Source: Sphingobium sp. Ant17
GTDB lineage: Bacteria > Pseudomonadota > Alphaproteobacteria > Sphingomonadales > Sphingomonadaceae
DNA: 64,000 nt
Direction: 5' to 3'
Assembly: GCF_000588875.1 (NCBI RefSeq)
Contig: NZ_JEMV01000005.1
Span: 184-64,183 of the forward strand
Below, one piece after another: positions 1-64,000 of this stretch; the first letter of the stretch is position 1, and each line of letters begins with the position of its first letter. The notes below the pieces were generated by a model. That model made no database searches and was not told the DNA's origin. It was given only the letters and a program-made list of their open reading frames with translations. The position numbers were made by a program, and so were the translations under genes.

Positions 1-499
1 TCTCGCCATAGAGACGACCTCTAAGGAACTCTACGTCCTGATATTCGAACTCACTGACTTCGTTCATCCATATTGACTGATATTCACTTCCCAGTTCACG
101 ATCTCGGTTGTGTTCATCAAGGCCACCAAAGGATATCACAGAGCCGTTGGGGAACGTCACAGACAGCGCAGACTTGTCGATGCTCTTGCTGAGATAGCCC
201 GATAGCCCAAGGGCATTCATGGCTTGGAATAGCGTCAGCTTGAACAGGTTACGTTCGCAGGCATTTCGATTGCGACGGAAAACGCCATGGCGGCTACCCG
301 GATATTCCTCGCAGAGCAGCAAGATATAGATCATGTAGAGCCACGATTTGCCTACACGACTGGACCCGGCGGCAAGCACATTCGGGACGTTGCTCTGTAG
401 CAGTTTGAGCAAACCCTCTTGAGGCTTTCTCAGTGTGAATGTCGGTGCCGCTGGTGCGGATGATGTCGCGGGCTTCGCGGTCTTTGTCGTTCTTGCCAT
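1..499 (-). CDS. terL: Phage terminase large subunit, N-terminal part (cut by window edge)
   Basis: The ORF runs off the left edge, leaving 166 codons. The large terminase is the ATPase/nuclease motor that packages DNA into the prohead. Visible are a Walker A-like AAGSSRVGKSW near residues 43-53, the FRRNRN segment that follows it in terminases, NGSVISFGGLDEHNRDRELG, and the Walker B-like YQSIWMNEVSEF with its catalytic acidic residue. The ATG at 499 is preceded by GGTAAATACCCG rather than a Shine-Dalgarno sequence, a motif shared with three other genes of this prophage. The small subunit is about 11 kb away, which is unusual. Confidence 0.85.
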   Translation of the reverse strand, partial: MARTTKTAKPATSSAPAAPTFTLRKPQEGLLKLLQSNVPNVLAAGSSRVGKSWLYMIYILLLCEEYPGSRHGVFRRNRNACERNLFKLTLFQAMNALGLSGYLSKSIDKSALSVTFPNGSVISFGGLDEHNRDRELGSEYQSIWMNEVSEFEYQDVEFLRGRLYGE

Positions 500-664
500 C
501 GGGTATTTACCGAGAGCAATGTGTCGTTCTGGATGCCTCCAAAGACTGTTAGTCTGTCAACATCAAAGAGGTGATATGTCTGGCGATAAATTGGATGATT
601 GCCGCGTCAGACGACGCAATACAGTGTGGGCAGCGAGGTGCTGCTACACATTGGAGTAGATCAA

Positions 665-1024
665 ATGACCAACTGGAAGCAGATCGTTAAGGCGGTAGAT
701 GGTTCGGACTTTTCCTCGTCGAACAAGGCCACACCCCGCGAACGCTTTATCGGCAATCTGCGCTCACAGCTTGCCCTCTTCAAAGATAGCGCGAAGGCCG
801 GTAAGCGGCATTTCGATATCAAGGGCGAGAAGATCAAGTTCAGCGCTCGTATGGGAAACATGGCCGTCGAATTGCTGCCCGGCAAGCGCGAGGTCGTGAT
901 GGAGAAGAAGGAATTTGCCGCAGTGATCGAGGCGGTCATTGCCGATGTCGAGAAGGGAGATTTCGACACCCAGTTAAATCGCATTGCTGAGAATTATGCG
1001 GGGCGGCGTAAAGCGGCCAAATAA
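665..1024 (+). CDS. Phage protein of unknown function (119 aa), paralogue of the 12746 gene
   Basis: The ATG at 665 is chosen because GGAG lies 8 bases upstream (653-656); an in-frame ATG at 599 has no such site. The protein is soluble and charged, with no membrane segment or known motif. It shows RERFIGNLRSQL near the start, a central K/G-rich part and a C-terminal block KKEFAAVIEAVIADVEKGDFD. The same order (KKFIKRIERAI, then KFPAFAAKLISAVEAGEFDDQ) is seen in the prophage protein at 12746-13324, so the two look related. A terminator-like hairpin follows 24 bases after the stop. It is transcribed divergently from terL. Function unknown. Confidence 0.7.
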   Translation: MTNWKQIVKAVDGSDFSSSNKATPRERFIGNLRSQLALFKDSAKAGKRHFDIKGEKIKFSARMGNMAVELLPGKREVVMEKKEFAAVIEAVIADVEKGDFDTQLNRIAENYAGRRKAAK

Positions 1025-1048
1025 GCCCGCTAGACCACCAACCTACAC

Positions 1049-1075
1049 GAGGGCGCCAACGTGCGCCCTCCTTTG
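1049..1075 (+). terminator. Rho-independent terminator-like hairpin
   Basis: Perfect 8-bp stem GAGGGCGC / GCGCCCTC with the loop caacgt, followed by CTTTG. It lies just after the gene ending at 1024 and before the endonuclease start at 1128, which argues against starting the endonuclease upstream at 984. The T-run is short. Confidence 0.55.
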
Positions 1076-1127
1076 TGACTACGCGACACGGGCATCAGAG
1101 GGGCGCTGTCGGCCCTGTAAATATGCG

Positions 1128-1460
1128 ATGACCAAATATCGAAACACCTATGAGGCGCGCTGCGCTGCCCAGCTTGGCCCGGAATTCGCTTATGAGCCGT
1201 TGAAGCTGACCTACACGATCACCCATACCTATTTGCCGGATTTCGTCCATGTTGAAGACAAGCGCATCGTGGAAGCGAAGGGTTATTGGGACGCCGATGG
1301 CAGGCGGCTCATTCGCGCAGTCATGGCGCAGAACCCCGATTATAATCTGGAAATGTGGTTTCAGAACCCCGACCTGAAAATCAGCAAGGGCAGCGCCACG
1401 ACATACGGGGATTGGTGCGACCGGCACGGCATCGCTTGGCGGAAAGGACCGGCCAAGTAG
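1128..1460 (+). CDS. T7-like phage endonuclease I (Holliday-junction resolvase)
   Basis: A 110-residue protein matching phage T7 gene 3 endonuclease I, which cuts branched DNA and Holliday junctions during phage replication and packaging. The four catalytic residues known for that family can be placed: E9 (TYEARC), D38 (LPDF), E49 and K51 (VEAKGYW). Family-typical SKGSATTYGDWCDRHGI lies near the C-terminus. T7 endonuclease I is 149 residues, so this is a compact version. The start at 1128 is preceded by GTAAATATGCG instead of a ribosome-binding site. An in-frame ATG at 984 would overlap the previous gene and run through the hairpin at 1049, so it is rejected. Confidence 0.85.
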   Translation: MTKYRNTYEARCAAQLGPEFAYEPLKLTYTITHTYLPDFVHVEDKRIVEAKGYWDADGRRLIRAVMAQNPDYNLEMWFQNPDLKISKGSATTYGDWCDRHGIAWRKGPAK

Positions 1461-1586
1461 AGTAAAGCATCAGTCCATATTATGTGGAGTGGCACGATGC
1501 CGATATCTATTGGTAGAACGCAGCGCGGCATCTTGTCGTGTTAACCATAGATATTTGAAATCAGCAGTATTTCGTCATTTTTCCTG

Positions 1587-1615
1587 TTGACATGGGCGGT
1601 CTATTAGGTCATATG
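1587..1615 (+). promoter_or_regulatory. Candidate sigma70-type promoter
   Basis: A consensus -35 box TTGACA (1587-1592) is followed after 17 bases by CATATG (1610-1615), a weak -10 box. It would drive the gene at 1834. The -35 match is perfect, the -10 match only partial. Confidence 0.35.
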
Positions 1616-1670
1616 CCCCTTCACCGCAGAAACAGCGGCGCTCTTTTACATCGTCAGATAAGAAACAGCC

Positions 1671-1691
1671 GACTTACACAACCTGTAAGTC
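1671..1691. repeat. Short perfect inverted repeat, possible operator
   Basis: GACTTACA / TGTAAGTC arms of 8 bases are separated by caacc. The repeat lies between the promoter candidate at 1587 and the gene at 1834, where a regulator site or a small mRNA hairpin would fit. No T-run follows, so it is not a terminator. Confidence 0.4.
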
Positions 1692-1833
1692 ATGGCGTCG
1701 CGGCCTCGCGGGACTTTTTGCGGTCACTCCATCGCATCAGTCTAAACGGTTGAACTCCGTTTCTCGCCACCGATCGGCAAAAGTGCCGACATTCGGGTTT
1801 AGCAGAGCCTTATCTGCCGGAGTTCATGTTCAA

Positions 1834-2772
1834 ATGCGTATTTGTAATCTCGCACAGGCAAGTCAGGCTGTTTCTTCCGCCCACCAATCCTATCTCGATT
1901 ATCTGAGCAACGAGGAGGGGCATAGCAAGACATGGGCAGATGATAGCCGCACTCGGCGGTTTGCCATGCTCGGCGCACTTTATGCGACTTGCCTTGCGCT
2001 GGTCGATGATCGCGATTTGCTTGCCCAGTTGTGCGTCAAGGAAGGCGTTCAGGTTCCAGACGCGACGGAAAATCCGTTTGCGCCCACGATCCGTCTCGTT
2101 TGCCGCACCAAGGATAAAAAGGGAAAGCTCGTAGCTGCGAAAAACAGCACTTGGATCTATTCCAAGTATTTTCGTGCCGCGCAGTTTTTGGGTTGGGCAT
2201 CTGATGAATTCGCTACCAACGTGGCGACCTACGAATTCGATGGCAAAGCGAAAAAGCAAAAGTGGTTGGCGGGCCTTGCTGCGCTCGACACGAAGGAATT
2301 TCCATCGCCCACATTCGATTTCGAAGCCCGAAAGGTCGAAGCCGCACGTATCTGGACTTCGCAGCTCGCCCCACATGACGGCACGGTCCAAGGCTTAAAG
2401 AGCGTCGAGGCACCGAAGCACGGTCAGATGATCGGCTTGATTGCCGAATGGAACGCCAAGTTATCTGTCTGGATCGTTCGTGGCGTCCATCAGGCCGACG
2501 ACAAAAAAGCCTTTGCGCTGATCTCCAAAGTCCTCACCAAGGATTTCGAGAAGCATATCGCGGATGAAGCGGTGCTTGAGCAAGAAGCCTATTTGGCCAA
2601 TAATCCGATTTTCACGGATGAAGCCGCACTACTCGATGCTGTCGCGGAACAGAACCGTGAGCAAGGCTTGGCCAATGACGGCACTAACGATCCTCACTTC
2701 CAGCGGATCGTCGTCGCCAAAGCCGGTCAGTCGAGTGCTGACACCTTCAACGCCGTTCAGGCAGCACAGTAA
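1834..2772 (+). CDS. Phage protein of unknown function (about 312 aa)
   Basis: The frame is open from 1750, but the ATG at 1834 (MRICNLAQ) is preferred because the upstream 28 residues look non-coding. No good ribosome-binding site decides it. The product is soluble and rich in charged and aromatic residues, with no signal peptide, membrane helix or recognised domain. The N-terminal part contains SYLDYLSNEEGHSKTWADDSRTRRFAMLGALYATC; the C-terminal part is acidic. It is followed after 54 bases by the gene at 2827, which has its own ribosome-binding site, so the two likely form one transcript. A structural or DNA-metabolism role cannot be separated here. Confidence 0.65.
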   Translation: MRICNLAQASQAVSSAHQSYLDYLSNEEGHSKTWADDSRTRRFAMLGALYATCLALVDDRDLLAQLCVKEGVQVPDATENPFAPTIRLVCRTKDKKGKLVAAKNSTWIYSKYFRAAQFLGWASDEFATNVATYEFDGKAKKQKWLAGLAALDTKEFPSPTFDFEARKVEAARIWTSQLAPHDGTVQGLKSVEAPKHGQMIGLIAEWNAKLSVWIVRGVHQADDKKAFALISKVLTKDFEKHIADEAVLEQEAYLANNPIFTDEAALLDAVAEQNREQGLANDGTNDPHFQRIVVAKAGQSSADTFNAVQAAQ

Positions 2773-2826
2773 GGCTTGAGGCGCTGGGCAGGATAATTTC
2801 TGCCCAGCTTGCCCTTGGAGATATCC

Positions 2827-3390
2827 ATGACATCGAAAAACAAAGACGCGGGGCTGCTGGCCCTGCTTGACCTCGCTCGTGCCAATAAGGTCCGACAGAG
2901 CCATGACGCCTTGCTGAAATCGAGCCTGAGCGTCGATGCGTTCGCGCGATACCGTGTTTTGCTTTCCAGTATCGCAGAAACGCAATTCAACCCGCGATAC
3001 ACCGAAGCGGTTAAGAAGGTGCCTGTTCCAAAAGAGGTGGACGCCTATGGCGCAGCGTTGGGGCGGGCTATGAAGGCCTATGACAAGGCTAAAGGCAAAC
3101 GCGGCGTTCTACGGAAGCGACTGGAAAAAGCGGAAGCTATGGTGCGGTACGCCCAAGAGGAAATCGACAGCAACGACGCGGTGATCACCAGAGGCAAGCA
3201 ACCCATGTGGGATCAGTTCGCGGCGCTCTCGCCGGAAGCTGTTGAATGGATCGTTCCCGGTTCTGGTGAGACAGGCTGGCCCGACAAGCGCATGGAGAAG
3301 CCTCCGATTGAGCAGGTTTTCCCCGGCGAGATGCTGCCGTGGTCACTAGCCCTCGCTGTCGTGGTCGAAGAGCTGCTCGGCGAACGCTGA
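2827..3390 (+). CDS. Phage protein of unknown function with a probable coiled coil (187 aa)
   Basis: The ATG at 2827 is chosen because GGAG (2817-2820) precedes it at good spacing. Residues about 75-115 (AYDKAKGKRGVLRKRLEKAE and on) are lysine/arginine/glutamate-rich and helical, suggesting a coiled coil. The C-terminal third is aromatic and proline-rich. No family is recognised. It lies downstream of the 1834 gene in the same direction and ends two bases before a perfect 23-bp palindrome. Confidence 0.65.
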   Translation: MTSKNKDAGLLALLDLARANKVRQSHDALLKSSLSVDAFARYRVLLSSIAETQFNPRYTEAVKKVPVPKEVDAYGAALGRAMKAYDKAKGKRGVLRKRLEKAEAMVRYAQEEIDSNDAVITRGKQPMWDQFAALSPEAVEWIVPGSGETGWPDKRMEKPPIEQVFPGEMLPWSLALAVVVEELLGER

Positions 3391-3391
3391 T

Positions 3392-3414
3392 CCACTCCAC
3401 ATCATGTGGAGTGG
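3392..3414. promoter_or_regulatory. Perfect 23-bp palindrome, candidate operator
   Basis: The arms CCACTCCACAT and ATGTGGAGTGG flank a single central C. The right arm ATGTGGAGTGG occurs exactly again at 1482-1492 with a degenerate left arm. A related palindrome, ACCCACATGTGGGT, lies at 12203-12216 upstream of the small-terminase gene. The one-base centre cannot form a hairpin loop and no T-run follows, so protein binding is the likelier use. Confidence 0.5.
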
Positions 3415-3482
3415 CCAAATGATCAATTTGAATATCGGAGCCGGGGCGACGCGTGTCGTCCTGGCCCTAAGGGCGTAGGAAT

Positions 3483-3815
3483 ATGAAGAAGAGCAATCTG
3501 CTACCCGGCACCTATCATGTCCACCTTAAGGGTCTTGATGAAAACACTGAAAATCCTTTGGTTTGGATCAAGGAAAATATCGATGGGCGGGTTGATGTAT
3601 TCTGGCACCAGTCTGACGATCCGACCGAACACGTTCATTTCAGAGCAGTGGTGAGGGGCAATATCTCAGCGAACGCATTTTACTCCCTGTCAGACGACAA
3701 CATGTTTGATTGGGAGGACGACCGAGACGATCCGGCATCCAACTGTACCGACCTCTATGCGTTCGAAAATCGCACGGAAGCCCTCCGGTTTAAGGTGATA
3801 TTCGGCGGGGTCTAG
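3483..3815 (+). CDS. Phage protein of unknown function (110 aa)
   Basis: Starts at an ATG with AGGA just upstream (gcgtaggaatATG). The protein is small, acidic and aromatic, with several D/E clusters (SDDNMFDWEDDRDDPASN) and no membrane segment or known motif. Such acidic proteins are sometimes phage DNA mimics, but nothing here shows that. It is separated from the preceding gene by the palindrome at 3392 and followed by the gene-free region with iteron-like repeats. Confidence 0.65.
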   Translation: MKKSNLLPGTYHVHLKGLDENTENPLVWIKENIDGRVDVFWHQSDDPTEHVHFRAVVRGNISANAFYSLSDDNMFDWEDDRDDPASNCTDLYAFENRTEALRFKVIFGGV

Positions 3816-4176
3816 GACGCCCGTGGAAGCCCTCTCAGCAGTTCCGTATCTCAGGGTTAGCTTGAGTGCGAAGATGTCGGGGTGGGCTTCCATGGGGCTG
3901 TGCGGGCAGGGCAGGGCGGGCCTCCCTCGGCGCAGCCAGTCCACTTCTTCATTTGTCCTGAGCGAAGCGAAGGGGACGAGCGGAGCGCTGGCTGTCGCAG
4001 ACATCTGGGCCGACGGAGGCATCTGGGCCGTCGGAGACATCTGACTGAAAGAGCGGAGCGACCTGACTTCATGGAACTCGTCAGAGCAGATCATGTCGCT
4101 CATGATTTCATTTCATTTCCATTCATTTCATTGCGTCTCTGAGGCGCGCTCTCAGAGCGACTTACAAGGGTCTAGA

Positions 4177-4270
4177 GTGTGAAAACGGGATGAAAACGGG
4201 ATGAAACAGGGATGAAAACGGGATGAAACAGGGATGAAAAATCTCTGTCACTTTCATCCCTTTTTCACAC
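4177..4270. repeat. Iteron-like array: five 11-bp direct repeats plus an inverted copy
   Basis: GGGATGAAA begins at 4187, 4198, 4209, 4220 and 4231, an exact 11-base period, so each copy faces the same side of the helix. TTTCATCCC at 4252-4260 is an inverted copy. The outer flanks also match: GTGTGAAAAcGGGATGAAA (4177-4195) mirrors TTTCATCCCtTTTTCACAC (4252-4270) with one mismatch. This suggests cooperative protein binding, as for a replication initiator or repressor. Confidence 0.7.
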
Positions 4271-4328
4271 CCTGAATAATGACGCGGCCTTATCAGGGCT
4301 GTTATTACAGTATTTGATAAATAGGTAT

Positions 4329-4446
4329 GAAGCATAGGCAGGGTTCGCAAGCTGCCGCTTCGGCAGTGGAATCCTGAATGCTTCGCTCCAACGCGAAAGA
4401 ACTTGAACCCGCTGTCCAATGCGAACCCGGACAGCGGGTTCTTTCG
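4329..4446 (+). ncRNA. Structured leader RNA or small RNA with a terminator and possible pseudoknot
   Basis: Three stacked stems can be drawn: GAAGCAT (4329-4335) with ATGCTTC (4378-4384), CAGGGTTC (4339-4346) with GAATCCTG (4369-4376, one G-U pair) and CTGCCG (4352-4357) with CGGCAG (4361-4366). A 13-bp perfect terminator-like stem follows (4405-4417 with 4429-4441) and then TTTCG. The terminator loop contains GCGAACCC (4421-4428), exactly complementary to GGGTTCGC (4341-4348), allowing a pseudoknot or alternative fold. It ends just before the ribosome-binding site of the gene at 4465, so it may be an attenuator or riboswitch-like leader, or a free small RNA. Confidence 0.55.
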
Positions 4447-4464
4447 TATATGGAGATTTAAATT

Positions 4465-5390
4465 ATGTGGTTCAAAAAGATCAATGCGGTCCTCGCCACC
4501 ATCGGCGGCGAATACGGCAAGGTGCCGGACAAGATGACCTACAACGTCATGGCGCGTGTCGTGAAGGACTTGATGGCAGGTAAAAGCATCGGCGGCACCC
4601 TTGCTACCAGCCTCGTCCAGAACATCGCAATCAGGGTCGGCCCCAGTGACTTCGCTTTTGAAGGCCCGATCAGCATCACCAAAAATCAGCGCAAATATGC
4701 CCGTAAGATGGGTTGGGGGACAATCGCTCCCTTCGAAGCCCTATACGGCCAGCCACAGTCTTCTGAGACGCATGATGCCGACTTTGCCCTACATGGCTTC
4801 TCCGACGACGACAGCGCGGTTGTGAGGGGCTTCCTCACCAAAGCGACAGCGGCGCAGCGCCAGCAACTTGTCGCGTGGATCAAGGCTCAGGACGAAGCGC
4901 CAACTGAGGAACTGGTCGAAACAGCGCCCGCGCCGGTGGCCACTGGGAAAGCGCCACGGATGCAGGACGCACTCACGATCTGGGTCAAGGAGAAGGCAGG
5001 CAAGATCAGGCAACCGGCAATCTCGACATTGCTGGCCAGAAGTTCAGCCTCATTTTCTCAGACTTCCATAGCGCGCTAGATCGCATCCCAGATACAGAGG
5101 ACAGCAGGTCATGGCGCGCAATCATGGCGGGCGAGGTCGCAAACACGATCTTGCCCGTTGAACGAAATTCTGAGGGGATTGCTGCGCGTTCGACAATGAG
5201 CGGCCTTTTCGCAGCCGATGACACCAACGGATATAAGTCGCCGATCCGTTCCAGCACGGCGGTCATTCTGGAATGGGACGGCGCGAAACCAGTTTGCGCG
5301 CATGTCTATGACGGGTCAGACTACACCGCCGTTTCCATGGATCAGCAGACAAACGACCGCTTCAAGGGCGTGGTGAGGTTCGCAGCATGA
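4465..5390 (+). CDS. Phage protein of unknown function, about 308 aa, broken by an apparent 1-bp deletion
   Basis: The ATG at 4465 is preceded by GGAG at suitable spacing, right after the structured leader. The first frame ends at 5079 with a tail that looks non-coding (LARSSASFSQTSIAR). A second frame, -1 relative to it, is open from 4908 to 5390 but has no start codon before 5124, although it reads like protein from about 5013 (NLDIAGQKFSLIFSDFHSAL). The simplest reading is one gene with a missing base near 5000-5013. No slippery heptamer is seen there. No domain is recognised. The stop overlaps the next start by four bases. Confidence 0.6.
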
Positions 5391-5575
5391 AGCCCGCGAA
5401 GCCACGCCGACGCTTTACCGAGACCGAGGATGCCCAGTTGGAGAAATTGCGTGTAGCGGGGCTGTCCTTGGCCCAAATCGCCAATCAGATGGGCAGGGCC
5501 AGGTCGAGCATACAGATGCGGCTCGTCACGCTGGCCAGGTACGACGACGATGACGATGAGCGCTTTCCAATATGA
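5387..5575 (+). CDS. Small helix-turn-helix (Myb/SANT-like) DNA-binding protein
   Basis: Sixty-two residues: a basic start (MKPAKPRRRFTETED), then QLEKLRVAGLSLAQIANQM and GRARSSIQMRLVTL, a helix-turn-helix of the SANT/Myb-like type found in small phage regulators, and an acidic tail DDDDDE. It starts at ATG 5387 within ATGA, overlapping the stop of the upstream frame, so the two are translationally coupled. A terminator hairpin follows at 5584. It probably binds DNA; its target could be the nearby palindromes or iterons, but that is a guess. Confidence 0.65.
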   Translation: MKPAKPRRRFTETEDAQLEKLRVAGLSLAQIANQMGRARSSIQMRLVTLARYDDDDDERFPI

Positions 5576-5583
5576 CGCTCAGG

Positions 5584-5616
5584 GGAATAGACCGGCTTTT
5601 CGGTCCATTCCTTTAT
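5584..5616 (+). terminator. Rho-independent terminator
   Basis: GGAATAGACCG / CGGTCCATTCC stem with one mismatch, loop gctttt, followed by TTTATT. It directly follows the helix-turn-helix gene. Nearly the same stem recurs at 6560-6587. Confidence 0.75.
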
Positions 5617-5634
5617 TAATTTGCGGGCTGTCAC

Positions 5635-5817
5635 TCATCTCGAATTTCGAGAGCACCAGATCCGAGGATCAGCATATTCCGCCGCATTGTCCGCACTTTC
5701 TATTTCCTCAAAGCCCGCACGAACGCACGATTGATAAGGCGAAAAATATAGGTGAACACCGAATATGAATATGATCGCACCAGCGAAAATAAGCGCGATC
5801 TTGACGCTATCCCTCAT
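5635..5817 (-). CDS. Small single-pass membrane protein (60 aa)
   Basis: The start at 5817 (MRDSVKIALIF) has GGAG nine bases upstream and is preferred over an in-frame ATG at 5835. Residues about 5-23 (VKIALIFAGAIIFIFGVHLYF) form one transmembrane helix. The rest is an outside or periplasmic tail with two cysteines (SPYQSCVRAG, IWCSRNSR). No known family. It is a lone minus-strand gene between two terminators, typical of an independently expressed prophage accessory gene. Confidence 0.55.
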   Translation of the reverse strand: MRDSVKIALIFAGAIIFIFGVHLYFSPYQSCVRAGFEEIESADNAAEYADPRIWCSRNSR

Positions 5818-5902
5818 GTCTAAGTTCTCCAGCATCGTATCTTATCGACAGCCAAGGAAGCGATGCGATGATGACGTGCGCTTTCTAATATGACGCCCAT
5901 GA

Positions 5903-5935
5903 AAATGGCCCGGAACGATGCTTCCGGGCCATTTT
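5903..5935. terminator. Strong bidirectional terminator hairpin
   Basis: A stem of about 12 bp, AAATGGCCCGGAA (5903-5915) with TTCCGGGCCATTT (5922-5934), is flanked by T-runs in both reading directions. It lies just downstream of the minus-strand gene ending at 5939 and serves that gene at least. Confidence 0.8.
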
Positions 5936-5938
5936 CCT

Positions 5939-6442
5939 TTATAGCGAGATTGCGTCCGCCTTGGTGTAGCTGAGTTCCCAACTGGACTTGCCCAGACCGC
6001 CGCCGCCGAACGCGCCGTTCTCGAACTTCTTAAAACGCATCGACACACCATCGGGGCGACCCCATACGGCGACCTTGCCCTGACGAGCCAATATGCTGCC
6101 GCCACTGCTATCCCAATTTGCGGGCTGGCCATACTTGGCAGACAGCGAGGTCAGGACATCATTGGAGCAGCGGCCACCCATTGAGGGGTTCCCAGCGATC
6201 ATGACTTCCCGAACCAGCCCGGCATCATCGAACCGGATATTCGCTTCGGCGGCACATTTCTCGGTGATCTGAATGTCGCTGATTTCGATATTCTTGGGCT
6301 GATGGCTTACGCCTTTGCCCTTGGGATACAAGGCTTCAACTTGTGCGCGGGTCATGCCGAATTCGATGTTCTTCCAAACCGGTTCCGCGTTGGCCTGAGT
6401 TGCGATGCCCATCAAGAGCGCCGCCGCAATATACTTCTTCAT
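5939..6442 (-). CDS. Exported protein of unknown function (167 aa)
   Basis: A clear cleavable signal peptide is present: MKKYIAAALLMGIATQANA, with cleavage expected before EP. The mature part contains FGMTRAQVEALYPKGKG, a motif seen in small secreted bacterial proteins where a short helix begins 'xGMTxxqVxxlyPxa', then two cysteines (EKCAAE, GGRCSND) that could form a disulfide, and a glycine-rich C-terminus. The start has GGAGG upstream. Secreted prophage cargo of this kind may modify host fitness, but no specific role can be read. Confidence 0.7.
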   Translation of the reverse strand: MKKYIAAALLMGIATQANAEPVWKNIEFGMTRAQVEALYPKGKGVSHQPKNIEISDIQITEKCAAEANIRFDDAGLVREVMIAGNPSMGGRCSNDVLTSLSAKYGQPANWDSSGGSILARQGKVAVWGRPDGVSMRFKKFENGAFGGGGLGKSSWELSYTKADAISL

Positions 6443-6559
6443 TATTTCCTCCCTGTGGATGGAACCACGGCATAAAGTCGTTGGCCCTAACAGTCATCCT
6501 TATAAGCGACTGACAATGAGGAATTCTGAAACAGTAATTCCGGCACTGGACCACTCATG

Positions 6560-6592
6560 GGAATGGACCGACAAGCCGGTCCATTCCTTTTT
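6560..6592 (+). terminator. Terminator-like hairpin, plus-strand orientation
   Basis: Perfect 11-bp stem GGAATGGACCG / CGGTCCATTCC, loop acaagc, followed by TTTTT. Near-copy of the terminator at 5584. It faces a short gap with no visible plus-strand gene and overlaps the end of the minus-strand gene at 6592, so it may block incoming antisense transcription. Confidence 0.6.
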
Positions 6593-6798
6593 CAGTTTGA
6601 GGGTAGGCCAGCCCGTTCAAGCAATTCGGGCGTTGCCCCTTCAAGCATTAGCGCAGCGGTGCGCAAGCAAGACAACATACCCTCTTGCTCATGCTCAGAG
6701 AGCGCGTCGAACGCCTCTACATCATCCTCCATCGAACCGATACACTGGTTCATGTCCTGTGCGGTGTTTTCCCACTTACAGTAGCTCATGTTTGCCAT
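6592..6798 (-). CDS. Small acidic protein of unknown function (68 aa)
   Basis: The ATG at 6798 has an excellent ribosome-binding site (AAGGAG, 8 bases upstream). The product is acidic and predicted helical, with three cysteines: MANMSYCKWENTAQDMNQC, ALSEHEQEGMLSC. No signal peptide, membrane helix or known motif. It is a lone minus-strand gene beside the plus-strand gene starting at 6978. Confidence 0.6.
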   Translation of the reverse strand: MANMSYCKWENTAQDMNQCIGSMEDDVEAFDALSEHEQEGMLSCLRTAALMLEGATPELLERAGLPSN

Positions 6799-6977
6799 TC
6801 TCTAAACTCCTTCTGCGTTGTTCGCACAATCACAGTGCTGCCATTCAACTAGGCAGTCATCCAATCAATGACGCCTAGAGCGCCTTTCTGAACTTGACAG
6901 TCGAAGGCAGTGGATGGGCAGTTCTATAAATATGAGAAACATAAAAAGAGGCTGGATAGCGGCCCATAGGAGTAGCA

Positions 6978-7646
6978 GTGGCGAGAACAGTGAATGGCGT
7001 ATGCCGAGATAACAAACCGGAATGGCAGGCTTGGAACAACGCGCGTCATCGCTGCCTGAGCACTAATAACCCGTTCTATCCCAAGTATGGCGGTCAGGGC
7101 ATCACGATCTGTAACGAGTGGGCAGATGACTTTGCGACATTTCTCACGGATATGGGCAAGCGTCCTAGCCCCAAGCATGAACTTGGCCGCCTTGATAGCA
7201 AGCTGGGATATAACCCCTCCAATTGCGCTTGGATGACCCGTCAACAGATCATGCTGCGTCAACCACCTAGAACGAAACCCAATAGGCCCAATCGACCTCC
7301 CATCACATACAAGGGAGTGACCCGCAGTTTGAGGGACTGGGCAAAGCATCTGGGCATTGGCGAGACGGCTCTAGGGCATCGACTGTCAACTTACGGATGG
7401 ACACTAGATGAGGCACTGGGTGGACAGCCGCGTTCGGTCAGTCGTGGATATCCCAAGAAGCACTACGTGGAGTGGAAGGGTGAGACACGGCATGTCAGTG
7501 AATGGGCAGAGCAAGCCGGTATATCGCGCTGTTGTCTCTTAGGTCGCATATTTCGTCTGGGTTGGACGATGGATCGAGCAATGACTGAACCCAAAGGGCA
7601 ATACCACAGAAAGGCAAAGCCAGAAAAGTCACCAGAAGATCAATGA
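6978..7646 (+). CDS. Phage HNH/AP2-like DNA-binding protein with two repeated helix-turn-helix modules
   Basis: Residues about 12-90 (EWQAWNNARHRCLS ... YGGQGITICNEWADDF ... LGRLDSKLGYNPSNCAWMTRQQ) match the domain common in phage homing-type proteins, where 'GIxVCxxW...F' is followed by 'xRxDsxxGYxPxNCxW'. Two copies of a helix-turn-helix module follow: VTRSLRDWAKHLGIGETAL ending GWTLDEAL, and ETRHVSEWAEQAGISRCCL ending GWTMDRAM. These modules occur in the C-termini of homing endonucleases and target DNA. The classic HNH triad is not clearly seen, so nuclease activity is uncertain. The protein likely binds DNA; free-standing homing endonucleases are frequent phage hitch-hikers. Confidence 0.7.
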   Translation: MARTVNGVCRDNKPEWQAWNNARHRCLSTNNPFYPKYGGQGITICNEWADDFATFLTDMGKRPSPKHELGRLDSKLGYNPSNCAWMTRQQIMLRQPPRTKPNRPNRPPITYKGVTRSLRDWAKHLGIGETALGHRLSTYGWTLDEALGGQPRSVSRGYPKKHYVEWKGETRHVSEWAEQAGISRCCLLGRIFRLGWTMDRAMTEPKGQYHRKAKPEKSPEDQ

Positions 7647-7709
7647 GTGGATGACGCGGCAGTCAGATGGCTATTGATAGAGCGGCACGAACTTGATGGA
7701 GTAAGTGCT

Positions 7710-7907
7710 ATGTTTGTTGCCCTAGATGATCTCGTAGATGACCTGACCCGCTTTGTTGAACTCGACGCAGATCATTGGAGATCGCAAGAGGGCAGTTTCC
7801 AGTTCAATGACCTCGCGCTCTTCTACCGCAAGTTCGATGATGTCATTGAGTTTGAATGCGAGGGTGTCGTGATCGAAGCAGAGCGCTATGTTCTCATGCT
7901 TTGCTAG
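7710..7907 (+). CDS. Small acidic protein of unknown function (65 aa)
   Basis: The frame is open from a GTG at 7647, directly after the preceding stop, but the ATG at 7710 has GGAG eight bases upstream and is preferred. The protein is acidic (DDLVDDLTRFVELDADHW, DDVIEFECEGVV) with no known motif. It overlaps the end of the convergent KAP ATPase gene by four bases. Confidence 0.5.
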   Translation: MFVALDDLVDDLTRFVELDADHWRSQEGSFQFNDLALFYRKFDDVIEFECEGVVIEAERYVLMLC

Positions 7908-9412
7908 AGTGACACAGATTCCCTATTTCCGTCTTGATCCACCACCTCAACAAATCTCATTAACTCCCTCACGCGGTTACGGTATTCCGACCACGTTGGT
8001 AGCTGTTCTGTCGATCCGATACGATGGCTGCGATTGAAGCGAACTTGATACTCGTCTCCCAGAGTACGCGTCATGTAACCGTATAAGCCGTGATCTTCAT
8101 TGTTACGGGATATCTGGTCAAGCGAGTTCTTAAACCCACGCTGATAAATTGGGAATAGCTCAGTGGATGTATGCTTGGTCACATTCCCTTCCCCGTCGCT
8201 GTCATACATTAAGAAGCGCAATTCAGGTGGGCCTAGGGTATCAACATGCGGTTCAAGCTCGTTGCCTCTGACGAGATTCAAAAGGAGGGCGAGAAGGAGG
8301 GGAAGTTCAATAGGAACTCGACCGTGATCCCAATTTGAGATAAAAAGTCGTAACGCATCTACTACAGCCTGCGCCTCTCTCGGCGTAGCCCTCCATTCGG
8401 ACAGCAATAGCCCAGTGGCCTGCTCTGGTGTCAAAATCACGTGCTTGCCATCGACTTCAACGTCAGGGAAACTGAACTTAACCTCACTTGGAGGTATGTC
8501 GCCAAATAGGCCAATGACCAGTTCCGAAATCGACAGCCGCCTCAGTTCATAGTGTCTAGTAAAAAACCTGCGAAGGTATGCGGTGGCATCGAATTTAGCA
8601 CCATATACTGCTTCAATGCTGGCCGTGAGTTGCCGTCCATGAAGGGCGATGACGAACACCACGCCGGGAACATCAAAAAGGTGCTTAATGCTTTCTAGCA
8701 GGGCTATGGCGTAATCAGGACGGCAGCGATCAAGTTCATCGACCACGACAAATATCGGTGCCTGGCGAGGGTCAACATCAGATTTCTCAATAGATGCTGC
8801 TAGTTTTTCGAGACTATCTTTGAACGACCTGCGAGAATTCTGGCGAACACGATATTGCTCAAGAAGGGCTTTTCCAGCGCTATCTACTACTTCGCTTACC
8901 TCTTCGGTCAGCTTATCGAATCCCGCTTCTATTACTTCCTCATTTCGTTTGGTTCTCGCAGCATCAATCGCAGCTTTTGCTTCCTTACCAATTTGATCAC
9001 CAATGTAACGGGCAGCTAATCTGCCACCAGCCGATATGGCAGCTTTGCCGAGAATGGGGAGGGCGGCCCGTGTCAGATCACCAAGTCTGTTCTTGACCTT
9101 TTCAGACTTCAGAAATGGTTGAAGAGCCTCATCAAGAGCCGACATAATGGATACGAGAGGTTCATTGTTGGCGTCGTCAATCCAAGCGTCAACGAATGCG
9201 ACAGGATGATTGATCGCCAACTGCTTCGCAAAACGGTCGAGAAACCAGCTTTTCCCTTCACCGTATTGGGCGTCGAGGGCTAATACGAATGACTGGGACC
9301 GACCTAATCGCTTTAAAGTGTCGGTCTCGTTCAGCAAAAATCGTTCGAGCAGGCGAGCTTCGGATCGGCGATCTAGCTTATCGCCTTCCCAGATTTGATC
9401 CAAATTCCGCAT
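7904..9412 (-). CDS. KAP-family P-loop ATPase, likely prophage cargo (possible phage exclusion)
   Basis: A 502-residue P-loop NTPase with Walker A GEGKS at 51-55 and Walker B IFVVVDELDRC at about 220-230, the signature of the KAP family (named for Kidins220/ARMS and PifA). A hydrophobic stretch between the motifs (about 117-138, LPILGKAAISAGGRLAARYI) fits the membrane insert found in many KAP proteins. PifA of plasmid F excludes phage T7, and KAP proteins are often found among defence genes; that role here is inference. It is transcribed against the neighbouring phage genes, as cargo genes often are. GAGG precedes the start. Confidence 0.8.
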   Translation of the reverse strand: MRNLDQIWEGDKLDRRSEARLLERFLLNETDTLKRLGRSQSFVLALDAQYGEGKSWFLDRFAKQLAINHPVAFVDAWIDDANNEPLVSIMSALDEALQPFLKSEKVKNRLGDLTRAALPILGKAAISAGGRLAARYIGDQIGKEAKAAIDAARTKRNEEVIEAGFDKLTEEVSEVVDSAGKALLEQYRVRQNSRRSFKDSLEKLAASIEKSDVDPRQAPIFVVVDELDRCRPDYAIALLESIKHLFDVPGVVFVIALHGRQLTASIEAVYGAKFDATAYLRRFFTRHYELRRLSISELVIGLFGDIPPSEVKFSFPDVEVDGKHVILTPEQATGLLLSEWRATPREAQAVVDALRLFISNWDHGRVPIELPLLLALLLNLVRGNELEPHVDTLGPPELRFLMYDSDGEGNVTKHTSTELFPIYQRGFKNSLDQISRNNEDHGLYGYMTRTLGDEYQVRFNRSHRIGSTEQLPTWSEYRNRVRELMRFVEVVDQDGNRESVSL

Positions 9413-9508
9413 CTTGCCACCTCATTTCCGAGTTTGGATTTTCGGCCAAACTATACGCTCTGTTAACCGTCGACACATTAATCCGGCAATACATTTCATT
9501 ACGGGGCC

Positions 9509-9850
9509 ATGGTTTTGTCGAGCAAATTCAATATCCAGATCAACGTCGATCTCAAAGATATCGCGCCGGAACGCAAAGGCGAGTTCAACCCTGAAATCGC
9601 GGCAGCCGTTTTTCAAGACCTCATCTTGAGGGCGGCTCGGCTCCAGATGAAAACTCAAGTCGAGGCGACGAGAGCGCGGCCTGACCTTGATAGCGACGTG
9701 AAGACGATCAAGATGGCGGAAAACCTGCGCGGTATGATGCTGGGGATCATGGCAGAAGCCAATATGACAGTCACGGAACTCCCCGCAGATACGATCATCA
9801 GTACCGAGTTGCCTTTCGAGCGGAAATACGGGGACGGCGAAGCGGCATGA
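9509..9850 (+). CDS. Phage protein of unknown function (113 aa)
   Basis: Opens at the ATG at 9509, divergent from the KAP gene across about 95 bases that must hold both promoters. The ribosome-binding site is weak (acggggcc). The product is soluble, with an N-terminal strand-rich part (SKFNIQINVDLKDIAPE) and a helical middle. No recognised motif. Its stop overlaps the next start within ATGA, indicating coupled translation of a small cluster running to 10357. Confidence 0.6.
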   Translation: MVLSSKFNIQINVDLKDIAPERKGEFNPEIAAAVFQDLILRAARLQMKTQVEATRARPDLDSDVKTIKMAENLRGMMLGIMAEANMTVTELPADTIISTELPFERKYGDGEAA

Positions 9851-10020
9851 TCGACAAAGAAGTTCAAAAGATCGTCAAACAGGCGACCTTACCCGCTCTT
9901 GTCAAACAGGGGCTTTTGGCAGAGTTTAACTCTCACTGGATCAAGGTAGAAGCAGCCAAGCAGAACGAAGGTGGCTTTGATGTCGATCTCGCGCCTACAA
10001 AAAGAACCCGGACGCTATGA
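9847..10020 (+). CDS. Small coupled phage ORF (57 aa)
   Basis: Begins at the ATG of an ATGA overlap with the preceding gene and encodes MIDKEVQKIVKQATLPALV and on, a lysine-rich helical peptide ending RTRTL. The following ORF (9980) overlaps its last 41 bases in another frame. The coupling favours a real gene, but the size and overlap leave doubt. No function recognised. Confidence 0.45.
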   Translation: MIDKEVQKIVKQATLPALVKQGLLAEFNSHWIKVEAAKQNEGGFDVDLAPTKRTRTL

Positions 10021-10357
10021 GGTCAATCTAGGTGGACGAAATGGCGACCTGATAGTCGGTTTTATGGATGCTATCTATGTCGTCGCCGATGAATTGAAAA
10101 ATGATGATACCGATGGGTTTCGCTCTTACAACGAGACGGTATCCGTCGCAGGAGCAATGATTGAACTGTTCATTGAAGGGGTAATGCCCTACTCGGCAGA
10201 AAAGCAATGGGCCACGGCAAATGGATATTCCTTCACGACATCGAGAGATGCGTTTGGCACTGTTTGGTATGTGGAGTTCACTGATCCCAAAGCGATATCG
10301 TTTGCGAAAATATCAGGTAACTTCAAAGCGCGGCAGGCAGTAACGGTCGATGAATAG
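9980..10357 (+). CDS. Phage protein of unknown function (125 aa)
   Basis: The ATG at 9980 (MSISRLQKEPGRYEV) with GAAGG upstream is preferred over a GTG at 9971. It is a mixed alpha/beta protein with RNGDLIVGFMDAIYVVADEL and a C-terminal part rich in aromatic residues (YSFTTSRDAFGTVWYVEF). No known family. It is the third member of the cluster from 9509. After its stop comes a short imperfect direct repeat. Confidence 0.55.
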   Translation: MSISRLQKEPGRYEVNLGGRNGDLIVGFMDAIYVVADELKNDDTDGFRSYNETVSVAGAMIELFIEGVMPYSAEKQWATANGYSFTTSRDAFGTVWYVEFTDPKAISFAKISGNFKARQAVTVDE

Positions 10358-10381
10358 GCGACTGAAAAATATCTCAGAGAC

Positions 10382-10448
10382 GGTTGGTTTCTAAAACGTA
10401 GGAATAAAAATCTGGTCAGCAGATTGGTTTCTAGAACTGAGGAATTTA
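10382..10448. repeat. Imperfect direct repeat, 27 bases at 40-base spacing
   Basis: Copies at 10382-10408 and 10422-10448 share TTGGTTTCTA and AGGAAT blocks (about 21 of 27 identical by eye). They lie between the cluster ending at 10357 and the resolvase gene. They could be a recombination remnant or binding sites. Confidence 0.4.
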
Positions 10449-10603
10449 GTTTCTTACCCATGTAGCGCCTCAGCAGCAGGTCGATATACACCCCCAAGGG
10501 TCCGACCGCTTGCCCCCCTTGCTATCACTGATGCCCGTAGAAGCCCGCTCGCAGACCATCGGGATCGGCGGGGCAGTAGGTTAGCTCTACGGGGCCGCGG
10601 TGC

Positions 10604-11152
10604 TTATAGGTCGTCTGAGGGCATCAACCGATAAACGGACTGCCGAGAGATACCCATCGTTCGGGCTACCACGCTGGGGTTCATCCCCTCCAATAGCATC
10701 GTCCTTACCCGATGGGCGTCAATGCGGGTCTTTCCGCCCTTATACGCGCCAGCGGACTTCGCTTTGTCGATGCCCTCTCGTTGACGCTCTGCGCGCAGTC
10801 CAGTTTCGAACTCCGCGACACTGCCGAGGACACCCAGCATGAGCTTGCCGTGTGGGGTAGTGGTATCGACGCCAGCCTGATCGACGCATCGAAAGCCCAC
10901 ACCGCGACTGGCTAGCCGGGAGAGCATGTTATGGAGATCGACCATCGACCGAGCGAAGCGGTCAAGCCGGGTGACGAGCAGAACGTCGCCCTCACGCACA
11001 AAGTCCAAACAGTTCTGTAGCTCTGGACGATCAGCAGTTGTGCCTGACCTCTTTTCACTGAACACGCGCTCACACCCTTGGGAGGCGAGGCGTTCAAGCT
11101 GTATGGTCAGGTCTTGGTCAGTAGTGGATACGCGGGCATAGCCGACAAGCAT
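10604..11152 (-). CDS. Serine recombinase, resolvase/invertase family
   Basis: A 182-residue small serine recombinase. The catalytic serine is S9 in GYARVSTTDQDLTIQ. The conserved arginines lie in LVTRLDRFARSMVDL, FETGLRAERQREGI marks the end of the catalytic domain, and a C-terminal helix-turn-helix (GMNPSVVARTMGISRQSVYRLM) binds DNA. Full length is typical for Tn3-type resolvases or Hin/Gin invertases. An inverted TGTCACAT site lies just upstream at 11190-11224, suggesting a res site. It may resolve phage or transposon dimers. It lies between the separated terminase genes, hinting that a mobile piece entered there. GAGG precedes the start. Confidence 0.9.
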   Translation of the reverse strand: MLVGYARVSTTDQDLTIQLERLASQGCERVFSEKRSGTTADRPELQNCLDFVREGDVLLVTRLDRFARSMVDLHNMLSRLASRGVGFRCVDQAGVDTTTPHGKLMLGVLGSVAEFETGLRAERQREGIDKAKSAGAYKGGKTRIDAHRVRTMLLEGMNPSVVARTMGISRQSVYRLMPSDDL

Positions 11153-11189
11153 GATGTGTCACCTCAGGTTCTAGACCCCAAGGGTATGT

Positions 11190-11224
11190 TGTCACATGAC
11201 TGGGAGAGCAACCTATATGTGACA
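11190..11224. promoter_or_regulatory. Candidate recombinase (res) site
   Basis: Perfect 8-bp arms TGTCACAT (11190-11197) and ATGTGACA (11217-11224) are spaced to give a 35-bp site, close to the size of resolvase subsites. Further TGTCA-type half-sites occur at about 11157 and 11232. It lies directly upstream of the resolvase gene, the usual place for res and its autoregulated promoter. Confidence 0.5.
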
Positions 11225-11275
11225 CTCAGCCTGTCATACGCAGGTGTAGCCTCAGGGTTTAGTCTGTCGCTACAG

Positions 11276-11464
11276 CTAAGCCGAGCGCACGAGGCCGGAA
11301 GGAACTGCCCTTCGCGCCAGATGGGGTTGATTCAGCACGGCTTCATACTGCTTTGCGTGGCTGAGGTGAATGTCACGCACAGACGGCATCGTAGCAGAAG
11401 ATGCCATTTCCAAAGACTTAGCGAGACGGGCTTCGTAGTAGGAGCGATCAAAGCTCTCATTCAT
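11276..11464 (-). CDS. Small protein of unknown function, YYEAR type (62 aa)
   Basis: The ATG at 11464 has a strong GGGAGG site upstream. The sequence MNESFDRSYYEARLAKSLEM followed by ASSATMPSVRDIHLSHAKQYEAVL has the look of short alphaproteobacterial proteins with a 'YYxxRaxxELxxAxxAxxpxvxxxHxxLAxxY' helical pattern. Function unknown in that group. It is upstream of the resolvase and in the same direction. Confidence 0.6.
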   Translation of the reverse strand: MNESFDRSYYEARLAKSLEMASSATMPSVRDIHLSHAKQYEAVLNQPHLARRAVPSGLVRSA

Positions 11465-11614
11465 TGTTGCCTCCCAATTTATCGAGTCGATTGGCTTTAC
11501 AAGGATGCCAGCTTTACCCTGAGAGTCCAATACGATTTCGATACTTCATACCTGCCGTCAAATTAAGTAACTGATATTCCACAAGCTATTGATTTCCCGG
11601 CTAACTTCTCGATG

Positions 11615-12112
11615 CTAGAGTTTGTCTTCGTCCTTACCCTCCGGCTCCACATCGCTTATCTCACCCTCAATCACTGGCAAGCCGAACCCCTGAAACTGAG
11701 CAGGCAGGTTGATGACCGGCCTAGTGTCCGTGACCTCTATCTGCTGGCTGTCACCAAAGACCTTGCGGTTGTATTTTCCGGCAAGCCACATGAGCGCCTT
11801 GACCTTCAGTTCATCACGGCGAATGTCACCCGTGCTGAGACTGCCCCCTGATGCGATATTCTCGATGGCTTCACCGAAATAGCGCGCCTTCCATTTGTAG
11901 GCATCGTCTATGAACTTCTCGAACTCTGGATCGGCGGCCATCCACTTGGATATCGTGCCACGACCGGGCATCTTGGGGTCTTCGCATATCTCAATGAGTG
12001 AATAACCGGCAGCAAGCCTAGCCCAAATCTCTTCGGTCAGTTTCTCAGTTCGCTTATATGGCTGCTTCCTTGTGCGTTTAGCCTTAGCCTGTATCTCTCT
12101 ACCGGCCGTCAT
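11615..12112 (-). CDS. terS: Phage terminase small subunit
   Basis: A 165-residue DNA-recognition subunit of the packaging terminase. KLTEEIWARLAAGYSLIEIC with MPGRGTISKWMAADPEFEKF forms the N-terminal helix-turn-helix, and YKWKARYFGEAIENIASG and DELKVKALMWLAGKYNRKVFGD are typical of Sf6/P22-like small terminases. An in-frame GTG at 12121 overlaps a short upstream ORF and could be the true start. Usually terL follows directly; here terL (1-499) lies in the same direction but about 11 kb away, with unrelated genes between. Confidence 0.85.
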   Translation of the reverse strand: MTAGREIQAKAKRTRKQPYKRTEKLTEEIWARLAAGYSLIEICEDPKMPGRGTISKWMAADPEFEKFIDDAYKWKARYFGEAIENIASGGSLSTGDIRRDELKVKALMWLAGKYNRKVFGDSQQIEVTDTRPVINLPAQFQGFGLPVIEGEISDVEPEGKDEDKL

Positions 12113-12117
12113 CGCAT

Positions 12118-12192
12118 TCACACTAAGGCTTTCGCACCATTCGGTTTTGGTGTTTTCGCCATTGTTTCTCCCGTTGTCGTCTGCTTCTCCAT
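12118..12192 (-). CDS. Possible 24-aa leader peptide upstream of terS
   Basis: ATG at 12192 opens MEKQTTTGETMAKTPKPNGA (then KALV), whose stop overlaps the alternative GTG start of terS at 12121. The start is preceded by GGTAAATAGCCGT, the motif also found before terL, endonuclease I and the 12701 gene. An internal ATG with GGGAG could start a 14-aa version. It is small and unproven, but its position suggests translational coupling to terS. Confidence 0.3.
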   Translation of the reverse strand: MEKQTTTGETMAKTPKPNGAKALV

Positions 12193-12202
12193 ACGGCTAT
12201 TT

Positions 12203-12216
12203 ACCCACATGTGGGT
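12203..12216. promoter_or_regulatory. Perfect 14-bp palindrome, candidate operator
   Basis: ACCCACATGTGGGT overlaps the GTAAATA motif upstream of the terS leader. Its core CCACAT-ATGTGG is shared with the 23-bp palindrome at 3392-3414, suggesting one prophage regulator acts at both places. Confidence 0.45.
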
Positions 12217-12332
12217 TATCTCTTGGCTCTTTGCCTCTTTCTTGGCACCCAGTGGTAGTCAGCATTAATGCCGTTTTCTGACGGTTCTCATGCTATTGTG
12301 CTGCGTCTGTCGTGCTTTAACGGCTTATAGGT

Positions 12333-12701
12333 CTAATGAAGGATATCTCTCAGCGCATCTTTCAGCTTTAAGTCACACACGTAGATAGCCGCTATGTGTC
12401 GATAAGCCTTTATGTTGCCAGACGATACTTCGTCTCGTAGATGTCGTGTGACCACTTTTGTCATGTCTGGGTCATCAAGTTCTCTATCTAGGAACTTCCA
12501 CTCGTATCCGCTCTTATGCTCTACTAGTATGTCCATTATGTCGCTTAGACGTTCTGTGTCATCTTCATCGTCTGTGGCTTGTATTACGAGCTTTAACGTG
12601 TCGAATGTCGAGGAGGGTTTGATGTCGATCCAGTCAGACATCTTGAGGATCAGTAGGGGTAGGGGATTGTCGCTCTGGACTTTCTTGAGGTTCTGGGTCA
12701 T
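12333..12701 (-). CDS. Phage protein of unknown function (122 aa)
   Basis: The ATG at 12701 is preceded by TGTAAATACCTG and no Shine-Dalgarno sequence, as for terL. The protein is soluble and acidic in the middle (QATDDEDDTERLSDIMDIL), with a helical C-terminus (IKAYRHIAAIYVCDLKLKDA). No known motif. It is divergent from the gene at 12746, with only 44 bases between starts, so the promoters must overlap. Confidence 0.6.
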   Translation of the reverse strand: MTQNLKKVQSDNPLPLLILKMSDWIDIKPSSTFDTLKLVIQATDDEDDTERLSDIMDILVEHKSGYEWKFLDRELDDPDMTKVVTRHLRDEVSSGNIKAYRHIAAIYVCDLKLKDALRDILH

Positions 12702-12745
12702 CAGGTATTTACAGAACCATCAGATGACATGTTGTGGAGGTCGTT

Positions 12746-13324
12746 ATGCCTGTTGATTTTTCCGAGTTCGAAGTCTCCCCGGAAGAGGATGCGCTCTTCG
12801 ATGTGGCCCCCTTCAACGTCGATGCTGGCCGTAAGAAGTTCATCAAGCGGATCGAACGGGCGATCAAGCACGTCGCTGGTGAGAAGGCAGGGCCGGGTGC
12901 TAAGGATTTTGAACGCGGCTACCACGACCTCATTCGCTACATGCCAACGCTCGACGACCAGCGCATTTATGTGAAGACCCAAGGGGAGGATTATTTCGGT
13001 GTCAAAGCCGGCAAGTTCCCTGCGTTCGCGGCTAAGTTGATCTCTGCTGTGGAAGCTGGTGAATTTGACGATCAGATCGAGGAAGCGTTGAGCGGGCCGT
13101 CAATCCCTCAGATGCCGTCGGTTCTTCGTTTTCGTGAGGGAACAAAGAAGGCTAAGGGATCAGGCAAAGCCCCTCCGGCTGATCTCGCGGCTATGAAGAA
13201 GAGTGTTGGTCGCTACATAGATGTCAACGGCTTGTCGGTCGAAGATACCCGTGCGACCCTTCTGGCTCGTGGGGCGGATGTCAAGCTGGTCGATACTGCT
13301 ATTGCTGCTCGCGCGGCTCTGTAG
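12746..13324 (+). CDS. Phage protein of unknown function (192 aa), paralogue of the 665 gene
   Basis: GGAGG precedes the ATG at 12746 (tggaggtcgttATG), so this start is chosen over 12734. The N-terminal part carries RKKFIKRIERAIKHVAGEKA and the middle part KFPAFAAKLISAVEAGEFDDQ, the same pattern as the smaller prophage protein at 665-1024. The C-terminal 60 residues (KKSVGRYIDVNGLSVEDTRA and on) look like an extra helical domain. The end overlaps the open frame of the convergent integrase by 165 bases, although a hairpin at 13331 suggests the integrase really stops before it. Function unknown. Confidence 0.65.
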   Translation: MPVDFSEFEVSPEEDALFDVAPFNVDAGRKKFIKRIERAIKHVAGEKAGPGAKDFERGYHDLIRYMPTLDDQRIYVKTQGEDYFGVKAGKFPAFAAKLISAVEAGEFDDQIEEALSGPSIPQMPSVLRFREGTKKAKGSGKAPPADLAAMKKSVGRYIDVNGLSVEDTRATLLARGADVKLVDTAIAARAAL

Positions 13325-14968
13325 GCTAGTGGGAGCGCAGGCTAGTGGTTGTTTGCGCTCCCTAGAGGCTTGTCCGCCGATCACTTTGCCCATGCGATCA
13401 AACTCCCAAACGGCAACGTCCATCACGAGCAGGGCCACACTACCATCCCGTGAGACGGTCAAGCTATCTATGAGGCGTCGGAAGGCAGCATTGGCACGAA
13501 CACGGGCTTCAACTCTGGTGTCGCGATCCTCGCTGTTCAAGGCCGCATTTAAGGACCGTAATTCCTCCAGGTCATCAAAAGCACTAGGTTGCGCGGTTTG
13601 AACGAGAAGCCGCTTTTTCAAGATATCCAGTTCAACAAGCAAGCCCTCGTTATCGGCCTCCAATTTGGCGGCGCGTTCGGCACCTGATTTGCTACTGACC
13701 TTCTCCATGCTCTCCCAGATATTCGCAATCGTCATATTGTTCATTTCAATGCGATGTTCGACTGCGCTCATATCGGCTTTTAGCGCCTCCGCTTTGGGGT
13801 CGAATGTCGTCTCTTGAATTGTTGCCCACAAAAGCCGTTCGATCACTGCGCTTTCGAGCGTGTCGTAGCGCAGATGTAGTTTGTTATCGCAGCCGTTTTT
13901 GCGGCGGGCGTTATCGCAGATCAGGTAGGGTTTTACCGGGTTGTCATAGACGATCTTTTCACCGGCTTTGTTTACGTAGGTGGAGTTGCCACCAGTCCGT
14001 ATGAAGCCCATCACACCTTCACAATGCTCACAACGTGCGATACCAGCAAACAGGTTATTGCCGATGTATTTTGACGAAACACCTATTCTGGTCTTCGTCA
14101 GTCGGATAGCTTCTGCGAGTTTGAACGTCTCAGGGTCGATGATCTGTGGATAGTAGAGTGTTGGGATATGTTTCCCGTTCTGGGTATAGAATTCACCCAG
14201 CACCGACCGATTAGACAGTATGTGGTTGACCGCGCTTTTGCTCCAACCCTTTGCGTTATCTCTGCCTGAGAATGTGGGTTCTTTACGATCGTTTAGGCGG
14301 CGAATGATGGTGTGAAGACCATCGCCCGCATTATACCAATCGAATATCTCACGGACGACCAGCTTGCGCCTTTCGTTTACGATGAACTCTTTGCGCCGGT
14401 TGACGGTCAGCCAAGCGGGGACCATTTTTGTTATCGCTTTGGTTGTCCCTGCTTCGATGGCGGCATACTTGGCTTCCCAGCTTGACAGCGCATAGGTTCG
14501 TTTTCGATCACTTTCGGATTTACCTCGATCACCGTTAAGCGATCCCGTGACCGTATTGGCGAGGTCGTTTGCGTCATCGAGCCGATAGATGCGCTGATCA
14601 TCGAGCGTCGCAACGTCCACTCCCCAATCGTTCAGTTCCCATATGAGGCGCAAAGCTGCCCGTGCGCCCTGTCTCGTCAGTCGGTCGATATTTTCGACCA
14701 CCAGCACGGCACCATTCAGGAAATGTCCTGCTTTCGCTTTCTCCTCGAATTCGTAAAGCGCGCCTCCCTCTTTACGATTTGTCCCATGGAAGCCTGACTT
14801 GCCTGCGTCGAGCAGTTCGCCAGCCAGCGTCCAGCCTTGTTCCTCGATGAATTTCCGGGCTGGGTTCGTTTGGCGCTCGTAAGAGCTGCCGTCAGCTTGC
14901 TGCGGGGTCGAGTATCTGATGTAGAGATATGCGGGCTTGCTGCCCGGTAAGATACGTTCCTGTTTCAT
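13160..14968 (-). CDS. Large serine recombinase, prophage integrase
   Basis: This is the phage integrase that recombines attP with the chromosomal attB. The N-terminal catalytic domain shows AYLYIRYSTPQQADGSSYER with nucleophile S20, and VVENIDRLTRQGARAAL. The recombinase domain follows, then a zinc ribbon (CEHCEGVMGF ... LICDNARRKNGCD), then a coiled coil of about residues 390-470 (MSAVEHRIEMNNMTIANI and on), the standard order. The last 70 or so residues are antisense to the gene ending at 13324 and look non-coding; a 1-base shift would end the gene at 13362, so a missing base near 13380 is suspected. GGGG precedes the start. The gene lies against the dedA fragment. Confidence 0.9.
   Translation of the reverse strand: MKQERILPGSKPAYLYIRYSTPQQADGSSYERQTNPARKFIEEQGWTLAGELLDAGKSGFHGTNRKEGGALYEFEEKAKAGHFLNGAVLVVENIDRLTRQGARAALRLIWELNDWGVDVATLDDQRIYRLDDANDLANTVTGSLNGDRGKSESDRKRTYALSSWEAKYAAIEAGTTKAITKMVPAWLTVNRRKEFIVNERRKLVVREIFDWYNAGDGLHTIIRRLNDRKEPTFSGRDNAKGWSKSAVNHILSNRSVLGEFYTQNGKHIPTLYYPQIIDPETFKLAEAIRLTKTRIGVSSKYIGNNLFAGIARCEHCEGVMGFIRTGGNSTYVNKAGEKIVYDNPVKPYLICDNARRKNGCDNKLHLRYDTLESAVIERLLWATIQETTFDPKAEALKADMSAVEHRIEMNNMTIANIWESMEKVSSKSGAERAAKLEADNEGLLVELDILKKRLLVQTAQPSAFDDLEELRSLNAALNSEDRDTRVEARVRANAAFRRLIDSLTVSRDGSVALLVMDVAVWEFDRMGKVIGGQASRERKQPLACAPTSLQSRASSNSSIDQLDIRPTSQKGRTGIFDRQAVDIYVATNTLLHSREISRRGFA
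13331..13362. terminator. Hairpin between convergent genes, probable terminator
   Basis: Perfect 9-bp stem GGGAGCGCA / TGCGCTCCC just after the stop at 13324. On the minus strand a TAG at 13362-13364, one frame off the integrase frame, precedes it, so it would fit as the shared terminator of both genes if the integrase carries a missing base. No long T-run. Confidence 0.45.
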
Positions 14969-15014
14969 GCCATTTCCCCTAACTTCTAAAGTGTTAGGAA
15001 TTTGCTATACAGAT

Positions 15015-15227
15015 GCGCGGACTAGCTTCCTGCTGTGGACGACCGGCGGGGCGCTGATCTGGAACATCATCCTGGCCTATGCGGGTTTCGTACTGGGTAA
15101 GAATTTCAGCGAGATCGACAAATATATCGGCCCGGCCGCGACAATCTGCGTCGTTGGGGCGGTAATCCTTTATCTGTGGCGTCTAGCAACATGGAAGCCC
15201 AAGGCGCCTGTTTGCGAGGATCGATAG
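15015..15227 (+). pseudogene. dedA 3' fragment, disrupted by the prophage
   Basis: From about 15015 the frame reads ARTSFLLWTTGGALIWNIIL, then AYAGFVLGKNFSEIDKYIGP and ILYLWRLATWKPK, which is the conserved end of DedA-family membrane proteins (a substrate-flipping or envelope-maintenance family). The normal N-terminal half, about 130 residues, is missing. Upstream the frame runs into the integrase promoter region. The 5' part is expected at the left prophage end, outside the window. The junction marks the attachment site. Confidence 0.8.
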
Positions 15228-15288
15228 CCAAAGCGCTTCGTTCGTCGGTCAGGCGCCTAAACCCGGCTGACTATCGGAGTTTGTTTTG

Positions 15289-15678
15289 ATGTTGATAAAA
15301 ACCGCGACACTATTGAGTGCCCTCTTTCTGGTGTTCACGCCTGCCGCCCTTCTGGCCCAGCAGGGTCCGCAATCGGGCAGCCATGCGACGCGGAAAGGCG
15401 ATGATCGCGGAGCTCAGAAACAGGGTAGCGCAAAACGGGATGACCGTCGGACGCCCGGTGCTGGCCGAAACGACAAGGCACCATCGGTTGCTAAAAGCCG
15501 CCACGGCAATTGGGACAGTAAATGGGGCAGCCGCCCGTCTGACCCGCCGCGCAGTTGGGGCAATCGCAGCAACTGGTATCAGCATGTGCGCGCCTGCCAG
15601 CAGCGTTATCGCAGCTATAATTCGCGTACCGACCAATATGTCGTGCGTCGGGGCGTGAACCGCACCTGCACGCTCTGA
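15289..15678 (+). CDS. Secreted BA14K-like protein (129 aa)
   Basis: GGAG (15276-15279) sets the ATG at 15289. A signal peptide (MLIKTATLLSALFLVFTPAALLAQ) is followed by a low-complexity, basic, glycine/serine/arginine-rich region. The C-terminal motif WYQHVRACQQRYRSYNSRTD ending VNRTCTL, with two cysteines, is that of BA14K-type proteins, first known as a Brucella lectin-like antigen. It is probably periplasmic or surface-exposed. Its exact job is unknown. It is convergent with xerC, 8 bases apart. Confidence 0.65.
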   Translation: MLIKTATLLSALFLVFTPAALLAQQGPQSGSHATRKGDDRGAQKQGSAKRDDRRTPGAGRNDKAPSVAKSRHGNWDSKWGSRPSDPPRSWGNRSNWYQHVRACQQRYRSYNSRTDQYVVRRGVNRTCTL

Positions 15679-15685
15679 CGCCGCG

Positions 15686-16579
15686 TCAAGCCCGCGGATG
15701 CGCGTTGCGATAAACGTCCATCAAATGCGCTGCATCGACCTGGGTATAAACCTGGGTCGATGACAGGCTGGCATGGCCGAGCAATTCCTGCAAACTGCGC
15801 AGGTCCGCGCCGCGCCCCAGCAAATGGGTCGCGAAACTGTGGCGCAGCGCATGGGGCGTCGTGCGGTCCGACAGGCCCAGCCGGCCGCGCGCGCCCTGCA
15901 CTGCCCGGCGAATGAGCGCAGGCGAGAGCGGCCCGCCGCGCGCGCCGCGGAACAGCGCTTCGTCGCGGGTCATTGGGAAAGGGCATTGGTCGACATAGGT
16001 CTCGATCGCCTGGCGCACCTGCGGCAGCAGGGGAACTTGACGGGTCTTGTTGCGCTTGCCGGTGACGCGCAACGTATCGGCGAGCGGCAGTGCCGCACCG
16101 GTCAGCCCCATGGCCTCGCCAATGCGCAGGCCGGCCCCATAAAGCAGCAGCAGCACCGCCCAGTCGCGCGCGCCGATCCAGGGCAGGCGCGCGGTTTCCG
16201 CTATGTCCTGCGCCAGCGCGACGGCTTCGTCGGGCGAGATGGGGCGGGGCAGGCCGCGCTTGACCCGTGGTCCCTTGAGCAGAGGTACGCGGGCATCTTC
16301 GCCGCCTGTAAAGCGCAGAAAGCCGCGCACGGCGGAGAGTTCGCGCGCCGCCGACAGATTGCCGATCCCATCCATCCGCCGCACCGTCAGGAAGGCGCGC
16401 AGGTCCGCCTGGTCGATCCGCGCCAGGCTGGCAGCGGTCACCGCCGCGCCATGATGGCCCTCCAGAAAGGCGACTAAACGCTCGGCCGTCGCAACATAGG
16501 CGCGTACCGTATGGGTCGATCGGCGGCGGTCGAGCGCAAGATGATGACGCCAGTGTTCGATGAGGTCGGGGGAGGGCAT
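15686..16579 (-). CDS. xerC: Site-specific tyrosine recombinase XerC
   Basis: Resolves chromosome dimers at dif together with XerD. The start at 16579 (MPSPDLIEHWRHHLALDRRR) gives 297 residues, the family length; the frame open further upstream runs through an intergenic repeat and is rejected. The N-terminal SAM-like core-binding domain is followed by the catalytic domain with R in GAGLRIGEAMGL, K in VTGKRNKTRQVPLL, HALRHSFATHLLGRG, LLGHASLSSTQVYTQVD with the tyrosine nucleophile. XerC rather than XerD is favoured by the overall pattern, not proved. It lies just beyond the prophage end but is a chromosomal housekeeping gene. Confidence 0.9.
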   Translation of the reverse strand: MPSPDLIEHWRHHLALDRRRSTHTVRAYVATAERLVAFLEGHHGAAVTAASLARIDQADLRAFLTVRRMDGIGNLSAARELSAVRGFLRFTGGEDARVPLLKGPRVKRGLPRPISPDEAVALAQDIAETARLPWIGARDWAVLLLLYGAGLRIGEAMGLTGAALPLADTLRVTGKRNKTRQVPLLPQVRQAIETYVDQCPFPMTRDEALFRGARGGPLSPALIRRAVQGARGRLGLSDRTTPHALRHSFATHLLGRGADLRSLQELLGHASLSSTQVYTQVDAAHLMDVYRNAHPRA

Positions 16580-16670
16580 GGGGAAAGGATAGGGCAGGTT
16601 GGGGAAAATGGGAAATGCGGGATCGACTTCGCCAAAACGCAACAATTTTCGCCAATGCACAACCATCCTC

Positions 16671-16742
16671 CGTTCGCCCTGAGCCTGTCGAAGGGCTTTT
16701 CTTCGGGAAGAAAGGGGGGCTTCGACAGGCTCAGCCCGAACG
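16671..16742. repeat. Sphingomonad-type intergenic inverted repeat
   Basis: CGTTCGCCCTGAGCCTGTCG (16671 on) is mirrored by GGGCTTCGACAGGCTCAG to 16742, giving arms of about 25 bases around a short centre. This 'CCTGAGCCTGTCGAAGG' palindrome is dispersed in many Sphingomonadaceae genomes between genes. It separates xerC from the divergent hydrolase gene. Confidence 0.7.
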
Positions 16743-16791
16743 GATGGAGATGGAGCAGCCCCCACCTTGAAATCTGGCCGGAAATGGGCAC

Positions 16792-17676
16792 ATGGGAGGT
16801 ATGGCACCTCCTTTCGATCCGGCCGACCTGCCGACCGGCGTTCAGATGCCGCTATCCCCTCTGGTGGCGCGGGTGTTGGCACCCAATCCGTCGCCCTTCA
16901 CCTTTACCGGCACCCAGACCTATGTGGTGGGATCGAACGACGTCGCGGTGATCGATCCCGGCCCGGACGCGCCCGATCATCTGGCGGCGCTGACGGCGGC
17001 GGTTGCGGGGCGGCCTGTCGTGGCGATCCTTTGCACCCACACGCACCGCGATCATAGCCCGGCGGCGCGACCGCTGAGCGAGGCAACAGGCGCGCCCGTG
17101 ATCGGCTGCGCGCCGCTGACGCTGGAGGATGACGGGCCGCGCGCCGATGCCGCGTTCGATGCGGCCTATCGCCCCGACCGGGTGCTGGCGGATGGCGAGC
17201 GGGTCGCGGGCACCGGTTGGACATTGGAAGCGGTGGCAACGCCGGGGCACACCTCCAACCATCTCTGCTTCGCGCTGGCCGAGGAAGGCGCATTGTTCAC
17301 CGGCGATCATGTCATGGGTTGGTCCACCAGCGTGATCTCCCCGCCCGATGGCGACATGGCGGCCTATATGCGATCGATGCAGCGGTTGCTGGAGCGCGAG
17401 GATGCGATCTACTATCCCGCCCATGGCGACCCTATCGACAATCCGCAGCGGCTGGTGCGCGGCATGATGGGCCATCGCAAGCAGCGCGAGGGGCAGATTT
17501 TGCGCTTTCTCGCGCGCAATGGCGACAGCCTCATCCCGGACATGGTGCTGGAAATGTACAAGGGCGTCGACCCGCGCCTGCATCCCGCCGCCGGGCGATC
17601 GGTGCTCGCGCATCTGATCGACCTGGATCAGCGTGGGTTGGTGACGGCGATGGAGGACCGATGGCAGATGCGCTGA
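16792..17676 (+). CDS. Metallo-beta-lactamase-fold hydrolase, LACTB2-like
   Basis: A 294-residue MBL-fold enzyme. The metal site HTHRDH (CTHTHRDHSPAA, about residue 83), H in TPGHTSNHLCF, D in FTGDHVMGWSTSVISPPDGD and H in YPAHGDPI are all in place. The C-terminal winged-helix-like part (GHRKQREGQILRFLARNGDS) is typical of the LACTB2 subgroup, several of which are ribonucleases. The substrate is not known from sequence. ATGs at 16792 and 16801 are both possible starts. It overlaps the next gene by 16 bases. Confidence 0.8.
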   Translation: MGGMAPPFDPADLPTGVQMPLSPLVARVLAPNPSPFTFTGTQTYVVGSNDVAVIDPGPDAPDHLAALTAAVAGRPVVAILCTHTHRDHSPAARPLSEATGAPVIGCAPLTLEDDGPRADAAFDAAYRPDRVLADGERVAGTGWTLEAVATPGHTSNHLCFALAEEGALFTGDHVMGWSTSVISPPDGDMAAYMRSMQRLLEREDAIYYPAHGDPIDNPQRLVRGMMGHRKQREGQILRFLARNGDSLIPDMVLEMYKGVDPRLHPAAGRSVLAHLIDLDQRGLVTAMEDRWQMR

Positions 17677-18380
17677 AACGCTATGCCGGGCCGATTGCGG
17701 CGGCGGTCATCCTGTTGCTGGTCGGCGCGGCGATGCTGATCGGCTGGCAGCGCTACGACCGTGACTATGTGGTCGCGGTGGAGGAAGATGGCGTCGCCGT
17801 GACGAAGGTGATCGCGGCTAAGATCGCCGGGGTGAGCAGCCTCAAAGTCTCCGAACTGTCCGGCACGGTGCAGAGCACGGCGCAGGATGTGCGCGGTTTC
17901 GGCTTCCTCAAGTCCGATCAGGTGGTCAAAATGCCCTTCTCGGTCGATTATTTCGTCGATGTCGGCGGCCTTGGCGAAGGCGATCTGGAATGGAACGAGG
18001 CGACCCGCACGCTGATCGTCAATGCGCCCGACGTGAAGCCGGGCAAGCCCAATGTCGATGAAAGCCGCCGCACGCTGGTCCGCACCCAGGGCGTGTTCGT
18101 GACGCGGCAGGCCGGCGAAGAATTGAGCCGCCGCGTGTCCGCCCATGCGCAGAGCCGCGCCCAGCGGGAGGCGCAGGCACCCGAACGCATGGCACAGGCG
18201 CGCGATTATGGCCGCACGGCGCTGACCAAGCTGATGGCTGCGCCCCTGGCGGCGGCTGGCTATGGCGATGCGCGGGTGATCGTGACCTTTCCGCCCGAAC
18301 GGGCCGGGCGCAACCAGGAACAGTGGGACGTGACCACGCCCGTCAACGAGGTACTGGCCAACCGACAGCGTCAGCGCTAG
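17661..18380 (+). CDS. DUF4230-type membrane-anchored protein (239 aa)
   Basis: GGAGG (17652-17656) sets the ATG at 17661, inside the end of the hydrolase gene. An N-terminal transmembrane anchor (GPIAAAVILLLVGAAMLIGW) is followed by an extracytoplasmic domain with VVAVEEDGVAVTKVIAAKIAG, VDVGGLGEGDLEWNEATRTL and APDVKPGKPNVDESRRTLVR, then a charged helical part, the features of DUF4230 proteins. Function unknown. It is probably transcribed with the hydrolase, and 30 bases before nadA. Confidence 0.65.
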   Translation: MADALKRYAGPIAAAVILLLVGAAMLIGWQRYDRDYVVAVEEDGVAVTKVIAAKIAGVSSLKVSELSGTVQSTAQDVRGFGFLKSDQVVKMPFSVDYFVDVGGLGEGDLEWNEATRTLIVNAPDVKPGKPNVDESRRTLVRTQGVFVTRQAGEELSRRVSAHAQSRAQREAQAPERMAQARDYGRTALTKLMAAPLAAAGYGDARVIVTFPPERAGRNQEQWDVTTPVNEVLANRQRQR

Positions 18381-18410
18381 GGCGCGCGTGAGGACGAGGA
18401 GTTACAGGGT

Positions 18411-19397
18411 ATGAACGCTTTTACCAGCATTCCGCAGGGCATCGACCTGCGCGGCGAGATCGAGCGGCTGCGCAAGGAGCGCAATGCCGTGATCCTGGGC
18501 CATTATTATCAGTCGCCCGAAATTCAGGACTTGTCCGATTTCGTCGGCGATTCGCTGGAATTGTCGCGCAAGGCGGCGGAGACGGACGCGGACGTGATCG
18601 CCTTTTGCGGCGTGCGATTCATGGCCGAAACGGCCAAGATCCTGTCGCCCGACAAGATCGTCGTGCTGCCCGACATGGATGCGGGTTGCAGCCTGGAAGA
18701 CTCTTGCCCTCCTGCCCAGTTCAAGGCGTTTCGCGAAGCCCATCCCGACCATATCGCGCTTAGCTACATCAACTGCTCGGCCGAGGTGAAGGCGCTGTCC
18801 GACATCATCGTGACGTCCTCCTCCGCCGAGAAGATCCTGTCGCAAATTCCGCTGGACCAGAAGATCATCTTTGGCCCCGACAAGCATCTGGGCGGCTATC
18901 TCGCGCGCAAGCTTGGCCGTGACATGCTGCTGTGGCCGGGCGTGTGCATCGTGCATGAGGCGTTCAGCGAAACCGAATTGCTCAAGCTCAAGGCGCAGCA
19001 CCCGGACGCGCCGGTCGCCGCGCACCCCGAATGCCCGCCCTATATCATCGACCACGCCGACTATGTCGGGTCGACCAGCGGCATCCTGGATTTCGCCAAG
19101 ACGATGCCCGGCGACACGCTGATCGTCGCGACCGAACCGCATATCATCCACCAGATGGAAAAGGCGGTGCCGGACAAGCAGTTCATCGGCGCGCCGGGCG
19201 CGGACGGCAACTGCAACTGCAATATCTGTCCCTATATGGCGCTAAACACGATGGAGAAGCTGTACCTCGCGCTGCGCGACCTGCAACCGCGCATCGAAAT
19301 GGACGAAACGCTGCGCCTGGGCGCGAAGAAGAGCCTGGACAAGATGCTGGAAATGGCGAGCGCCACGGTGGGGCTGGGCGACGTAGGTCCGCGGTGA
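18411..19397 (+). CDS. nadA: Quinolinate synthase NadA
   Basis: Condenses iminoaspartate with dihydroxyacetone phosphate to quinolinate, in de novo NAD synthesis. It is a cytoplasmic 4Fe-4S enzyme. The sequence shows NAVILGHYYQSPEIQDLSDF, GVRFMAETAKILSP, the cluster cysteines in MDAGCSLEDSC, GVCIVHEAFS and NCNCNICPYMALNTMEKL, and STSGILDFAKTMPG. The 328-residue length is typical. Near the start is ACGAGGAGTTACAGGGT. nadC follows after one gene, so the pathway genes form one cluster; nadB is not in the window. Confidence 0.95.
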   Translation: MNAFTSIPQGIDLRGEIERLRKERNAVILGHYYQSPEIQDLSDFVGDSLELSRKAAETDADVIAFCGVRFMAETAKILSPDKIVVLPDMDAGCSLEDSCPPAQFKAFREAHPDHIALSYINCSAEVKALSDIIVTSSSAEKILSQIPLDQKIIFGPDKHLGGYLARKLGRDMLLWPGVCIVHEAFSETELLKLKAQHPDAPVAAHPECPPYIIDHADYVGSTSGILDFAKTMPGDTLIVATEPHIIHQMEKAVPDKQFIGAPGADGNCNCNICPYMALNTMEKLYLALRDLQPRIEMDETLRLGAKKSLDKMLEMASATVGLGDVGPR

Positions 19398-19425
19398 AAA
19401 GGCCTGGGGTGAAGGCCGCACGGCA

Positions 19426-20745
19426 ATGATCGCCCGGCTGCGCGCGCGCTGGCAGGAAACACGGGCCAGCTACTGGTTCTATCCGGCCTTGTTCACAACG
19501 CTGGCGACGCTGCTGGCCTTTGCCACGGTATGGGTCGATCGCCAGGGTGGGTCGGTCTGGCTGGCGCAGCACGACTGGATCGATATCGTCCGACCCGAAG
19601 GCGCGCGCACCATTCTCAACGTCATAGCCGGGTCGATGATCGGCGTGGCGTCCACCGTATTTTCGATCACGATCGCAGCCGTCGTCTATGCGTCGGGCAG
19701 CTATGGGCCGCGCCTCCTCTCCAATTTCATGGAAGATCGCGGCAACCAATTGTCGCTGGCAACCTTTATCGCGACCTTTGTCTATGCGGTGTTGGTGTTG
19801 CGCGTGGTGCGCGATGTGAAGGAGAGCATGGGCGACCCCGGTTTCGTGCCGCAATTGTCGCTGGTGATCGCGACGCTGCTGATGGGCGTATCGATTGCCA
19901 TCCTGGTCTATTTCCTCAACCATGTGCCATCGAGCATCCGCATCAATGCGGTTCTGGAGGGGATTGGCGCGCGCTTGCTGCGCGAAGTACACGAACGTTT
20001 CCCCGATGATTGTATCGAGGAAAGCGTCGGAGACGCACCGCAGGGCGAACAGATCAAAGCCCATGGCACAGGCTATATCCAGATTGTCGATTTTGCCGGG
20101 CTGGACGAGATTGCGCGCGATGCCGGATGCCGGCTCGAACTGCGCCTGCGGCCGGGCGATTTCGTGCATCCCGGTATCGCGCTGGTAGGGGTCGTCGGTG
20201 CGAAGATCGACGATGCGATGCGCGAGGCTGTGCAGGACTGCTTTTCGACGGGGGTTATGCGCTCGCCTGCGCAGGACATAGAATTTCTGATCGACGAACT
20301 GGTCGAGATCGCCCTGCGCGCCTTGTCGCCGGGCATCAACGATCCGTTCACGGCGGTGACGGCCATGCATTGGCTGGGCGCGGCGACGGCGGCGATCGGT
20401 CAGCGCGACTTGCGCGGCGGGCCGGACCGGGGCGATTATGACTGGAACCGGGTCGTGCCGCTCAACGATGATTTCGATCATTTCGTGACACGCGGCTTTG
20501 GCGGCATCATGTCGGCCGCCGCAACCAGCCCGATCGCAGCGGCGCAGTTCCTCAATTGCCTGAAGGGTGCAGCCACGGCCGTGGCCCTGGACACCCGGCG
20601 TGCGCGGCTGCGCATGGAAGGCGCCCGGTTGATCGAGCAGGCGCGTTTGGCGCTGGACGGCCCGGCGCTGGGGGAACTGGAAGCCCACTATTGCGATTTT
20701 GATCGAGCCATGAAAGACGACGCGGATGAACGACTTTGCTCTTGA
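19426..20745 (+). CDS. DUF2254 membrane protein (439 aa)
   Basis: Four hydrophobic segments in the first 180 residues (WFYPALFTTLATLLAFATVW; NVIAGSMIGVASTVFSITIA; LATFIATFVYAVLVLRVV; QLSLVIATLLMGVSIAILVY) place the N-terminal half in the inner membrane. A soluble part follows with GYIQIVDFAGLDEIARDAG, LRPGDFVHPGIALV and ALRALSPGINDPFTAV, hallmarks of DUF2254 proteins. Function unknown. It sits between nadA and nadC and overlaps the nadC start by 20 bases, so it is part of the same operon. Confidence 0.8.
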   Translation: MIARLRARWQETRASYWFYPALFTTLATLLAFATVWVDRQGGSVWLAQHDWIDIVRPEGARTILNVIAGSMIGVASTVFSITIAAVVYASGSYGPRLLSNFMEDRGNQLSLATFIATFVYAVLVLRVVRDVKESMGDPGFVPQLSLVIATLLMGVSIAILVYFLNHVPSSIRINAVLEGIGARLLREVHERFPDDCIEESVGDAPQGEQIKAHGTGYIQIVDFAGLDEIARDAGCRLELRLRPGDFVHPGIALVGVVGAKIDDAMREAVQDCFSTGVMRSPAQDIEFLIDELVEIALRALSPGINDPFTAVTAMHWLGAATAAIGQRDLRGGPDRGDYDWNRVVPLNDDFDHFVTRGFGGIMSAAATSPIAAAQFLNCLKGAATAVALDTRRARLRMEGARLIEQARLALDGPALGELEAHYCDFDRAMKDDADERLCS

Positions 20746-21577
20746 TGGTTTCGACCTGAACGCCTTTGTGGCCACCACGCTGGCCGAAGACCTCGGCCCG
20801 GACGCCCGCGACGTCACTAGCGAGGCAGTGATCCCCGCCGACGCTATCTTCGACGGGGTCATGGATGCGCGCGATCCGGTGACGCTGGCAGGTCTGCCGA
20901 TTGCGATCGCCTTTTTCCGGGCGCTCGACCCCGATGTCGAGATCGAACAATTGCGCCAGGATGGCGAACAGGTCGCGGCGGGGACCGACCTGTTGCGCCT
21001 TCGGGGACGGGCGCGGGCGATGCTGACGGCTGAGCGCTCGGCGCTCAACACGGTGCAGCATCTCAGTGGCATCGCGACGATGACACGAACCTATGTCGAT
21101 GCGATCGAAGGCACCGGGGCGATCCTGCTCGACACCCGCAAGACCATTCCTGGCCTGCGCGTGCTGGAAAAATATGCGACGCGCATGGGCGGGGCGACCA
21201 ACCATCGCATGGGGCTGTGGGATGCCGCGATGATCAAGGATAATCATGTCGCGGTGGCCGGGTCGGTCGAGCAAGCGGTGCGCCGCGCGGTCGATGCCGG
21301 GGTCGAACGGATCATCGTCGAGGTCGACCGGATCGACCAGATCGAACCGGCTTTGCGCGCAGGCGGCACCCATCTGCTGTTCGATAACATGGATGCCGCG
21401 ATGCTGCGCGAAGCGGCTGCCTTGGTAGCCAATCGCGTCCCGACCGAGGCTTCGGGCGGCGTGACGCTCGACACGATCCGCGCGAAGGCGAGCACAGGCG
21501 TCACCTATATCAGCGTCGGGCGGCTGACCCAGTCGGCCCCGGCGGCGGATATCGGGCTGGACTTCGCTTATGCTTAA
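20726..21577 (+). CDS. nadC: Nicotinate-nucleotide pyrophosphorylase (carboxylating) NadC
   Basis: Converts quinolinate and PRPP to nicotinate mononucleotide, the step after NadA. At 283 residues it has the family length. Visible are TAERSALNTVQHLSGIATMT, LDTRKTIPGLRVLEKYATRM, GGATNHRMGLWDAAMIKDNH, VEVDRI and TYISVGRLTQSAPAADIGLD. The ATG at 20726 lies inside the end of the DUF2254 gene, and its own stop overlaps the RNase T2 start by 8 bases, so translation is coupled through this group. Confidence 0.95.
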   Translation: MNDFALDGFDLNAFVATTLAEDLGPDARDVTSEAVIPADAIFDGVMDARDPVTLAGLPIAIAFFRALDPDVEIEQLRQDGEQVAAGTDLLRLRGRARAMLTAERSALNTVQHLSGIATMTRTYVDAIEGTGAILLDTRKTIPGLRVLEKYATRMGGATNHRMGLWDAAMIKDNHVAVAGSVEQAVRRAVDAGVERIIVEVDRIDQIEPALRAGGTHLLFDNMDAAMLREAAALVANRVPTEASGGVTLDTIRAKASTGVTYISVGRLTQSAPAADIGLDFAYA

Positions 21578-22367
21578 GGCGGCCGCCGCGTTGGCGTTGA
21601 TTGCGCTGCCGGGAACCGCGCTGGCGCAGGCGGCGCAATGCCGACCGCCCGCGCAGATCGCCCGGCCCGTCATCGACGGGCCAAGCGACAAGCAGCCCAA
21701 GCGCGTTCTGCCGATCGGCAGTTATACGTTGGCGCTCAGTTGGTCGCCGCAATATTGTGCGAGCGCGCGGGGCGGGAAACAGACGCTGCAGTGTGGCGGC
21801 AAGACCGGGCGCTTTGGTTTTACCCTCCACGGCCTATGGCCTGACGGGTTCGGCAAGGAATGGCCGCAATATTGCCGCCCCGCCGATCTGCTGCCGCGAA
21901 AAGTGATTCGCGACAATCTCTGCACGACGCCGTCGGTGCAACTGATCCAGCATGAATGGGCCAAACATGGCACCTGCATGACGACCCGGCCGGAGCGATA
22001 TTTCAACCTGTCGCGCACGCTCTACCAGTCGATACGCTATCCCGACATGACCGCGCTGGCGGCGACCGAAAATCTGACGGTGGCGAAATTTGCCGACGCT
22101 TTTGCGCGCGCCAACAAGGGGTTGCGGCCCGACATGCTACGCGTGACGACGACGCGCGGCGACTGGCTGAGCGAAGTGTGGCTGTGCATGGACCGGGCGA
22201 TGCAGTTCACCCGCTGCCCAGTGCATCAGGGCGGAGCCGCCCCGGCCAGCTACCTGCGGATCGCACCGGGGCCGCGGATCGCCGATAGCCGACCCAGCCA
22301 GGCCCGTCCCGCCACCGCTGCGCTCCTGCGCCAGATGCAGCCGGAACGCGACGCCAGCGCGCCTTGA
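21570..22367 (+). CDS. Ribonuclease T2 family protein
   Basis: A secreted or periplasmic endoribonuclease. A signal peptide (MLKAAAALALIALPGTALAQ) is followed by both catalytic segments of the family: FTLHGLWPDG (CAS-1) and HEWAKHGTC (CAS-2), with the catalytic histidines. Several cysteines fit disulfides. The length of 265 residues is normal. It overlaps nadC by 8 bases but has an unrelated role, probably RNA scavenging. It is convergent with the DUF4112 gene, which ends 4 bases after. Confidence 0.9.
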   Translation: MLKAAAALALIALPGTALAQAAQCRPPAQIARPVIDGPSDKQPKRVLPIGSYTLALSWSPQYCASARGGKQTLQCGGKTGRFGFTLHGLWPDGFGKEWPQYCRPADLLPRKVIRDNLCTTPSVQLIQHEWAKHGTCMTTRPERYFNLSRTLYQSIRYPDMTALAATENLTVAKFADAFARANKGLRPDMLRVTTTRGDWLSEVWLCMDRAMQFTRCPVHQGGAAPASYLRIAPGPRIADSRPSQARPATAALLRQMQPERDASAP

Positions 22368-22370
22368 GGA

Positions 22371-22793
22371 TCAGGCGTCGATCGTCGCAGTCGAGGGGTG
22401 ATGCTTGTCCATATGCTTGCGGATGATCCGCAGATTCTTGGTGTTCGACTTATAGAGGAAATCGAACAGGTCGCCTGCAAAAGGGATGGCACCGATCAGC
22501 GTATCGACGCCGATATTGCCCGCCATGCGCGTCAACTGCCATTTCGACATGCCAAGGTTGCGGGCTTCCCACACGATCCAGGCACCCATTGCGGCGGTGG
22601 CAAGGTCGCCGACGACCGGGATCAGGCCCACAAGACTATCGAGGCCGACCCGGCGGTTGGTGCCGGGAATGACGAACAAGCCTTCCAGCATCGCTTCCAT
22701 CGCCTCGATCCGGCGGCGTACCGATGCGGGATCGCGGCCAAAGCCGGGCATGTCCCGCACCACACGATCGAACTGGTCCTGCGATAACGCCAT
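22371..22793 (-). CDS. DUF4112 membrane protein (140 aa)
   Basis: Contains the DUF4112 pattern: LDSLVGLIPVVGDLATAAMG, then IGVDTLIGAIPFAGDLFDFL, two similar hydrophobic stretches around PxxGD turns, and a C-terminal KSNTKNLRIIRKHM. It is likely membrane-associated; function unknown. It starts 20 bases after the end of the minus-strand solute-binding gene and may be co-transcribed with it. Confidence 0.8.
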   Translation of the reverse strand: MALSQDQFDRVVRDMPGFGRDPASVRRRIEAMEAMLEGLFVIPGTNRRVGLDSLVGLIPVVGDLATAAMGAWIVWEARNLGMSKWQLTRMAGNIGVDTLIGAIPFAGDLFDFLYKSNTKNLRIIRKHMDKHHPSTATIDA

Positions 22794-22812
22794 CTGCCTG
22801 TCTCCTTTCCCT

Positions 22813-24309
22813 TTAATTGGGGCGGCGGAACAGATGGTTCAATGGGTGGCGCGCACGGCGCGAGGATTGAAAGCCGTTCAAGCGTTTGGAGACCAACGAC
22901 CAGCGGATCGGCGCGCCCAGCGCGATATAGCCATTATGGGCCTGCATCAGCGCTTCGGCCTGGGCGATATGGGCGATCCGGTTGGCGCTGTCGCTGGCGA
23001 GGCTGGCGGCCTGTAGCTCGGCATCGGCGGCGTCGCTGCAATGGACCGCACGGGCGCAACCGATGCGCCCCAGATACCAGAGCGCACTGTCATAGGGTGC
23101 AACCTCGTCGATCAGGCGCAGGTCCGCGTCCTTCTGTTTCATCGGCACGCGCTGTGCGGTCAGGCCGATCGCGGCAAGGTCGCGGCGCAGCAGGCCGAAG
23201 ATCAGCGTCGCGCCCGGCCCCTGTGGCAAGGCGATGCGGAGCGGTGCCGGATCGCCATTGTCGGCGCGCCAACGGGTCATGGTGGCGTTGCCCAGCGCGC
23301 GACGCTCGTCGATCGTCTGCCCAGCCCAGGCGGGGGCGGTCGGCGACCGACCCAGATCGAGCGCGGAGGGCAGGATCTGCTCGCTCGTCGCCCAGCCGCC
23401 GAGCGGAAATAGCGCGGACAAGGCGCTCCGGTCGATCGTCATGTTGATGGCCGCACGAACATAGTCGTCGTTGAGCAGCTTGCCCCGCCCGGTGACGGCA
23501 AGCCCCAGCATGCCCTGGACCGGATCGGTCCTGACCGCGTCGCGCTCCACCCCGGCGGGCAGGAGCAGCGGCAGGTCGACAAAGCGACCGCCCAGGACCA
23601 GCGCGGCCCGTTCCTCGCGGAAGCGGATGATGGCGAGCGCGGCATTTTCGGCGCGCAGCACCCGCGTTTGCGACGGCGGGATCGGCTCGTCCTCATCGAC
23701 ATCCTCGTCGCTCGTCGCGCGGTCGATGGGGGTCAGGAAGAGGGCCTCGCCCTGTTGCGCCCGCCGATAGGGGCCGGTCCCGCCCTCGCGCGAGAGGATC
23801 GCCATTTGCGGCTGGGCGAGCATCTGGAGAAGGAAGGGGCGTGCGACGGCCAGTTTGATTTCGATCACTTCGCCGGTCATCGGCACCACGCTCTGCACCG
23901 CATCAAGCGGTCCGTCGGGATCAAGCCGCCGCTGCGCAACGATTCGCGAGAGCAGCATCCGGGCCACATCGCGCGCGGTAACGCGCGTACCGTCGGGCCA
24001 AAAGGCGCGGCGCAGACGGAAGATATAGCTGCGCCCGTCATCCTCGACGATCCAACGCTGGGCCAGCGCCGGCAGGATTTCGCCGCTGGCGTCGAAGGCG
24101 ACCAGCCCCTGCGCGGTGGCTTCCAGGATCAGCTTGGCCGCCGGGTCGGGCAATTGCTGCAGCGGCTTGGTGACATCTTCGCGGTCGCCAACGACGCTGA
24201 CGACGACCGGGCCGCTGCTTTTGCTGGAACAACCGCCAATCGCCAGGAGCGCAGCAAGGGCAGCGATCAGGGAGCGGTGGCGACGCAGCGGGGCGGGGCG
24301 GGCGGACAT
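22813..24309 (-). CDS. ABC transporter substrate-binding lipoprotein, family 5 (peptide/oligopeptide type)
   Basis: A 498-residue extracytoplasmic binding protein. The start MSARPAPLRRHRSLIAALAA leads to a lipobox (AIGGCSS), so it is a lipoprotein. Family-5 features include LILEATAQGLVAFDASGEIL, ALAQRWIVEDDGRSYIFRLR, FWPDGTRVTARDVARM and VRAAINMTIDRSALSALF. Such proteins feed peptides or similar ligands to Dpp/Opp transporters; no permease or ATPase gene is next to it, so its ligand and partners are unknown. It shares a divergent region with the small gene at 24434. Confidence 0.85.
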   Translation of the reverse strand: MSARPAPLRRHRSLIAALAALLAIGGCSSKSSGPVVVSVVGDREDVTKPLQQLPDPAAKLILEATAQGLVAFDASGEILPALAQRWIVEDDGRSYIFRLRRAFWPDGTRVTARDVARMLLSRIVAQRRLDPDGPLDAVQSVVPMTGEVIEIKLAVARPFLLQMLAQPQMAILSREGGTGPYRRAQQGEALFLTPIDRATSDEDVDEDEPIPPSQTRVLRAENAALAIIRFREERAALVLGGRFVDLPLLLPAGVERDAVRTDPVQGMLGLAVTGRGKLLNDDYVRAAINMTIDRSALSALFPLGGWATSEQILPSALDLGRSPTAPAWAGQTIDERRALGNATMTRWRADNGDPAPLRIALPQGPGATLIFGLLRRDLAAIGLTAQRVPMKQKDADLRLIDEVAPYDSALWYLGRIGCARAVHCSDAADAELQAASLASDSANRIAHIAQAEALMQAHNGYIALGAPIRWSLVSKRLNGFQSSRRARHPLNHLFRRPN

Positions 24310-24433
24310 GGCCCTACAGACCTAGCCCGCTATCGCCCCGCCGCCAACCGTCATGGCGGCTGAGGGGAACGGTGGCGCGATTTTTCATAGGGGTAGAGAT
24401 GGCTAGATGTGGGGGGCATGGTAACATGTGGTC

Positions 24434-24625
24434 ATGCTAGCCATCATCGTCGCCCTATCCGCTGTCATCGCTCCGCCTGTTTCGCAGCCCTGCCGAGCCT
24501 GTAAGATCATAGCGGGGAAGCAGGTTTGTTCCAATGTGGGTATAGCCTGCCAACCGCCCGTGCTGGAAAACAAGATCGCAAAAGGCGGCTTGAAGAAGTC
24601 CGACCCCAAAGCCAAACGGCGTTAG
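24434..24625 (+). CDS. Possible small secreted cysteine-containing protein (63 aa)
   Basis: ATG at 24434 opens MLAIIVALSAVIAPPVSQ, a plausible signal peptide, followed by PCRACKIIAGKQVCSNVGIA with four cysteines in close order and a lysine-rich tail. No clear ribosome-binding site and no known family. It could be real because of the export-signal-plus-cysteines layout, but small size leaves doubt. Confidence 0.35.
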   Translation: MLAIIVALSAVIAPPVSQPCRACKIIAGKQVCSNVGIACQPPVLENKIAKGGLKKSDPKAKRR

Positions 24626-24656
24626 GCATCCGTCACCTTACGACCATTTCCGCCGT

Positions 24657-25007
24657 TCAGGCAGAGCGACCGCGCGCTGCAAGCCAGCCTGTCAGCGCCG
24701 ACAATGCTATGGTGGGAACCGCTAACATGCTCAGGAACAGCAACCCGACCGCCATCAACGGACCTGTTCCGCTGTTAAGCCATAGGATCGGAAGTTGCGA
24801 AAACGTGATTATGCCGCCCGCAAGCCAGCCGGTCTTCCTGAACGAAACCCCGGCAATCGCCGACAACAGGCAGGAAATGGGATACCAAAGATACCAGTAG
24901 GCATCGGCATCCCAGGGCTCGCGCGCGCCTGTCACCTGACACACCGCCTGCCAATATAGTCCGCCGACGATGAGCAGAATAAAAGCCCGCAAGGCCACCG
25001 CGTTCAT
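24657..25007 (-). CDS. Small polytopic membrane protein (116 aa)
   Basis: The start at 25007 (MNAVALRAFILLIVGGLYWQ) is preferred; the frame extending to 25178 reads through GC-rich non-coding sequence. Four hydrophobic segments are seen: ALRAFILLIVGGLYWQAV, YPISCLLSAIAGVSF, GGIITFSQLPILWL, LMAVGLLFLSMLAVPTIALS. No known family or motif. It lies downstream of rplL in the same direction but has a large gap before it. Confidence 0.5.
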   Translation of the reverse strand: MNAVALRAFILLIVGGLYWQAVCQVTGAREPWDADAYWYLWYPISCLLSAIAGVSFRKTGWLAGGIITFSQLPILWLNSGTGPLMAVGLLFLSMLAVPTIALSALTGWLAARGRSA

Positions 25008-25181
25008 ACCCTGTGTTCTCCTATCGTGGCTCTTGGGCCAACACCTGCTGCCCATCCACGAAACGGCGCGCCTCCGTCCACGAAAAAGGGCGACCCCATA
25101 AGGAGCCGCCCGATATCGTCCGGTCGAAACCGGAGCGCTGTGCCCCGCATGTCCCGGATGGTCCGGGGCGGGGCACATCGA

Positions 25182-25553
25182 TTACTTGAGTTCGACGGTC
25201 GCGCCAGCGGCTTCCAGCTGAGCCTTGACCTTGTTGGCCTCGTCCTTGTTGACGCCTTCCTTGACGGCCTTGGGAGCCGATTCGACCAGCGTCTTGGCTT
25301 CGGTCAGACCCAGGCCGGTGATGGCGCGGACTTCCTTGATGACGTTGATCTTCTTGCCACCGTCGCCGGTCAGGATGACGTCGAATTCGGTCTGCTCTTC
25401 AGCAGCCGGGGCAGCGGCAGCGGCCGGGCCAGCGACGGCGACGGCAGCAGCGGCGCTAACGCCCCACTTTTCTTCCAGAGCCTTCGACAGGTCGGCGGCT
25501 TCGAGGACGGTGAGGGCCGAAAGCTGTTCGACCAGTGCGTTGATGTCTGCCAT
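25182..25553 (-). CDS. rplL: 50S ribosomal protein L7/L12
   Basis: The stalk protein that recruits translation factors. The start at 25553 ([20 protein letters not shown]) gives 124 residues. The N-terminal dimerisation domain, an alanine-rich hinge ([20 protein letters not shown]) and the C-terminal domain ([40 protein letters not shown]) are complete. It follows rplJ by 76 bases, the standard order. The stalk pair is normally present as multimers on L10. Confidence 0.97.
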
Positions 25554-25629
25554 GTGCAATATTTCCTTACTTTGGGGCCGTTTGCCCCGTCAGATTGTGA
25601 GTCAAACGAAAAGGGGTCGGGGGCAGCCC

Positions 25630-26145
25630 TTAGGCTGCGTCCTTCTCCGCATAGGCGTTGAAGACCCGCGCGAGCTGCGAAGCCGGTGTCTGAATGACGG
25701 TAGCGAGCTTGGTTGCCGGCGCCTGGATGAGGCCGATAATCTTTGCACGCAGTTCGTCCAGCGACGGCATCGATGCGAGCGCCTTGACGCCCTCTGCATC
25801 GAGCAGCATTCCGCCCATCGCGCCGCCAACGATTTCGATCTTGTCGTTGGTCTTGGCGAATTCGACTGCAACCTTGGCAGCTGCAACCGGATCGGCCGAG
25901 GTGGCAAGGCCGACAGGACCGGTCAGCATGTCGCTGAGGCCGGCATAGTCGGTGCCATCAAGGGCGATACGAGCGAGGCGGTTCTTCGTAACCTTATAGG
26001 TCGCGCCCGCTTCACGCATCTTCTGGCGCAGGACCGTCGACTGGGCGACGGTCATGCCAAGGTTGCGGGTCACGACGACCACGCCAACTTCTGCCAGCTC
26101 TGCGTTCAGCGCGGAAACGACCTCAGCTTTCTGATTACGATCCAT
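25630..26145 (-). CDS. rplJ: 50S ribosomal protein L10
   Basis: Binds 23S rRNA and anchors the L7/L12 stalk. The start at 26145 (MDRNQKAEVVSALNAELAEV) gives 171 residues; the longer frame to 26250 is the untranslated leader. Typical segments are VVVVTRNLGMTVAQSTVLRQ, YKVTKNRLARIALDGT and a C-terminal helix that binds L7/L12. The usual upstream neighbours rplK and rplA are absent: the divergent gene here encodes a DUF1593 protein. Confidence 0.97.
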   Translation of the reverse strand: MDRNQKAEVVSALNAELAEVGVVVVTRNLGMTVAQSTVLRQKMREAGATYKVTKNRLARIALDGTDYAGLSDMLTGPVGLATSADPVAAAKVAVEFAKTNDKIEIVGGAMGGMLLDAEGVKALASMPSLDELRAKIIGLIQAPATKLATVIQTPASQLARVFNAYAEKDAA

Positions 26146-26345
26146 GCCATTCTCCACTTTCTGTTCGCCGGAAATCCGACGAACGCTTAAAACCCGTGGG
26201 ATAAGCCACGGGGCACTAAGTCCGAAGGGGAGAGATCGACTGGCCCGCATCCGTTTGACTGGAACAGGCAGACCCGAATCGGGCGCACGGCCCGTTCGGT
26301 AAAGAACTTTTCCCCGTCTAGGCTGGACATTAAGAAGGGCATATT
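26146..26345 (-). promoter_or_regulatory. rplJ leader region, probable L10 autoregulation site
   Basis: About 200 bases upstream of rplJ contain no gene and are GC-rich. L10-L12 is known to repress its own mRNA through a leader structure in many bacteria, and this is where it would lie. I could not fold the leader convincingly by eye, so the site is placed by position. The rest of the gap up to 26567 shows nothing further. Confidence 0.35.
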
Positions 26346-26567
26346 CCCTTCACCAACTGTCTCGGACGGTGAACCCCGAAGGGTTCGCTACCGGGCCGTT
26401 AGCGGAAGGGGCGCACTTTGTCACGTGGAAACTGTACGACGGCGGTCTGATCATACCGTGCCTTCATGATGACGAAGCAGGGAGAGCCTGCGGAATGGCC
26501 AGGGCATTGACCAGCCTTGCCGCGATGGCCAAACGGAGACGAACGACCTGGATCGTAAGGGAGAGGC

Positions 26568-28052
26568 ATGATGCGGACGAAGATGAAGCGGGCTGCGCGC
26601 GCGTTCCTGTGTGGCGGGCTGGCTATGGCTATGCCCATCCACGCCGCACCCGCCGCGCGATCGGCCCAGGATATCGCACGGCCCCGGTTGATCGTGCTGA
26701 CCGATATCGGCAACGAGCCCGACGATTCGGAATCGATGGTCCGGTTGTTGACCTATGCCAATGAAATGCAGATCGAAGGACTGGTGGCTTCGACATCGCG
26801 CCATCTGCCGACCGGCCCGAATAAGGGTATGATCGAGGAAAGGTTGGCCGCCTATGGTCAATCTCTAACCAATCTGAAGATCCATGATGATCGCTATCCC
26901 AGCGTCGAGCGGTTGCGAGCAGTCACATTGTCGGGGAGCGCAGTCTACGGAATGCTCGGCGTAGGACCGGGCAAGGACAGCGCAGCATCGCGCCTGATCA
27001 TCGAGGCGGTGGATCGGCCTGACCCGCGCCCGCTATGGATCGCCATTTGGGGTGGCGCTGCGGATCTCGCCCAAGCGCTCTGGACCGTGCGCGCAACGCG
27101 GACGCAGGCGGAACTCGACCGGTTCGTCGCCAAGCTGCGCGTTTATTCGATTTCCGACCAGGATGATGCTGGGCCATGGGCGCGGGCCTATTTTCCCAAA
27201 TTATTCTGGGTCGCCAATATTCATGGCTTCACGCGCTATCGGCTGGCGACCTGGACCGGCATTTCAGCACCAGCGCCAGGTGCTGATCCAGAGCCGGTCA
27301 GCAAGGCATGGCTGAGCGCGAATATCGTCGCCAAAGGCCCGTTGGGGGCCAGCTACCCGCTGCCCGCCTACATCATGGAAGGGGACACCCCGTCTTTCCT
27401 GAACCTGATTTCCAATGGCCTTTCGGTTCAGGAACGGCCCGATTGGGGTGGTTGGGGCGGGCGCTACGAACGGCTATCGACCGATCTGGGGCTATGGACG
27501 ACGACGGCGGACACGGTCGTCGGCACGGACGGGGCGTCTCATTCAACGCCGCAGGCAACGGTCTGGCGCTGGCGCGCGGCTTTCCAGAATGATTTCGCCG
27601 CGCGAATGGCTTGGTCCGTGTCGCCGCGCTATGCCGATGCCAACCATGCGCCAACGGTTATGGTGAATGGCCAGGAAGGCTTGGCCCCCGTCGAAATGAC
27701 CGGGTGCGCGGGGGTGCCCGTGAGCCTCTCGGCCATCGGGTCGCGCGATCCCGACGGCGACGCACTGACATATCGCTGGTTCTGGTATCGTGAAGCGACA
27801 GGCCTATTTGCGCCAGACGTCACGCTGTCCACGCAAACAGGGACTGAGACGAAGGTTGAGGTCGGCAAGACCGTTCAGCTTGACCAGTTCACGCCGCCAT
27901 CGACCTACAAGATTCACGTCATATTGGAGGTGCAGGATTCCGGCACGCCAAAGCTGACGCGTTATCGGCGGGCGATCATCACGGTTCCGGGTGCCAACCA
28001 TGGCGACAAGGGCAATCCCTGCGCGGTGACGCCTAACCCGCCCGGCCATTAA
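26568..28052 (+). CDS. Secreted DUF1593 protein, nucleoside-hydrolase-like
   Basis: A signal peptide (MKRAARAFLCGGLAMAMPIHA) precedes RPRLIVLTDIGNEPDDSESM, the N-terminal aspartate motif that DUF1593 shares with inosine-uridine nucleoside hydrolases (DxDxGxDD variant). Further motifs: PLWIAIWGGAADLAQALWTV, YSISDQDDAGPWARAYFPKL and EGDTPSFLNLISNGL. A C-terminal immunoglobulin-like domain of about 100 residues (SRDPDGDALTYRWFWYREAT) follows. Length 494. It probably acts on a glycoside outside the cytoplasm; the substrate is unknown. ATGs at 26568 and 26571 are both possible. Confidence 0.75.
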   Translation: MMRTKMKRAARAFLCGGLAMAMPIHAAPAARSAQDIARPRLIVLTDIGNEPDDSESMVRLLTYANEMQIEGLVASTSRHLPTGPNKGMIEERLAAYGQSLTNLKIHDDRYPSVERLRAVTLSGSAVYGMLGVGPGKDSAASRLIIEAVDRPDPRPLWIAIWGGAADLAQALWTVRATRTQAELDRFVAKLRVYSISDQDDAGPWARAYFPKLFWVANIHGFTRYRLATWTGISAPAPGADPEPVSKAWLSANIVAKGPLGASYPLPAYIMEGDTPSFLNLISNGLSVQERPDWGGWGGRYERLSTDLGLWTTTADTVVGTDGASHSTPQATVWRWRAAFQNDFAARMAWSVSPRYADANHAPTVMVNGQEGLAPVEMTGCAGVPVSLSAIGSRDPDGDALTYRWFWYREATGLFAPDVTLSTQTGTETKVEVGKTVQLDQFTPPSTYKIHVILEVQDSGTPKLTRYRRAIITVPGANHGDKGNPCAVTPNPPGH

Positions 28053-28067
28053 TCGCTACGGAAGGGG

Positions 28068-30173
28068 CTAAACCCTATCCGCCTGCACCACCACGTCGAT
28101 CGCGCGCAGCGCTGACAATATCCGCATCAGATGCTGCGCGTCGGCGACTTCCAGGTCGATGACGTCGGTGTGGAACGGGCCTTCGCGGTTGACCAGTTGC
28201 AGGTTGAGGATATTCGCCTTGGTCGCGCCGAACACGTTGGCGACGGCGGCCAGCGCGCCGGGCTGGTTCTTGACGATGACCGAAAGGCGCGCGGTGCCGC
28301 CCTTGGACTTGCTGTCCCAGCTCAAATCGATCCAGTCGTCATCCTGCCCCGCTTCGAGCGCGCGGCAATCGATGGTGTGGACCTCGATCGGCTCGCCCGT
28401 CCGGCGAACGCCGACGATGCGGTCGCCTGGCACCGGGTGGCAGCAATCGCTAAGGTTATAGGCGATGCCCGGCGTCAGGCCGCGGATCGACACCGGGGCA
28501 TGCTGGCGCGGATGGGTTTCCTCCATGCCGACCGCGCTGGTGGAGCCGGGGACGAGCGCTTCCATGACTTCGGAATCGAGCAGGCGATGCGTGGCGATCG
28601 CCACCATCAGCGCGGCGCGATCGTCGAGCTTCAGCCGCTTGAGCGCGCCCGTCAGTGCCTTGTTCCCCAATTCCTTAGCCAGGTCAGGCGAGAAGCGGCC
28701 GAGAATCTCGTCATAGAGTTTCTCGCCCAGCTTGATTTCCTCGCCGCGCTGCTTCTGGCGGATATAGCGGCGTATGGCGGCGCGCGCCTTGCCGGTGATG
28801 GCGAAGGTCAGCCAGCCGGGCTGCGGCTCCTGCCCGCCGGATTTGAGGATTTCGACCTGATCGCCATTTTCGAGGGACGTGCGCAACGGCACGACGCGGC
28901 CATTGACCTTCGCGCCCACGGTCTGGTTGCCGAGCGAGGTGTGGACGGCATAGGCGAAGTCGACTGGCGTCGATCCCTTGGGCAACTGATGCAGTTCGCC
29001 CTTGGGGGAGAAGGCGAAGATGCGATCCTGATACATCGCCATGCGCGTATGTTCGAGCAGTTCGTCGGCATCCTGGCTCTGTTCAAGGATTTCGACCAGG
29101 TCGCGCAGCCACGCGGCCTGTTGGTCGGTGGCGTCGCCCTTCTGCTTATAGGCCCAATGCGCCGCCAGGCCGAGTTCGGCGTGATTATGCATGTCACGGC
29201 TGCGGATCTGCACCTCGATCCGGGCATTGTCCTGATGGATGACCGTGGTGTGGATCGACCGATAGCCGTTGCGCTTGGGGGTGGAGATATAATCCTTGAA
29301 GCGGCCGGGCACCATTTTGTAGGTCTGGTGGATGACGCCGAGCGCGCGATAGCAATCTTCCGGGCTGTCGGTGATGACGCGAAACGCCATGACGTCGGTC
29401 AGCTGCTCGAAGCTGATGTGGCGCTCCTGCATCTTGCGCCAGATCGAATAGGGATGCTTCTCGCGCCCCGACACGGTGACCGGCAGGTCGCGGCTGCCCA
29501 GCAGCAATTGCAATTCCGCGCCGATGCGGTCGACCTTGTCATGGCCGCCTTCCTTCAACTGCTCCAGCCGCCTGGTGATGCTGTCATAGGCGTCCGGCTC
29601 CAACTCGCGGAACGACAGAAGCTGCATCTCGCGCATGAAGTCATACATGCCGATCCGCTCGGCGAGCGGGGCATAGATGTCCATCGTCTCCTTGGCGATG
29701 CGGCGGCGCTTGGTTTCATTCTTGATGAAATGCAGCGTGCGCATATTGTGCAGCCGGTCGGCGAGCTTGACCAGCAGCACGCGGATATCGTCCGACATGG
29801 CGAGCAGGAATTTGCGCAGATTTTCCGCCGCCCGCTCATTTTCGGACATGGCCTCGATCTTCGACAGCTTGGTCACGCCATCGACCATGCGGGCGACATC
29901 CTTGCCGAACGCGGCCTCTATCTCTTCATAAGTGACCAGCGTGTCTTCGATCGTGTCGTGCAGCAATGCGGTGACGATGGTCTGGTCGTCGAGATGAAAG
30001 TCGGTCAATATTCCCGCGACTTCAATCGGATGGCTGAAATAGGGGTCGCCGCTGGCGCGTTTCTGGCTCCCATGTTTCTGGACCGAAAACACATAGGCGC
30101 GGTTGATCATCGCTTCGTCCGCATCCGGATCGTAGCGCTTTACCCGTTCGACAAGTTCATACTGGCGTAACAT
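28068..30173 (-). CDS. Bifunctional (p)ppGpp synthetase/hydrolase (RelA/SpoT, Rsh)
   Basis: The single Rsh enzyme typical of alphaproteobacteria that makes and degrades the stringent-response alarmone. The start at 30173 (MLRQYELVERVKRYDPDADE) gives 701 residues. In order: HD hydrolase domain (PYFSHPIEVAGIL; TALLHDTIEDT with H72-D73), synthetase domain (YSIWRKMQER; RFKDYISTPKRNGYRSIHTT), TGS domain (IFAFSPKGELHQLPKGSTPV) and a C-terminal ACT domain (RLSVIVKNQPGALAAVANVF). Both catalytic halves look intact. It is divergent from the HxlR regulator. A long ORF on the opposite strand is its shadow. Confidence 0.95.
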   Translation of the reverse strand: MLRQYELVERVKRYDPDADEAMINRAYVFSVQKHGSQKRASGDPYFSHPIEVAGILTDFHLDDQTIVTALLHDTIEDTLVTYEEIEAAFGKDVARMVDGVTKLSKIEAMSENERAAENLRKFLLAMSDDIRVLLVKLADRLHNMRTLHFIKNETKRRRIAKETMDIYAPLAERIGMYDFMREMQLLSFRELEPDAYDSITRRLEQLKEGGHDKVDRIGAELQLLLGSRDLPVTVSGREKHPYSIWRKMQERHISFEQLTDVMAFRVITDSPEDCYRALGVIHQTYKMVPGRFKDYISTPKRNGYRSIHTTVIHQDNARIEVQIRSRDMHNHAELGLAAHWAYKQKGDATDQQAAWLRDLVEILEQSQDADELLEHTRMAMYQDRIFAFSPKGELHQLPKGSTPVDFAYAVHTSLGNQTVGAKVNGRVVPLRTSLENGDQVEILKSGGQEPQPGWLTFAITGKARAAIRRYIRQKQRGEEIKLGEKLYDEILGRFSPDLAKELGNKALTGALKRLKLDDRAALMVAIATHRLLDSEVMEALVPGSTSAVGMEETHPRQHAPVSIRGLTPGIAYNLSDCCHPVPGDRIVGVRRTGEPIEVHTIDCRALEAGQDDDWIDLSWDSKSKGGTARLSVIVKNQPGALAAVANVFGATKANILNLQLVNREGPFHTDVIDLEVADAQHLMRILSALRAIDVVVQADRV

Positions 30174-30246
30174 CGTTTCCCGATTGTGTGGGAAGTGCCT
30201 TGTTACGCAACAAAAAAATCCCATTTGCCCGAATAAGGCTGCACTT

Positions 30247-30275
30247 TTGCAACGCCTGTGGCTTTGCGCTATATA
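30247..30275 (+). promoter_or_regulatory. Strong promoter candidate, possibly giving a leaderless mRNA
   Basis: TTGCAA (30247-30252), exactly 17 bases, then TATATA (30270-30275). Transcription would start about 30282, on top of the clustered ATGs at 30277, 30280 and 30283. No Shine-Dalgarno sequence precedes them, so a leaderless message starting at 30283 is likely. Confidence 0.55.
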
Positions 30276-30276
30276 T

Positions 30277-30765
30277 ATGATGATGACACAAAATCTGGCC
30301 CAGGATCTGGAACAATGCGCGCTGCCGAGCGCGCTGGAGATGATGGGCGAACGCTGGTCGTTCCTTATTCTGCGCGGCGCGCTGTCGGGTATCCGCCATT
30401 TCGAAGAGTTTCAGTCGACGCTGGGCATCGCCCGCAACATCCTGGCCAACCGCCTGTCGCGGTTGGTGGAAAATGGCATCATGCTGCGCCAGCCGATGCA
30501 GTGCGACCGGCGCAAGGTCGAATATCGTTTGACGCAAAAGGGCGAGGATCTGGCCCCTGCGATGATTGCGCTGCGTCAATGGGGCGAACGCTGGGGCTGT
30601 GGCACCGTGTCGTGCCAGGTGCTGGCCGACAGGCGCGATGGCCAGCCGATCCGCCGCATCGCCATACAGGCGCATGACGGGCGGGCGCTGGACCTGACCG
30701 ATCTGATCTGGCTGTGCCCCGACGAAATCACGCCAATGGGCGAAGAACCGGCAGCGGCGGCCTGA
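30277..30765 (+). CDS. HxlR-family transcriptional regulator
   Basis: A winged-helix regulator of about 160 residues. Typical HxlR pattern: CALPSALEMMGERWSFLILR, then GIRHFEEFQSTLGIARNILA, NRLSRLVENGIMLRQPM, YRLTQKGEDLAPAMIALRQW. The effector and target are unknown; no obvious target operon is beside it. Three consecutive ATGs at 30277, 30280 and 30283 are possible starts, the last fitting the promoter at 30247 as a leaderless message. Confidence 0.85.
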   Translation: MMMTQNLAQDLEQCALPSALEMMGERWSFLILRGALSGIRHFEEFQSTLGIARNILANRLSRLVENGIMLRQPMQCDRRKVEYRLTQKGEDLAPAMIALRQWGERWGCGTVSCQVLADRRDGQPIRRIAIQAHDGRALDLTDLIWLCPDEITPMGEEPAAAA

Positions 30766-30809
30766 ACCCGGCTTCACCCCCGCGCGGAAATCGCCTAGTC
30801 TCGCGGGCA

Positions 30810-31916
30810 ATGTCCGTACCTCGCATCCAGCCTCAGCCCTTTTTCGCTGACAAGAACCGCGCTTTTTGGAACCTGCAATCGCTCGGATGGGCTGGTGCCT
30901 TCCTGCTGCGCGGGTCGTCCACGATCGCCAATGGCCAGTCCTTCTCCAGCCTGGTGCCGGTGATGATCTCCACGGCGACCGGCTATTCGGTCACGCTGCT
31001 GATCGCGGTGATGTTCCGCTTCCTGCTGAAACAACGGCCGATCATCACCTGGGGCGTATCGATCGTCACCGTCCTGATCGCGGCGGGACTGGTCGCCTTC
31101 ATCGACGCCTGGGTCTTTTCGACGCAGAATAAGGGCAGCGAGACGGCGGGCGTGCAATTGTTCCTGGGCGCCTTCTACCTGTCGGTGACGTTGATCGGGG
31201 CCTGGTCGGCGCTCTATTATGCGATCAACTTCTATCTGACGGTGGAGGAACAGGCCGACCAGCTGCTCCGGCTGGAGGCGCAGGCCGCGAACGCGCAACT
31301 GGCGATGCTGCGCTATCAGCTCAACCCGCATTTCCTGTTCAACACGCTCAACTCCATCTCGACGCTGGTGCTGCTCAAACAGACCGACCGCGCCAATGCG
31401 ATGCTGTCGCGGCTGTCCTCCTTCCTGCGCTATACCCTGGTCAACGAACCGACTGCGCAGGTGACGATCGAACAGGAGATCGAGACGCTCAAACTCTATC
31501 TGGAGATTGAGAAGATGCGGTTCGAGGAACGGTTGCGACCGGTCTTCATCATCGATCCGGCGGTCGGCCATGCGCGCTTGCCGTCGCTGCTGCTGCAGCC
31601 GCTGGTCGAAAATGCCATCAAATATGCGGTCACGCCCAAGGAGGAGGGGGCGGAAATATCGGTCAGCGCGCAGCCTGCCGGTGAAAATGTGCGGATCGTC
31701 GTATCGGACACCGGTCCGGGATTGAACGAAGGTGGAATGAAGCCGCACATGATGATCAGCGAGGGCATGGGCGTGGGCCTGCCGAACATCCGGGACCGGT
31801 TAATTCAGGCTTTCGGGGAACGACAGCGCTTTGAAACACGTTCCAGCCCGAGCGGATTTTCGGTTATCATCGAAATTCCGCTGAACATGGAAGAAACATC
31901 GAAAGTGGCCGCATGA
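30810..31916 (+). CDS. Sensor histidine kinase, LytS/YehU family
   Basis: A membrane sensor of the two-component type. The start at 30810 gives 368 residues; the frame open from 30714 overlaps the HxlR end and is rejected. There are several transmembrane segments in residues 25-145 (VTLLIAVMFRFLL; WGVSIVTVLIAAGLVAFIDA; LFLGAFYLSVTLIGAWSALY). The phospho-accepting histidine lies in LNPHFLFNTLNSISTLVLL (about H174), followed by the ATPase part with LLLQPLVENAIKYAV and VVSDTGPGLNEGG. The stop overlaps the response-regulator start (ATGA), so the two are coupled. The signal is not known. Confidence 0.9.
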   Translation: MSVPRIQPQPFFADKNRAFWNLQSLGWAGAFLLRGSSTIANGQSFSSLVPVMISTATGYSVTLLIAVMFRFLLKQRPIITWGVSIVTVLIAAGLVAFIDAWVFSTQNKGSETAGVQLFLGAFYLSVTLIGAWSALYYAINFYLTVEEQADQLLRLEAQAANAQLAMLRYQLNPHFLFNTLNSISTLVLLKQTDRANAMLSRLSSFLRYTLVNEPTAQVTIEQEIETLKLYLEIEKMRFEERLRPVFIIDPAVGHARLPSLLLQPLVENAIKYAVTPKEEGAEISVSAQPAGENVRIVVSDTGPGLNEGGMKPHMMISEGMGVGLPNIRDRLIQAFGERQRFETRSSPSGFSVIIEIPLNMEETSKVAA

Positions 31917-32716
31917 CCATCAGAACAATCCTCGTCGATGACGAAAGCCTGGCCATTCAAGGCCTTGCCCTGCGTCTCCAAGCGCATGAGGATGTCGACA
32001 TCATCGAGACCTGCACCAACGGCCGCGAGGCCATTCGTGCGATCAAGACGCACAAGCCCGATCTCGTGTTCCTCGACATTCAAATGCCTGGATTCGATGG
32101 ATTTTCCGTCGTGCAGGGGATGATGGAGGTTGAGCCGCCGCTGTTCATCTTCGTGACCGCCTATAGCGACCATGCCATCCGCGCGTTCGAGGCGCAGGCG
32201 ATCGATTATCTGATGAAGCCTGTTGAAGAAGGCCGCTTGGCCGACGCGCTCGACCGGGTGCGGCTGCGGCTGTCGGACAAGCGGCAAGTGCAGGAAGTGG
32301 AAAAGCTGCGCGGCGTGCTGGCCGAAGTCGCGCCCCAGGCGATGAGCGATTTTGCTGCGGGTGAAGAGGATGGGCCAGCGTCCAACCGCTTCGAAAAGCT
32401 CATCAACATCAAGGATCGCGGTCAGATTTTCCGGGTCGATGTCGATTCGATCGAACGGATCGACGCGGCGGGCGATTATATGTGCATCTACACCGCCGAC
32501 AACAGCTTGATCCTGCGCGAAACGATGAAGGACTTGGAAAAGCGCCTCGACCCCCGCAATTTCCAGCGCGTCCACCGCTCCACCATCGTCAACCTGAGCC
32601 AGGTGAAGCAGGTCAAGCCGCACACCAATGGCGAATGTTTCCTGGTGCTGGAATCGGGTGCCCAGGTGAAGGTCAGCCGCTCCTACCGGGATGTGGTGGC
32701 GCGCTTCGTGCATTGA
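31913..32716 (+). CDS. LytTR-family response regulator
   Basis: Partner of the kinase that overlaps it by four bases. The receiver domain has ILVDDESLAIQGLA, phospho-acceptor D55 in LVFLDIQMPGFDGF, and T/A-K residues in FVTAYSDHAIRAFEAQAIDY and LMKPVEEGRL. A LytTR DNA-binding domain follows after an acidic linker (FEKLINIKDRGQIFRVDVDS; RVHRSTIVNLSQVKQV). At 267 residues it is full length. Its target genes cannot be read. After the stop come two hairpins. Confidence 0.93.
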   Translation: MTIRTILVDDESLAIQGLALRLQAHEDVDIIETCTNGREAIRAIKTHKPDLVFLDIQMPGFDGFSVVQGMMEVEPPLFIFVTAYSDHAIRAFEAQAIDYLMKPVEEGRLADALDRVRLRLSDKRQVQEVEKLRGVLAEVAPQAMSDFAAGEEDGPASNRFEKLINIKDRGQIFRVDVDSIERIDAAGDYMCIYTADNSLILRETMKDLEKRLDPRNFQRVHRSTIVNLSQVKQVKPHTNGECFLVLESGAQVKVSRSYRDVVARFVH

Positions 32717-32751
32717 GGTGAGGCAGCTTTGGGCTGACGTGCAACATTGCC

Positions 32752-32851
32752 CTCTCCCGCCTTCGCGGGAGAGGCTACGAAGACTTGGCAGCTTGCTGCC
32801 TAGTCGCAGTCGGTGAGGGTCTTTCTTGCAGCAATCGGCAAGACCCTCACC
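32752..32851. repeat. Two intergenic hairpins, REP-like
   Basis: CTCTCCCGC / GCGGGAGAG (32752-32773) is followed by GGTGAGGGTCTT / AAGACCCTCACC (32812-32851). The first, followed by GCTACGAAG, resembles a copy at about 36590 (CTTCTCCCC with GGGGAGAAG and ATACGAAG), so it belongs to a dispersed family. They lie between convergent genes and probably end transcription, although T-runs are missing. Confidence 0.55.
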
Positions 32852-34063
32852 CTCCCGCCGCAACCTCTTCCGCCGCCGCCATCACGCGCAGCACATTCTC
32901 ACCCGCCAGCTTCGCGATATCCCTGTCGCTCCAGCCGCGCCGCATCAGTTCGGACAAGAGGGCCGGGTAGGTTTCGACGCCGCCCAACCCTTGTGGCAAC
33001 GCACCCACGCCATCGAAATCGCTGCCGATGCCGACATGGTCGAAGCCTGCCACCCTGACGATATGGTCGATATGGTCGGCGACCTGCGCGATCGTCGTGA
33101 CGGGTTCGGGATGCGCCTTTTCCCAGTCCGCCAGTGCCAGCGCCGCGCCCTCGGGGTCGCCGATGTGGAGGCCGCCAAAGGGCGGGGCGTTGTTGCGGGT
33201 GATTTCCGCGCTGCGGTCCGCGCCCCAGATGCGCCGGGCTTCGGAAACATATTGAGCGGCGAAATTGACCATCACCACGCCGCCATTGGCCGCGACCTCT
33301 CGCAGCACCGCGTCCGACACGTTGCGCGGCGTGTCGCACAGAGCGCGGGCGTTGGAGTGGGAGAAGATGACCGGCGCTTTCGTGACGCGCAATGCATCCA
33401 TCATCGTCGCTTCGCTGACATGGCTGAGGTCCACCAACATGCCCAGCCGATTAAGTTCGCGCACCACATCTTCCCCGAACGGGGTGAGGCCGTCATGCTG
33501 CGGATTGTCGGTCGCGCTGTCGGCCCAGGCGATGGTCCGGCTGTGGGTGAGGGTGAGATAGGCCGCGCCAAGCTGGCGATAGCGCGCAGCACCGCAAGGC
33601 TGCCGTCGATCTGGCCACCGCCCTCCACCCCGATCAGCGATCCGATCCGCCCGGCCTTGTGCGCCGCGCGCAGTTGCGCTGCCGTGCGCACCAGCGTGAT
33701 ATGTTGGGGATAGCGGGCCGCGAGGTTGTGGACCATGCCGATCTGGTCGAGCGTATCCTTGACCTGTTGCACCTGCGGCAGGTCGGCCGAGACCCAGACC
33801 GACCAGAACTGCCCGCCGACACCGCCCGCGCGCAGTCGATCGAAATCGGTATGATAGGTGGCCGGATCGAGCCGGGTCAGGTCCATCGTCCAGCGGGTCT
33901 CCCTGGCCCTTTCCGCCAGCGCTTCGGGCCAATCATTATGGCCGTCGATCAGCGGGGTCGCCTTCAGGATGCGGGCAATGCGCGCCGCATGGGGATCGGG
34001 CGCGGCGTGGACGGGCAATGGGGTGAGCAGCAGCGATAGGGCCGCAAGGCGAAGGATGTTCAT
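32847..34063 (-). CDS. Membrane dipeptidase, M19 (renal dipeptidase) family, with an apparent 1-bp deletion
   Basis: A zinc dipeptidase. A signal peptide ([20 protein letters not shown]) starts at 34063, and [14 protein letters not shown] carries the HxD metal ligands. The frame is lost near 33581 after GSLAVLRA and resumes in the next frame with [20 protein letters not shown], where family members read 'LRxYYxLGVRYLTLTH', so one base is missing. The rest shows [35 protein letters not shown] and [17 protein letters not shown]. Reassembled it is about 405 residues, full length. Error in the sequence is more likely than decay. Confidence 0.8.
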
Positions 34064-34168
34064 GGCATCGAGCCTATGGCGGCATGCCACAAGGTCAATC
34101 ACGAAAAATCGCCCGCACCGCCCAAAGCGCTTTCGCGCGGTGTCGATTGTGCGCCATAAGGTCCGGTA

Positions 34169-34918
34169 ATGATGATCGATCCGTTGATTTTGCTCCAAGC
34201 CTATTCGATCGGCGTCTTTCCCATGGCGGATGATCGCGACGCCGCCGAAGTCTATTGGGTCGAACCCAAGCAGCGCGCCATTCTGCCACTGGATGGCTTC
34301 CACCTGTCGAAATCGCTCGCGAAAACCATCCGCCGCGACCAGTTCCGCGTCACCGCCAATCGCGCTTTTCCCGCCATCCTGGCTCTGTGTGCGCAGCCCG
34401 CGCCGGATCGGCCCTCGACCTGGATCAACCGCGCGATCGAGGGGGCTTATCGCCACCTCCATGCGATTGGCTACGCCCATTCGGTGGAGGTGTGGGAGGG
34501 GGAGGAACTGGTCGGCGGCCTCTATGGCGTCGCACTCGGCCAGGCCTTTTTCGGCGAATCGATGGTGTCGCGGCGCACCAATGCGTCGAAGGTCGCACTG
34601 GCCTGGCTGGTGGCGCGGTTGCGCTTCGGCGGTTTCACCCTGCTAGACTGCCAGTTCATGACCGACCATCTCCATTCGATGGGTGCGGTCGAGATCAGCC
34701 AGCGGGACTATCTTCAGTTGTTGGGTGCGGCCGTCGGCGAACTGGCGCTGGGCTCCGGGGCCGGTGTGCTGGGGTCGGGGTCCGGCGTCGCGGCGGAACT
34801 GGCATTCGCCCCGCTGGCCGGACGCGCCGATGCCGGTTCGCCCTTGCCACCCAGCGTAACGGTCTCCGGCCCACTTTCGGGCCAGGCCATCGCGCAGCTT
34901 CTGACCCATATGTCATAG
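34169..34918 (+). CDS. aat: Leucyl/phenylalanyl-tRNA-protein transferase
   Basis: Attaches Leu or Phe to proteins with N-terminal Arg or Lys, marking them for ClpAP degradation (N-degron pathway). It shows QAYSIGVFPMADDRDAAEVY, WVEPKQRAILPLDGFHLSKS, THWINRAIEGAY-like segment, GLYGVALGQAFFGESMVSRR and LLDCQFMTDHLHSMGAVEI. Length 249. The extended C-terminus ends SGQAIAQLLTHMS. About 200 bases of its 3' end overlap the convergent DUF2155 gene. Confidence 0.93.
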   Translation: MMIDPLILLQAYSIGVFPMADDRDAAEVYWVEPKQRAILPLDGFHLSKSLAKTIRRDQFRVTANRAFPAILALCAQPAPDRPSTWINRAIEGAYRHLHAIGYAHSVEVWEGEELVGGLYGVALGQAFFGESMVSRRTNASKVALAWLVARLRFGGFTLLDCQFMTDHLHSMGAVEISQRDYLQLLGAAVGELALGSGAGVLGSGSGVAAELAFAPLAGRADAGSPLPPSVTVSGPLSGQAIAQLLTHMS

Positions 34919-35361
34919 ATCGGGTGCTGGACGACATTGCGGTCGGGCCGATCGCGGAACAGCCAGCCGGAAAAAGCGCGCCGCCATTTGCCATCGGCGC
35001 TGCTGCGCACGTCGAGCTGCACGAAGGCGCCGGTGTCCTGCACATTTTCCCACGGCGCGCTGGTTTCGCAGGCCTGCAGGCGCACGATGGCGTCGCCCAC
35101 CCGCACGGCCTCGCCAGGTTTCAGGGTCAGGTCGCGGGTCAGGCCGTTGCGTTTATTGAGCAGGCCGATGACCGCGCTACGATCCGCCATCGGCGTACCC
35201 GGCAGGCTCGCTGCGTCACTCGACCGGATTGGCGCACTTTGCACCTTGACCGGCCCGGTCTCGTTCGCGACCGGCACTTCGCCATCGCTGCAGGCGGCGA
35301 GCGCGAGCAACGAGGCGCTGATCAGGATCGACGGGGCCAGGCCCGCCGCACGGCAGATCAT
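34714..35361 (-). CDS. DUF2155 lipoprotein
   Basis: A probable lipoprotein: SILISASLLALAACSDGE contains a lipobox (LAAC). The conserved core is KRNGLTRDLTLKPGEAVRVG, LQACETSAPWENVQDTGAFV and WRRAFSGWLFRDRPDRNVVQ, then HPIYDIWVRSC, the DUF2155 pattern seen next to the NDUFA12 gene in alphaproteobacteria. The last 40 residues are a proline/alanine/serine tail encoded antisense to aat. The start at 35361 overlaps the NDUFA12 stop (ATGA). Function unknown, envelope location likely. Confidence 0.85.
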   Translation of the reverse strand: MICRAAGLAPSILISASLLALAACSDGEVPVANETGPVKVQSAPIRSSDAASLPGTPMADRSAVIGLLNKRNGLTRDLTLKPGEAVRVGDAIVRLQACETSAPWENVQDTGAFVQLDVRSSADGKWRRAFSGWLFRDRPDRNVVQHPIYDIWVRSCAMAWPESGPETVTLGGKGEPASARPASGANASSAATPDPDPSTPAPEPSASSPTAAPNN

Positions 35362-35755
35362 GATGCGTCGGGGCTCCACGCCTCATAATCGCCGGTCGCC
35401 TTCTGGCGCTGGCCACCCTTTTCGAGCGCGCCGGACGGGCGATAGGCGTTGATCGTGCCGGTGGCATTGGGGGTGAATTCACGTTCCCAGATGCGCGGCG
35501 GCGGCAGGAAACTTTCGGGCGCACCCTCGATCGAATGGTGCAGCCAGCCATGCCATTCGGCCGGCACGCGGCTGGCGTCATTGGCACCATTATAGATGAC
35601 CCAGCGGCGCGTCAGGCCATTGGGATCGACCCCGCCCTGATAATAGACATTGCCTGATGATCCTCGCCCACTTTGCTGCCCTTGCGAGCGGTGAAGAGCG
35701 AAGTGCCGATGGTCGCGCCATCCCACCAGGTGAAGATCTTGCCGAGGATTCCCAT
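35358..35755 (-). CDS. NADH:ubiquinone oxidoreductase subunit NDUFA12, with an apparent 1-bp deletion
   Basis: An accessory subunit of respiratory complex I. The start at 35755 reads MGILGKIFTWWDGATIGTSL then FTARKGSKVGED. The frame breaks near 35658 and continues with GNVYYQGGVDPNGLTRRWVI, YNGANDASRVPAEWHGWLHH and PPPRIWEREFTPNATGTINA. One base is missing in the GAGGATCATCAGG stretch. Reassembled it is about 132 residues, normal for bacterial NDUFA12. It is followed by DUF2155 with a four-base overlap, the conserved gene order. The break is probably a sequence error. Confidence 0.85.
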
Positions 35756-35953
35756 AGGCCAAGCGCTTAGCCGCTGGAACGGGGCGTTGGCAAGGCGGAT
35801 ATGCGAGAATCGCAAGCCTGATCGGGATGCTTCGCGACGGATACGTTACCCCCACCGCCGTTCGTTTCGAGCGAAGTCGAGAAACGCATGGCACAGCGCC
35901 AGGTGCTTCTCGACCACGCGCGAAGCGAACGGGCAGGAGGCGTGGTCTCGTCC

Positions 35954-36478
35954 TTAGGGCGCGGAAGGACAGAAATTGAGGCGGCTCGCCACCGCCTCCT
36001 GCGGCACGGCGCAACCGCCCCACGCGACGCGGTCGCCTTCCGCGATGCCCAGCGCCGCCGCGCGTCCCCCCGCCAGTTCCAGTACCGCTGCCACCGGTAC
36101 GCCGGCCGACACCGGCACGCGCGAATAGGGTTCGGTCTCGGCCTGCAGGAAGGCGATCGTCCCGTCGGTGCGGATGAAGAGCATGTCGAGCGGGATCAAC
36201 GTATCCTTCATCCAGAAACTGGCGGTGCGCGGCGGGTCCATCGGAAACAACATGCCGGTCGTGGGGCCAAGTTCCCGGCGGAACATCAACCCCTTGGCCT
36301 GCTCGTCCCGCGTGATTGCAACCTCCACATCGAAGCGATGCGCGCCCTTGGCCGTGCGAATGACGACCGGCAGCAGCGCGGGCGCGGCCTGCACCTGCGC
36401 GCTATTGTCGGGTGCGGCTTGCGGGCTGGAACAGGCGGCGAGCAGGCCAAGGGCGAGGAGCGTGGTAATGCGGATCAT
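35954..36478 (-). CDS. DUF192 lipoprotein
   Basis: The start at 36478 (MIRITTLLALGLLAACSSPQ) has a lipobox (LAAC). The DUF192 core is present: VEVAITRDEQAKGLMFRREL, GMLFPMDPPRTASFWMKDTL, IPLDMLFIRTDGTIAFLQAE and VAAVLELAGGRAAALGIAEG. Length 174. Function unknown, extracytoplasmic. It lies upstream of NDUFA12 and DUF2155 in the same direction with a 198-base gap. Confidence 0.88.
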   Translation of the reverse strand: MIRITTLLALGLLAACSSPQAAPDNSAQVQAAPALLPVVIRTAKGAHRFDVEVAITRDEQAKGLMFRRELGPTTGMLFPMDPPRTASFWMKDTLIPLDMLFIRTDGTIAFLQAETEPYSRVPVSAGVPVAAVLELAGGRAAALGIAEGDRVAWGGCAVPQEAVASRLNFCPSAP

Positions 36479-36951
36479 GGCACCGTGCCTAAAGCGTTTC
36501 GTGGAAGATGGGGAGGGGCATTGACCGTCTTTTTGGAGGAGACGACGATGACTCACGCCGCCCGGACCCCATATGCCAGTCCCTTCTCCCCATCGGGGGA
36601 GAAGGATACGAAGCCTTACCGAACGCAGTGAGGATAGGCGCAGTTGGATGAGGGGCTCGATGCCAATGCTGCGCGCTTCCGGTAGGCTCCGTTTTGCGTC
36701 GCCCCAGCGAAAGCGGGGGTCTCAGGCGATGGCGCGATAGGCTTGAAACAAGCGCCACGGACTCCCGCCGCCCGCCGCCGCCGGAGATGCCAGCCTGCGC
36801 TGGCACGACGCGAGAAGTTGCAGTCGGTCTTTGATGCACCCGACCGAGACAGCAGCAAAGGCGGAGGAAAAGGACAGACCGTTAACGACCAAAAGGTGTT
36901 ACTCAACGCCTACTTGTTGCCCCCCAATAGCGGCCGTTGTTAGGACGGTTC
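36479..36951. repeat. Gene-free region with dispersed inverted repeats
   Basis: No gene is supported in 473 bases. It contains CCTTCTCCCC / GGGGAGAAGG (about 36583-36605) followed by ATACGAAG, related to the hairpin at 32752, and CGCCCCAGCGAAAGCGGGGG and GCCAGCCTGCGCTGGC palindromes. These are typical intergenic mosaic repeats of this family of bacteria. Confidence 0.5.
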
Positions 36952-37509
36952 TCAGCCGTGTATGGTCGATACTCCTCTTTCGCCGCCCAATTCCTGCCAT
37001 TGCGGGAACAGAGCTTGGCGACCAATTTTCGAAACTAATGCAGAGAAATCCGACGAGGCAGGATGTAGCAAGCCTGCAAGATCGTCGAACTTTTCAATCG
37101 GCATTTCCAATCCACCCGCATGGACCACGCCGCCCTTGTGATCATAGAGCCGGAACGCGATGATCCGCTTTCCTTGATTGTTCAACTTGGTCGCCATCAA
37201 ACCGTGCGCAAGAAAGTGCCGATCTTCTTCAAGCTGGACAAACAGACTCACCATGGACCGAAGTTCGCCTGCGAATGCTTTCACCGGGCCGTCCATGTCG
37301 AGAATCGTTTCCAGCCGCTTCAGCTTGGAAGGTAGCTTGAAAGGCAGATTACCTAATGAATTATAGTCGGGATGTTGGCGGCACATCATTAAGAGGTGAG
37401 TGACTGAAAACTCCACTGCCGCGTAACGCTGTATGAACAGGCCACGAAGATAGATGCCTCGTTCATACAGAGCAATATGCTCATCCTCGGAAGGTTCGGT
37501 TCGGTCCAT
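36952..37509 (-). CDS. Hypothetical protein, HEPN-like in character (185 aa)
   Basis: The ATG at 37509 (MDRTEPSEDEHIALYERGIY) is chosen over 37530. The protein is helical, with RGLFIQRYAAVEFSVTHLLM, KRLETILDMDGPVKAFAGEL and FVQLEEDRHFLAHGLMA, a layout reminiscent of HEPN-like helical proteins, but the RxxxxxH signature cannot be assigned. The codon use is more AT-rich than the neighbours and both flanks are repeat-rich gaps, suggesting horizontal arrival. Function unknown. Confidence 0.6.
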   Translation of the reverse strand: MDRTEPSEDEHIALYERGIYLRGLFIQRYAAVEFSVTHLLMMCRQHPDYNSLGNLPFKLPSKLKRLETILDMDGPVKAFAGELRSMVSLFVQLEEDRHFLAHGLMATKLNNQGKRIIAFRLYDHKGGVVHAGGLEMPIEKFDDLAGLLHPASSDFSALVSKIGRQALFPQWQELGGERGVSTIHG

Positions 37510-38064
37510 AGATGTCAGCCTACCAGGCAAAATCCGCTGGCGCGAGCTATGGCCAAATTTTACTCATAAGTCTGCTACTCCAGTTTCGCCGTCCGAAACC
37601 CGACCTTCCCCTTCTCACCCCTCTTCGTCATTCCCGCGAGCCGAAGCGCGGCCGCAGGCCGACGCGGGAACCCATCTCCTGCACCCACCCCACGCACAAG
37701 GCTGTTGAGATGTCGTCCACGTCGCCCTGCCGTTCGAGGGCATGGCGGGATAGATGGCGCATGCCCGCCCACCCAAAACCCTCTTCCAAAATAGGATTTC
37801 GTCTGGTCTATCCTTGCCGATGGAACCCCGATCCCGCCGCCGATCCGCCCGCGCCACCCTCCCGTCCCACGACCCGGCAGCCGCGTCACTGATGCGCGGG
37901 TGGCGCGTCCCTGTGACCCGACAGGCGCCGCATTGTGACCCAACAGGCGCGTCGCCAAGGCTTCGGCGTTACTTTCCGCGCGCTTATGCCCCATTTTTCC
38001 GCGCAAAATCATGCCAGCGACGGTGTGAACTTGCAGGCTGTGACCCTGCCGCGACCCTGATCCC
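37510..38064. other. Gene-free region with short repeats
   Basis: No gene is supported in about 555 bases. It holds a REP-type palindrome (GTCATTCCCGCG ... CGCGGGAA, about 37628-37671) and two copies of a TGTGACCCRACAGGCG unit (about 37912 and 37935). An open minus-strand frame across it lacks family features and is taken as chance in GC-rich DNA. Confidence 0.45.
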
Positions 38065-38604
38065 CTATTCCTCCTCCTCCGCCAACGCCTCCCCCGGCGC
38101 GGCATTCACCCAGCGTCGCGCGAGCGCATAATCATGGCCTGCCCGCAAAAAGGCGGCGATCGCCTTCTCCCGCTGCTTGGGGTCGAGCGGGCCGGCGGCA
38201 TAGGGGCCGACCCGCTTGCGCCGGGCAAAGCGATCCGCCGCTGCCCAAGCTGCGGACGCGGTCTGCGCGTCCGCTTGCACCCGGTCTTCTTCGCCGATCC
38301 CGGCCGCGCGCAAATCCTGGTCGATCCGCCGCGCGCCATAGCCGCGGTTGGCCAGCGCCGCGCTCTTCATCACCGCATAGCCCGCATCGTCGATATAGCC
38401 CAGATCCACGAACCGGTCGGCGAGCGCTTCGGGGTCGGCGGGCTGTTCGCCACCCCAGCCGCGCTCGCGCAATTTGCGGCGCAGATAGGTGAGCAGCTTG
38501 CCCCGGCTGGTCGCGAAGCGGGCGACATGGCGTAACGCCATGTCGCGCATCATTGCCTCATCGAGCGGGGGAGGGAGGCGTTTGCCGGACATATTCGCTT
38601 TCAT
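38065..38604 (-). CDS. recX: Regulatory protein RecX
   Basis: Modulates RecA filaments. Typical three-helix repeats are visible: MALRHVARFATSRGKLLTYL with RRKLRERGWGGE, ALADRFVDLGYIDDAGYAVM, ANRGYGARRIDQDLRAAGI and KAIAAFLRAGHDYALARRWV. Length 179 from ATG 38604, or 175 from 38592. recA is not adjacent, which is common in this group. The end is a run of glutamates (LAEEEE). Confidence 0.88.
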   Translation of the reverse strand: MKANMSGKRLPPPLDEAMMRDMALRHVARFATSRGKLLTYLRRKLRERGWGGEQPADPEALADRFVDLGYIDDAGYAVMKSAALANRGYGARRIDQDLRAAGIGEEDRVQADAQTASAAWAAADRFARRKRVGPYAAGPLDPKQREKAIAAFLRAGHDYALARRWVNAAPGEALAEEEE

Positions 38605-38759
38605 GGGCCATGCGCCATGTTTATGCCACAGTCGGGCCGGAATTTTACCGTTCCTCGTCCGCTAAGAGGGAAAGCTGGAATGCAATATCCGGTGCATGTC
38701 GCAGTCAAAGATGATAGCGGCCGCGCTTTCACGATTTTTAGGCCATATGGTCAGACAAT

Positions 38760-40514
38760 ATGACGGGTTCGCAACAGATGATGGCACCAACGCCGACCAC
38801 CGATGACCTGCCGCGCCGCTTCTCGGATTTCGAGACGCTGGGCGAGGCGCTGGACTATGCGGCGCGGGGTAAGCGAGGCCTGAATTTCCATGATGCGCGC
38901 GGCAATCTGGCGCGGCCCTATCCGTTCAGCGCACTACGCGCCGATGCTATCGCCTGCGCGCATCGCCTGATCGCCCATGGTGTCAAGCCGACCGATCGCG
39001 TCGCACTGGTCGCCGAAACCGGGGCGGATTTCGCACAGCTTTTCTTCGGCATCGTCTATGCCGGGGCGTGGCCGGTGCCACTGCCGCTGCCAACCAGCTT
39101 CGGCGGCAAGGACAGCTATATCGACCAGCTCAATGTCCAGCTGACCAGTTGCGACCCGATGCTGTTCCTCTTTCCCCGTGAACTGGCCGACATGGCGGGT
39201 GAGTCCGGTCGGCAGATGGCGGTGGAGAGCATCGCGTTCGAGGATTTCATCGCGCGCGACGCCATGCCCTGCGCCCTGCCGCAGGCGCAGAGCGACGAGA
39301 TCGCCTATCTGCAATATTCGAGCGGATCGACCCGCTTCCCCCATGGCGTCGCGGTGACGCATCATGCCCTGCTGTCCAACCTGTCGGCGCACAGCCATGG
39401 GATGCAGGTGCAGGACAGCGACCGCTGCATCAGCTGGCTGCCCTGGTATCATGACATGGGCCTTGTCGGCTGCTTCCTGTCGGTCGTCGCCAACCAGGTG
39501 TCGACCGATTATATGAAGACCGAGGATTTCGCCCGCCGTCCGCTGGCCTGGCTCGACCTCATCAGCCGCAATGACGGCACCTCGATCAGCTATTCGCCGA
39601 CCTTCGGCTACGATATTTGCGCGCGCCGCATGTCGAGCCAGACGAAGGCGCAGGATCGCTTCGACCTGTCGCGCTGGCGGCTGGCGGGCAATGGCGCGGA
39701 CATGATCCGCCCCGATGTGATGCAGAGTTTTGTCGATGCCTTTGCCGATGCGGGCTTTTCGCCCAGTGCCTTCCTGCCGAGCTATGGCTTGGCCGAAGCG
39801 ACGCTGGCGGTGACGATCATGCCGCCGGGCGAAGGGATCATCGTCGAGCTGGTCGAGGAAACCGACCTGTCCGGCGGCGCCGCGACCGAAGGCCGGCCGC
39901 AGCGCTTCCGTTCGATCGTCAATTGCGGCAAGCCCGCCAAGGATATGGTCGTGGAAATCCGCGACGAAGATGGCGGTCTGCTGCGCGAGCGGCAGATCGG
40001 CAAGGTCTGGACCACCGGGCCGAGCCTGATGGTCGGCTATTTCCGCGATCAGGCGGCGACCGATGCCTGCATGGCCCCCGATGCATCTGGCCGCGTCTGG
40101 CTCGATACCGGCGACATGGGCTATTTAAGCGACGGCTATCTCTACATTGTCGGCCGCGCCAAGGACATGATCATCATCAACGGCAAGAATCATTGGCCGC
40201 AGGATATCGAATGGGCGGTCGAACAATTGCCCGGCTTCAAGCAGGGCGACATCGCCGCCTTCGCGATCACCACGCCGGGCGGCGAGGAAGCCCCCGCCGT
40301 GCTGGTCCATTGCCGCACGTCGGACAATGAGGAACGCTCGCGCCTGCGCGACCAGATCCGCGAACGGGTCCGCGCCATCACCGGCATGAACTGCGTCGTC
40401 GAACTGGTCCCGCCGCGCACCCTGCCGCGCACCAGTTCGGGCAAGCTCAGCCGTTCCAAGGCGCGCAACCTCTATCTGACCGGGGAAATCCGCCCCTACG
40501 ACATCGCCGCCTGA
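38760..40514 (+). CDS. Fatty acyl-AMP ligase (FAAL), AMP-binding family
   Basis: Activates a fatty acid as acyl-adenylate, usually for transfer to a carrier protein. Length 584. AMP-binding motif DEIAYLQYSSGSTRFPHGVA, CISWLPWYHDMGLVGCFLSV, PSYGLAEATLAVTIMPPGEG, VWLDTGDMGYLSDGYLYIVG and RAKDMIIINGKNHWPQDIEW are characteristic of FAAL rather than CoA ligases. No polyketide or carrier-protein gene lies beside it, so the acceptor is unknown; long-chain lipid or sphingolipid assembly is possible. A GGDEF-EAL gene follows after 24 bases. Confidence 0.9.
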   Translation: MTGSQQMMAPTPTTDDLPRRFSDFETLGEALDYAARGKRGLNFHDARGNLARPYPFSALRADAIACAHRLIAHGVKPTDRVALVAETGADFAQLFFGIVYAGAWPVPLPLPTSFGGKDSYIDQLNVQLTSCDPMLFLFPRELADMAGESGRQMAVESIAFEDFIARDAMPCALPQAQSDEIAYLQYSSGSTRFPHGVAVTHHALLSNLSAHSHGMQVQDSDRCISWLPWYHDMGLVGCFLSVVANQVSTDYMKTEDFARRPLAWLDLISRNDGTSISYSPTFGYDICARRMSSQTKAQDRFDLSRWRLAGNGADMIRPDVMQSFVDAFADAGFSPSAFLPSYGLAEATLAVTIMPPGEGIIVELVEETDLSGGAATEGRPQRFRSIVNCGKPAKDMVVEIRDEDGGLLRERQIGKVWTTGPSLMVGYFRDQAATDACMAPDASGRVWLDTGDMGYLSDGYLYIVGRAKDMIIINGKNHWPQDIEWAVEQLPGFKQGDIAAFAITTPGGEEAPAVLVHCRTSDNEERSRLRDQIRERVRAITGMNCVVELVPPRTLPRTSSGKLSRSKARNLYLTGEIRPYDIAA

Positions 40515-40538
40515 GTCTTCTGAAACCAGAGTTACCGA

Positions 40539-42929
40539 ATGATAACGCATTGCCGCTATCGCGGCAGTGTGGGCAAGAGGGATCATCAGACAAGCGAACC
40601 GGAGCGCCGGGAACGGACCTATCTCCGGGCGATGACGGGTTTCGGCGATATCGCCGACGACGCCCAGCATCGCGTGCTGGAAGCGCAGTTTCAGGCGGCC
40701 GATGGCGTCGCGCTGTTGCGCCATGTGATGAATCTTCTGGGTCTGATCTTCGTCTGGCAGGTCTTTGCCCATTGTTGCTCACCCGTCTTGTTGGGGGCGT
40801 GGAGCGCCGCGCTGCTTTGCAGCATGCTGCTTGGCTGGTGGCTGGCCCGGCCCCGTCGCCGCGCCGACAATGCTGGCTTGTCGGCACGGGATTTGCGTCG
40901 CCACGGGATAGGAGCCTTTGTGCTCGGCCTATCCTGGGCGGGATGTATGATGATCGTGTCCCATGCGGGCGAAACCGAGGAACTGGTCGCGCTCTGGACG
41001 CTGGTCAGTTGCATGATGGTCTGCGGTGCAATCAGCTATGCCGCCACCCCGCTGGCCGCCGCCGCCTTCCTGCTGCCCTGCATCGGAGGTCTGTTCGCGA
41101 TGTTCGGCGATGGCCTGCAATTGCCGCTGCATGGTCTTGCGACGAGCTATGCCCTGTCGCTGCTCGCAGGATGCATCATCTATGCGCGGACCTTCGCCCA
41201 TCAGCATAGCAGCACCGCGCAACTCGCGGAGAAATCCGAAGTGGTGAGCCTGCTGCTGCGCGAATATGAGGAGGGTGGCTCCGACTGGTTGTGGCAAACC
41301 GACAGGCTGCGCCGTATCAATGGCGCATCCAAGCGGTTTGCCGAGACGATGGGACTGACACTAAGCGAGCTGGAAGGCGCGCCGCTGGTGCAGATTTTGG
41401 CGGGTAGCGCTTGGGAAGGCGGGCGGTTCGCCGCCGGCTTGCACAGTCTGGCCGATCACCTCAAGCGGCGCGAGAGTTTCTCCAACCTCGTGCTGCCGGT
41501 CGAGGTGGCGGGCAAGACGCGCTGGTGGGAATTGTCCGCTTCGCCTCGGCATGACGATAATGGCGCGTTTCTGGGTTTTCGCGGGGTAGCATCTGACGTC
41601 ACGCTGCAACGCGAATCCGCGGATAAGATCGCGCAACTCGCCCGTTTCGATCCGCTGACCGGCCTACCCAACCGCAGCCATTTGCGCGAAGTCCTGGATC
41701 AGGCGGTGGCGGCCGCAGGGGTGCGCAGACCTGGCTGCGCTTTTCTGATGGTCGATCTCGATCGGTTCAAATCGATCAACGATACGCTGGGCCATCAAAT
41801 TGGCGACAAATTGCTGAGCGAAGTCGCACGTCGGTTGAGCCAGGCTTGCCGGGGCCAGGAATTTTGCGGACGGATTGGCGGTGACGAATTTGCGGTCGTC
41901 GTCCCGGCTGCGCTCGACAATCATGCCATCGCCCAATTGGCCGACAGCATCATCGCCATATTGTCGGCCTCCTATCAGATTGACGGCCATATCCTCTATA
42001 TTGGCGCATCGATCGGATCGGCGCTGTCGCCGGTCGATGGCCGCGACTCCGAATCCCTGATCCGCAGCGCTGACCTGGCGCTATACCGCGCCAAGGACGA
42101 TGGCGGTGGGGTGCATCGCGCGTATGAACCGCAACTCCATGCCAAGGCTGAAGAGCGCCGCCTGCTGGAACTGGCGTTGCGCGAGGCGTTGGAAAAGGAC
42201 CAGATGCACGTCCTCTATCAGCCGGTCGTGCAGGCCGATAGCGGCCGGGTTGTCGGATTCGAGGCTTTGGCGCGCTGGACTCATCCTGAAATGGGGCCAA
42301 TTTCACCCGCGAAATTCGTACCGGTGGCTGAAGAAGCACGGCTGATTGCGCCCATTGGCGAATGGGTGTTGCGCACCGCCTGCATGGAAGCGCTGAACTG
42401 GCCCGACGACGTGCGTGTCGCCGTCAATGTTTCGGCGGAGCAGCTTACCCATCCCAGCTTCGTCGCGACCGTGATGTCGGCGCTGGCCCAGAGCGGGCTG
42501 GACGCCCGGCGGTTGGAATTGGAAGTCACCGAAAGCGTGTTCATGAACGAGGATGCCGGTGCGTTGCGCGTGCTGGATCAGTTGCTGGGGCTGGGCATCC
42601 AGCTTTCGCTGGATGATTTCGGCACCGGCTATAGTTCGCTGGGCTATCTCAGCCGCACGCGCTTCACCACGATCAAGATCGATCGCAGCTTCGTAGTCGG
42701 CGCGTCGAAGGATGTGGCGGAAAGCCTGGCGATCATTCGTGCCGTTGTTACGCTGGCCAATAGCCTGGGCATGGCAACGACCGCCGAAGGCGTGGAGACC
42801 GAAGCGGAACTGGCAATGGTGTTGGAATTGGGTTGCAAGAAGGTGCAGGGCTTCTATTTCGGGCGGCCCATGGCCGCTGGCGACGCCACCGCTCTGTTCC
42901 CGGCGGCACCCGAACGGCTGATCGCCTGA
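40539..42929 (+). CDS. Membrane-anchored diguanylate cyclase/phosphodiesterase (PAS-GGDEF-EAL)
   Basis: Controls cyclic-di-GMP. An N-terminal membrane part has about five hydrophobic segments (residues 60-220), a PAS-like domain follows (GSDWLWQTDRLRRINGASKR ... FRGVASDVTLQRE), then GGDEF (FDPLTGLPNRSHLREVL; FCGRIGGDEFAVVVP) and EAL (LYQPVVQADSGRVVGFEALA; LDDFGTGYSSLGYLSR; KIDRSFV). Both catalytic motifs look intact, so it may make and degrade the messenger. The inhibitory I-site is RGQE rather than RxxD. The ATG at 40539 has a weak ribosome-binding site; 40632 is another option. Length up to 796. Confidence 0.9.
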   Translation: MITHCRYRGSVGKRDHQTSEPERRERTYLRAMTGFGDIADDAQHRVLEAQFQAADGVALLRHVMNLLGLIFVWQVFAHCCSPVLLGAWSAALLCSMLLGWWLARPRRRADNAGLSARDLRRHGIGAFVLGLSWAGCMMIVSHAGETEELVALWTLVSCMMVCGAISYAATPLAAAAFLLPCIGGLFAMFGDGLQLPLHGLATSYALSLLAGCIIYARTFAHQHSSTAQLAEKSEVVSLLLREYEEGGSDWLWQTDRLRRINGASKRFAETMGLTLSELEGAPLVQILAGSAWEGGRFAAGLHSLADHLKRRESFSNLVLPVEVAGKTRWWELSASPRHDDNGAFLGFRGVASDVTLQRESADKIAQLARFDPLTGLPNRSHLREVLDQAVAAAGVRRPGCAFLMVDLDRFKSINDTLGHQIGDKLLSEVARRLSQACRGQEFCGRIGGDEFAVVVPAALDNHAIAQLADSIIAILSASYQIDGHILYIGASIGSALSPVDGRDSESLIRSADLALYRAKDDGGGVHRAYEPQLHAKAEERRLLELALREALEKDQMHVLYQPVVQADSGRVVGFEALARWTHPEMGPISPAKFVPVAEEARLIAPIGEWVLRTACMEALNWPDDVRVAVNVSAEQLTHPSFVATVMSALAQSGLDARRLELEVTESVFMNEDAGALRVLDQLLGLGIQLSLDDFGTGYSSLGYLSRTRFTTIKIDRSFVVGASKDVAESLAIIRAVVTLANSLGMATTAEGVETEAELAMVLELGCKKVQGFYFGRPMAAGDATALFPAAPERLIA

Positions 42930-43679
42930 TCAGCCGCCTCGGAGCAATCGTTCAACCGTAGTCCACAGCGCAGCAAAATCCTTGGCGGGCGGCGAATTCG
43001 GCGCAAAGGCACCAAGCGGTTTGCGGCGCACTGTCATCTGCTCGATCATGCTTGCCATGGGGATGGCGGGCCAGCCGGGCTGTTCGTCCAATGCTTTGCG
43101 GTGCAGGCTGCGCCGGCGATCGACCATCGAATAGACCGGCAAAATCGGCGCATGCGCCCCGCCGCGTTCGACCAGATAGCGCGCGACTTCGCCCATGGCC
43201 CGCTGCGACAAGGGGGAGGGGATGACCGGAATGACGATGAGGTCGGCGGCGCGCAGCACTTGTTCGCTGGTTTCGGTCAGACCCGGCGGGCAATCGAGAA
43301 TGATGCGGTCATAATCCTTGCCCAGGCTTTCGATCAGTTTGGACAGCCGCTTCTTCTTGTCCATCTCCCGGAAGAGATGATCGAGACTGCGCAACGATGT
43401 GTCCGCCGCGATCAGGTCCAGTCCCGGCACGGTCGATGGCTGAATCAGCTTCTTGACCTCGACATCCTTGCTGAAGATCGCCTGCGCGGCATCGCGGCTC
43501 TTGCTGTCGGTGGACACGAGCCAACTGGACGCCGCCTGTGGATCGAGATCCCACAATAATGTGCGCCGCTTCGATATACTTGCCGACGCCCAGGCGAGAT
43601 TGATTGCGAATGTGGTTTTGCCCACGCCCCCTTTGAGGCTGTAGACAGCGATGGTCGCCAATGCCGGTTCCTTTGCCAT
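42930..43679 (-). CDS. ParA/MinD-like ATPase
   Basis: A deviant Walker ATPase of 249 residues from ATG 43679 (MAKEPALATIAVYSLKGGVG). Walker A is KGGVGKTTFAINLAWASA, Walker A' is LLWDLDPQAASSWLVS, and switch/Walker B is DYDRIILDCPPGLTETSEQV. No parB or centromere-like gene follows, so it is an orphan ParA family member, possibly positioning a protein cluster rather than DNA. It is convergent with the GGDEF gene, end to end. Confidence 0.85.
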   Translation of the reverse strand: MAKEPALATIAVYSLKGGVGKTTFAINLAWASASISKRRTLLWDLDPQAASSWLVSTDSKSRDAAQAIFSKDVEVKKLIQPSTVPGLDLIAADTSLRSLDHLFREMDKKKRLSKLIESLGKDYDRIILDCPPGLTETSEQVLRAADLIVIPVIPSPLSQRAMGEVARYLVERGGAHAPILPVYSMVDRRRSLHRKALDEQPGWPAIPMASMIEQMTVRRKPLGAFAPNSPPAKDFAALWTTVERLLRGG

Positions 43680-43805
43680 GATGCGCGAAGCTACGGCTTC
43701 CGGCCGCCAAAGCAAGCGCTCAAATCATCCCATCGGTACGCCATGGTGCCAGTGACGCAGTCCGAGCCGATTGACAGTCCTGGCCGAGAAACGCATATGG
43801 CTATC

Positions 43806-43818
43806 GCGAATCATTCGC
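43806..43818. promoter_or_regulatory. Candidate Fur box upstream of the siderophore receptor
   Basis: GCGAAT-C-ATTCGC is a perfect inverted repeat, and the flanks on the minus strand read GAATGATTCGCGAT, close to iron-box sequences found before siderophore receptors. It lies 37 bases before the receptor start, a fitting place for iron repression. Confidence 0.45.
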
Positions 43819-43854
43819 AATATCAATATAACTAAGTCATCGGGGGGCATCACC

Positions 43855-45261
43855 ATGCCAAAGTCGCACGCCATTCTTTTGTCCATCACGGCATCGCCGC
43901 TTGCGCTGCTGCTCGTTGCGCCCGCGCAGGCGCAGGCGCAGGCCACCGCACCGGTCGATGCGACGGAAACGGACCAGATCATCGTGACGGGTTCCTACAC
44001 CACCAATGAAAAACTGGGTTCAGCGACGGGACTGGGCCTGAGCATTCAAGAGACGCCCCAGTCCGTGACCGTTATGACGGCGCAGCGCATGGAGGATCAG
44101 GCGATCCGAACGCTCAGCGATGTGATGAACAATGCGGCGGGTGTTTCGGTCAAGGCGCTGGACAGTTCACGCAACGGTTTTTCGGCGCGGGGCTTCGACA
44201 TCAATATCTATCCGATCGACGGCATTCCTGTGCAGTGGGACCAGGGATTCAGCGCGGGCGAATCCAATCTGGACGTGATCATCTATGAACAGGTCGAAAT
44301 CGTGCGCGGGGCCACCGGCCTGCTAACGGGCGTGGGCAACCCGTCGGCCTCGGTCAATCTGGTGCGTAAACATGCCGACAGCGACCATCTGACCGGAACG
44401 CTGACCGCATCGGTTGGGCGGTGGAACAATATCTTCGTCATGGGCGATATCAGCACCCCGATCACCGCCAACGGGGCGGTGCGCGGTCGCGTGGTGGCCA
44501 AATATGAGGAGGGCGACAGTTTCATCGACCGCCTGCATAATAAAAAGCTGGTGCTTTATGGTGTGATCGACGCCGATGTCACGACGGACACACATGTGCG
44601 TCTGGGCGCGAGCTATCAGGATCATGGGGCTAGCGGCACGCAATGGGGCGGCTTGCGACCTGGTTTGCCGATGGGTCGCGCACCAATTGGAGCCGGTCCA
44701 AGAGCATCGGGGCTGACTGGACGACCTGGCCGGCGAAAAATACGACCTTCTTCGCCGATGCGACGCAACAACTGGGCGAGCGGTGGCAGCTGCGCGTCTA
44801 TGGCAATTATACGATCAACAGCAGCGACATGCGGCTGCTGTTCCTGTCGGGGCAGCCCGACGCGGACACAGGCCTTGGCATGTCGGCCTCCCCCAGTCGA
44901 TTTGATGCCCGACGCAAACAGTTCGACGCGGGCATCCGGTTGAACGGCAGCTATACGCTGCTGGGCCGTGATCATGAACTGATGCTGGGGGCCAGTTATG
45001 CCAAGCAGGATATGGACTTTTTCGGCTATGCGCGCAGCAATGTCGCGACGCCGGGTAATTTCCTGACCTGGGATGGCAGCTATGCCGAACCGACCTGGGG
45101 TGCGCGCAGCCATCAAGTGGACCTGGCCACCAAGCAATGGGGTTATTTTGCATCGACGCGGGTCAATCTCGCGGATTCGCTCAAGCTGATTCTGGGCGGG
45201 CGACTGAACAGCTGGGATCGCACCGGCGGCTATTATGGCATGGCAATCGATTACGGCATCC
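43855..45261 (+). pseudogene. TonB-dependent siderophore receptor, 5' part (split by an insertion, plus a 1-bp deletion)
   Basis: An outer-membrane gated channel for ferric siderophores. A signal peptide starts at 43855 (MPKSHAILLSITASPLALLL ... AQAQA). The TonB-box/plug region reads DQIIVTGSYTTNEKLGSATG, LSIQETPQSVTVMTAQRMED and VEIVRGATGLLTGVGNPSAS, as in FhuE/FoxA-type receptors. A base is missing near 44656 (WGGL | TWFADGSRTN). Beta-barrel strands follow up to IDYG, where the transposable element enters at 45262. The 3' part resumes at 49321. The insertion should abolish function whatever the status of the deletion. Confidence 0.9.
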
Positions 45262-45287
45262 GGTAGTGTCTCAGTTTGAAATTTAGC
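45262..45287 (+). repeat. Left terminal inverted repeat of the element
   Basis: 26 bases beginning GGTAGTGTCTCAGTTTG, identical to the reverse complement of 49295-49320. It provides the transposase-binding end. The receptor reading frame stops within it. Confidence 0.95.
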
Positions 45288-45363
45288 GCTTATGCGCCTC
45301 CAGCATTTTCTCGATTGATCTTGATGTTAGATTGCGAGAGGAAGTGTCTAGGGGGAAGCCAGC

Positions 45364-45684
45364 ATGGATGGAACAGGTGTAGCTGGCGAGGTCGTCACAG
45401 CCGGAACGGCATTGGCTGGTCTCATTCTGATATACATCGGCAGTCTAGTTACCGCGTACGGTGGATATGCCGCGACAGAGCAAAAATCGGTAAAATTGCG
45501 GTTTCTAGGGCGCGCATGGGTTTCGTTCGTCGGATTTTTTCTGGCGTTGCTCGCTGCCGGTTTGGGAGTGCTAGGTAAGTGGATCGCAAGCCCATGCACG
45601 GGAAACGTGTCAGTCTGGGTTCTCCTTCTAGCCTTCGGTTGGGCGATTTTTGCAACCGTTCAGGCGATACGGGAGATTAAATAG
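45364..45684 (+). CDS. Passenger gene 1: small membrane protein (106 aa)
   Basis: GGGGGA lies just before the ATG. Three hydrophobic segments are visible: ALAGLILIYIGSLVTAYGGY, VSFVGFFLALLAAGLGVLGK and VSVWVLLLAFGWAIFATVQA. No known family. Its TAG overlaps the next start by one base, so the two are coupled. It is the first of three plus-strand passenger genes. Function unknown; an effector membrane protein is one possibility. Confidence 0.65.
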   Translation: MDGTGVAGEVVTAGTALAGLILIYIGSLVTAYGGYAATEQKSVKLRFLGRAWVSFVGFFLALLAAGLGVLGKWIASPCTGNVSVWVLLLAFGWAIFATVQAIREIK

Positions 45685-45998
45685 TGGCACTGACTCTTGA
45701 AGCCGAGCAAAGCATGCGCGATGTTGGCCTCATCGGATTCTACGAGGAGGATCAGGATGGATGGCTTGCGACGGTTAGGGACACCAAAGCGTTTTTGAAG
45801 GCCAAGTTTCCGCCCAACTCGCCCATAAGGCGAGATGATGTTTCCAAGGGGCTTGTGACGGTTCTGGAAGTCCACGAGGATTTCAAAGACTATCGGAACG
45901 AAAAGAAGCTTCGAGCAAAATACTGGATCAAGCATTTTGCCGATCTACTCGTGGACCGCGCATGGGACACGATTGAGCAGGAGGAAGTAAATGGCTAA
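45684..45998 (+). CDS. Passenger gene 2: hypothetical soluble protein (104 aa)
   Basis: Starts at a GTG overlapping the preceding stop (aatagtggcactg). The protein is acidic and helical: ALTLEAEQSMRDVGLIGFYE, EDQDGWLATVRDTKAFLKAK, DVSKGLVTVLEVHEDFKDYR. No recognised domain. It overlaps the next gene by 8 bases, so passengers 1 to 3 form one translational unit. Function unknown. Confidence 0.6.
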   Translation: MALTLEAEQSMRDVGLIGFYEEDQDGWLATVRDTKAFLKAKFPPNSPIRRDDVSKGLVTVLEVHEDFKDYRNEKKLRAKYWIKHFADLLVDRAWDTIEQEEVNG

Positions 45999-46146
45999 AA
46001 CTGAAGAAAATATCAAAAGTAGCGAGGATTTCATCCGGGGCGTCCTCGAGCGGAATTTCAAGCAAAGCGTTGATCCAGAGGCCCTACGCGCGGCAGCCGA
46101 AAAGCTTTGCGCTGCCCTGCCGGAACGCCAGCGCGAAGCAGCTTAG
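45991..46146 (+). CDS. Passenger gene 3: small hypothetical protein (51 aa)
   Basis: The ATG at 45991 lies inside the end of the previous gene after GAGGAAGTAA. The product is [20 protein letters not shown], then [20 protein letters not shown] and on, a helical amphipathic protein with no known family. It ends 4 bases inside the convergent transposase gene. The tight packing supports it as real. Confidence 0.5.
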
Positions 46147-47024
46147 GCCACCCGCTTCTTGTACGGCCCCCGCTTCGCGGGCGCGGGGGCCATCTCATCA
46201 ATTTTAGCAACAACATCATCCAGCGACCAAAGGCGGTCAGTGATGCCAGCGGCCATCGCGGGCGACATGCGCAGCGTTTTGTGAATGCGCGTGAAGTTGT
46301 AGAACACGAAGTAGAGCGCCAGCGCGTGAATGTGGTTGTCCAGTTTCTTTGAGAATGCGTTGGTGAGGCGAGTGAAGCGGCGCATGGACATGCGCATGGT
46401 GAGGTTCTGGCGCTCCACATAGCTGGTCGAGACATGTTTGATGTCAGGGTTTCCTTCCACGCGGATTTTCTTGATCCCGGTGCATTCAGCAGGGCTGTAA
46501 CGGCCCGGCGCGGTGATCGTGGGGCCATACAGCTTCACAAGCTGGGCGAAGTCCACGTCTGCGCCGAAAGCGCCTTCTACGGCCTCCAGATAAGCCTTGT
46601 GGCCATCGGTCGTTAGCTGAACGCGGTTGGCAAGGCGGCTGCGCAGATCGTCCATAAGGTCCATGGCATCTTCGCCCGAACGACCGCCAACATTGAACGC
46701 GACGATCAGCTTAGTATCGGCGTCGATCGCGGTCCACGTCCACACGTCGCCAGCGCCTTCCGGTGCAGCCTTGGCCGTCGCGACGTTTTTTTGTTTGGCA
46801 TGGCAGAACGACCAGATTTCATCGCACTGGATACGCGACGCCTTCACGTTGCGGACCATTTCGTCATGGATGGCAAGAGCTGCTTCCCCTGCCTGTTCAA
46901 GAAGCTTCGTAACCGTGTTGATCGACACGTCTGCAACGCGGCTGATCGAACGCATGGACGACCCTTCGCAGAGCATTGCGAGGATTTGGATGCGCTTGGC
47001 GTGAGGAAGCTTGTTCATACTCAT
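46143..47024 (-). CDS. IS1-like DDE transposase
   Basis: A single-ORF transposase of 293 residues. An N-terminal helix-turn-helix ([20 protein letters not shown] with [13 protein letters not shown]) is followed by the catalytic core with D68 ([16 protein letters not shown]), D140 ([20 protein letters not shown]) and E204 ([20 protein letters not shown]). That pattern fits the IS1 type with one long ORF rather than InsA-InsB frameshifting; the family assignment is by memory of motifs. It is the only mobility gene of the 4-kb element and lies in its middle, not at an end. It starts at 47024 or 47018. Confidence 0.88.
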
Positions 47025-47062
47025 TTAATATGAACTTTTATGCTTAGTGTCAAGAAAATAGT

Positions 47063-48145
47063 TCAGTTTACAAGGCGGAGCGATGGCCTCGCTACAGTTT
47101 CAAAAGCGTACATCCTTTGAAATTCCGGTACAGTCATGCAGAGCAAGTTGGCGAGATCACTGTCGCTATAGCCCAGAGATTTGCGATGGAATTCGACCAT
47201 GCGTTTAAGCATCTGCGGCGTCTCACGCGGAGGCTCATTCGGTTCACGCTTGCGATAACCCAATTTCCCCATCTCAATCCAAAACATCTTGTTCTGATAA
47301 TCAGAGATAAGCTTCAGTCTATGAGCGCGAACTGCAATAGACGCCATAGAAACCTTCCAATAAGCTTTCATATTAGCAAGATGCGGTAGATCAAATCTCC
47401 GTAGCTGCTTGCGCACTTCATCAGATGGAAGCAGAAACGCCCCAGCGAATTCATCTGCCTCACGCTCCATTTCCTCGTCACCTTTAAAGGCCGTAGTATG
47501 CAGCACCATATGCGCCAATTCATGACATAATGTGTGACGAATACGGTCGCTTGGAGCATTTGTATTTATGAAGAACAAGACTGGAAGCCCATCTACGCGC
47601 TGACTCATTGCGTCCAACAGATCGGTGCCAAAATCGCATGGCACAACGATTCCGCCATTCTCCTCAATGATCTCCACCACGCTTTCAATTGGTCCATTAG
47701 GAAGCATCCAGCTTTCACGAAGGGAGCGTGCTAAATCATCGATCGTCACAGGAGCCTTCGTTCGGCCCTGAAATTCATCGACATCGATTTCAGGGATGAA
47801 CCGGTTGGATTGCAATTGAAACGAGGTCGTGAACTTGCGGACGTGCATCCTGCGGATATTCATTTCCGCAACGATCTTGCCCAATGCTTTTGCGGATAGC
47901 TTTTTGCGACGGCGGTAATGAAAGGGAGGAAAGCCGTAAGGTTGCCCCGCCTGAAAGAAGAATGACGCTGGATAGTTTAGAGCGCGCCCAGCCTCATCTG
48001 CAAATTCATCTGGCGCAACCAAGACGCCGGTTTCATATTTGGAGAGGGTGCCTTGACCCATGCTCAGAAGGCCAGCCAACTGGGCTTGCGTAACGCCTCG
48101 GGAATCCCGGGCGAGAATCAGCATATGGTGATTAAACCGTTGCAC
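47063..48145 (-). CDS. Passenger gene 4: XRE regulator fused to an ImmA/IrrE metalloprotease
   Basis: Residues 1-65 form an XRE helix-turn-helix (MLILARDSRGVTQAQLAGLL, SMGQGTLSKYETG). The C-terminal half is an ImmA/IrrE-type zinc protease with HELAH at 208-212 (RHTLCHELAHMVLHTTAF) and the third ligand in EMEREADEFAGAFLLPSDEV. ImmA cuts a phage-type repressor in ICEBs1 and IrrE cuts DdrO after DNA damage, so fused forms are thought to be stress-sensing regulators or toxin-antitoxin parts. The gene follows passenger 5 by 13 bases. Length 360. Confidence 0.88.
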   Translation of the reverse strand: MQRFNHHMLILARDSRGVTQAQLAGLLSMGQGTLSKYETGVLVAPDEFADEAGRALNYPASFFFQAGQPYGFPPFHYRRRKKLSAKALGKIVAEMNIRRMHVRKFTTSFQLQSNRFIPEIDVDEFQGRTKAPVTIDDLARSLRESWMLPNGPIESVVEIIEENGGIVVPCDFGTDLLDAMSQRVDGLPVLFFINTNAPSDRIRHTLCHELAHMVLHTTAFKGDEEMEREADEFAGAFLLPSDEVRKQLRRFDLPHLANMKAYWKVSMASIAVRAHRLKLISDYQNKMFWIEMGKLGYRKREPNEPPRETPQMLKRMVEFHRKSLGYSDSDLANLLCMTVPEFQRMYAFETVARPSLRLVN

Positions 48146-48158
48146 GTTGCACCAAAAT

Positions 48159-48704
48159 TTAGAGGGCGCGGGCCTGCCGCGTCACATCAACCCAGCCATA
48201 GCTGCGGTCGATATCATCTGTCGTCGGAACGATGGCGGCGCACCAATCAATCATGCGACCCATCGGCTTTGATACTTGGACTCTGTCCACCACTGTACCG
48301 GTAGGATCAGGGAGATAGCCCACAACCAAATTCAAAGGTGGATAGGGAATACCCGGCAACGCAATCTGCCGATCAAAATCGCGCTGTTGTTCTGTCGGAT
48401 TATTCGTCCAGCGCCCGTCTTCGTCCATTTTCTTGAAACGGATGGTGGCGCGTTCGCCTAGAATCCATACCTTAAGACCACGGATATTCTTGAATACGAC
48501 GCCGGGTCTATCAGTCAGTTCAGCATCAGCCAGAGCGACCATGTGGGCATAAATGCAATTGGCTGCGGCGCGGCCATCATGATCAATCAGGAACTGCGGA
48601 GGATATTCACGATACCGAGCCAAGCCGCCGCGACAGATAAGGTCCAGAGTCTCGAAATGTGGTTCGAGTTGGCTCATTGCCTCAACTTGCGTCCACTCGG
48701 TCAT
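48159..48704 (-). CDS. Passenger gene 5: unknown partner of the ImmA-type gene (181 aa)
   Basis: Soluble protein starting at 48704 (MTEWTQVEAMSQLEPHFETL). Distinct segments are DRPGVVFKNIRGLKVWILGE, ERATIRFKKMDEDGRWTNNP, VGYLPDPTGTVVDRVQVSKP and a C-terminal WCAAIVPTTDDIDRSYGWVD. It ends 13 bases before the XRE-ImmA gene, so the two form an operon. Such a two-gene layout is typical of toxin-antitoxin or repressor-protease pairs, but no catalytic motif is seen here. The upstream gap is AT-rich and would carry the promoter. Confidence 0.7.
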   Translation of the reverse strand: MTEWTQVEAMSQLEPHFETLDLICRGGLARYREYPPQFLIDHDGRAAANCIYAHMVALADAELTDRPGVVFKNIRGLKVWILGERATIRFKKMDEDGRWTNNPTEQQRDFDRQIALPGIPYPPLNLVVGYLPDPTGTVVDRVQVSKPMGRMIDWCAAIVPTTDDIDRSYGWVDVTRQARAL

Positions 48705-48776
48705 ATCACACCCTTAATTCCGTGTTTAAGCAGGTTAGCAAAATTCGACCAACAATCAAGAAAAATATTCCCAAAA

Positions 48777-49025
48777 TTATTCCTCGCCTTTCCCCCACCG
48801 TTTAGCCGCCGCTTTCTGCGCAATCTCCTTGCGCCGCTCTGGCGTCATATTCTCAGCCCGCTTCTTGCCACCTGCCCGGCCCATTTCCGCCGCCGCGCTG
48901 GACAGCTTCTCGTCGCGCTCGTCCTCGACCTCGCCAGTGGCGATCTTGCCGATAAGGACGGCCAAGCCGATCGCGTCGGCTGGGCGCTTCTCTCCGCGTG
49001 GTCCTTTAGGCACGAGGTGTCTCAA
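48777..49025 (-). CDS. Passenger gene 6: small basic protein, probably nucleic-acid-binding (82 aa)
   Basis: The C-terminal part reads AAAEMGRAGGKKRAENMTPE followed by RRKEIAQKAAAKRW, a lysine/arginine-rich 'GGKxRAexMTPErRxEIAxKAAxaRW' pattern found in many small bacterial proteins, related to RNA- or histone-like basic peptides. The N-terminal half (DAIGLAVLIGKIATGEVEDE) is helical and acidic. Start by GTG or ATG at 49025. It overlaps passenger 7 by 20 bases. Function unknown. Confidence 0.6.
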   Translation of the reverse strand: MRHLVPKGPRGEKRPADAIGLAVLIGKIATGEVEDERDEKLSSAAAEMGRAGGKKRAENMTPERRKEIAQKAAAKRWGKGEE

Positions 49026-49233
49026 ACATGCGATCGACTAAAGACATTAAAGCGCGATGCGACGCCAGTCCTCCAGCCGCCAAAAACTCGTTGATGGGCT
49101 TCCGCCAGGTTTCTCCTCTGTCCATCTCATCCTCATACCGGACGTGAAGCGAACCATCGTCATCTTGCTCTAGAATCCAGATCGCGTCGCGCTTGCTTGA
49201 CTCGTGCTGGTAAAATACATTGACCCGACCCAT
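49006..49233 (-). CDS. Passenger gene 7: small hypothetical protein (75 aa)
   Basis: The start at 49233 (MGRVNVFYQHESSKRDAIWI) is preferred to 49260, which lies near the terminal repeat. The product is acidic and strand-rich with ILEQDDDGSLHVRYEDEMDR and a helical end. No known family. It precedes and overlaps passenger 6, so both form one unit. Confidence 0.55.
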   Translation of the reverse strand: MGRVNVFYQHESSKRDAIWILEQDDDGSLHVRYEDEMDRGETWRKPINEFLAAGGLASHRALMSLVDRMFETPRA

Positions 49234-49294
49234 ACAACCTCCATGCTTTCCGCTAAGCATATAGGAAGCGGCAGCCGGATGCGACAGGCGATCG

Positions 49295-49320
49295 GCTAAA
49301 TTTCAAACTGAGACACTACC
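49295..49320 (-). repeat. Right terminal inverted repeat of the element
   Basis: 26 bases ending CTGAGACACTACC, the perfect inverted copy of 45262-45287. The receptor sequence resumes at 49321 with the duplicated GGCATCC. Confidence 0.95.
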
Positions 49321-50058
49321 GGCATCCGCGACAAGTTGACGCCCTATGCCGGGTTGCTGTACGATATCGCACCGGGCCATACGCTTTATGCCAGCTATAC
49401 CGACATTTTCCAGCCGCAGCAGATACGGAACCGTAACGGCCAGTTCCTCGATCCGCTATCGGGCAGCACCTATGAGGCCGGGCTCAAGAGCAGCTTCTTT
49501 GGCGGGCGACTGAACACCGCGCTGTCGGTTTTCCGCATCGAGCAGGATAATTTCGGCGTGTTGGACGGCGATATCCGGGTGCCGGGTACGGAAAATGAAC
49601 AAGCCTATCGGGCGATCAAGGGCGCCAGAAGCACCGGATTCGAAGTCGAGGCGAATGGCGAAGTGCTGCCCGGCTGGTCGGTCAGCGGCAACTACACCCA
49701 GTTTCGCGCCAAAGATGCGAACGGCGCGCGTATCAACACGCTTTATGCGCAGAAGTTGTTGCGGCTATTCACCACCTATAAGCTGAACAGCCTGACCGTA
49801 GGCGGCGGGGTCAATTGGGAAGGATTGAGCTATACCGACGCGGTCAATCCGGTGACGGGCGTGGCGGAACGGTTGGAGGTCAAGCCCTATGCGCTGGTCA
49901 ACCTGATGGGCCGATATGAGTTCAAGCTCGGCCTTTCGGCTCAGGTCAATGTCGAAAATCTGTTCGACAAACATTATTATTCGCAGATTGGTTTCTACAA
50001 CCAACATGCCTTCGGCGAGCCACGCAACGTCACGCTGACGCTGCAATATCGCTTTTGA
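49321..50058 (+). pseudogene. TonB-dependent siderophore receptor, 3' part
   Basis: Continues the receptor frame after the insertion: GIRDKLTPYAGLLYDIAPGH, TLYASYTDIFQPQQIRNRNG, STYEAGLKSSFFGGRLNTAL and the last strands NVENLFDKHYYSQIGFYNQH ending LTLQYRF, with the terminal phenylalanine typical of outer-membrane proteins. It lacks a start signal and cannot give a functional receptor. With the 5' part it makes a receptor of about 715 residues, normal for the family. Confidence 0.9.
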
Positions 50059-50062
50059 GAAG

Positions 50063-50093
50063 GCGGAGGGCAGGCACATCGCCTGCCCTCCGC
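50063..50093. terminator. Hairpin between convergent genes
   Basis: Perfect 13-bp stem GCGGAGGGCAGGC / GCCTGCCCTCCGC with loop acatc lies between the receptor stop (50058) and the arsC stop (50101). It probably ends transcription from both sides, although T-runs are lacking. Confidence 0.6.
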
Positions 50094-50100
50094 TCCAGCG

Positions 50101-50445
50101 TCACAGAACGTCACGCGCCTTTTCGGGCGGCCGCGCAATGACCGCGCCCTTTTCCGTGATCACAATCGGGCGCTCGATCAGGATCGGGTGCGATGCCATT
50201 GCATGAAGTATGTCCGAATCGCTGTCCGTATTGAGGCCAATATCCTTGACCGCGGCCTCGCCCTTGCGCAGCGCCTGCGCAGGGGTGACGCCAGCCTTGG
50301 CGAACAGCGCTTCGAGTTCGGCACGGCTCGGAGGGGTCTTGAGATAGTCGACGATCTCAACCTCCAAGCCCGGCGTTGCTTGCAGGATGGCGAGCGCCTC
50401 GCGCGATTTTGAACAGCGGGGATTATGCCAGATGCTTGCCTTCAT
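50101..50445 (-). CDS. arsC: ArsC-family protein (arsenate reductase-like)
   Basis: Thioredoxin-fold protein of 114 residues from 50445. The catalytic cysteine motif is [15 protein letters not shown], followed by [19 protein letters not shown], and [20 protein letters not shown] carries the conserved arginine. This is the glutaredoxin-dependent ArsC type that reduces arsenate to arsenite. No arsB or arsR gene is near, and the start overlaps the accC stop (ATGA), so a housekeeping role (YffB-like) is also possible. Name used in the broad sense. Confidence 0.8.
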
Positions 50446-51793
50446 GGCTGGCCGTCTCGCGCCAGCCACTCCTCCAGCCACTTGATGGTATAGTCGCCAT
50501 TGAGGAATTCAGGGTCGCGCAGCAGCTTCTGGTGCAGCGGGATGGTGGTTTTCATCCCTTCGATCACATATTCCTCCAGCGCGCGCTTCAGGCGCATGAT
50601 CGCGCCTTCGCGGGTGCGGCCATAGACGATCAGCTTGCCGATCATGGAGTCGTAATAAGGCGGCACCTTATAGCCCTGATACAGGCCGCTATCGACGCGC
50701 ACGTGCATGCCGCCGGGGACGTGATAGCTGGTCACCGTGCCGGGCGAGGGGGCGAATGTGCGGGGATCTTCGGCATTGATGCGGCATTCGATCGCATGGC
50801 CCGAAAAGACGACATCCTCCTGCGCGACTGAAAGCGGCCTGCCTTCGGCAATGCGGATCTGTTCACGCACCAGGTCGATGCCGGTGATCATCTCGGTCAC
50901 GGGATGTTCGACCTGAAGCCGGGTGTTCATCTCGATGAAGTAGAATTCTCCATCTTCCCAAAGAAACTCGATCGTGCCCGCGCCGCGATAGGCCATGTCG
51001 GCCATCGCCTTGGCGCAGATGCCGCCGATGCGTTCGCGATCGGCTTGGCCCAGCACCGGGGAGGGGGCTTCCTCCAGCACCTTCTGGTGACGGCGCTGGA
51101 GCGAACAGTCGCGCTCGCCCAGATGGATGGCATTGCCCTTGCCGTCGCCGAACACCTGGATTTCGATATGGCGGGGATTAGCGAGATATTTTTCGAGATA
51201 GACGGTCGCATCGCCAAACGCGGCTTTTGCTTCGGATCCGGCCTGCTGCATCAGCGTTTCCAGATCGTCGGGCGAGGTGCAGACTTTCATGCCGCGACCA
51301 CCGCCGCCTGACGCCGCCTTGATGATGACAGGATAACCGGCCTTTTCCGCGATCGCCTTGGCTTCCTCCAGGTCGCTGATCGCGCCATCGGAGCCGGGGA
51401 CAAGTGGCAGGCCGAGCGCGCCAGCGGTACGCTTCGCCTCGATCTTATCGCCCATGGTGCGGATATGTTCGGGCTTTGGCCCGACGAAGGCGATGCCATG
51501 CGCTTCCACGATCTCGGCGAATTTGGCGTTTTCGCTCAGGAAACCATAGCGGGATGGATCGCGTCCGCGCCGGAGATTTCGGCGGCCGAGATGATCGCTG
51601 CGACGTTCAGATAGCTGTCGCGCGCGGCGGGCGGCCCGATGCAGATCGCCTCGTCGGCGAGCCGCACGTGCATGGCGTCGGCGTCGGCGGTGGAATGGAC
51701 CGCGACCGTCTTGATGCCCATTTCATGGCAGGCGCGATGGATGCGGAGCGCGATTTCGCCGCGATTGGCGATGAGCAGCTTTTCAATGGCCAT
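50442..51793 (-). CDS. accC: Acetyl-CoA carboxylase biotin carboxylase subunit, with an apparent 1-bp deletion
   Basis: Carboxylates biotin on AccB, the first step of fatty-acid synthesis. The N-terminal part from 51793 ([20 protein letters not shown] ... GADAIHP) breaks near 51550, where CATCCCGCTATGG should read CATCCCGGCTATGG (HPGYGFLSEN). The remainder is intact: ATP-grasp segments [53 protein letters not shown] and [19 protein letters not shown]. Reassembled it is about 450 residues, exactly the family length. As accC is essential, the break is almost certainly a sequence error. accB lies 14 bases upstream. Confidence 0.95.
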
Positions 51794-51807
51794 GGGGTAT
51801 AGCGGCC

Positions 51808-52287
51808 TTATTCGATCACGATGAGCGGCTGGTCGAACTCGACCGGCTGGCCATTGTCGACGAATACCGCCTTGACCGTGCCCGATATCGGGGCGGAGAT
51901 CGCGTTCATGACCTTCATGGCTTCGACAATCAGCACGGTTTCGCCAGCGGAGACTTGCGAACCGATGCGGGCAAAAGGCGCAGCACCCGGTTCGGCAGAC
52001 AGATAGGCAGTGCCGACAATCGGCGAGCGGACCAGCGTTCCGGCAGGCATCGCGGGTTCAGCGGCTGCCGATGCGACCGGTGCGGAAACCGGTGCCGCTG
52101 CAACAGGCGCGGCGGGGGGGGCTGCATAGACGGGGGCCATGGCTCCGGCCTTGCGCGCGACGCGGATCTTGCGGTCGCCATCCTCCACTTCGATTTCAGT
52201 CAGGTTGGTGTCGTCCAGCAGCGCGGCCAGTTCGCGCACCAGGGTAACGTCCACCTGCATCGCGCCCTTGTCTTGCTTGTCGTTCAT
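51808..52287 (-). CDS. accB: Acetyl-CoA carboxylase biotin carboxyl carrier protein
   Basis: Carries the biotin that AccC carboxylates. The N-terminal domain reads [20 protein letters not shown], followed by an alanine/proline-rich linker, and the C-terminal biotinyl domain has [20 protein letters not shown] and the biotinylated lysine in EAMKVMN. Length 159. accBC is the conserved order, with the start at 52287 well supported (aaataagggtcaaccATG). arsC-family gene is third in the operon. Confidence 0.96.
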
Positions 52288-52404
52288 GGTTGACCCTTAT
52301 TTGCCATTCTAACATGTCTGTGGCGGCCAGCGCCTATGCCGGTTTGCGCCAAAGCGCAACTTTGTAACGTCCAGCCGATCCGGCGCAACGCCACATTGTG
52401 GACG

Positions 52405-52845
52405 CTATAGTTCCAGCGCCGCTTCGAGTGCGAGCATGTAGGAGAGGGGCCCAAAGCCTGCGATCGTTCCCTTCGCCGCCATGCCGACATAGCTTTTGTG
52501 GCGGAAAGGTTCACGCGCGTGGGGGTTGGACAGGTGAATTTCGATCACCGGCACGCTGATCGCCTTGATTGCGTCATGCAGGGCGACCGACGTGTGGGTC
52601 AGGCCGCCAGGATTGATGATGACTGCATGCGCGCCTTCGCCATGGGCCTCTTGCAGCCAGTCGATCAGATGACCTTCATGGTTGGACTGGCGGAAATCCA
52701 GGACGACATGGGCGCGGGTGGCGGCGTCCTCCATCCGTTCGGCAATGTCGTCGAGCGTGTCATAGCCGTAGATTTCGGGCTCGCGCGTCCCCAGCATGTT
52801 GAGGTTGGGACCGTTCAGAACATAGATTTTGCGACTATCCGCCAT
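52405..52845 (-). CDS. aroQ: 3-dehydroquinate dehydratase, type II
   Basis: Third step of the shikimate pathway. Residues from the start at 52845: [20 protein letters not shown] (catalytic arginine and tyrosine), [40 protein letters not shown] and [20 protein letters not shown]. Length 146, normal. It lies upstream of accB in the same direction, an arrangement common in proteobacteria. The frame to 53013 is non-coding. Confidence 0.95.
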
Positions 52846-52968
52846 AGCGATCCCCCTTGCATGTTGCGGCTGGGGCGATGCGACCCCTATATGCGGCATG
52901 ATCCTTAGCCCCTCGTGTCGCGCCAAGTCGAGACACGTTTCCTTTTTGCAAGAACGGGACCGCATATC

Positions 52969-53970
52969 GTGAGCGTCGACGGCACCATATCCATCCACAT
53001 CAATGGCGAGCATAAGCGCGTGCGCGAAGGGCTGACTCTGGCCACGCTGGCGAGCGAACTGGGCTTCGTGCCGGAAAAGGTGGCGGTGGAACGCAATCTG
53101 GAAGTGGTGCCGCGCTCGACGCTTAAAGACGTGCTAGTCGAGGATGGCGACGAGCTGGAAATCGTGCATTTCGTTGGCGGTGGTGACATTGCTTCGGCAG
53201 CGGACGATAGTTGGAGCGTTGCTGGAAAGGCATTCCGCTCGCGGCTGATCGTCGGCACGGGCAAATATAAGAGTTTCGAACAGAATGCAGCGGCGGTCGC
53301 GGCGTCGGGGGCAGAGATCGTCACCGTCGCCGTGCGCCGCGTCAATGTGTCGGACCCCAAGGCACCGATGCTGACCGACTATATCGACCCCAAGGTCATT
53401 ACCTATCTTCCCAATACGGCCGGCTGTTTCACGGGAGAGGACGCCATCCGCACGCTGCGCCTGGCGCGTGAGGCGGGCGGCTGGGAGTTGGTGAAGCTCG
53501 AAGTCCTGGGCGAGGCACGGACGCTGTATCCCGATATGGTCGAAACGCTGCGCGCGACCGAAATATTGGCCAAGGAAGGCTTCAAGCCGATGGTCTATTG
53601 CGTCGATGATCCGATCGCGGCCAAGCGGCTGGAAGATGTCGGCGCGGTGGCGATCATGCCGTTGGGTGCGCCGATCGGGTCGGGGCTGGGCATCCAGAAC
53701 CGGGTGACGATCCGACTGATCGTGGAGGGCACCAAGCTGCCAGTGCTGGTCGATGCTGGGGTCGGCACCGCGTCGGAAGCGGCGCAGGCGATGGAATTGG
53801 GCTGTACCGGCGTGCTGATGAACACGGCGATCGCCGAGGCGAAAGACCCGGTGTTAATGGCGGCGGCGATGAAGGCAGGCGTCGAGGCGGGGCGCATGGC
53901 CTATCGCGCAGGGCGCATGGGCAAGCGTATGTATGCCGACCCGTCCAGCCCACTCGCCGGGCTGATCTGA
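52969..53970 (+). CDS. thiG: Fused sulfur carrier protein ThiS and thiazole synthase ThiG
   Basis: Makes the thiazole phosphate of thiamine. Residues about 1-65 are ThiS ([20 protein letters not shown] ... [10 protein letters not shown], with the GG that is thiocarboxylated), then ThiG begins at [20 protein letters not shown], with [12 protein letters not shown], the Schiff-base lysine segment [12 protein letters not shown] and [20 protein letters not shown]. The fused order avoids a separate ThiS. GTG at 52969 is the likely start; the frame is open from 52915. No TPP riboswitch is visible in the 120-base upstream gap. Confidence 0.9.
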
Positions 53971-54052
53971 CGCGTTTTCGCGATCGCAGTAAATTGACCG
54001 GCGGCCCGCTTGTCCCCTATGGGCAGGATCAAGTTGAGGAGGAGAATAAGCG

Positions 54053-54762
54053 ATGGTGAACAAGCTCTACCCTGATGCGGCATCGGCTCTGGAAGGCCTC
54101 CTCTTCGACGGGATGCAGCTATGTGCGGGCGGGTTTGGCCTGTGCGGCATTCCCGAAAGGCTGATCGATGCTATCCGCGATTCGGGCGTCAGGGATTTGA
54201 CCATCGCCTCCAACAATGCCGGGATCGACGGCGAGGGGCTGGGCAAGCTGTTGCGTACCCGCCAGGTCAAGAAGATGATCTCCTCCTATGTCGGCGAGAA
54301 TAAGGAATTTGAGCGGCAATATCTGGCAGGCGAGTTGGCGGTGGAGTTCTGCCCTCAGGGGACGCTGGCCGAACGTTGTCGCGCAGGGGGCGCTGGCATT
54401 CCCGGCTTCTATACCAAGACCGGCGTCGGGACGGCCGTTGCCGAGGGCAAGGAAGTCAAGAGTTTCGACGGGCAGGATTATATATTGGAACGCGGCATCT
54501 TCGCCGACGTGGCAATCATCAAGGGCTGGAAGGCCGACGAGAGCGGCAACTTGGTCTTCCGCAAAACCGCGCGCAATTTCAACCATCCGATGGCGACAGC
54601 CGCAAAGATCTGCATCGCCGAGGTTGAGGAAGTGGTGCCGGTAGGCAGCCTGGACCCCGATACGATCCATCTGCCGGGCGTTTATGTGAAGCGGATGATC
54701 GTCGCGCGCCCTACGACAAGAAGATCGAATTTCGCACCGTAAGGCAGCGGGAAGCGGCGTGA
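54053..54762 (+). CDS. scoA: Succinyl-CoA:3-ketoacid CoA-transferase subunit A, with an apparent 1-bp deletion
   Basis: Together with subunit B it moves CoA from succinyl-CoA to acetoacetate. GGAGGAG precedes the ATG at 54053. Family segments: LLFDGMQLCAGGFGLCGIPE, LTIASNNAGIDGEGLGKLLR, EFCPQGTLAERCRAGGAGIP and NFNHPMATAAKICIAEVEEV. The frame is lost near 54711 (after GVYVKRMIVARP), and the next frame gives YDKKIEFRTVRQREAA and a stop at 54762. One base is missing. Subunit B follows, but a HAD gene is in between. Confidence 0.9.
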
Positions 54763-54772
54763 GGTTTTTGGC

Positions 54773-54893
54773 TCCCCTCCCATTCAGGGGAGGGGCCGGG
54801 GGTGGGGGCGTGCAGCCCGTGCCTTCGATGGCCCCCACCCCAACCCTTCAAACGAGTCACGTGCCTCGTTTGAACCTGAAGGGGAGGGGCTCT
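54773..54893. repeat. Intergenic mosaic of inverted repeats
   Basis: CCCTCCCATTCAGGGGAGGG and a GGGGTGGGGGC / GCCCCCACCCC pair form nested hairpins between the SCOT subunit A gene and the phosphatase gene, with GAACCTGAAGGGGAGGGGC at the end. These repeats are typical of intergenic spacers in sphingomonads. Confidence 0.6.
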
Positions 54894-54902
54894 AGCTTGT
54901 GC

Positions 54903-55745
54903 ATGGTGTTAGCATTGCTCGCCGCCTGTGCGCCCAGCCCGCAGACAGTAAACCCGCCGCCCGCCAATCCGCCCGCCGGGATGCAATATCTTTACGGGTC
55001 GGGTGAGGCGGCGGCCCTGTCGGTGCAGGCCTTCGCCATGCTGGCATCCCATGCCACCGCGACCGCGAAGGCACGCCCAGTGCAGTCCGTCGTGCTGGCA
55101 TCGGGTGCGTCGCTCGACCAGCCGCGCTTCGTGCCGTGCGGGGACAAGCCCTTGGCCGCCGTGTTCGATGTCGATGAAACCGTGCTGCTCAATATCGGCT
55201 ATGAATATCATGATGCGCGGTCGGGCAAAGGCTTTGACGAAGCGGCATGGGATGCGTGGGAGCGCACCGGCGCAGGCGCGGTCAGCCCGGTGCCTGGCGC
55301 GGTCGCGGCGCTGGCGCAATTGCGGGCGGCGGGCGTGACCGTGGTCTTCAACACCAATCGTTCTGCCGCCAACGCAGCGGCAACGGCGCAGGCGATCCGC
55401 ACGGCTGGCCTTGGCGAGGCGGTGCATGGCGAGACGCTTTTTCTCAAAGGCGACGATGCGATGGGATCGGGCAAGGATGCCCGCCGCGCGACGATCGCGG
55501 CACGCTATTGCGTTATAGCGCTGGGCGGCGACCAACTCGGCGATTTTTCCGACTTGTTCAACGCCGGCCAGCAGGTCGCTGCCCGACGTGCGGCGACGGA
55601 AGCCACTTCGATTGCGGCCTTGTGGGGCAGGGGCTGGTTCGTCCTGCCGAACCCCGTCTATGGCAGCGGTCTCAAAGGCGGATTTGACGATGTTTTTCCA
55701 ATGGATAAAAGGTGGGCCTTGCCCATCGATGGGGAGAAGAACTGA
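54903..55745 (+). CDS. HAD-superfamily class B acid phosphatase, lipoprotein
   Basis: Relative of the e(P4) surface acid phosphatase/5'-nucleotidase. A short lipoprotein-type start ([13 protein letters not shown]) may be extended by an upstream TTG at 54897; the preceding frame is intergenic repeat. Catalytic motif [20 protein letters not shown] (DxDE type), [40 protein letters not shown] and [11 protein letters not shown] fit class B. It is wedged between the two SCOT genes and its end overlaps subunit B's start by one base. Confidence 0.8.
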
Positions 55746-56379
55746 TGCCCTGGACTCGTGACGAAATGGCCGCGCGCGCGGCGAAGGAACTCAAGGACGG
55801 CTTTTACGTCAACCTTGGCATCGGCATTCCGACGCTGGTGGCCAATCATATCCCCGTTGGCGTGGAAGTAACGCTCCAGTCCGAAAATGGCATGCTAGGA
55901 ATCGGTCCCTTCCCGTTCGAGGGTGAGGAGGATGCGACCTGATCAACGCAGGTAAGCAGACGATCAGCGAATTGCCTCAGACCGCTTATTTCTCTTCTGC
56001 CGATAGTTTTGCGATGATCCGTGGCGGGCATATCGACTTGACCGTGCTGGGCGCGATGGAGGTTGCGGAAAACGGCGACATCGCTAACTGGATGATTCCG
56101 GGCAAGATGATCAAGGGCATGGGCGGCGCGATGGACCTGGTCGCTGGCGTCAAGAAGATCATCGTGGTCATGGAGCATACGTCCAAGAATGGTGATCCTA
56201 AGTTCATCCCGTCCTGTACCCTGCCGCTGACCGGCAAGAATGTGGTCGACATGATCGTGACGGATTTGTGCGTGTTCCGTCGTCGTGATCATGACAGCCC
56301 GTTCAAGCTCGTTGAACTGGCCCCGGGTGTTACGGCGGAGGACATCGCCGCCAAGACAACCGCGCATTTTATACAGTAA
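55745..56379 (+). CDS. scoB: Succinyl-CoA:3-ketoacid CoA-transferase subunit B, with an apparent 1-bp deletion
   Basis: Begins [20 protein letters not shown] with the catalytic glutamate in [20 protein letters not shown]. The frame ends early with DAT at about 55940; one base missing near 55935 (GCG-ACC for GCGGACC) restores [60 protein letters not shown] and [19 protein letters not shown]. Reassembled it is about 212 residues, full length. Partner of subunit A. Confidence 0.9.
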
Positions 56380-56388
56380 GGACGCCAG

Positions 56389-56829
56389 ATGAGCCTGGAT
56401 GGAACTTATGATGCAGGCAATCCCTTCGCCCTCATCATTGCGGGAAAAATCCCGGCGACCAAGCTGTATGAGGATGAGCATGTGCTTGCTTTCCTGGATA
56501 TACAGCCGCAGTCAAAGGGGCATGCCTTGGTGATTTCCAAATGGTCCAAGGCGCGCAACATCTTGGAAATCGAACCTGATGCCTTGGCGCAGGTAATGGC
56601 AACGGTGCAGAATGTGGCTGTCGCCATCCGCAAGGCGTTCAATCCCGACGGCTTGCATATCGCCCAGTTCAATGGCGCTTCAGCCGGGCAGACGGTGTTC
56701 CATCTGCATGTCCATATCGTGCCGCGCTGGAATGGGCAGGCCGCCCGGTTTGCGGCTCATGGGCAGGGTGCGTTCGCCGATGGGCACGCGCTGGGAGCGC
56801 TTGCGGATGAGATTCGCGCGCAGCTTTGA
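56389..56829 (+). CDS. HIT-family nucleotide hydrolase or transferase
   Basis: A histidine-triad protein of 146 residues. The motif HLHVHIVPRW (after TVFHLH) carries the catalytic histidines, and the N-terminal part has NPFALIIAGKIPATKLYEDE and LAFLDIQPQSKGHALVISKW. Such proteins hydrolyse AMP-lysine or dinucleoside polyphosphates. It begins nine bases after subunit B ends and may be read through with the SCOT genes. Confidence 0.9.
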   Translation: MSLDGTYDAGNPFALIIAGKIPATKLYEDEHVLAFLDIQPQSKGHALVISKWSKARNILEIEPDALAQVMATVQNVAVAIRKAFNPDGLHIAQFNGASAGQTVFHLHVHIVPRWNGQAARFAAHGQGAFADGHALGALADEIRAQL

Positions 56830-56862
56830 TGGCCAAGCCCTTGATCATTGGCGCGCGCTGAT

Positions 56863-58158
56863 ATGGTGCTGCGCCCCTTCAATGCACCTGGCGCGCGTCT
56901 AGCGCTGCGGTCGAAGCGTGCCAGCCCCAACCTTGTGGGCGGGGCGGGCGATAGCGAGATCATCCTTGATCTGTCGCGGTTGCTCTCGCGCTCCTTTCAC
57001 CCAGCGCCGACCGGCATCGACCGGGTCGAATATGTGTATGCGCGTGAATTGCTGGAGCGGATGCCAGACCGGCTCTGCTTTGCCGCGGTGCATCCGGCGG
57101 GTGGCTATTATGGGCGGCTGAACAGCGCGGCGGTGCGCCAGTTCCTGGCCTCTACGGCGGCCAAATGGCGTAACCCCGGCTCATATGATGCGGCCGAGGG
57201 CAAGGCGGCCGCAATCCGCCATATGTTCGCCACGCGGCCACGCGCTGTACCCCGAGCGACCCGGCCGCGGATATACCTGCAGGTATCTCCGCATCATCTG
57301 GATGACCCGGCGCAGGTGGGCGCGATCTTGCGGGCCGAGGGCGCGAAATTCGTGACGCTTGTGCATGACGTGATCCCGCTCAGCCACCCCGAATTCGCCC
57401 GGCCGCAGGGCGCTGCCGAGCATTTGCGGCGGGTGCGGTCGATCGATGCCTTCGCGCATGGCATCATCGGCAACAGCCAAGCGACGATCGATGCATTGGC
57501 CCCGCACATGCGCAGGGGGCTGGAAGGACGGGCAATCCGTGTCGCGCATTTTGGCGCGGACAAGCCTGATGTTTTCGGAGCTTCATCGGAGGAGGTGCCA
57601 GACCGGCCCTATTTCGTCTATATTGCTACCATCGAGCCGCGTAAAAACCACTTGCTGCTGCTCAATATTTGGCGGCGGCTGATCGAGACGTTGGGCGACG
57701 AGGCACCCATGCTGGTACTGATCGGTCGGCGCGGCTGGGAAAATGAGAATGTCATCGACATGCTGGAGCGGGGCGAAGTGCTGCGCGGCCATGTCATCGA
57801 GGCGGGTGAGGTCTCCGACAATCGCATGCAGGCGTTGCTTGGCCATGCCCGCGCGATGTTGATGCCGTCCTTCATCGAGGGGTTCGGCATGCCGGTGGTC
57901 GAAGCGCTGGCGGCGGGCGTACCGGTGATCTGCAGCGACATCATCGCCCATCGGGAGGTGGGTGGTGATGCGCCCGATTATCTCGACCCCCTCGACGGGC
58001 TGGGCTGGATGCGGATGATCCGCGCCTATGGTGCCGAAAATTCGCCCGAACGCGCGGCGCAATGCGCACGCATCGCGCAATGGCGTGCGCCGACATGGCG
58101 CGACTATTTCGACGTGATTACGGGGCTGCTGGAAGAAGTGACAGAGTCTGTTTCTTGA
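56863..58158 (+). CDS. Glycosyltransferase family 1/4 type (capsule or LPS)
   Basis: A GT-B fold enzyme of 431 residues from ATG 56863. Segments include FHPAPTGIDRVEYVYARELL, KFVTLVHDVIPLSHPEFARP, YFVYIATIEPRKNHLLLLNI and SFIEGFGMPVVEALAAGVPV with the E-x7-E-like motif. The acceptor is unknown; the next two genes are capsule export genes KpsC and KpsS, so it probably builds part of that polysaccharide. A start at 56848 is also open. Confidence 0.85.
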   Translation: MVLRPFNAPGARLALRSKRASPNLVGGAGDSEIILDLSRLLSRSFHPAPTGIDRVEYVYARELLERMPDRLCFAAVHPAGGYYGRLNSAAVRQFLASTAAKWRNPGSYDAAEGKAAAIRHMFATRPRAVPRATRPRIYLQVSPHHLDDPAQVGAILRAEGAKFVTLVHDVIPLSHPEFARPQGAAEHLRRVRSIDAFAHGIIGNSQATIDALAPHMRRGLEGRAIRVAHFGADKPDVFGASSEEVPDRPYFVYIATIEPRKNHLLLLNIWRRLIETLGDEAPMLVLIGRRGWENENVIDMLERGEVLRGHVIEAGEVSDNRMQALLGHARAMLMPSFIEGFGMPVVEALAAGVPVICSDIIAHREVGGDAPDYLDPLDGLGWMRMIRAYGAENSPERAAQCARIAQWRAPTWRDYFDVITGLLEEVTESVS

Positions 58159-58178
58159 CCTTGGGTTGACCGCCGCGC

Positions 58179-59725
58179 ATGGGTGAGCCGGTGAAGCCAT
58201 CGCCATCGGATATGATAGAAGAAAACGGGACCCCGCCCTTTGGTTCGCCGCCATTCCTGCGGTCGCCGCCTTTTCCTGGCATTGCGCCATCGGTCGCTGC
58301 GATCAGCGAGCCGGCGACGCACGTTGATAGGGATATTTCCGATGATCTGTTCGACCTGATCCGCGATGCGCGCGTGGTGGGGCTTTCTGGGCGGGCTCTG
58401 AGGACCCCTGGACGCGGTTGGCACAGGCGCAGAGCGTCGAGGCGGGGATCGAGGACGAACTGGCGCTGGTCGCGGGGTTGCTTGAGGTGCCGGTGATTGG
58501 CCCGGACGGTGTGCGGATCAATCCCGACTTGCTTCGTGCAACTCTCAAGCACCGTATTGGCGCTGCGCATTATCGGGACTGTTTCACCGGCGAGCCGGTT
58601 GGCGCTGAGCATGCCGTTGCCCAGCTTGCCGATTGGCGACGGCATCTGGACGGCAATCAGGGTATTGCCGCTGCGACCGGTATGGCTTTTTGGAAGCGCG
58701 AGGCAATCCGCCATTTCTTATGGGACGGGCAGCGTTCGCCGCCTTTCCTGTCCCCACGGAGAGGGTTGCGACGCGCCCGCTATGGGCAGGGTGCATTGGC
58801 CATCTGGCCTTCGCGCGTGCCGCCGACGTTGGTGGCCCAAGCGCAGGCGCAGGGCGTGGCGCTGGCGCGCGTGGAGGATGGCTTTCTGCGCTCGCGCGGG
58901 CTGGGAGCGGCGCTACATCCGCCCGGGTCGATCGTCGTGGACCGCAGTGGCATCTATTATAATGCACTGGCTGCCAATGATTTGGAGACATTGCTGGCAA
59001 CACAGGATTTCCCACCTGCTTTAGTGGAGCGTGCCGCGCGCCTGCGCGGGCGCATCTGTGCAAGTGGGGTGACGAAATATGGGCAGGACGCTGGGCAGAT
59101 GCTCGACCTGCCTACCGGGCGACGCACGGTGTTGGCCATCGGCCAGGTCGATGATGACCTTTCGGTGCAGCTGGGCGGGGCGGGGGTGGCGGATAACCTC
59201 GATTTTCTCGCGCGAGTGCGGCGCGCCGAGCCGGATGCTTGGATCATCTATCGCCCGCATCCCGATGTGCAGGCCGGGCACCGCAAGGGGCATCTGGCCG
59301 ATGCTACGGTGCTTGCCCATGCCAATGCCATCGATAGCGGCTCGCCGCTGATGGCGCTGGTGCAAGCGGTCGATGAAGTGCATGTGCTATCATCGCTGAC
59401 CGGGTTCGAAGCGCTGATGCGTGGCTGCCGGGTGACGGTCCATGGGATGCCCTTTTATGCAGGATGGGGCTTGACCCGTGACCTTGCGGAGCCGGTTGGG
59501 CGGCGTGGTCGGCGATTGTTGCTGGACGAACTTGTGGCAGCCGCCCTGATTCTCTATCCACGCTATCTGGATCCGGTCACCCGGCTGCCTTGCGGACCCG
59601 AAGTGATGACGGATCGCCTGGCGAGCGGCACCATGGAACCAACGACATGGCTTATCAGGTTGCGTTCAGTGCAAGGGAAGTTGCGACGTTTTATGACTTT
59701 GACGGCTGAGTATGTCCATGGCTGA
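58179..59725 (+). CDS. kpsC: KpsC-like capsule beta-Kdo transferase, with an apparent 1-bp deletion
   Basis: Initiates the Kdo linker of lipid-anchored capsule. Start at 58179 (MGEPVKPSPSDMIEENGTPP). The frame shifts near 58388, where one base is missing between DARVVGL and GSEDPWTRLAQAQSVEAGIE. The following part is intact: LAIWPSRVPPTLVAQAQAQG, ARVEDGFLRSRGLGAALHPP, SGVTKYGQDAGQ and VHVLSSLTGFEALMRGCRVT with GMPFYAGWGLTRD. This matches one capsule-synthesis domain; larger KpsC proteins have two. About 515 residues when joined. It overlaps kpsS by 14 bases. Confidence 0.85.
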
Positions 59726-61001
59726 CGCGCCGACCAAAACTTTCCTGTTTCTGCAAGGACCACATGGCCCCTATTTCGCGATGCTGGCCGAGGCCTTGCG
59801 GACGCGGGGCCATCATGCCTTGCGGATCAACATCAACGGTGGCGATAAGATCGACTGGCCGGGCGACGCGACGGACTATCGCGGTACATTTCGCAACTGG
59901 CCGCTATTCTTTGACGATTTTGTCGTCAATAATGGTGTCACGGATTTGATCCTCTATGGCGACTGCCGTCCTTATCATGCGTCAGCCCATGGCATGGCGC
60001 GGTTACGCGGGTTGCGCGTCCATGTCATGGAAGAGGGGTATATTCGGCCTGACTTCCTGACCCTGCAGGATGACGGGGTGAATGGCAATTCGACCCTGCC
60101 GCTCGACCCGCAATGGTATCTGGCCGAGGCGGAGCGCCTGTCGCCATATGAAGACGATCAGCAGTCGATCCCAGCGACCTTTAGGGTTCGTGCGCGCAAT
60201 ACCATGCGTAACGGAATCGCTTCAGCTTTGATGCGGCCCTATTTCCCTTATTATCAAACGCATCGTCCCCACAGCTTCCTGCTTGAGTCCATAGCCTGGT
60301 GCTATAAATTGTTGACGCGGCAGACCGAGACAAAGCGGTCGCTGTCGGTTTGGGAAGAGATTAAGGGCAAGCCCTATTTCACACTGCCGCTCCAACTCAA
60401 TTCCGATTATCAGATCCGCATCCACTCGCCTTTCGGAAATATGCGGGCTGCGCTGCGCTTCGTGATCAAGAGTTTTGCACGGCATGCGCCCGAAGGCGTT
60501 TTCCTACTCGTGAAGCGTCATCCGCTGGACCCCGGCCTTGTCGCATGGCGGCAACTGACCCGCAGGATCGCCGCGCATTATGGCGTTGGAGACCGGGTAT
60601 TATATCTGCCAGACTGGGACATTGCCGAGGTGGTCAGCAAGTCGCTGGGCGTCGTGACGGTGAATAGTACGGTGGGGACTTTAGCGCTCAACAGCGGCAA
60701 ACCGGTCGTCGTGCTGGGCCATGCTGTGTATAAGGTGCCAGGCGTCGTCCACCAGAGCAGCCTGGATGATTTTTGGGCCGCCCCGCGTCAGCCGGACCTG
60801 AAGCTCTATGCGGCGTTCCGCCGCGTGTTGGTGGACCGCTGCCTAATTCGTGGCGGGTTGCTGAGCGATGAGGGGTTGGCACTGCTCGTGGCCAATGCGG
60901 TCGAGCGGCTGGAGAAGGATCCGTCCGAAGTCCTCGCTCTTCCGCGCTCGCCCCGCCGCCGTCAGCGCGCAATGAAAATAGTGCGCGGTGACGCCGCCTG
61001 A
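59712..61001 (+). CDS. kpsS: KpsS-like capsule biosynthesis protein
   Basis: Partner of KpsC in making the Kdo linker. Of 429 residues: TKTFLFLQGPHGPYFAMLAE, YGDCRPYHASAHGMARLRGL, HVMEEGYIRPDFLTLQDDGV, FLLVKRHPLDPGLVAWRQLT and VVTVNSTVGTLALNSGKPVV, GHAVYKVPGVVH, the usual KpsS order. It overlaps the upstream gene by 14 bases. A tRNA gene on the other strand follows after 49 bases. Confidence 0.9.
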   Translation: MSMADAPTKTFLFLQGPHGPYFAMLAEALRTRGHHALRININGGDKIDWPGDATDYRGTFRNWPLFFDDFVVNNGVTDLILYGDCRPYHASAHGMARLRGLRVHVMEEGYIRPDFLTLQDDGVNGNSTLPLDPQWYLAEAERLSPYEDDQQSIPATFRVRARNTMRNGIASALMRPYFPYYQTHRPHSFLLESIAWCYKLLTRQTETKRSLSVWEEIKGKPYFTLPLQLNSDYQIRIHSPFGNMRAALRFVIKSFARHAPEGVFLLVKRHPLDPGLVAWRQLTRRIAAHYGVGDRVLYLPDWDIAEVVSKSLGVVTVNSTVGTLALNSGKPVVVLGHAVYKVPGVVHQSSLDDFWAAPRQPDLKLYAAFRRVLVDRCLIRGGLLSDEGLALLVANAVERLEKDPSEVLALPRSPRRRQRAMKIVRGDAA

Positions 61002-61050
61002 TCTGAAGCAGCGGCGCTGCCGGCCAGTTAAACGCTGGAGAAGGGAAGTG

Positions 61051-61124
61051 TGGATGCCCGACGAGGATTCGAACCTCGATTAACGGAGTCAGAGTCCGTT
61101 GTCTTACCTTTAGACGATCGGGCA
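61051..61124 (-). tRNA. tRNA-Gln (anticodon CTG)
   Basis: On the minus strand a full cloverleaf is read: acceptor TGCCCGA / TCGGGCA, D arm GTCT / AGAC, anticodon stem ACGGA / TCCGT around loop CTCTGAC with anticodon CTG, T arm CGAGG TTCGAAT CCTCG, and encoded CCA after discriminator T. Total 74 nucleotides. The gap to its right holds a decayed gene, but no integrase. Confidence 0.95.
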
Positions 61125-61570
61125 TCAGGGAGGCCGTCAGGCCGCCGGAGACGCGCAGATAGGCGGGGTTTTTCGCGCGGTCAAGAGCTTCTCGATCGGA
61201 CACGTCTACTTTTTGGGGGGGCGGTTGAAACCGCCAAAACCAGATGTTCAGGTCAAAGATGCGACATATATTGCCATTCGTCCCAAGCTGACTTCCGCTA
61301 AAAACTGCATGCCACGCACCGCTAACCAGCGGCAAATGGACCAATGCGTCAAGTAGCAGCGGTCCAGTACATCGCCGGCGCGCCCATACCCATGTCAGAG
61401 CGAAGGTAATTGGCAAATGGAGTGGACCAGGACTGCGCTTACCAAGAGCGAGAGGATGATGACCGACCAGTCGTCCGGCGACAGGGAGGCATCGACGCGG
61501 CCGCTTGATGCGGGATAGGGAGGCTGACATCGATGGGCCCGACGCCGTTGATGAACCCTGTCTTCCAGCG
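61125..61570. other. Gap of about 445 bases with a decayed gene
   Basis: The stretch holds no intact gene. Its central part (61265-61500) is a broken modB remnant, described separately. The parts next to the tRNA (61125-61264) and next to the methyltransferase (61501-61570) show nothing recognisable. Confidence 0.5.
61265..61500 (-). pseudogene. modB: Remnant of a molybdate ABC transporter permease (modB)
   Basis: Reading the minus strand from about 61500 gives ASLSPDDWSVIILSLLVSAV, then in another frame PITFALTWVWARRRCTGPLL, LDALVHLPLVSG. These match the start of ModB permeases ('LSPxEWxAlxLSLxVA', 'LPxGIALAWxLARRxFPGxxLLDALVHLPLVLPP'). The copy is frame-shifted and lacks most of the protein (about 60 of 230 residues remain). 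No modA or modC is present, so the locus is decayed. Confidence 0.55.
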
Positions 61571-62419
61571 TTAGGATTTGCCCTTGAGTGCGGCAGCCAA
61601 CGAGACCGTGGCGCTGCCACGTCGGGCAGGGGCGGCCTGGCTGGGGTCGGGTTTCCAGCCGGACAGATAGACGATCGCCATTTGTTCGGCCGTTCGTCCA
61701 TCCGAGTCCGCCGCTTGCGCAAAATGGGCACCCGCGCGCATCAGCGTTTCGCGCGTCAGCACGGGCGGTGGCTCTGCCAATCGGTTGCCTGCGCCCATGC
61801 CGCGCAGATCATGCATCAGTCGCATCACGTCCCCATAGCGGACGTCGAGCGTCTCGCCATCGGCCACCGGCATCGCAAAGCCTGCGCGGCTGAGCAGATC
61901 ACCCGCCGCGCGGACGTCGACCTGGGGATGGATGTGCTGACCGGGGCGGTCGCCTTCGCCCGCCAGTAGCGCGGCCTTTAGTCGGGGCAGACTTCCCGCG
62001 CCGGTGAGGGCGGCGAGCATCAGGCCGTCGGGCCTGAGGATGCGGCGCATCAGGATCAAGGCGCCGGGCAGGTCGTTGACGCTGTCGAGCGTACCGCAGG
62101 CGATGATGAGGTCGAAACTGTCATCGGCAAAGGGCAGGGCATCCTCGTCGCCCTGCACCCCGCTTGCGCCTCGTGCAGCAAGGAAGCCCGGATCCGCGCA
62201 GGCGACGCGCCTGCCCATCGCTTCCAGCGCCGCCTTCGCGCTACCGTCAGGGCAGCCGATCACCAGCGCTTCGGGCAGGTCGCGCTGCACGTCGGCCAGC
62301 CGGTCGAGCAATTCATCCAGCATGGCGCGATACAGAAAGTCGTGATCGGCAAAGCGAGCGATCATGCGGTCGCGGCCATGGGCACGGCGCGATCGGTCGA
62401 ATATGTCGGGGGCGGTCAT
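61571..62419 (-). CDS. SAM-dependent methyltransferase-fold protein (BioC/NDUFAF5-like)
   Basis: A class I methyltransferase-type protein of 282 residues from 62419 (MTAPDIFDRSRRAHGRDRMI). ALVIGCPDGSAKAALEAMGR is a motif I variant (GxPxG), VACADPGFLAARGAS follows, DEDALPFADDSFDLIIACGT and LDSVNDLPGALILMRRILRP (post-I/II) are typical. The arrangement resembles NDUFAF5, which assists complex I assembly in mitochondria and alphaproteobacteria, and BioC. The N-terminal 'xFDR...R.R' helps that view. It is divergent from comF. Confidence 0.8.
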   Translation of the reverse strand: MTAPDIFDRSRRAHGRDRMIARFADHDFLYRAMLDELLDRLADVQRDLPEALVIGCPDGSAKAALEAMGRRVACADPGFLAARGASGVQGDEDALPFADDSFDLIIACGTLDSVNDLPGALILMRRILRPDGLMLAALTGAGSLPRLKAALLAGEGDRPGQHIHPQVDVRAAGDLLSRAGFAMPVADGETLDVRYGDVMRLMHDLRGMGAGNRLAEPPPVLTRETLMRAGAHFAQAADSDGRTAEQMAIVYLSGWKPDPSQAAPARRGSATVSLAAALKGKS

Positions 62420-62459
62420 GGTGGGCCTTGTGCATCGGGCGGCGAGCGGGGACAAGCAG

Positions 62460-63209
62460 ATGATGTCCGTCTTGCCGCTTCTCAAGGGCGCGATCCGTCC
62501 GTTAGTCGATTATGCGCTGCCACCCCGCTGCCCCGGCTGTGGCGCGATCGTGCAGGAGGATTTTGCCTTTTGCCTCGATTGCTGGGGCGGGATGGAATTG
62601 TTGGGCGAACCGTGTTGCGCGCGCTGCGGCCTGCCCTTTCCCCATGACATGGGGGAGGGAGCGGAGTGCGCGCGGTGCCTTGCCGATCCACCGCCCTTCG
62701 ACAGCGCGCGGGCGGTGCTGGCCTATGGCGATGTCGCGCGCACCGTTGCGCTGCGACTCAAATATGGGCGGCGTATCGGCCTGGCGCGGCTGATTGCGCG
62801 ACAGATGGTACGCCATGTGCCCGATAGTGGCGATGATCCGCCGCTGATCGTGCCAGTACCGCTGCATCGCTGGCGATTATGGGGGCGGGGGTTTAACCAG
62901 TCGGCGCTGATCGCCGATCATCTGGGCCGCCTAACCGGGTTGCAGGTCGAAAAACATCTGCTGCTGCGGACCCGGCGGACCCAGCCTTTGCGGGGCATGA
63001 ACCCGGCGGCGCGGGCGAAGACGGTGCGTGGTGCTTTTGCGCTGACGGATGGGCATGGGGTGAAGGGCCAGCGCATCTTGTTGATCGACGATGTTCACAC
63101 CAGCGGCGCGACAGCTGGAGCCTGCGCAAGGGTTCTACATCGTGGCGGGGCGAGTCATGTGCGTTTATTGTGCTGGGCACGGGCCTTGCCGCGCGACGCT
63201 GCGGATTGA
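62460..63209 (+). CDS. ComF-family protein (phosphoribosyltransferase domain)
   Basis: Linked to DNA uptake in competent bacteria and probably nucleotide salvage in others. A zinc-ribbon-like N-terminus (PPRCPGCGAIVQEDFAFCLD, CCARCGLPF, AECARCLA) is followed by a PRTase domain with PVPLHRWRLWGRGFNQSALI and the PRPP motif RILLIDDVHTSGATAGACAR. The start at 62460 or 62463 is chosen; ATGs at 62403 and 62418 are in the divergent gene's start region. Length about 249. Confidence 0.88.
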   Translation: MMSVLPLLKGAIRPLVDYALPPRCPGCGAIVQEDFAFCLDCWGGMELLGEPCCARCGLPFPHDMGEGAECARCLADPPPFDSARAVLAYGDVARTVALRLKYGRRIGLARLIARQMVRHVPDSGDDPPLIVPVPLHRWRLWGRGFNQSALIADHLGRLTGLQVEKHLLLRTRRTQPLRGMNPAARAKTVRGAFALTDGHGVKGQRILLIDDVHTSGATAGACARVLHRGGASHVRLLCWARALPRDAAD

Positions 63210-63259
63210 CAAAGCGGCGCGCACGCCCAATTTCGAACGCTAAGGAGTATGACAGGCAT

Positions 63260-63517
63260 ATGGCGAAGGTCGAAATCTATACCAAGGCATTTTGTGGCTA
63301 TTGCGCGCGCGCCAAGGCGTTGTTCCGCGACAAGGGCGTCACGTTCGAAGAATATGATATCAGCATGGGCGGCCCCAAGCGCGAGGAAATGCTTGCGCGT
63401 AGCAATGGCGGGATGACCGTGCCGCAAATCTTCATCGACGGCGCGCATATTGGTGGCAGCGACGACATGGCGGCGCTCAACCGACAGGGCAAGCTCGACG
63501 CTTTGCTCGGCCTCTGA
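63260..63517 (+). CDS. grxC: Glutaredoxin 3 (GrxC)
   Basis: Small thiol-disulfide oxidoreductase of 85 residues: VEIYTKAFCGYCARAKALFR with the active site CGYC in place of the common CPYC, then GGMTVPQIFIDGAHIGGSDD with the cis-proline TVP and the glutathione-binding GGSDD. ATG at 63260. It lies between comF and a nitrilase-family gene, a conserved arrangement in alphaproteobacteria. Confidence 0.93.
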   Translation: MAKVEIYTKAFCGYCARAKALFRDKGVTFEEYDISMGGPKREEMLARSNGGMTVPQIFIDGAHIGGSDDMAALNRQGKLDALLGL

Positions 63518-63522
63518 CCGAA

Positions 63523-64000
63523 ATGCGCGCCGCGCTGTTCCAGATGACCAGCGGGATCGACCCCGCCGCCAATGCTGCCGCGATCGTGGAGATGATCGCG
63601 CGCGCCAAGGGTGAGGGGGCAGACATGCTTTTCACGCCCGAAATGGCGGGCTATCTCGACCGCGATCGGACGCGCGCAGCGGCGACGTTGCGCTGTCAGG
63701 CGGACGATGGCGTGCTGGCAGCGGTCCGAGATGCTGCGGCGCGCGAAGGGCTGTGGGTGCATATCGGCTCGCTGCCGCTCAAGGACGAGCGCGCCGACGG
63801 CCGCTGGGCCAATCGTAGTTTCTTGATCGACGATACAGGTGCGATCCGCGCGACCTATGACAAGATCCATTTGTTCGATGTCGATCTGGCGACCGGGGAA
63901 AGCTGGCGCGAATCGTCGGTCTATGGGCCGGGGGAGCAAGTGGTCGCGGCCGATACGCCCTGGGGACGGATGGGCTTTTCGATCTGCTATGACATGCGCT
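63523..64000 (+). CDS. Carbon-nitrogen hydrolase (nitrilase superfamily, Nit1-like), cut by window edge
   Basis: 159 codons remain; the gene runs off the right edge. The catalytic triad of the nitrilase family is visible: E in ADMLFTPEMAGYLD, K in RATYDKIHLFDVDLATGESW, and C in WGRMGFSICYDMR. The spacing and 'HLFDVD' fit Nit1-like amidases that repair deaminated glutathione, or omega-amidase. The start overlaps nothing and follows glutaredoxin by 5 bases, so they are likely co-transcribed. Confidence 0.9.
   Translation, partial: MRAALFQMTSGIDPAANAAAIVEMIARAKGEGADMLFTPEMAGYLDRDRTRAAATLRCQADDGVLAAVRDAAAREGLWVHIGSLPLKDERADGRWANRSFLIDDTGAIRATYDKIHLFDVDLATGESWRESSVYGPGEQVVAADTPWGRMGFSICYDMR

Follow-up and report, generated by a model that had tools for sequence, protein, structure and literature searches.

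What is the structured stretch that precedes the gene at 4465 in a 64,000-nucleotide segment of Sphingobium sp. Ant17 DNA (the window; contig C5 of a genome, G000, in 199 contigs)? The stretch appears to form several stems followed by a terminator-like hairpin, and the loop of that hairpin matches a strand far upstream. We asked whether the structure and the match are real, whether related elements keep them, and what such a leader might do.

A structured leader in a prophage

The first ~15 kb of the window look like the end of a prophage. They carry genes for a T7-type endonuclease I, a terminase small subunit and a large serine recombinase (13160-14968), and six genes are held in common with a viral contig piece, L023, that carries the same leader. 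A seventh gene pair was discounted, being an antisense frame of the resolvase. These genes bear out the prophage setting proposed in a preliminary description of the locus. Across 4180-4465 the elements follow one another: first 11-bp direct repeats with an inverted copy, next GATAAATAG, which is conserved, then the structured leader, and last the ribosome-binding site that serves the 4465 gene. The features are as follows.

4180-4273, plus strand: tandem 11-bp direct repeats (TGAAAACGGGA-like) at 4180-4239, then an inverted copy at 4252-4273
4316-4324, plus strand: conserved GATAAATAG, a -10-like element directly 5' of the RNA
4328-4362, plus strand: alternative hairpin HA, with UGAAGC (4328-4333) facing GCUUCG (4357-4362) and GGCAG (4337-4341) facing CUGCC (4352-4356)
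4329-4384, plus strand: 5' domain in fold B, made of P1 (4329-4335/4378-4384), P2 (4339-4346/4369-4376) and P3 (4351-4357/4361-4367)
4341-4349, plus strand: kissing strand GGGUUCGCA, the exact complement of UGCGAACCC at 4420-4428
4386-4455, plus strand: P5, in which the anti-SD CUCCA (4386-4390) pairs with UGGAG (4451-4455) and is predicted to mask the ribosome-binding site
4405-4441, plus strand: P4, a terminator-like 13-bp stem whose loop (4418-4428) contains the kissing partner UGCGAACCC (4420-4428)
4440-4447, plus strand: U-rich tail UCUUUCGU, which pairs also with GCGAAAGA (4393-4400) in the computed fold
4465-5079, plus strand: first gene after the leader, with no Pfam or PHROG match

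The minimum energy of 4320-4470 was -67.8 kcal/mol, against -42.3 +/- 4.1 kcal/mol for shuffled versions, none of which (0 of 200) equaled it (z -6.27), confirming that the leader at 4329-4455 is structured. All three nested stems described earlier were present in the predicted minimum-energy fold, where P1, P2 and P3 together form one long hairpin. The 13-bp stem P4 (4405-4417/4429-4441, loop 4418-4428) is perfect; of these 13 pairs the computed fold keeps 11, the two final bases on the 3' side pairing instead with GA at 4399-4400. The base of P4 is lengthened by GCGAAAGA/UCUUUCGU and then by CUCCA/UGGAG. This pairing of the stem base with the ribosome-binding site was absent from the preliminary description, as was the second, mutually exclusive 5' hairpin, HA. 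The designation of P4 as terminator-like holds for the stem but not for a clean U-run after it, the tail reading UUCUUUC.

The sequence ATAAATA stands immediately before P1 in all 19 members of the family described below, for which several searches had selected. A sigma-70 scan scored no promoter at 4316-4324. The 11-bp repeats at 4180-4273 are probable regulator sites upstream of the promoter; by eye, L023 likewise has direct repeats (GGGTGCTGCAA-like) and an inverted copy upstream of its leader. We also saw by eye a palindrome, TATTACTCT..AGAGTAATA, common to L037 and L038 and lying before the leader.

Relatives of the leader and the loop match

A DNA similarity search with 3400-6000 gave no match in phages or plasmids, and the protein encoded at 4465-5079 gave none in viral contigs, genome contigs, plasmids or phages. 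Among 397 genomes of the same family that protein had a relative, besides the window's own genome, in G386 only. The G386 protein is a distant relative (29% over 68 aa), and upstream of its gene lies the same leader with other loop letters. No match was found for an alignment of the two proteins in viral contigs, for the G386 protein in plasmids and phages, for the products of 1750-2772 and 5124-5390 in viral contigs, for that of 1750-2772 in phages, or for the L023 helicase in phages. The L034 protein had distant matches only, with at most 24.5% identity among the matches listed. Short DNA matches in G103, G208 and G066 lay in other contexts and were taken as chance.

We built a covariance model, R1, from the two leaders of the window and G386. 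R1 and two kiss-containing DNA patterns, which returned 21 pieces of viral contigs, yielded members in L012, L014, L017, L023 and L028; the other 16 pieces had no full model match and are not members. These five members are no independent test of the loop match (the kiss), as the patterns that found them held part of the loop or kissing strand. A kiss-free pattern returned five pieces of viral contigs, all of them members: L034 was new, and L014, L017, L023 and L028, not L012, were found again. R1 matched 3 of the 397 family genomes, two of the matches being real. A second model, R2, built from eight members, found the element in 8 of 94 whole genomes of the same genus (the window's own included), at 10 places. 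It matched 5 of 396 genomes in a sample of the order (4 real) and 3 of 385 in a sample of the class, where the match was real only in the window's own genome. Two divergent copies in L048 were added with a pattern that combined the promoter with HA.

With duplicates removed (L067, equal to L023, and L059, equal to L072), the RNA family has 19 members. Besides the window, 8 come from viral contigs and 10 from other genomes of the same bacterial family, 8 of these 10 belonging to the same genus. Twelve (L034, L037-L039, L068-L073 and both L048 copies) came from searches not requiring the kiss; models R1 and R2 nevertheless contain the kiss columns as letters. The two L048 copies, L048+ (E 4e-6) and L048- (E 4e-4, close to rejected matches), owe their membership partly to the kiss.

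Of the 25 pieces returned by the promoter-plus-HA pattern, 20 were rejected as chance, 13 without an 8-bp stem and 7 with a loop match of 4-6. The kiss-free pattern had two matches in genome contigs, both rejected as chance: L032, which has no hairpin, and L033 (19.8 bits, E 0.0096). Model matches were also rejected in G378 (a terminator-like fragment), in L010/G073 (inside a coding gene) and in L035, L036, L040, L045 and L057. Among the rejected loci, L010, L033, L035, L045, L057 and three of the places in L036 had a loop match of 2-6.

The family corresponds to no named RNA family, as had been supposed. At gathering level Rfam left the leader unmatched, the sole match in the window being a tRNA elsewhere, and the members in L012, L023, L034 and L048 had no match. 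A relaxed search (E up to 10) of 4150-4550 gave 13 sub-threshold matches, every one of them within the upstream repeats; in L017 and L037-L039 it gave only a CRISPR-repeat match, which was below the cut-off and lay on the strand opposite to the L017 element. The model of the c4 antisense RNA (RF01695) was unmatched in the window at gathering level and in 4150-4550 at E up to 10. The prophage RNA IsrK has an Rfam family, whose model matched neither the window nor 4150-4550, so that no homology was seen. We found no description of the element in a full-text collection that covers a minority of subscription papers.

The fold is conserved through coordinated change. In an alignment of 11 members, 94.4% of cells were paired and 21 of 34 pairs had changed on both sides (18 of 25 in the nested helices, 3 of 9 in the kiss); 0 of 500 shuffles did as well, and sliding abolished the signal. 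Both sides had changed in 3 of 5 pairs of P1, 3 of 5 of P3, 9 of 12 of P4 (with 100% of cells paired) and 3 of 3 of P5. P4 was present in all 19 members, with U-rich tails of which that of L048- is the weakest. A DNA-only role, as a single-strand origin, is disfavored by the terminator polarity, the U-rich tail, the G-U pairs in P4 and the pairing of the ribosome-binding site.

The loop match itself had been reported as an exact complementarity between the 8-mers GGGTTCGC (4341-4348) and GCGAACCC (4421-4428). It is exact, and it lengthens to 9 nt (A4349 with T4420). Within 1-15300 of the window the 8-mer occurs at these two places only, where 0.47 would be expected on both strands, and shuffling of the loop produced a match of at least 9 in 3 of 3000 trials. 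Covariation of the two 8-base strands had been set as the test of the proposal, and they proved complementary in 19 of 19 members, in 13-14 letter classes. The longest perfect Watson-Crick match between terminator loop and 5' domain was 7-10 bp in every member, and the kiss was kept in 17 of 17 when the weakest members, L048+ and L048-, were left out. Joining cross matches of 7 or more gives 14 classes, or 13 if a one-way match between G386 and L014 merges those two; between classes the match was 2-6. When loops were re-paired at random, the observed sum was reached in 0 of 20,000 trials. The kiss is therefore not chance, since the match has been kept by coordinated change across 19 members. 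Its letters included GGGTTCGCA, GGGCTCGC, GGTTCGGA, GGCTCGAA, GGCCTGAA, GGGTCCAA, GATTCTGGAA, GACTGTCA, GACTGAGA, GACTGGA, GACCGTCAA, GACTTTGGA, GACATCGAAA and GACACGAC.

The close relatives L038 and L070 illustrate such a change: GACTGTCA in one against GACTGAGA in the other goes with TGACAGTC against TCTCAGTC, the letters of P2 being unchanged. They differ in 4 of 16 kiss columns, on both sides, and in 6 of 134 columns elsewhere, the other 128 being identical. For L068 and L071 the differences were 4 of 16 kiss columns and 19 of 119 others, and for the window and L017 they were 0 of 18 and 29 of 136. Of the 10 pairs compared, 4 showed more change in the kiss columns than elsewhere and 6 showed less, so that the kiss has no general excess of change. 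In the alignment of 11 members, where some kiss columns are misaligned, 83% of the kiss helix was paired, and 3 of its 9 pairs had changed on both sides. By eye, the relatives do not preserve a pairing between the kiss strand and the 5' arm of P4.

These results describe an RNA family that covaries strongly, is unmatched in Rfam and is placed before phage early genes; in it the terminator loop has co-evolved with an upstream strand. The leader is carried by viruses integrated in sphingomonad-like bacteria, and its matching letters vary from virus to virus.

Competing pairings and the genes downstream

The idea of two alternative states fared well, in that P2 and the kiss contend for one strand. 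Folded by computation, the first 75 nt gave the P1-P2-P3 hairpin in all 11 members tested, and in the full computed fold at least half of the kiss strand was paired in 17 of 19 members. The two that fell below were L073 (4 of 9 nt) and L048- (0 of 8); in L028 and L048+ the partner of the strand was not P2.

Between the P3 loop (GCUUC, GUCUUC, GUUCUUC, ACUUCA or GUUCA) and the 5' strand of P1, 5-8 bp can form, G-U pairs allowed, in 11 of 11 members tested. We therefore propose a second hairpin, HA, whose loop would contain the kissing strand. In the window the strand lies mostly in a 10-nt loop (4342-4351), HA rules out P3 and the distal pairing of P1, and GAAGC, CUGCC and the kissing strand have two partners each. 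When only the first 48 nt of the transcript were folded by computation, HA resulted in 4 of 11 members (the window, L034, L028 and L039). The difference between own and cross matches in HA was clear for L023, L028 and L038 only, because GAAG/CUUC is nearly constant.

The pairing of the ribosome-binding site also extends to the relatives. The SD 6-mer was at least partly paired in 13 of the 14 gene-bearing members, L048- being the exception, and 4 or more of its 6 nt were paired in 11 of 14; the SD strings were picked by eye, and the partner was P5 or its neighborhood. In L048-, a third occurrence of the kiss 8-mer lies over the ribosome-binding site of the next gene.

The leader thus has the mutually exclusive upstream pairings of an attenuator (P2 versus the kiss, HA versus P1 and P3) and a GC-rich stem with a U-rich tail before the first gene, a convincing first gene following in 14 of 19 members. 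A classical anti-terminator that opens P4 by strand exchange appeared in none of the members' computed folds except for the kiss helix of L048+, where that helix forms and P4 is broken, as expected of an ON state. P4 was kept in the other 18 of 19 folds, which by their nature cannot show the kiss beside P4.

The first genes themselves vary. Those of L012, L023 and L072 encode VapE-like proteins; those of L034 and the related L017 belong to PHROG 2467, L017 having a DEAD domain; and L014 with L073, L037 with L038 and L070, and the window with G386 make up further families, among others. In several members the downstream gene is a replication-type helicase. Where the first genes are homologous the kisses differ, and the kiss GGGTTCGC precedes three genes without detectable similarity (in the window, L017 and L037). 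No convincing gene comes right after the terminator in L028, L039, L068, L071 and L048+: L028, L039 and L071 have no ORF of 60 aa or more within 500 nt of it, and L068 (65 aa) and L048+ (139 aa) have only TTG-started ORFs without an SD. The RNA thus moves as a module whose kiss is not tied to the gene. A suspicion, formed by eye, that the 4465 gene continues in another frame found no support with tblastn.

A candidate RNA gate and its rivals

Covariation, prophage context and competing pairings all support the earlier suggestion of a prophage regulatory RNA, here a putative attenuator-like leader. Comparison of the members demonstrates a conserved structure and complementarity, a predicted pairing of the ribosome-binding site, and promoter-like and terminator-like flanks. 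From this comparative evidence we think it probable that the leader is an attenuator, or RNA gate, that acts on early and sometimes replication genes of phages, with RNA-RNA kissing as its switch.

The transcript would begin just after GATAAATAG, the predicted start, with the bistable 5' domain, and the next hairpin would join the intrinsic-terminator-like stem P4 with the base P5 that pairs with the ribosome-binding site. Both a short RNA and a read-through mRNA would exist. During synthesis HA would fold first and present the kissing strand in its loop. That strand would capture the P4 loop as it leaves the polymerase, closure of P4/P5 would be hindered, and RNA polymerase and ribosome would proceed into the downstream gene (ON). 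In the OFF state the 5' domain would pass into P1-P2-P3, the kissing strand would be buried and P4/P5 would close, giving a short RNA of about 115 nt that ends before the gene. Because in several members a replication-type helicase lies downstream, the likely role of the switch would be to decide the start of the early program by a resident or entering phage. That a 7- to 10-bp duplex in a loop of 9-12 nt hinders P4 is only a steric argument, and kissing could equally stabilize the OFF hairpin. A purely cis-acting gate does not explain the five members without a convincing gene.

ColE1 RNA I/RNA II and similar systems are kissing antisense pairs made of two RNAs from opposite strands, and their loops have free letters, strict complementarity and specificity classes. 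The leader resembles them in its free letters and strict complementarity but holds both partners in one RNA. What we would rate as new is an attenuator-like phage leader whose terminator loop is predicted to kiss a bistable upstream hairpin; the attenuator kind itself is known.

According to the accessible part of the published account, IsrK of Salmonella Gifsy-1 is a short RNA that ends at a terminator, and the read-through mRNA has a hidden ribosome-binding site that the short RNA opens in trans (PMC4825925). The leader is like IsrK in being a prophage RNA with its own terminator, internal complementary segments and alternative structures, all predicted for the leader, and in hiding the ribosome-binding site of the read-through mRNA by structure (a prediction that holds at least in part for 13 of the 14 gene-bearing members). 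It differs in that IsrK acts in trans on orf45-anrP, and kissing of a terminator loop is not described in that part of the account (PMC4825925). The CI RNA of satellite phage P4 and c4 of P1, as far as the same text treats them, are likewise leaders with premature termination and pairing between segments of one leader, in a replication operon (PMC4825925). P4 uses a processed antisense RNA and two flanking target segments, where our leader has one kissing strand and the terminator's own loop.

Control in trans, as in IsrK or P4 CI, is possible for our leader but rather unlikely. The short RNA would pair, by its kissing strand or its loop, with read-through or newly made copies, setting termination or opening the hidden ribosome-binding site, and the differing letters would be specificity tags that prevent resident elements from controlling one another. 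This would suit the five members without a convincing adjacent gene, the different kisses before homologous first genes and the occurrence of GGGTTCGC before three dissimilar ones; two copies each are found in the genomes G1042 and G1062 and the contig L048, every pair with different kisses, and IsrK, with the same parts, works in trans in the portion of its description available (PMC4825925). However, three differing pairs are expected by chance given 13-14 kiss classes, the kiss columns change no faster overall (more in 4 of 10 pairs, less in 6), the intramolecular match would compete with pairing in trans, and 1-15300 of the window holds no further copy of the kiss 8-mer.

It is more doubtful that the kiss is an exchangeable self/non-self tag, a loop-strand code particular to each temperate element, by which the short leader RNA of a resident would gate the early genes of an incoming phage of the same code; we lowered our estimate because the kiss columns are not the faster-changing ones in 6 of 10 compared pairs. 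If true, it would amount to an immunity to superinfection that works through RNA alone, without protein, and of which 13-14 specificities can already be seen. The leader is a simple system in which to study the influence of loop kissing on termination and on translation, and possibly RNA-coded immunity of phages too; it could also give orthogonal on/off switches.

The put RNA of phage HK022, in the text accessible to us, is ~70 nt long, and its two stem-loops, located at the exit channel of the polymerase, suppress downstream terminators (PMC9378689). Our leader is similarly a structured RNA right after a phage early promoter (predicted here) and bears on termination, and like putL it precedes a terminator and lies where phage early transcripts are predicted to start (PMC9378689, same text). 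Such RNA-only antitermination, in which the 5' domain would bind the polymerase and carry it past P4 and later terminators while the kiss shapes the RNA, is nonetheless very improbable: the predicted architecture differs from the two stem-loops in ~70 nt of put, for which that text describes no kissing with a terminator loop (PMC9378689), the letters of the 5' domain drift while what stays constant is the complementarity with the loop of the terminator, and the leader has no Rfam match. Least probable is a riboswitch-like leader that senses a ligand or protein, with the kiss as part of the binding pocket, since a bistable 5' domain ahead of a terminator and a hidden ribosome-binding site would suit it but the downstream genes are diverse, few unpaired letters are constant, nothing in the alignment of 11 is pocket-like, and the only unpaired block that comes near constancy is CUUC in the P3 loop, which is explained by the pairing in HA.

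Several further observations concern the surroundings of the leader. The two copies in L048 (2678-2804, minus strand; 2871-3000, plus strand) are divergent, lie 66 bp apart and have different kisses. Just upstream of the G386 leader is a second, weaker element (L007, 8659-8784, minus strand; 26.9 bits) with the same ATAAATAG start, a CCCGCTAGG...CCTAGCGGGTT terminator and a loop match of only 4. In the same piece of G386, near a serine recombinase and the leader, a DUF4365 protein gene is followed by a 486-aa gene (3629-6459) that has no Pfam match and by eye resembles prokaryotic Argonaute. Small phage ORFs, frequently near the leader, have in common by eye a C-terminal motif like AMLFKLTFGG (3483-3815 in the window, 2591-3121 in L017, and in L069 and L041 [L037]). 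Adjoining the serine recombinase in the window is, by eye, a fragment of a DedA-like membrane protein (14937-15227), perhaps the integration site of the prophage. A secreted-looking protein at 5939-6442 (minus strand) is 80% identical to a protein that another genome (L042) encodes downstream of its leader, and inside the prophage a KAP-family P-loop NTPase gene (7904-9412) is possibly a defense gene.
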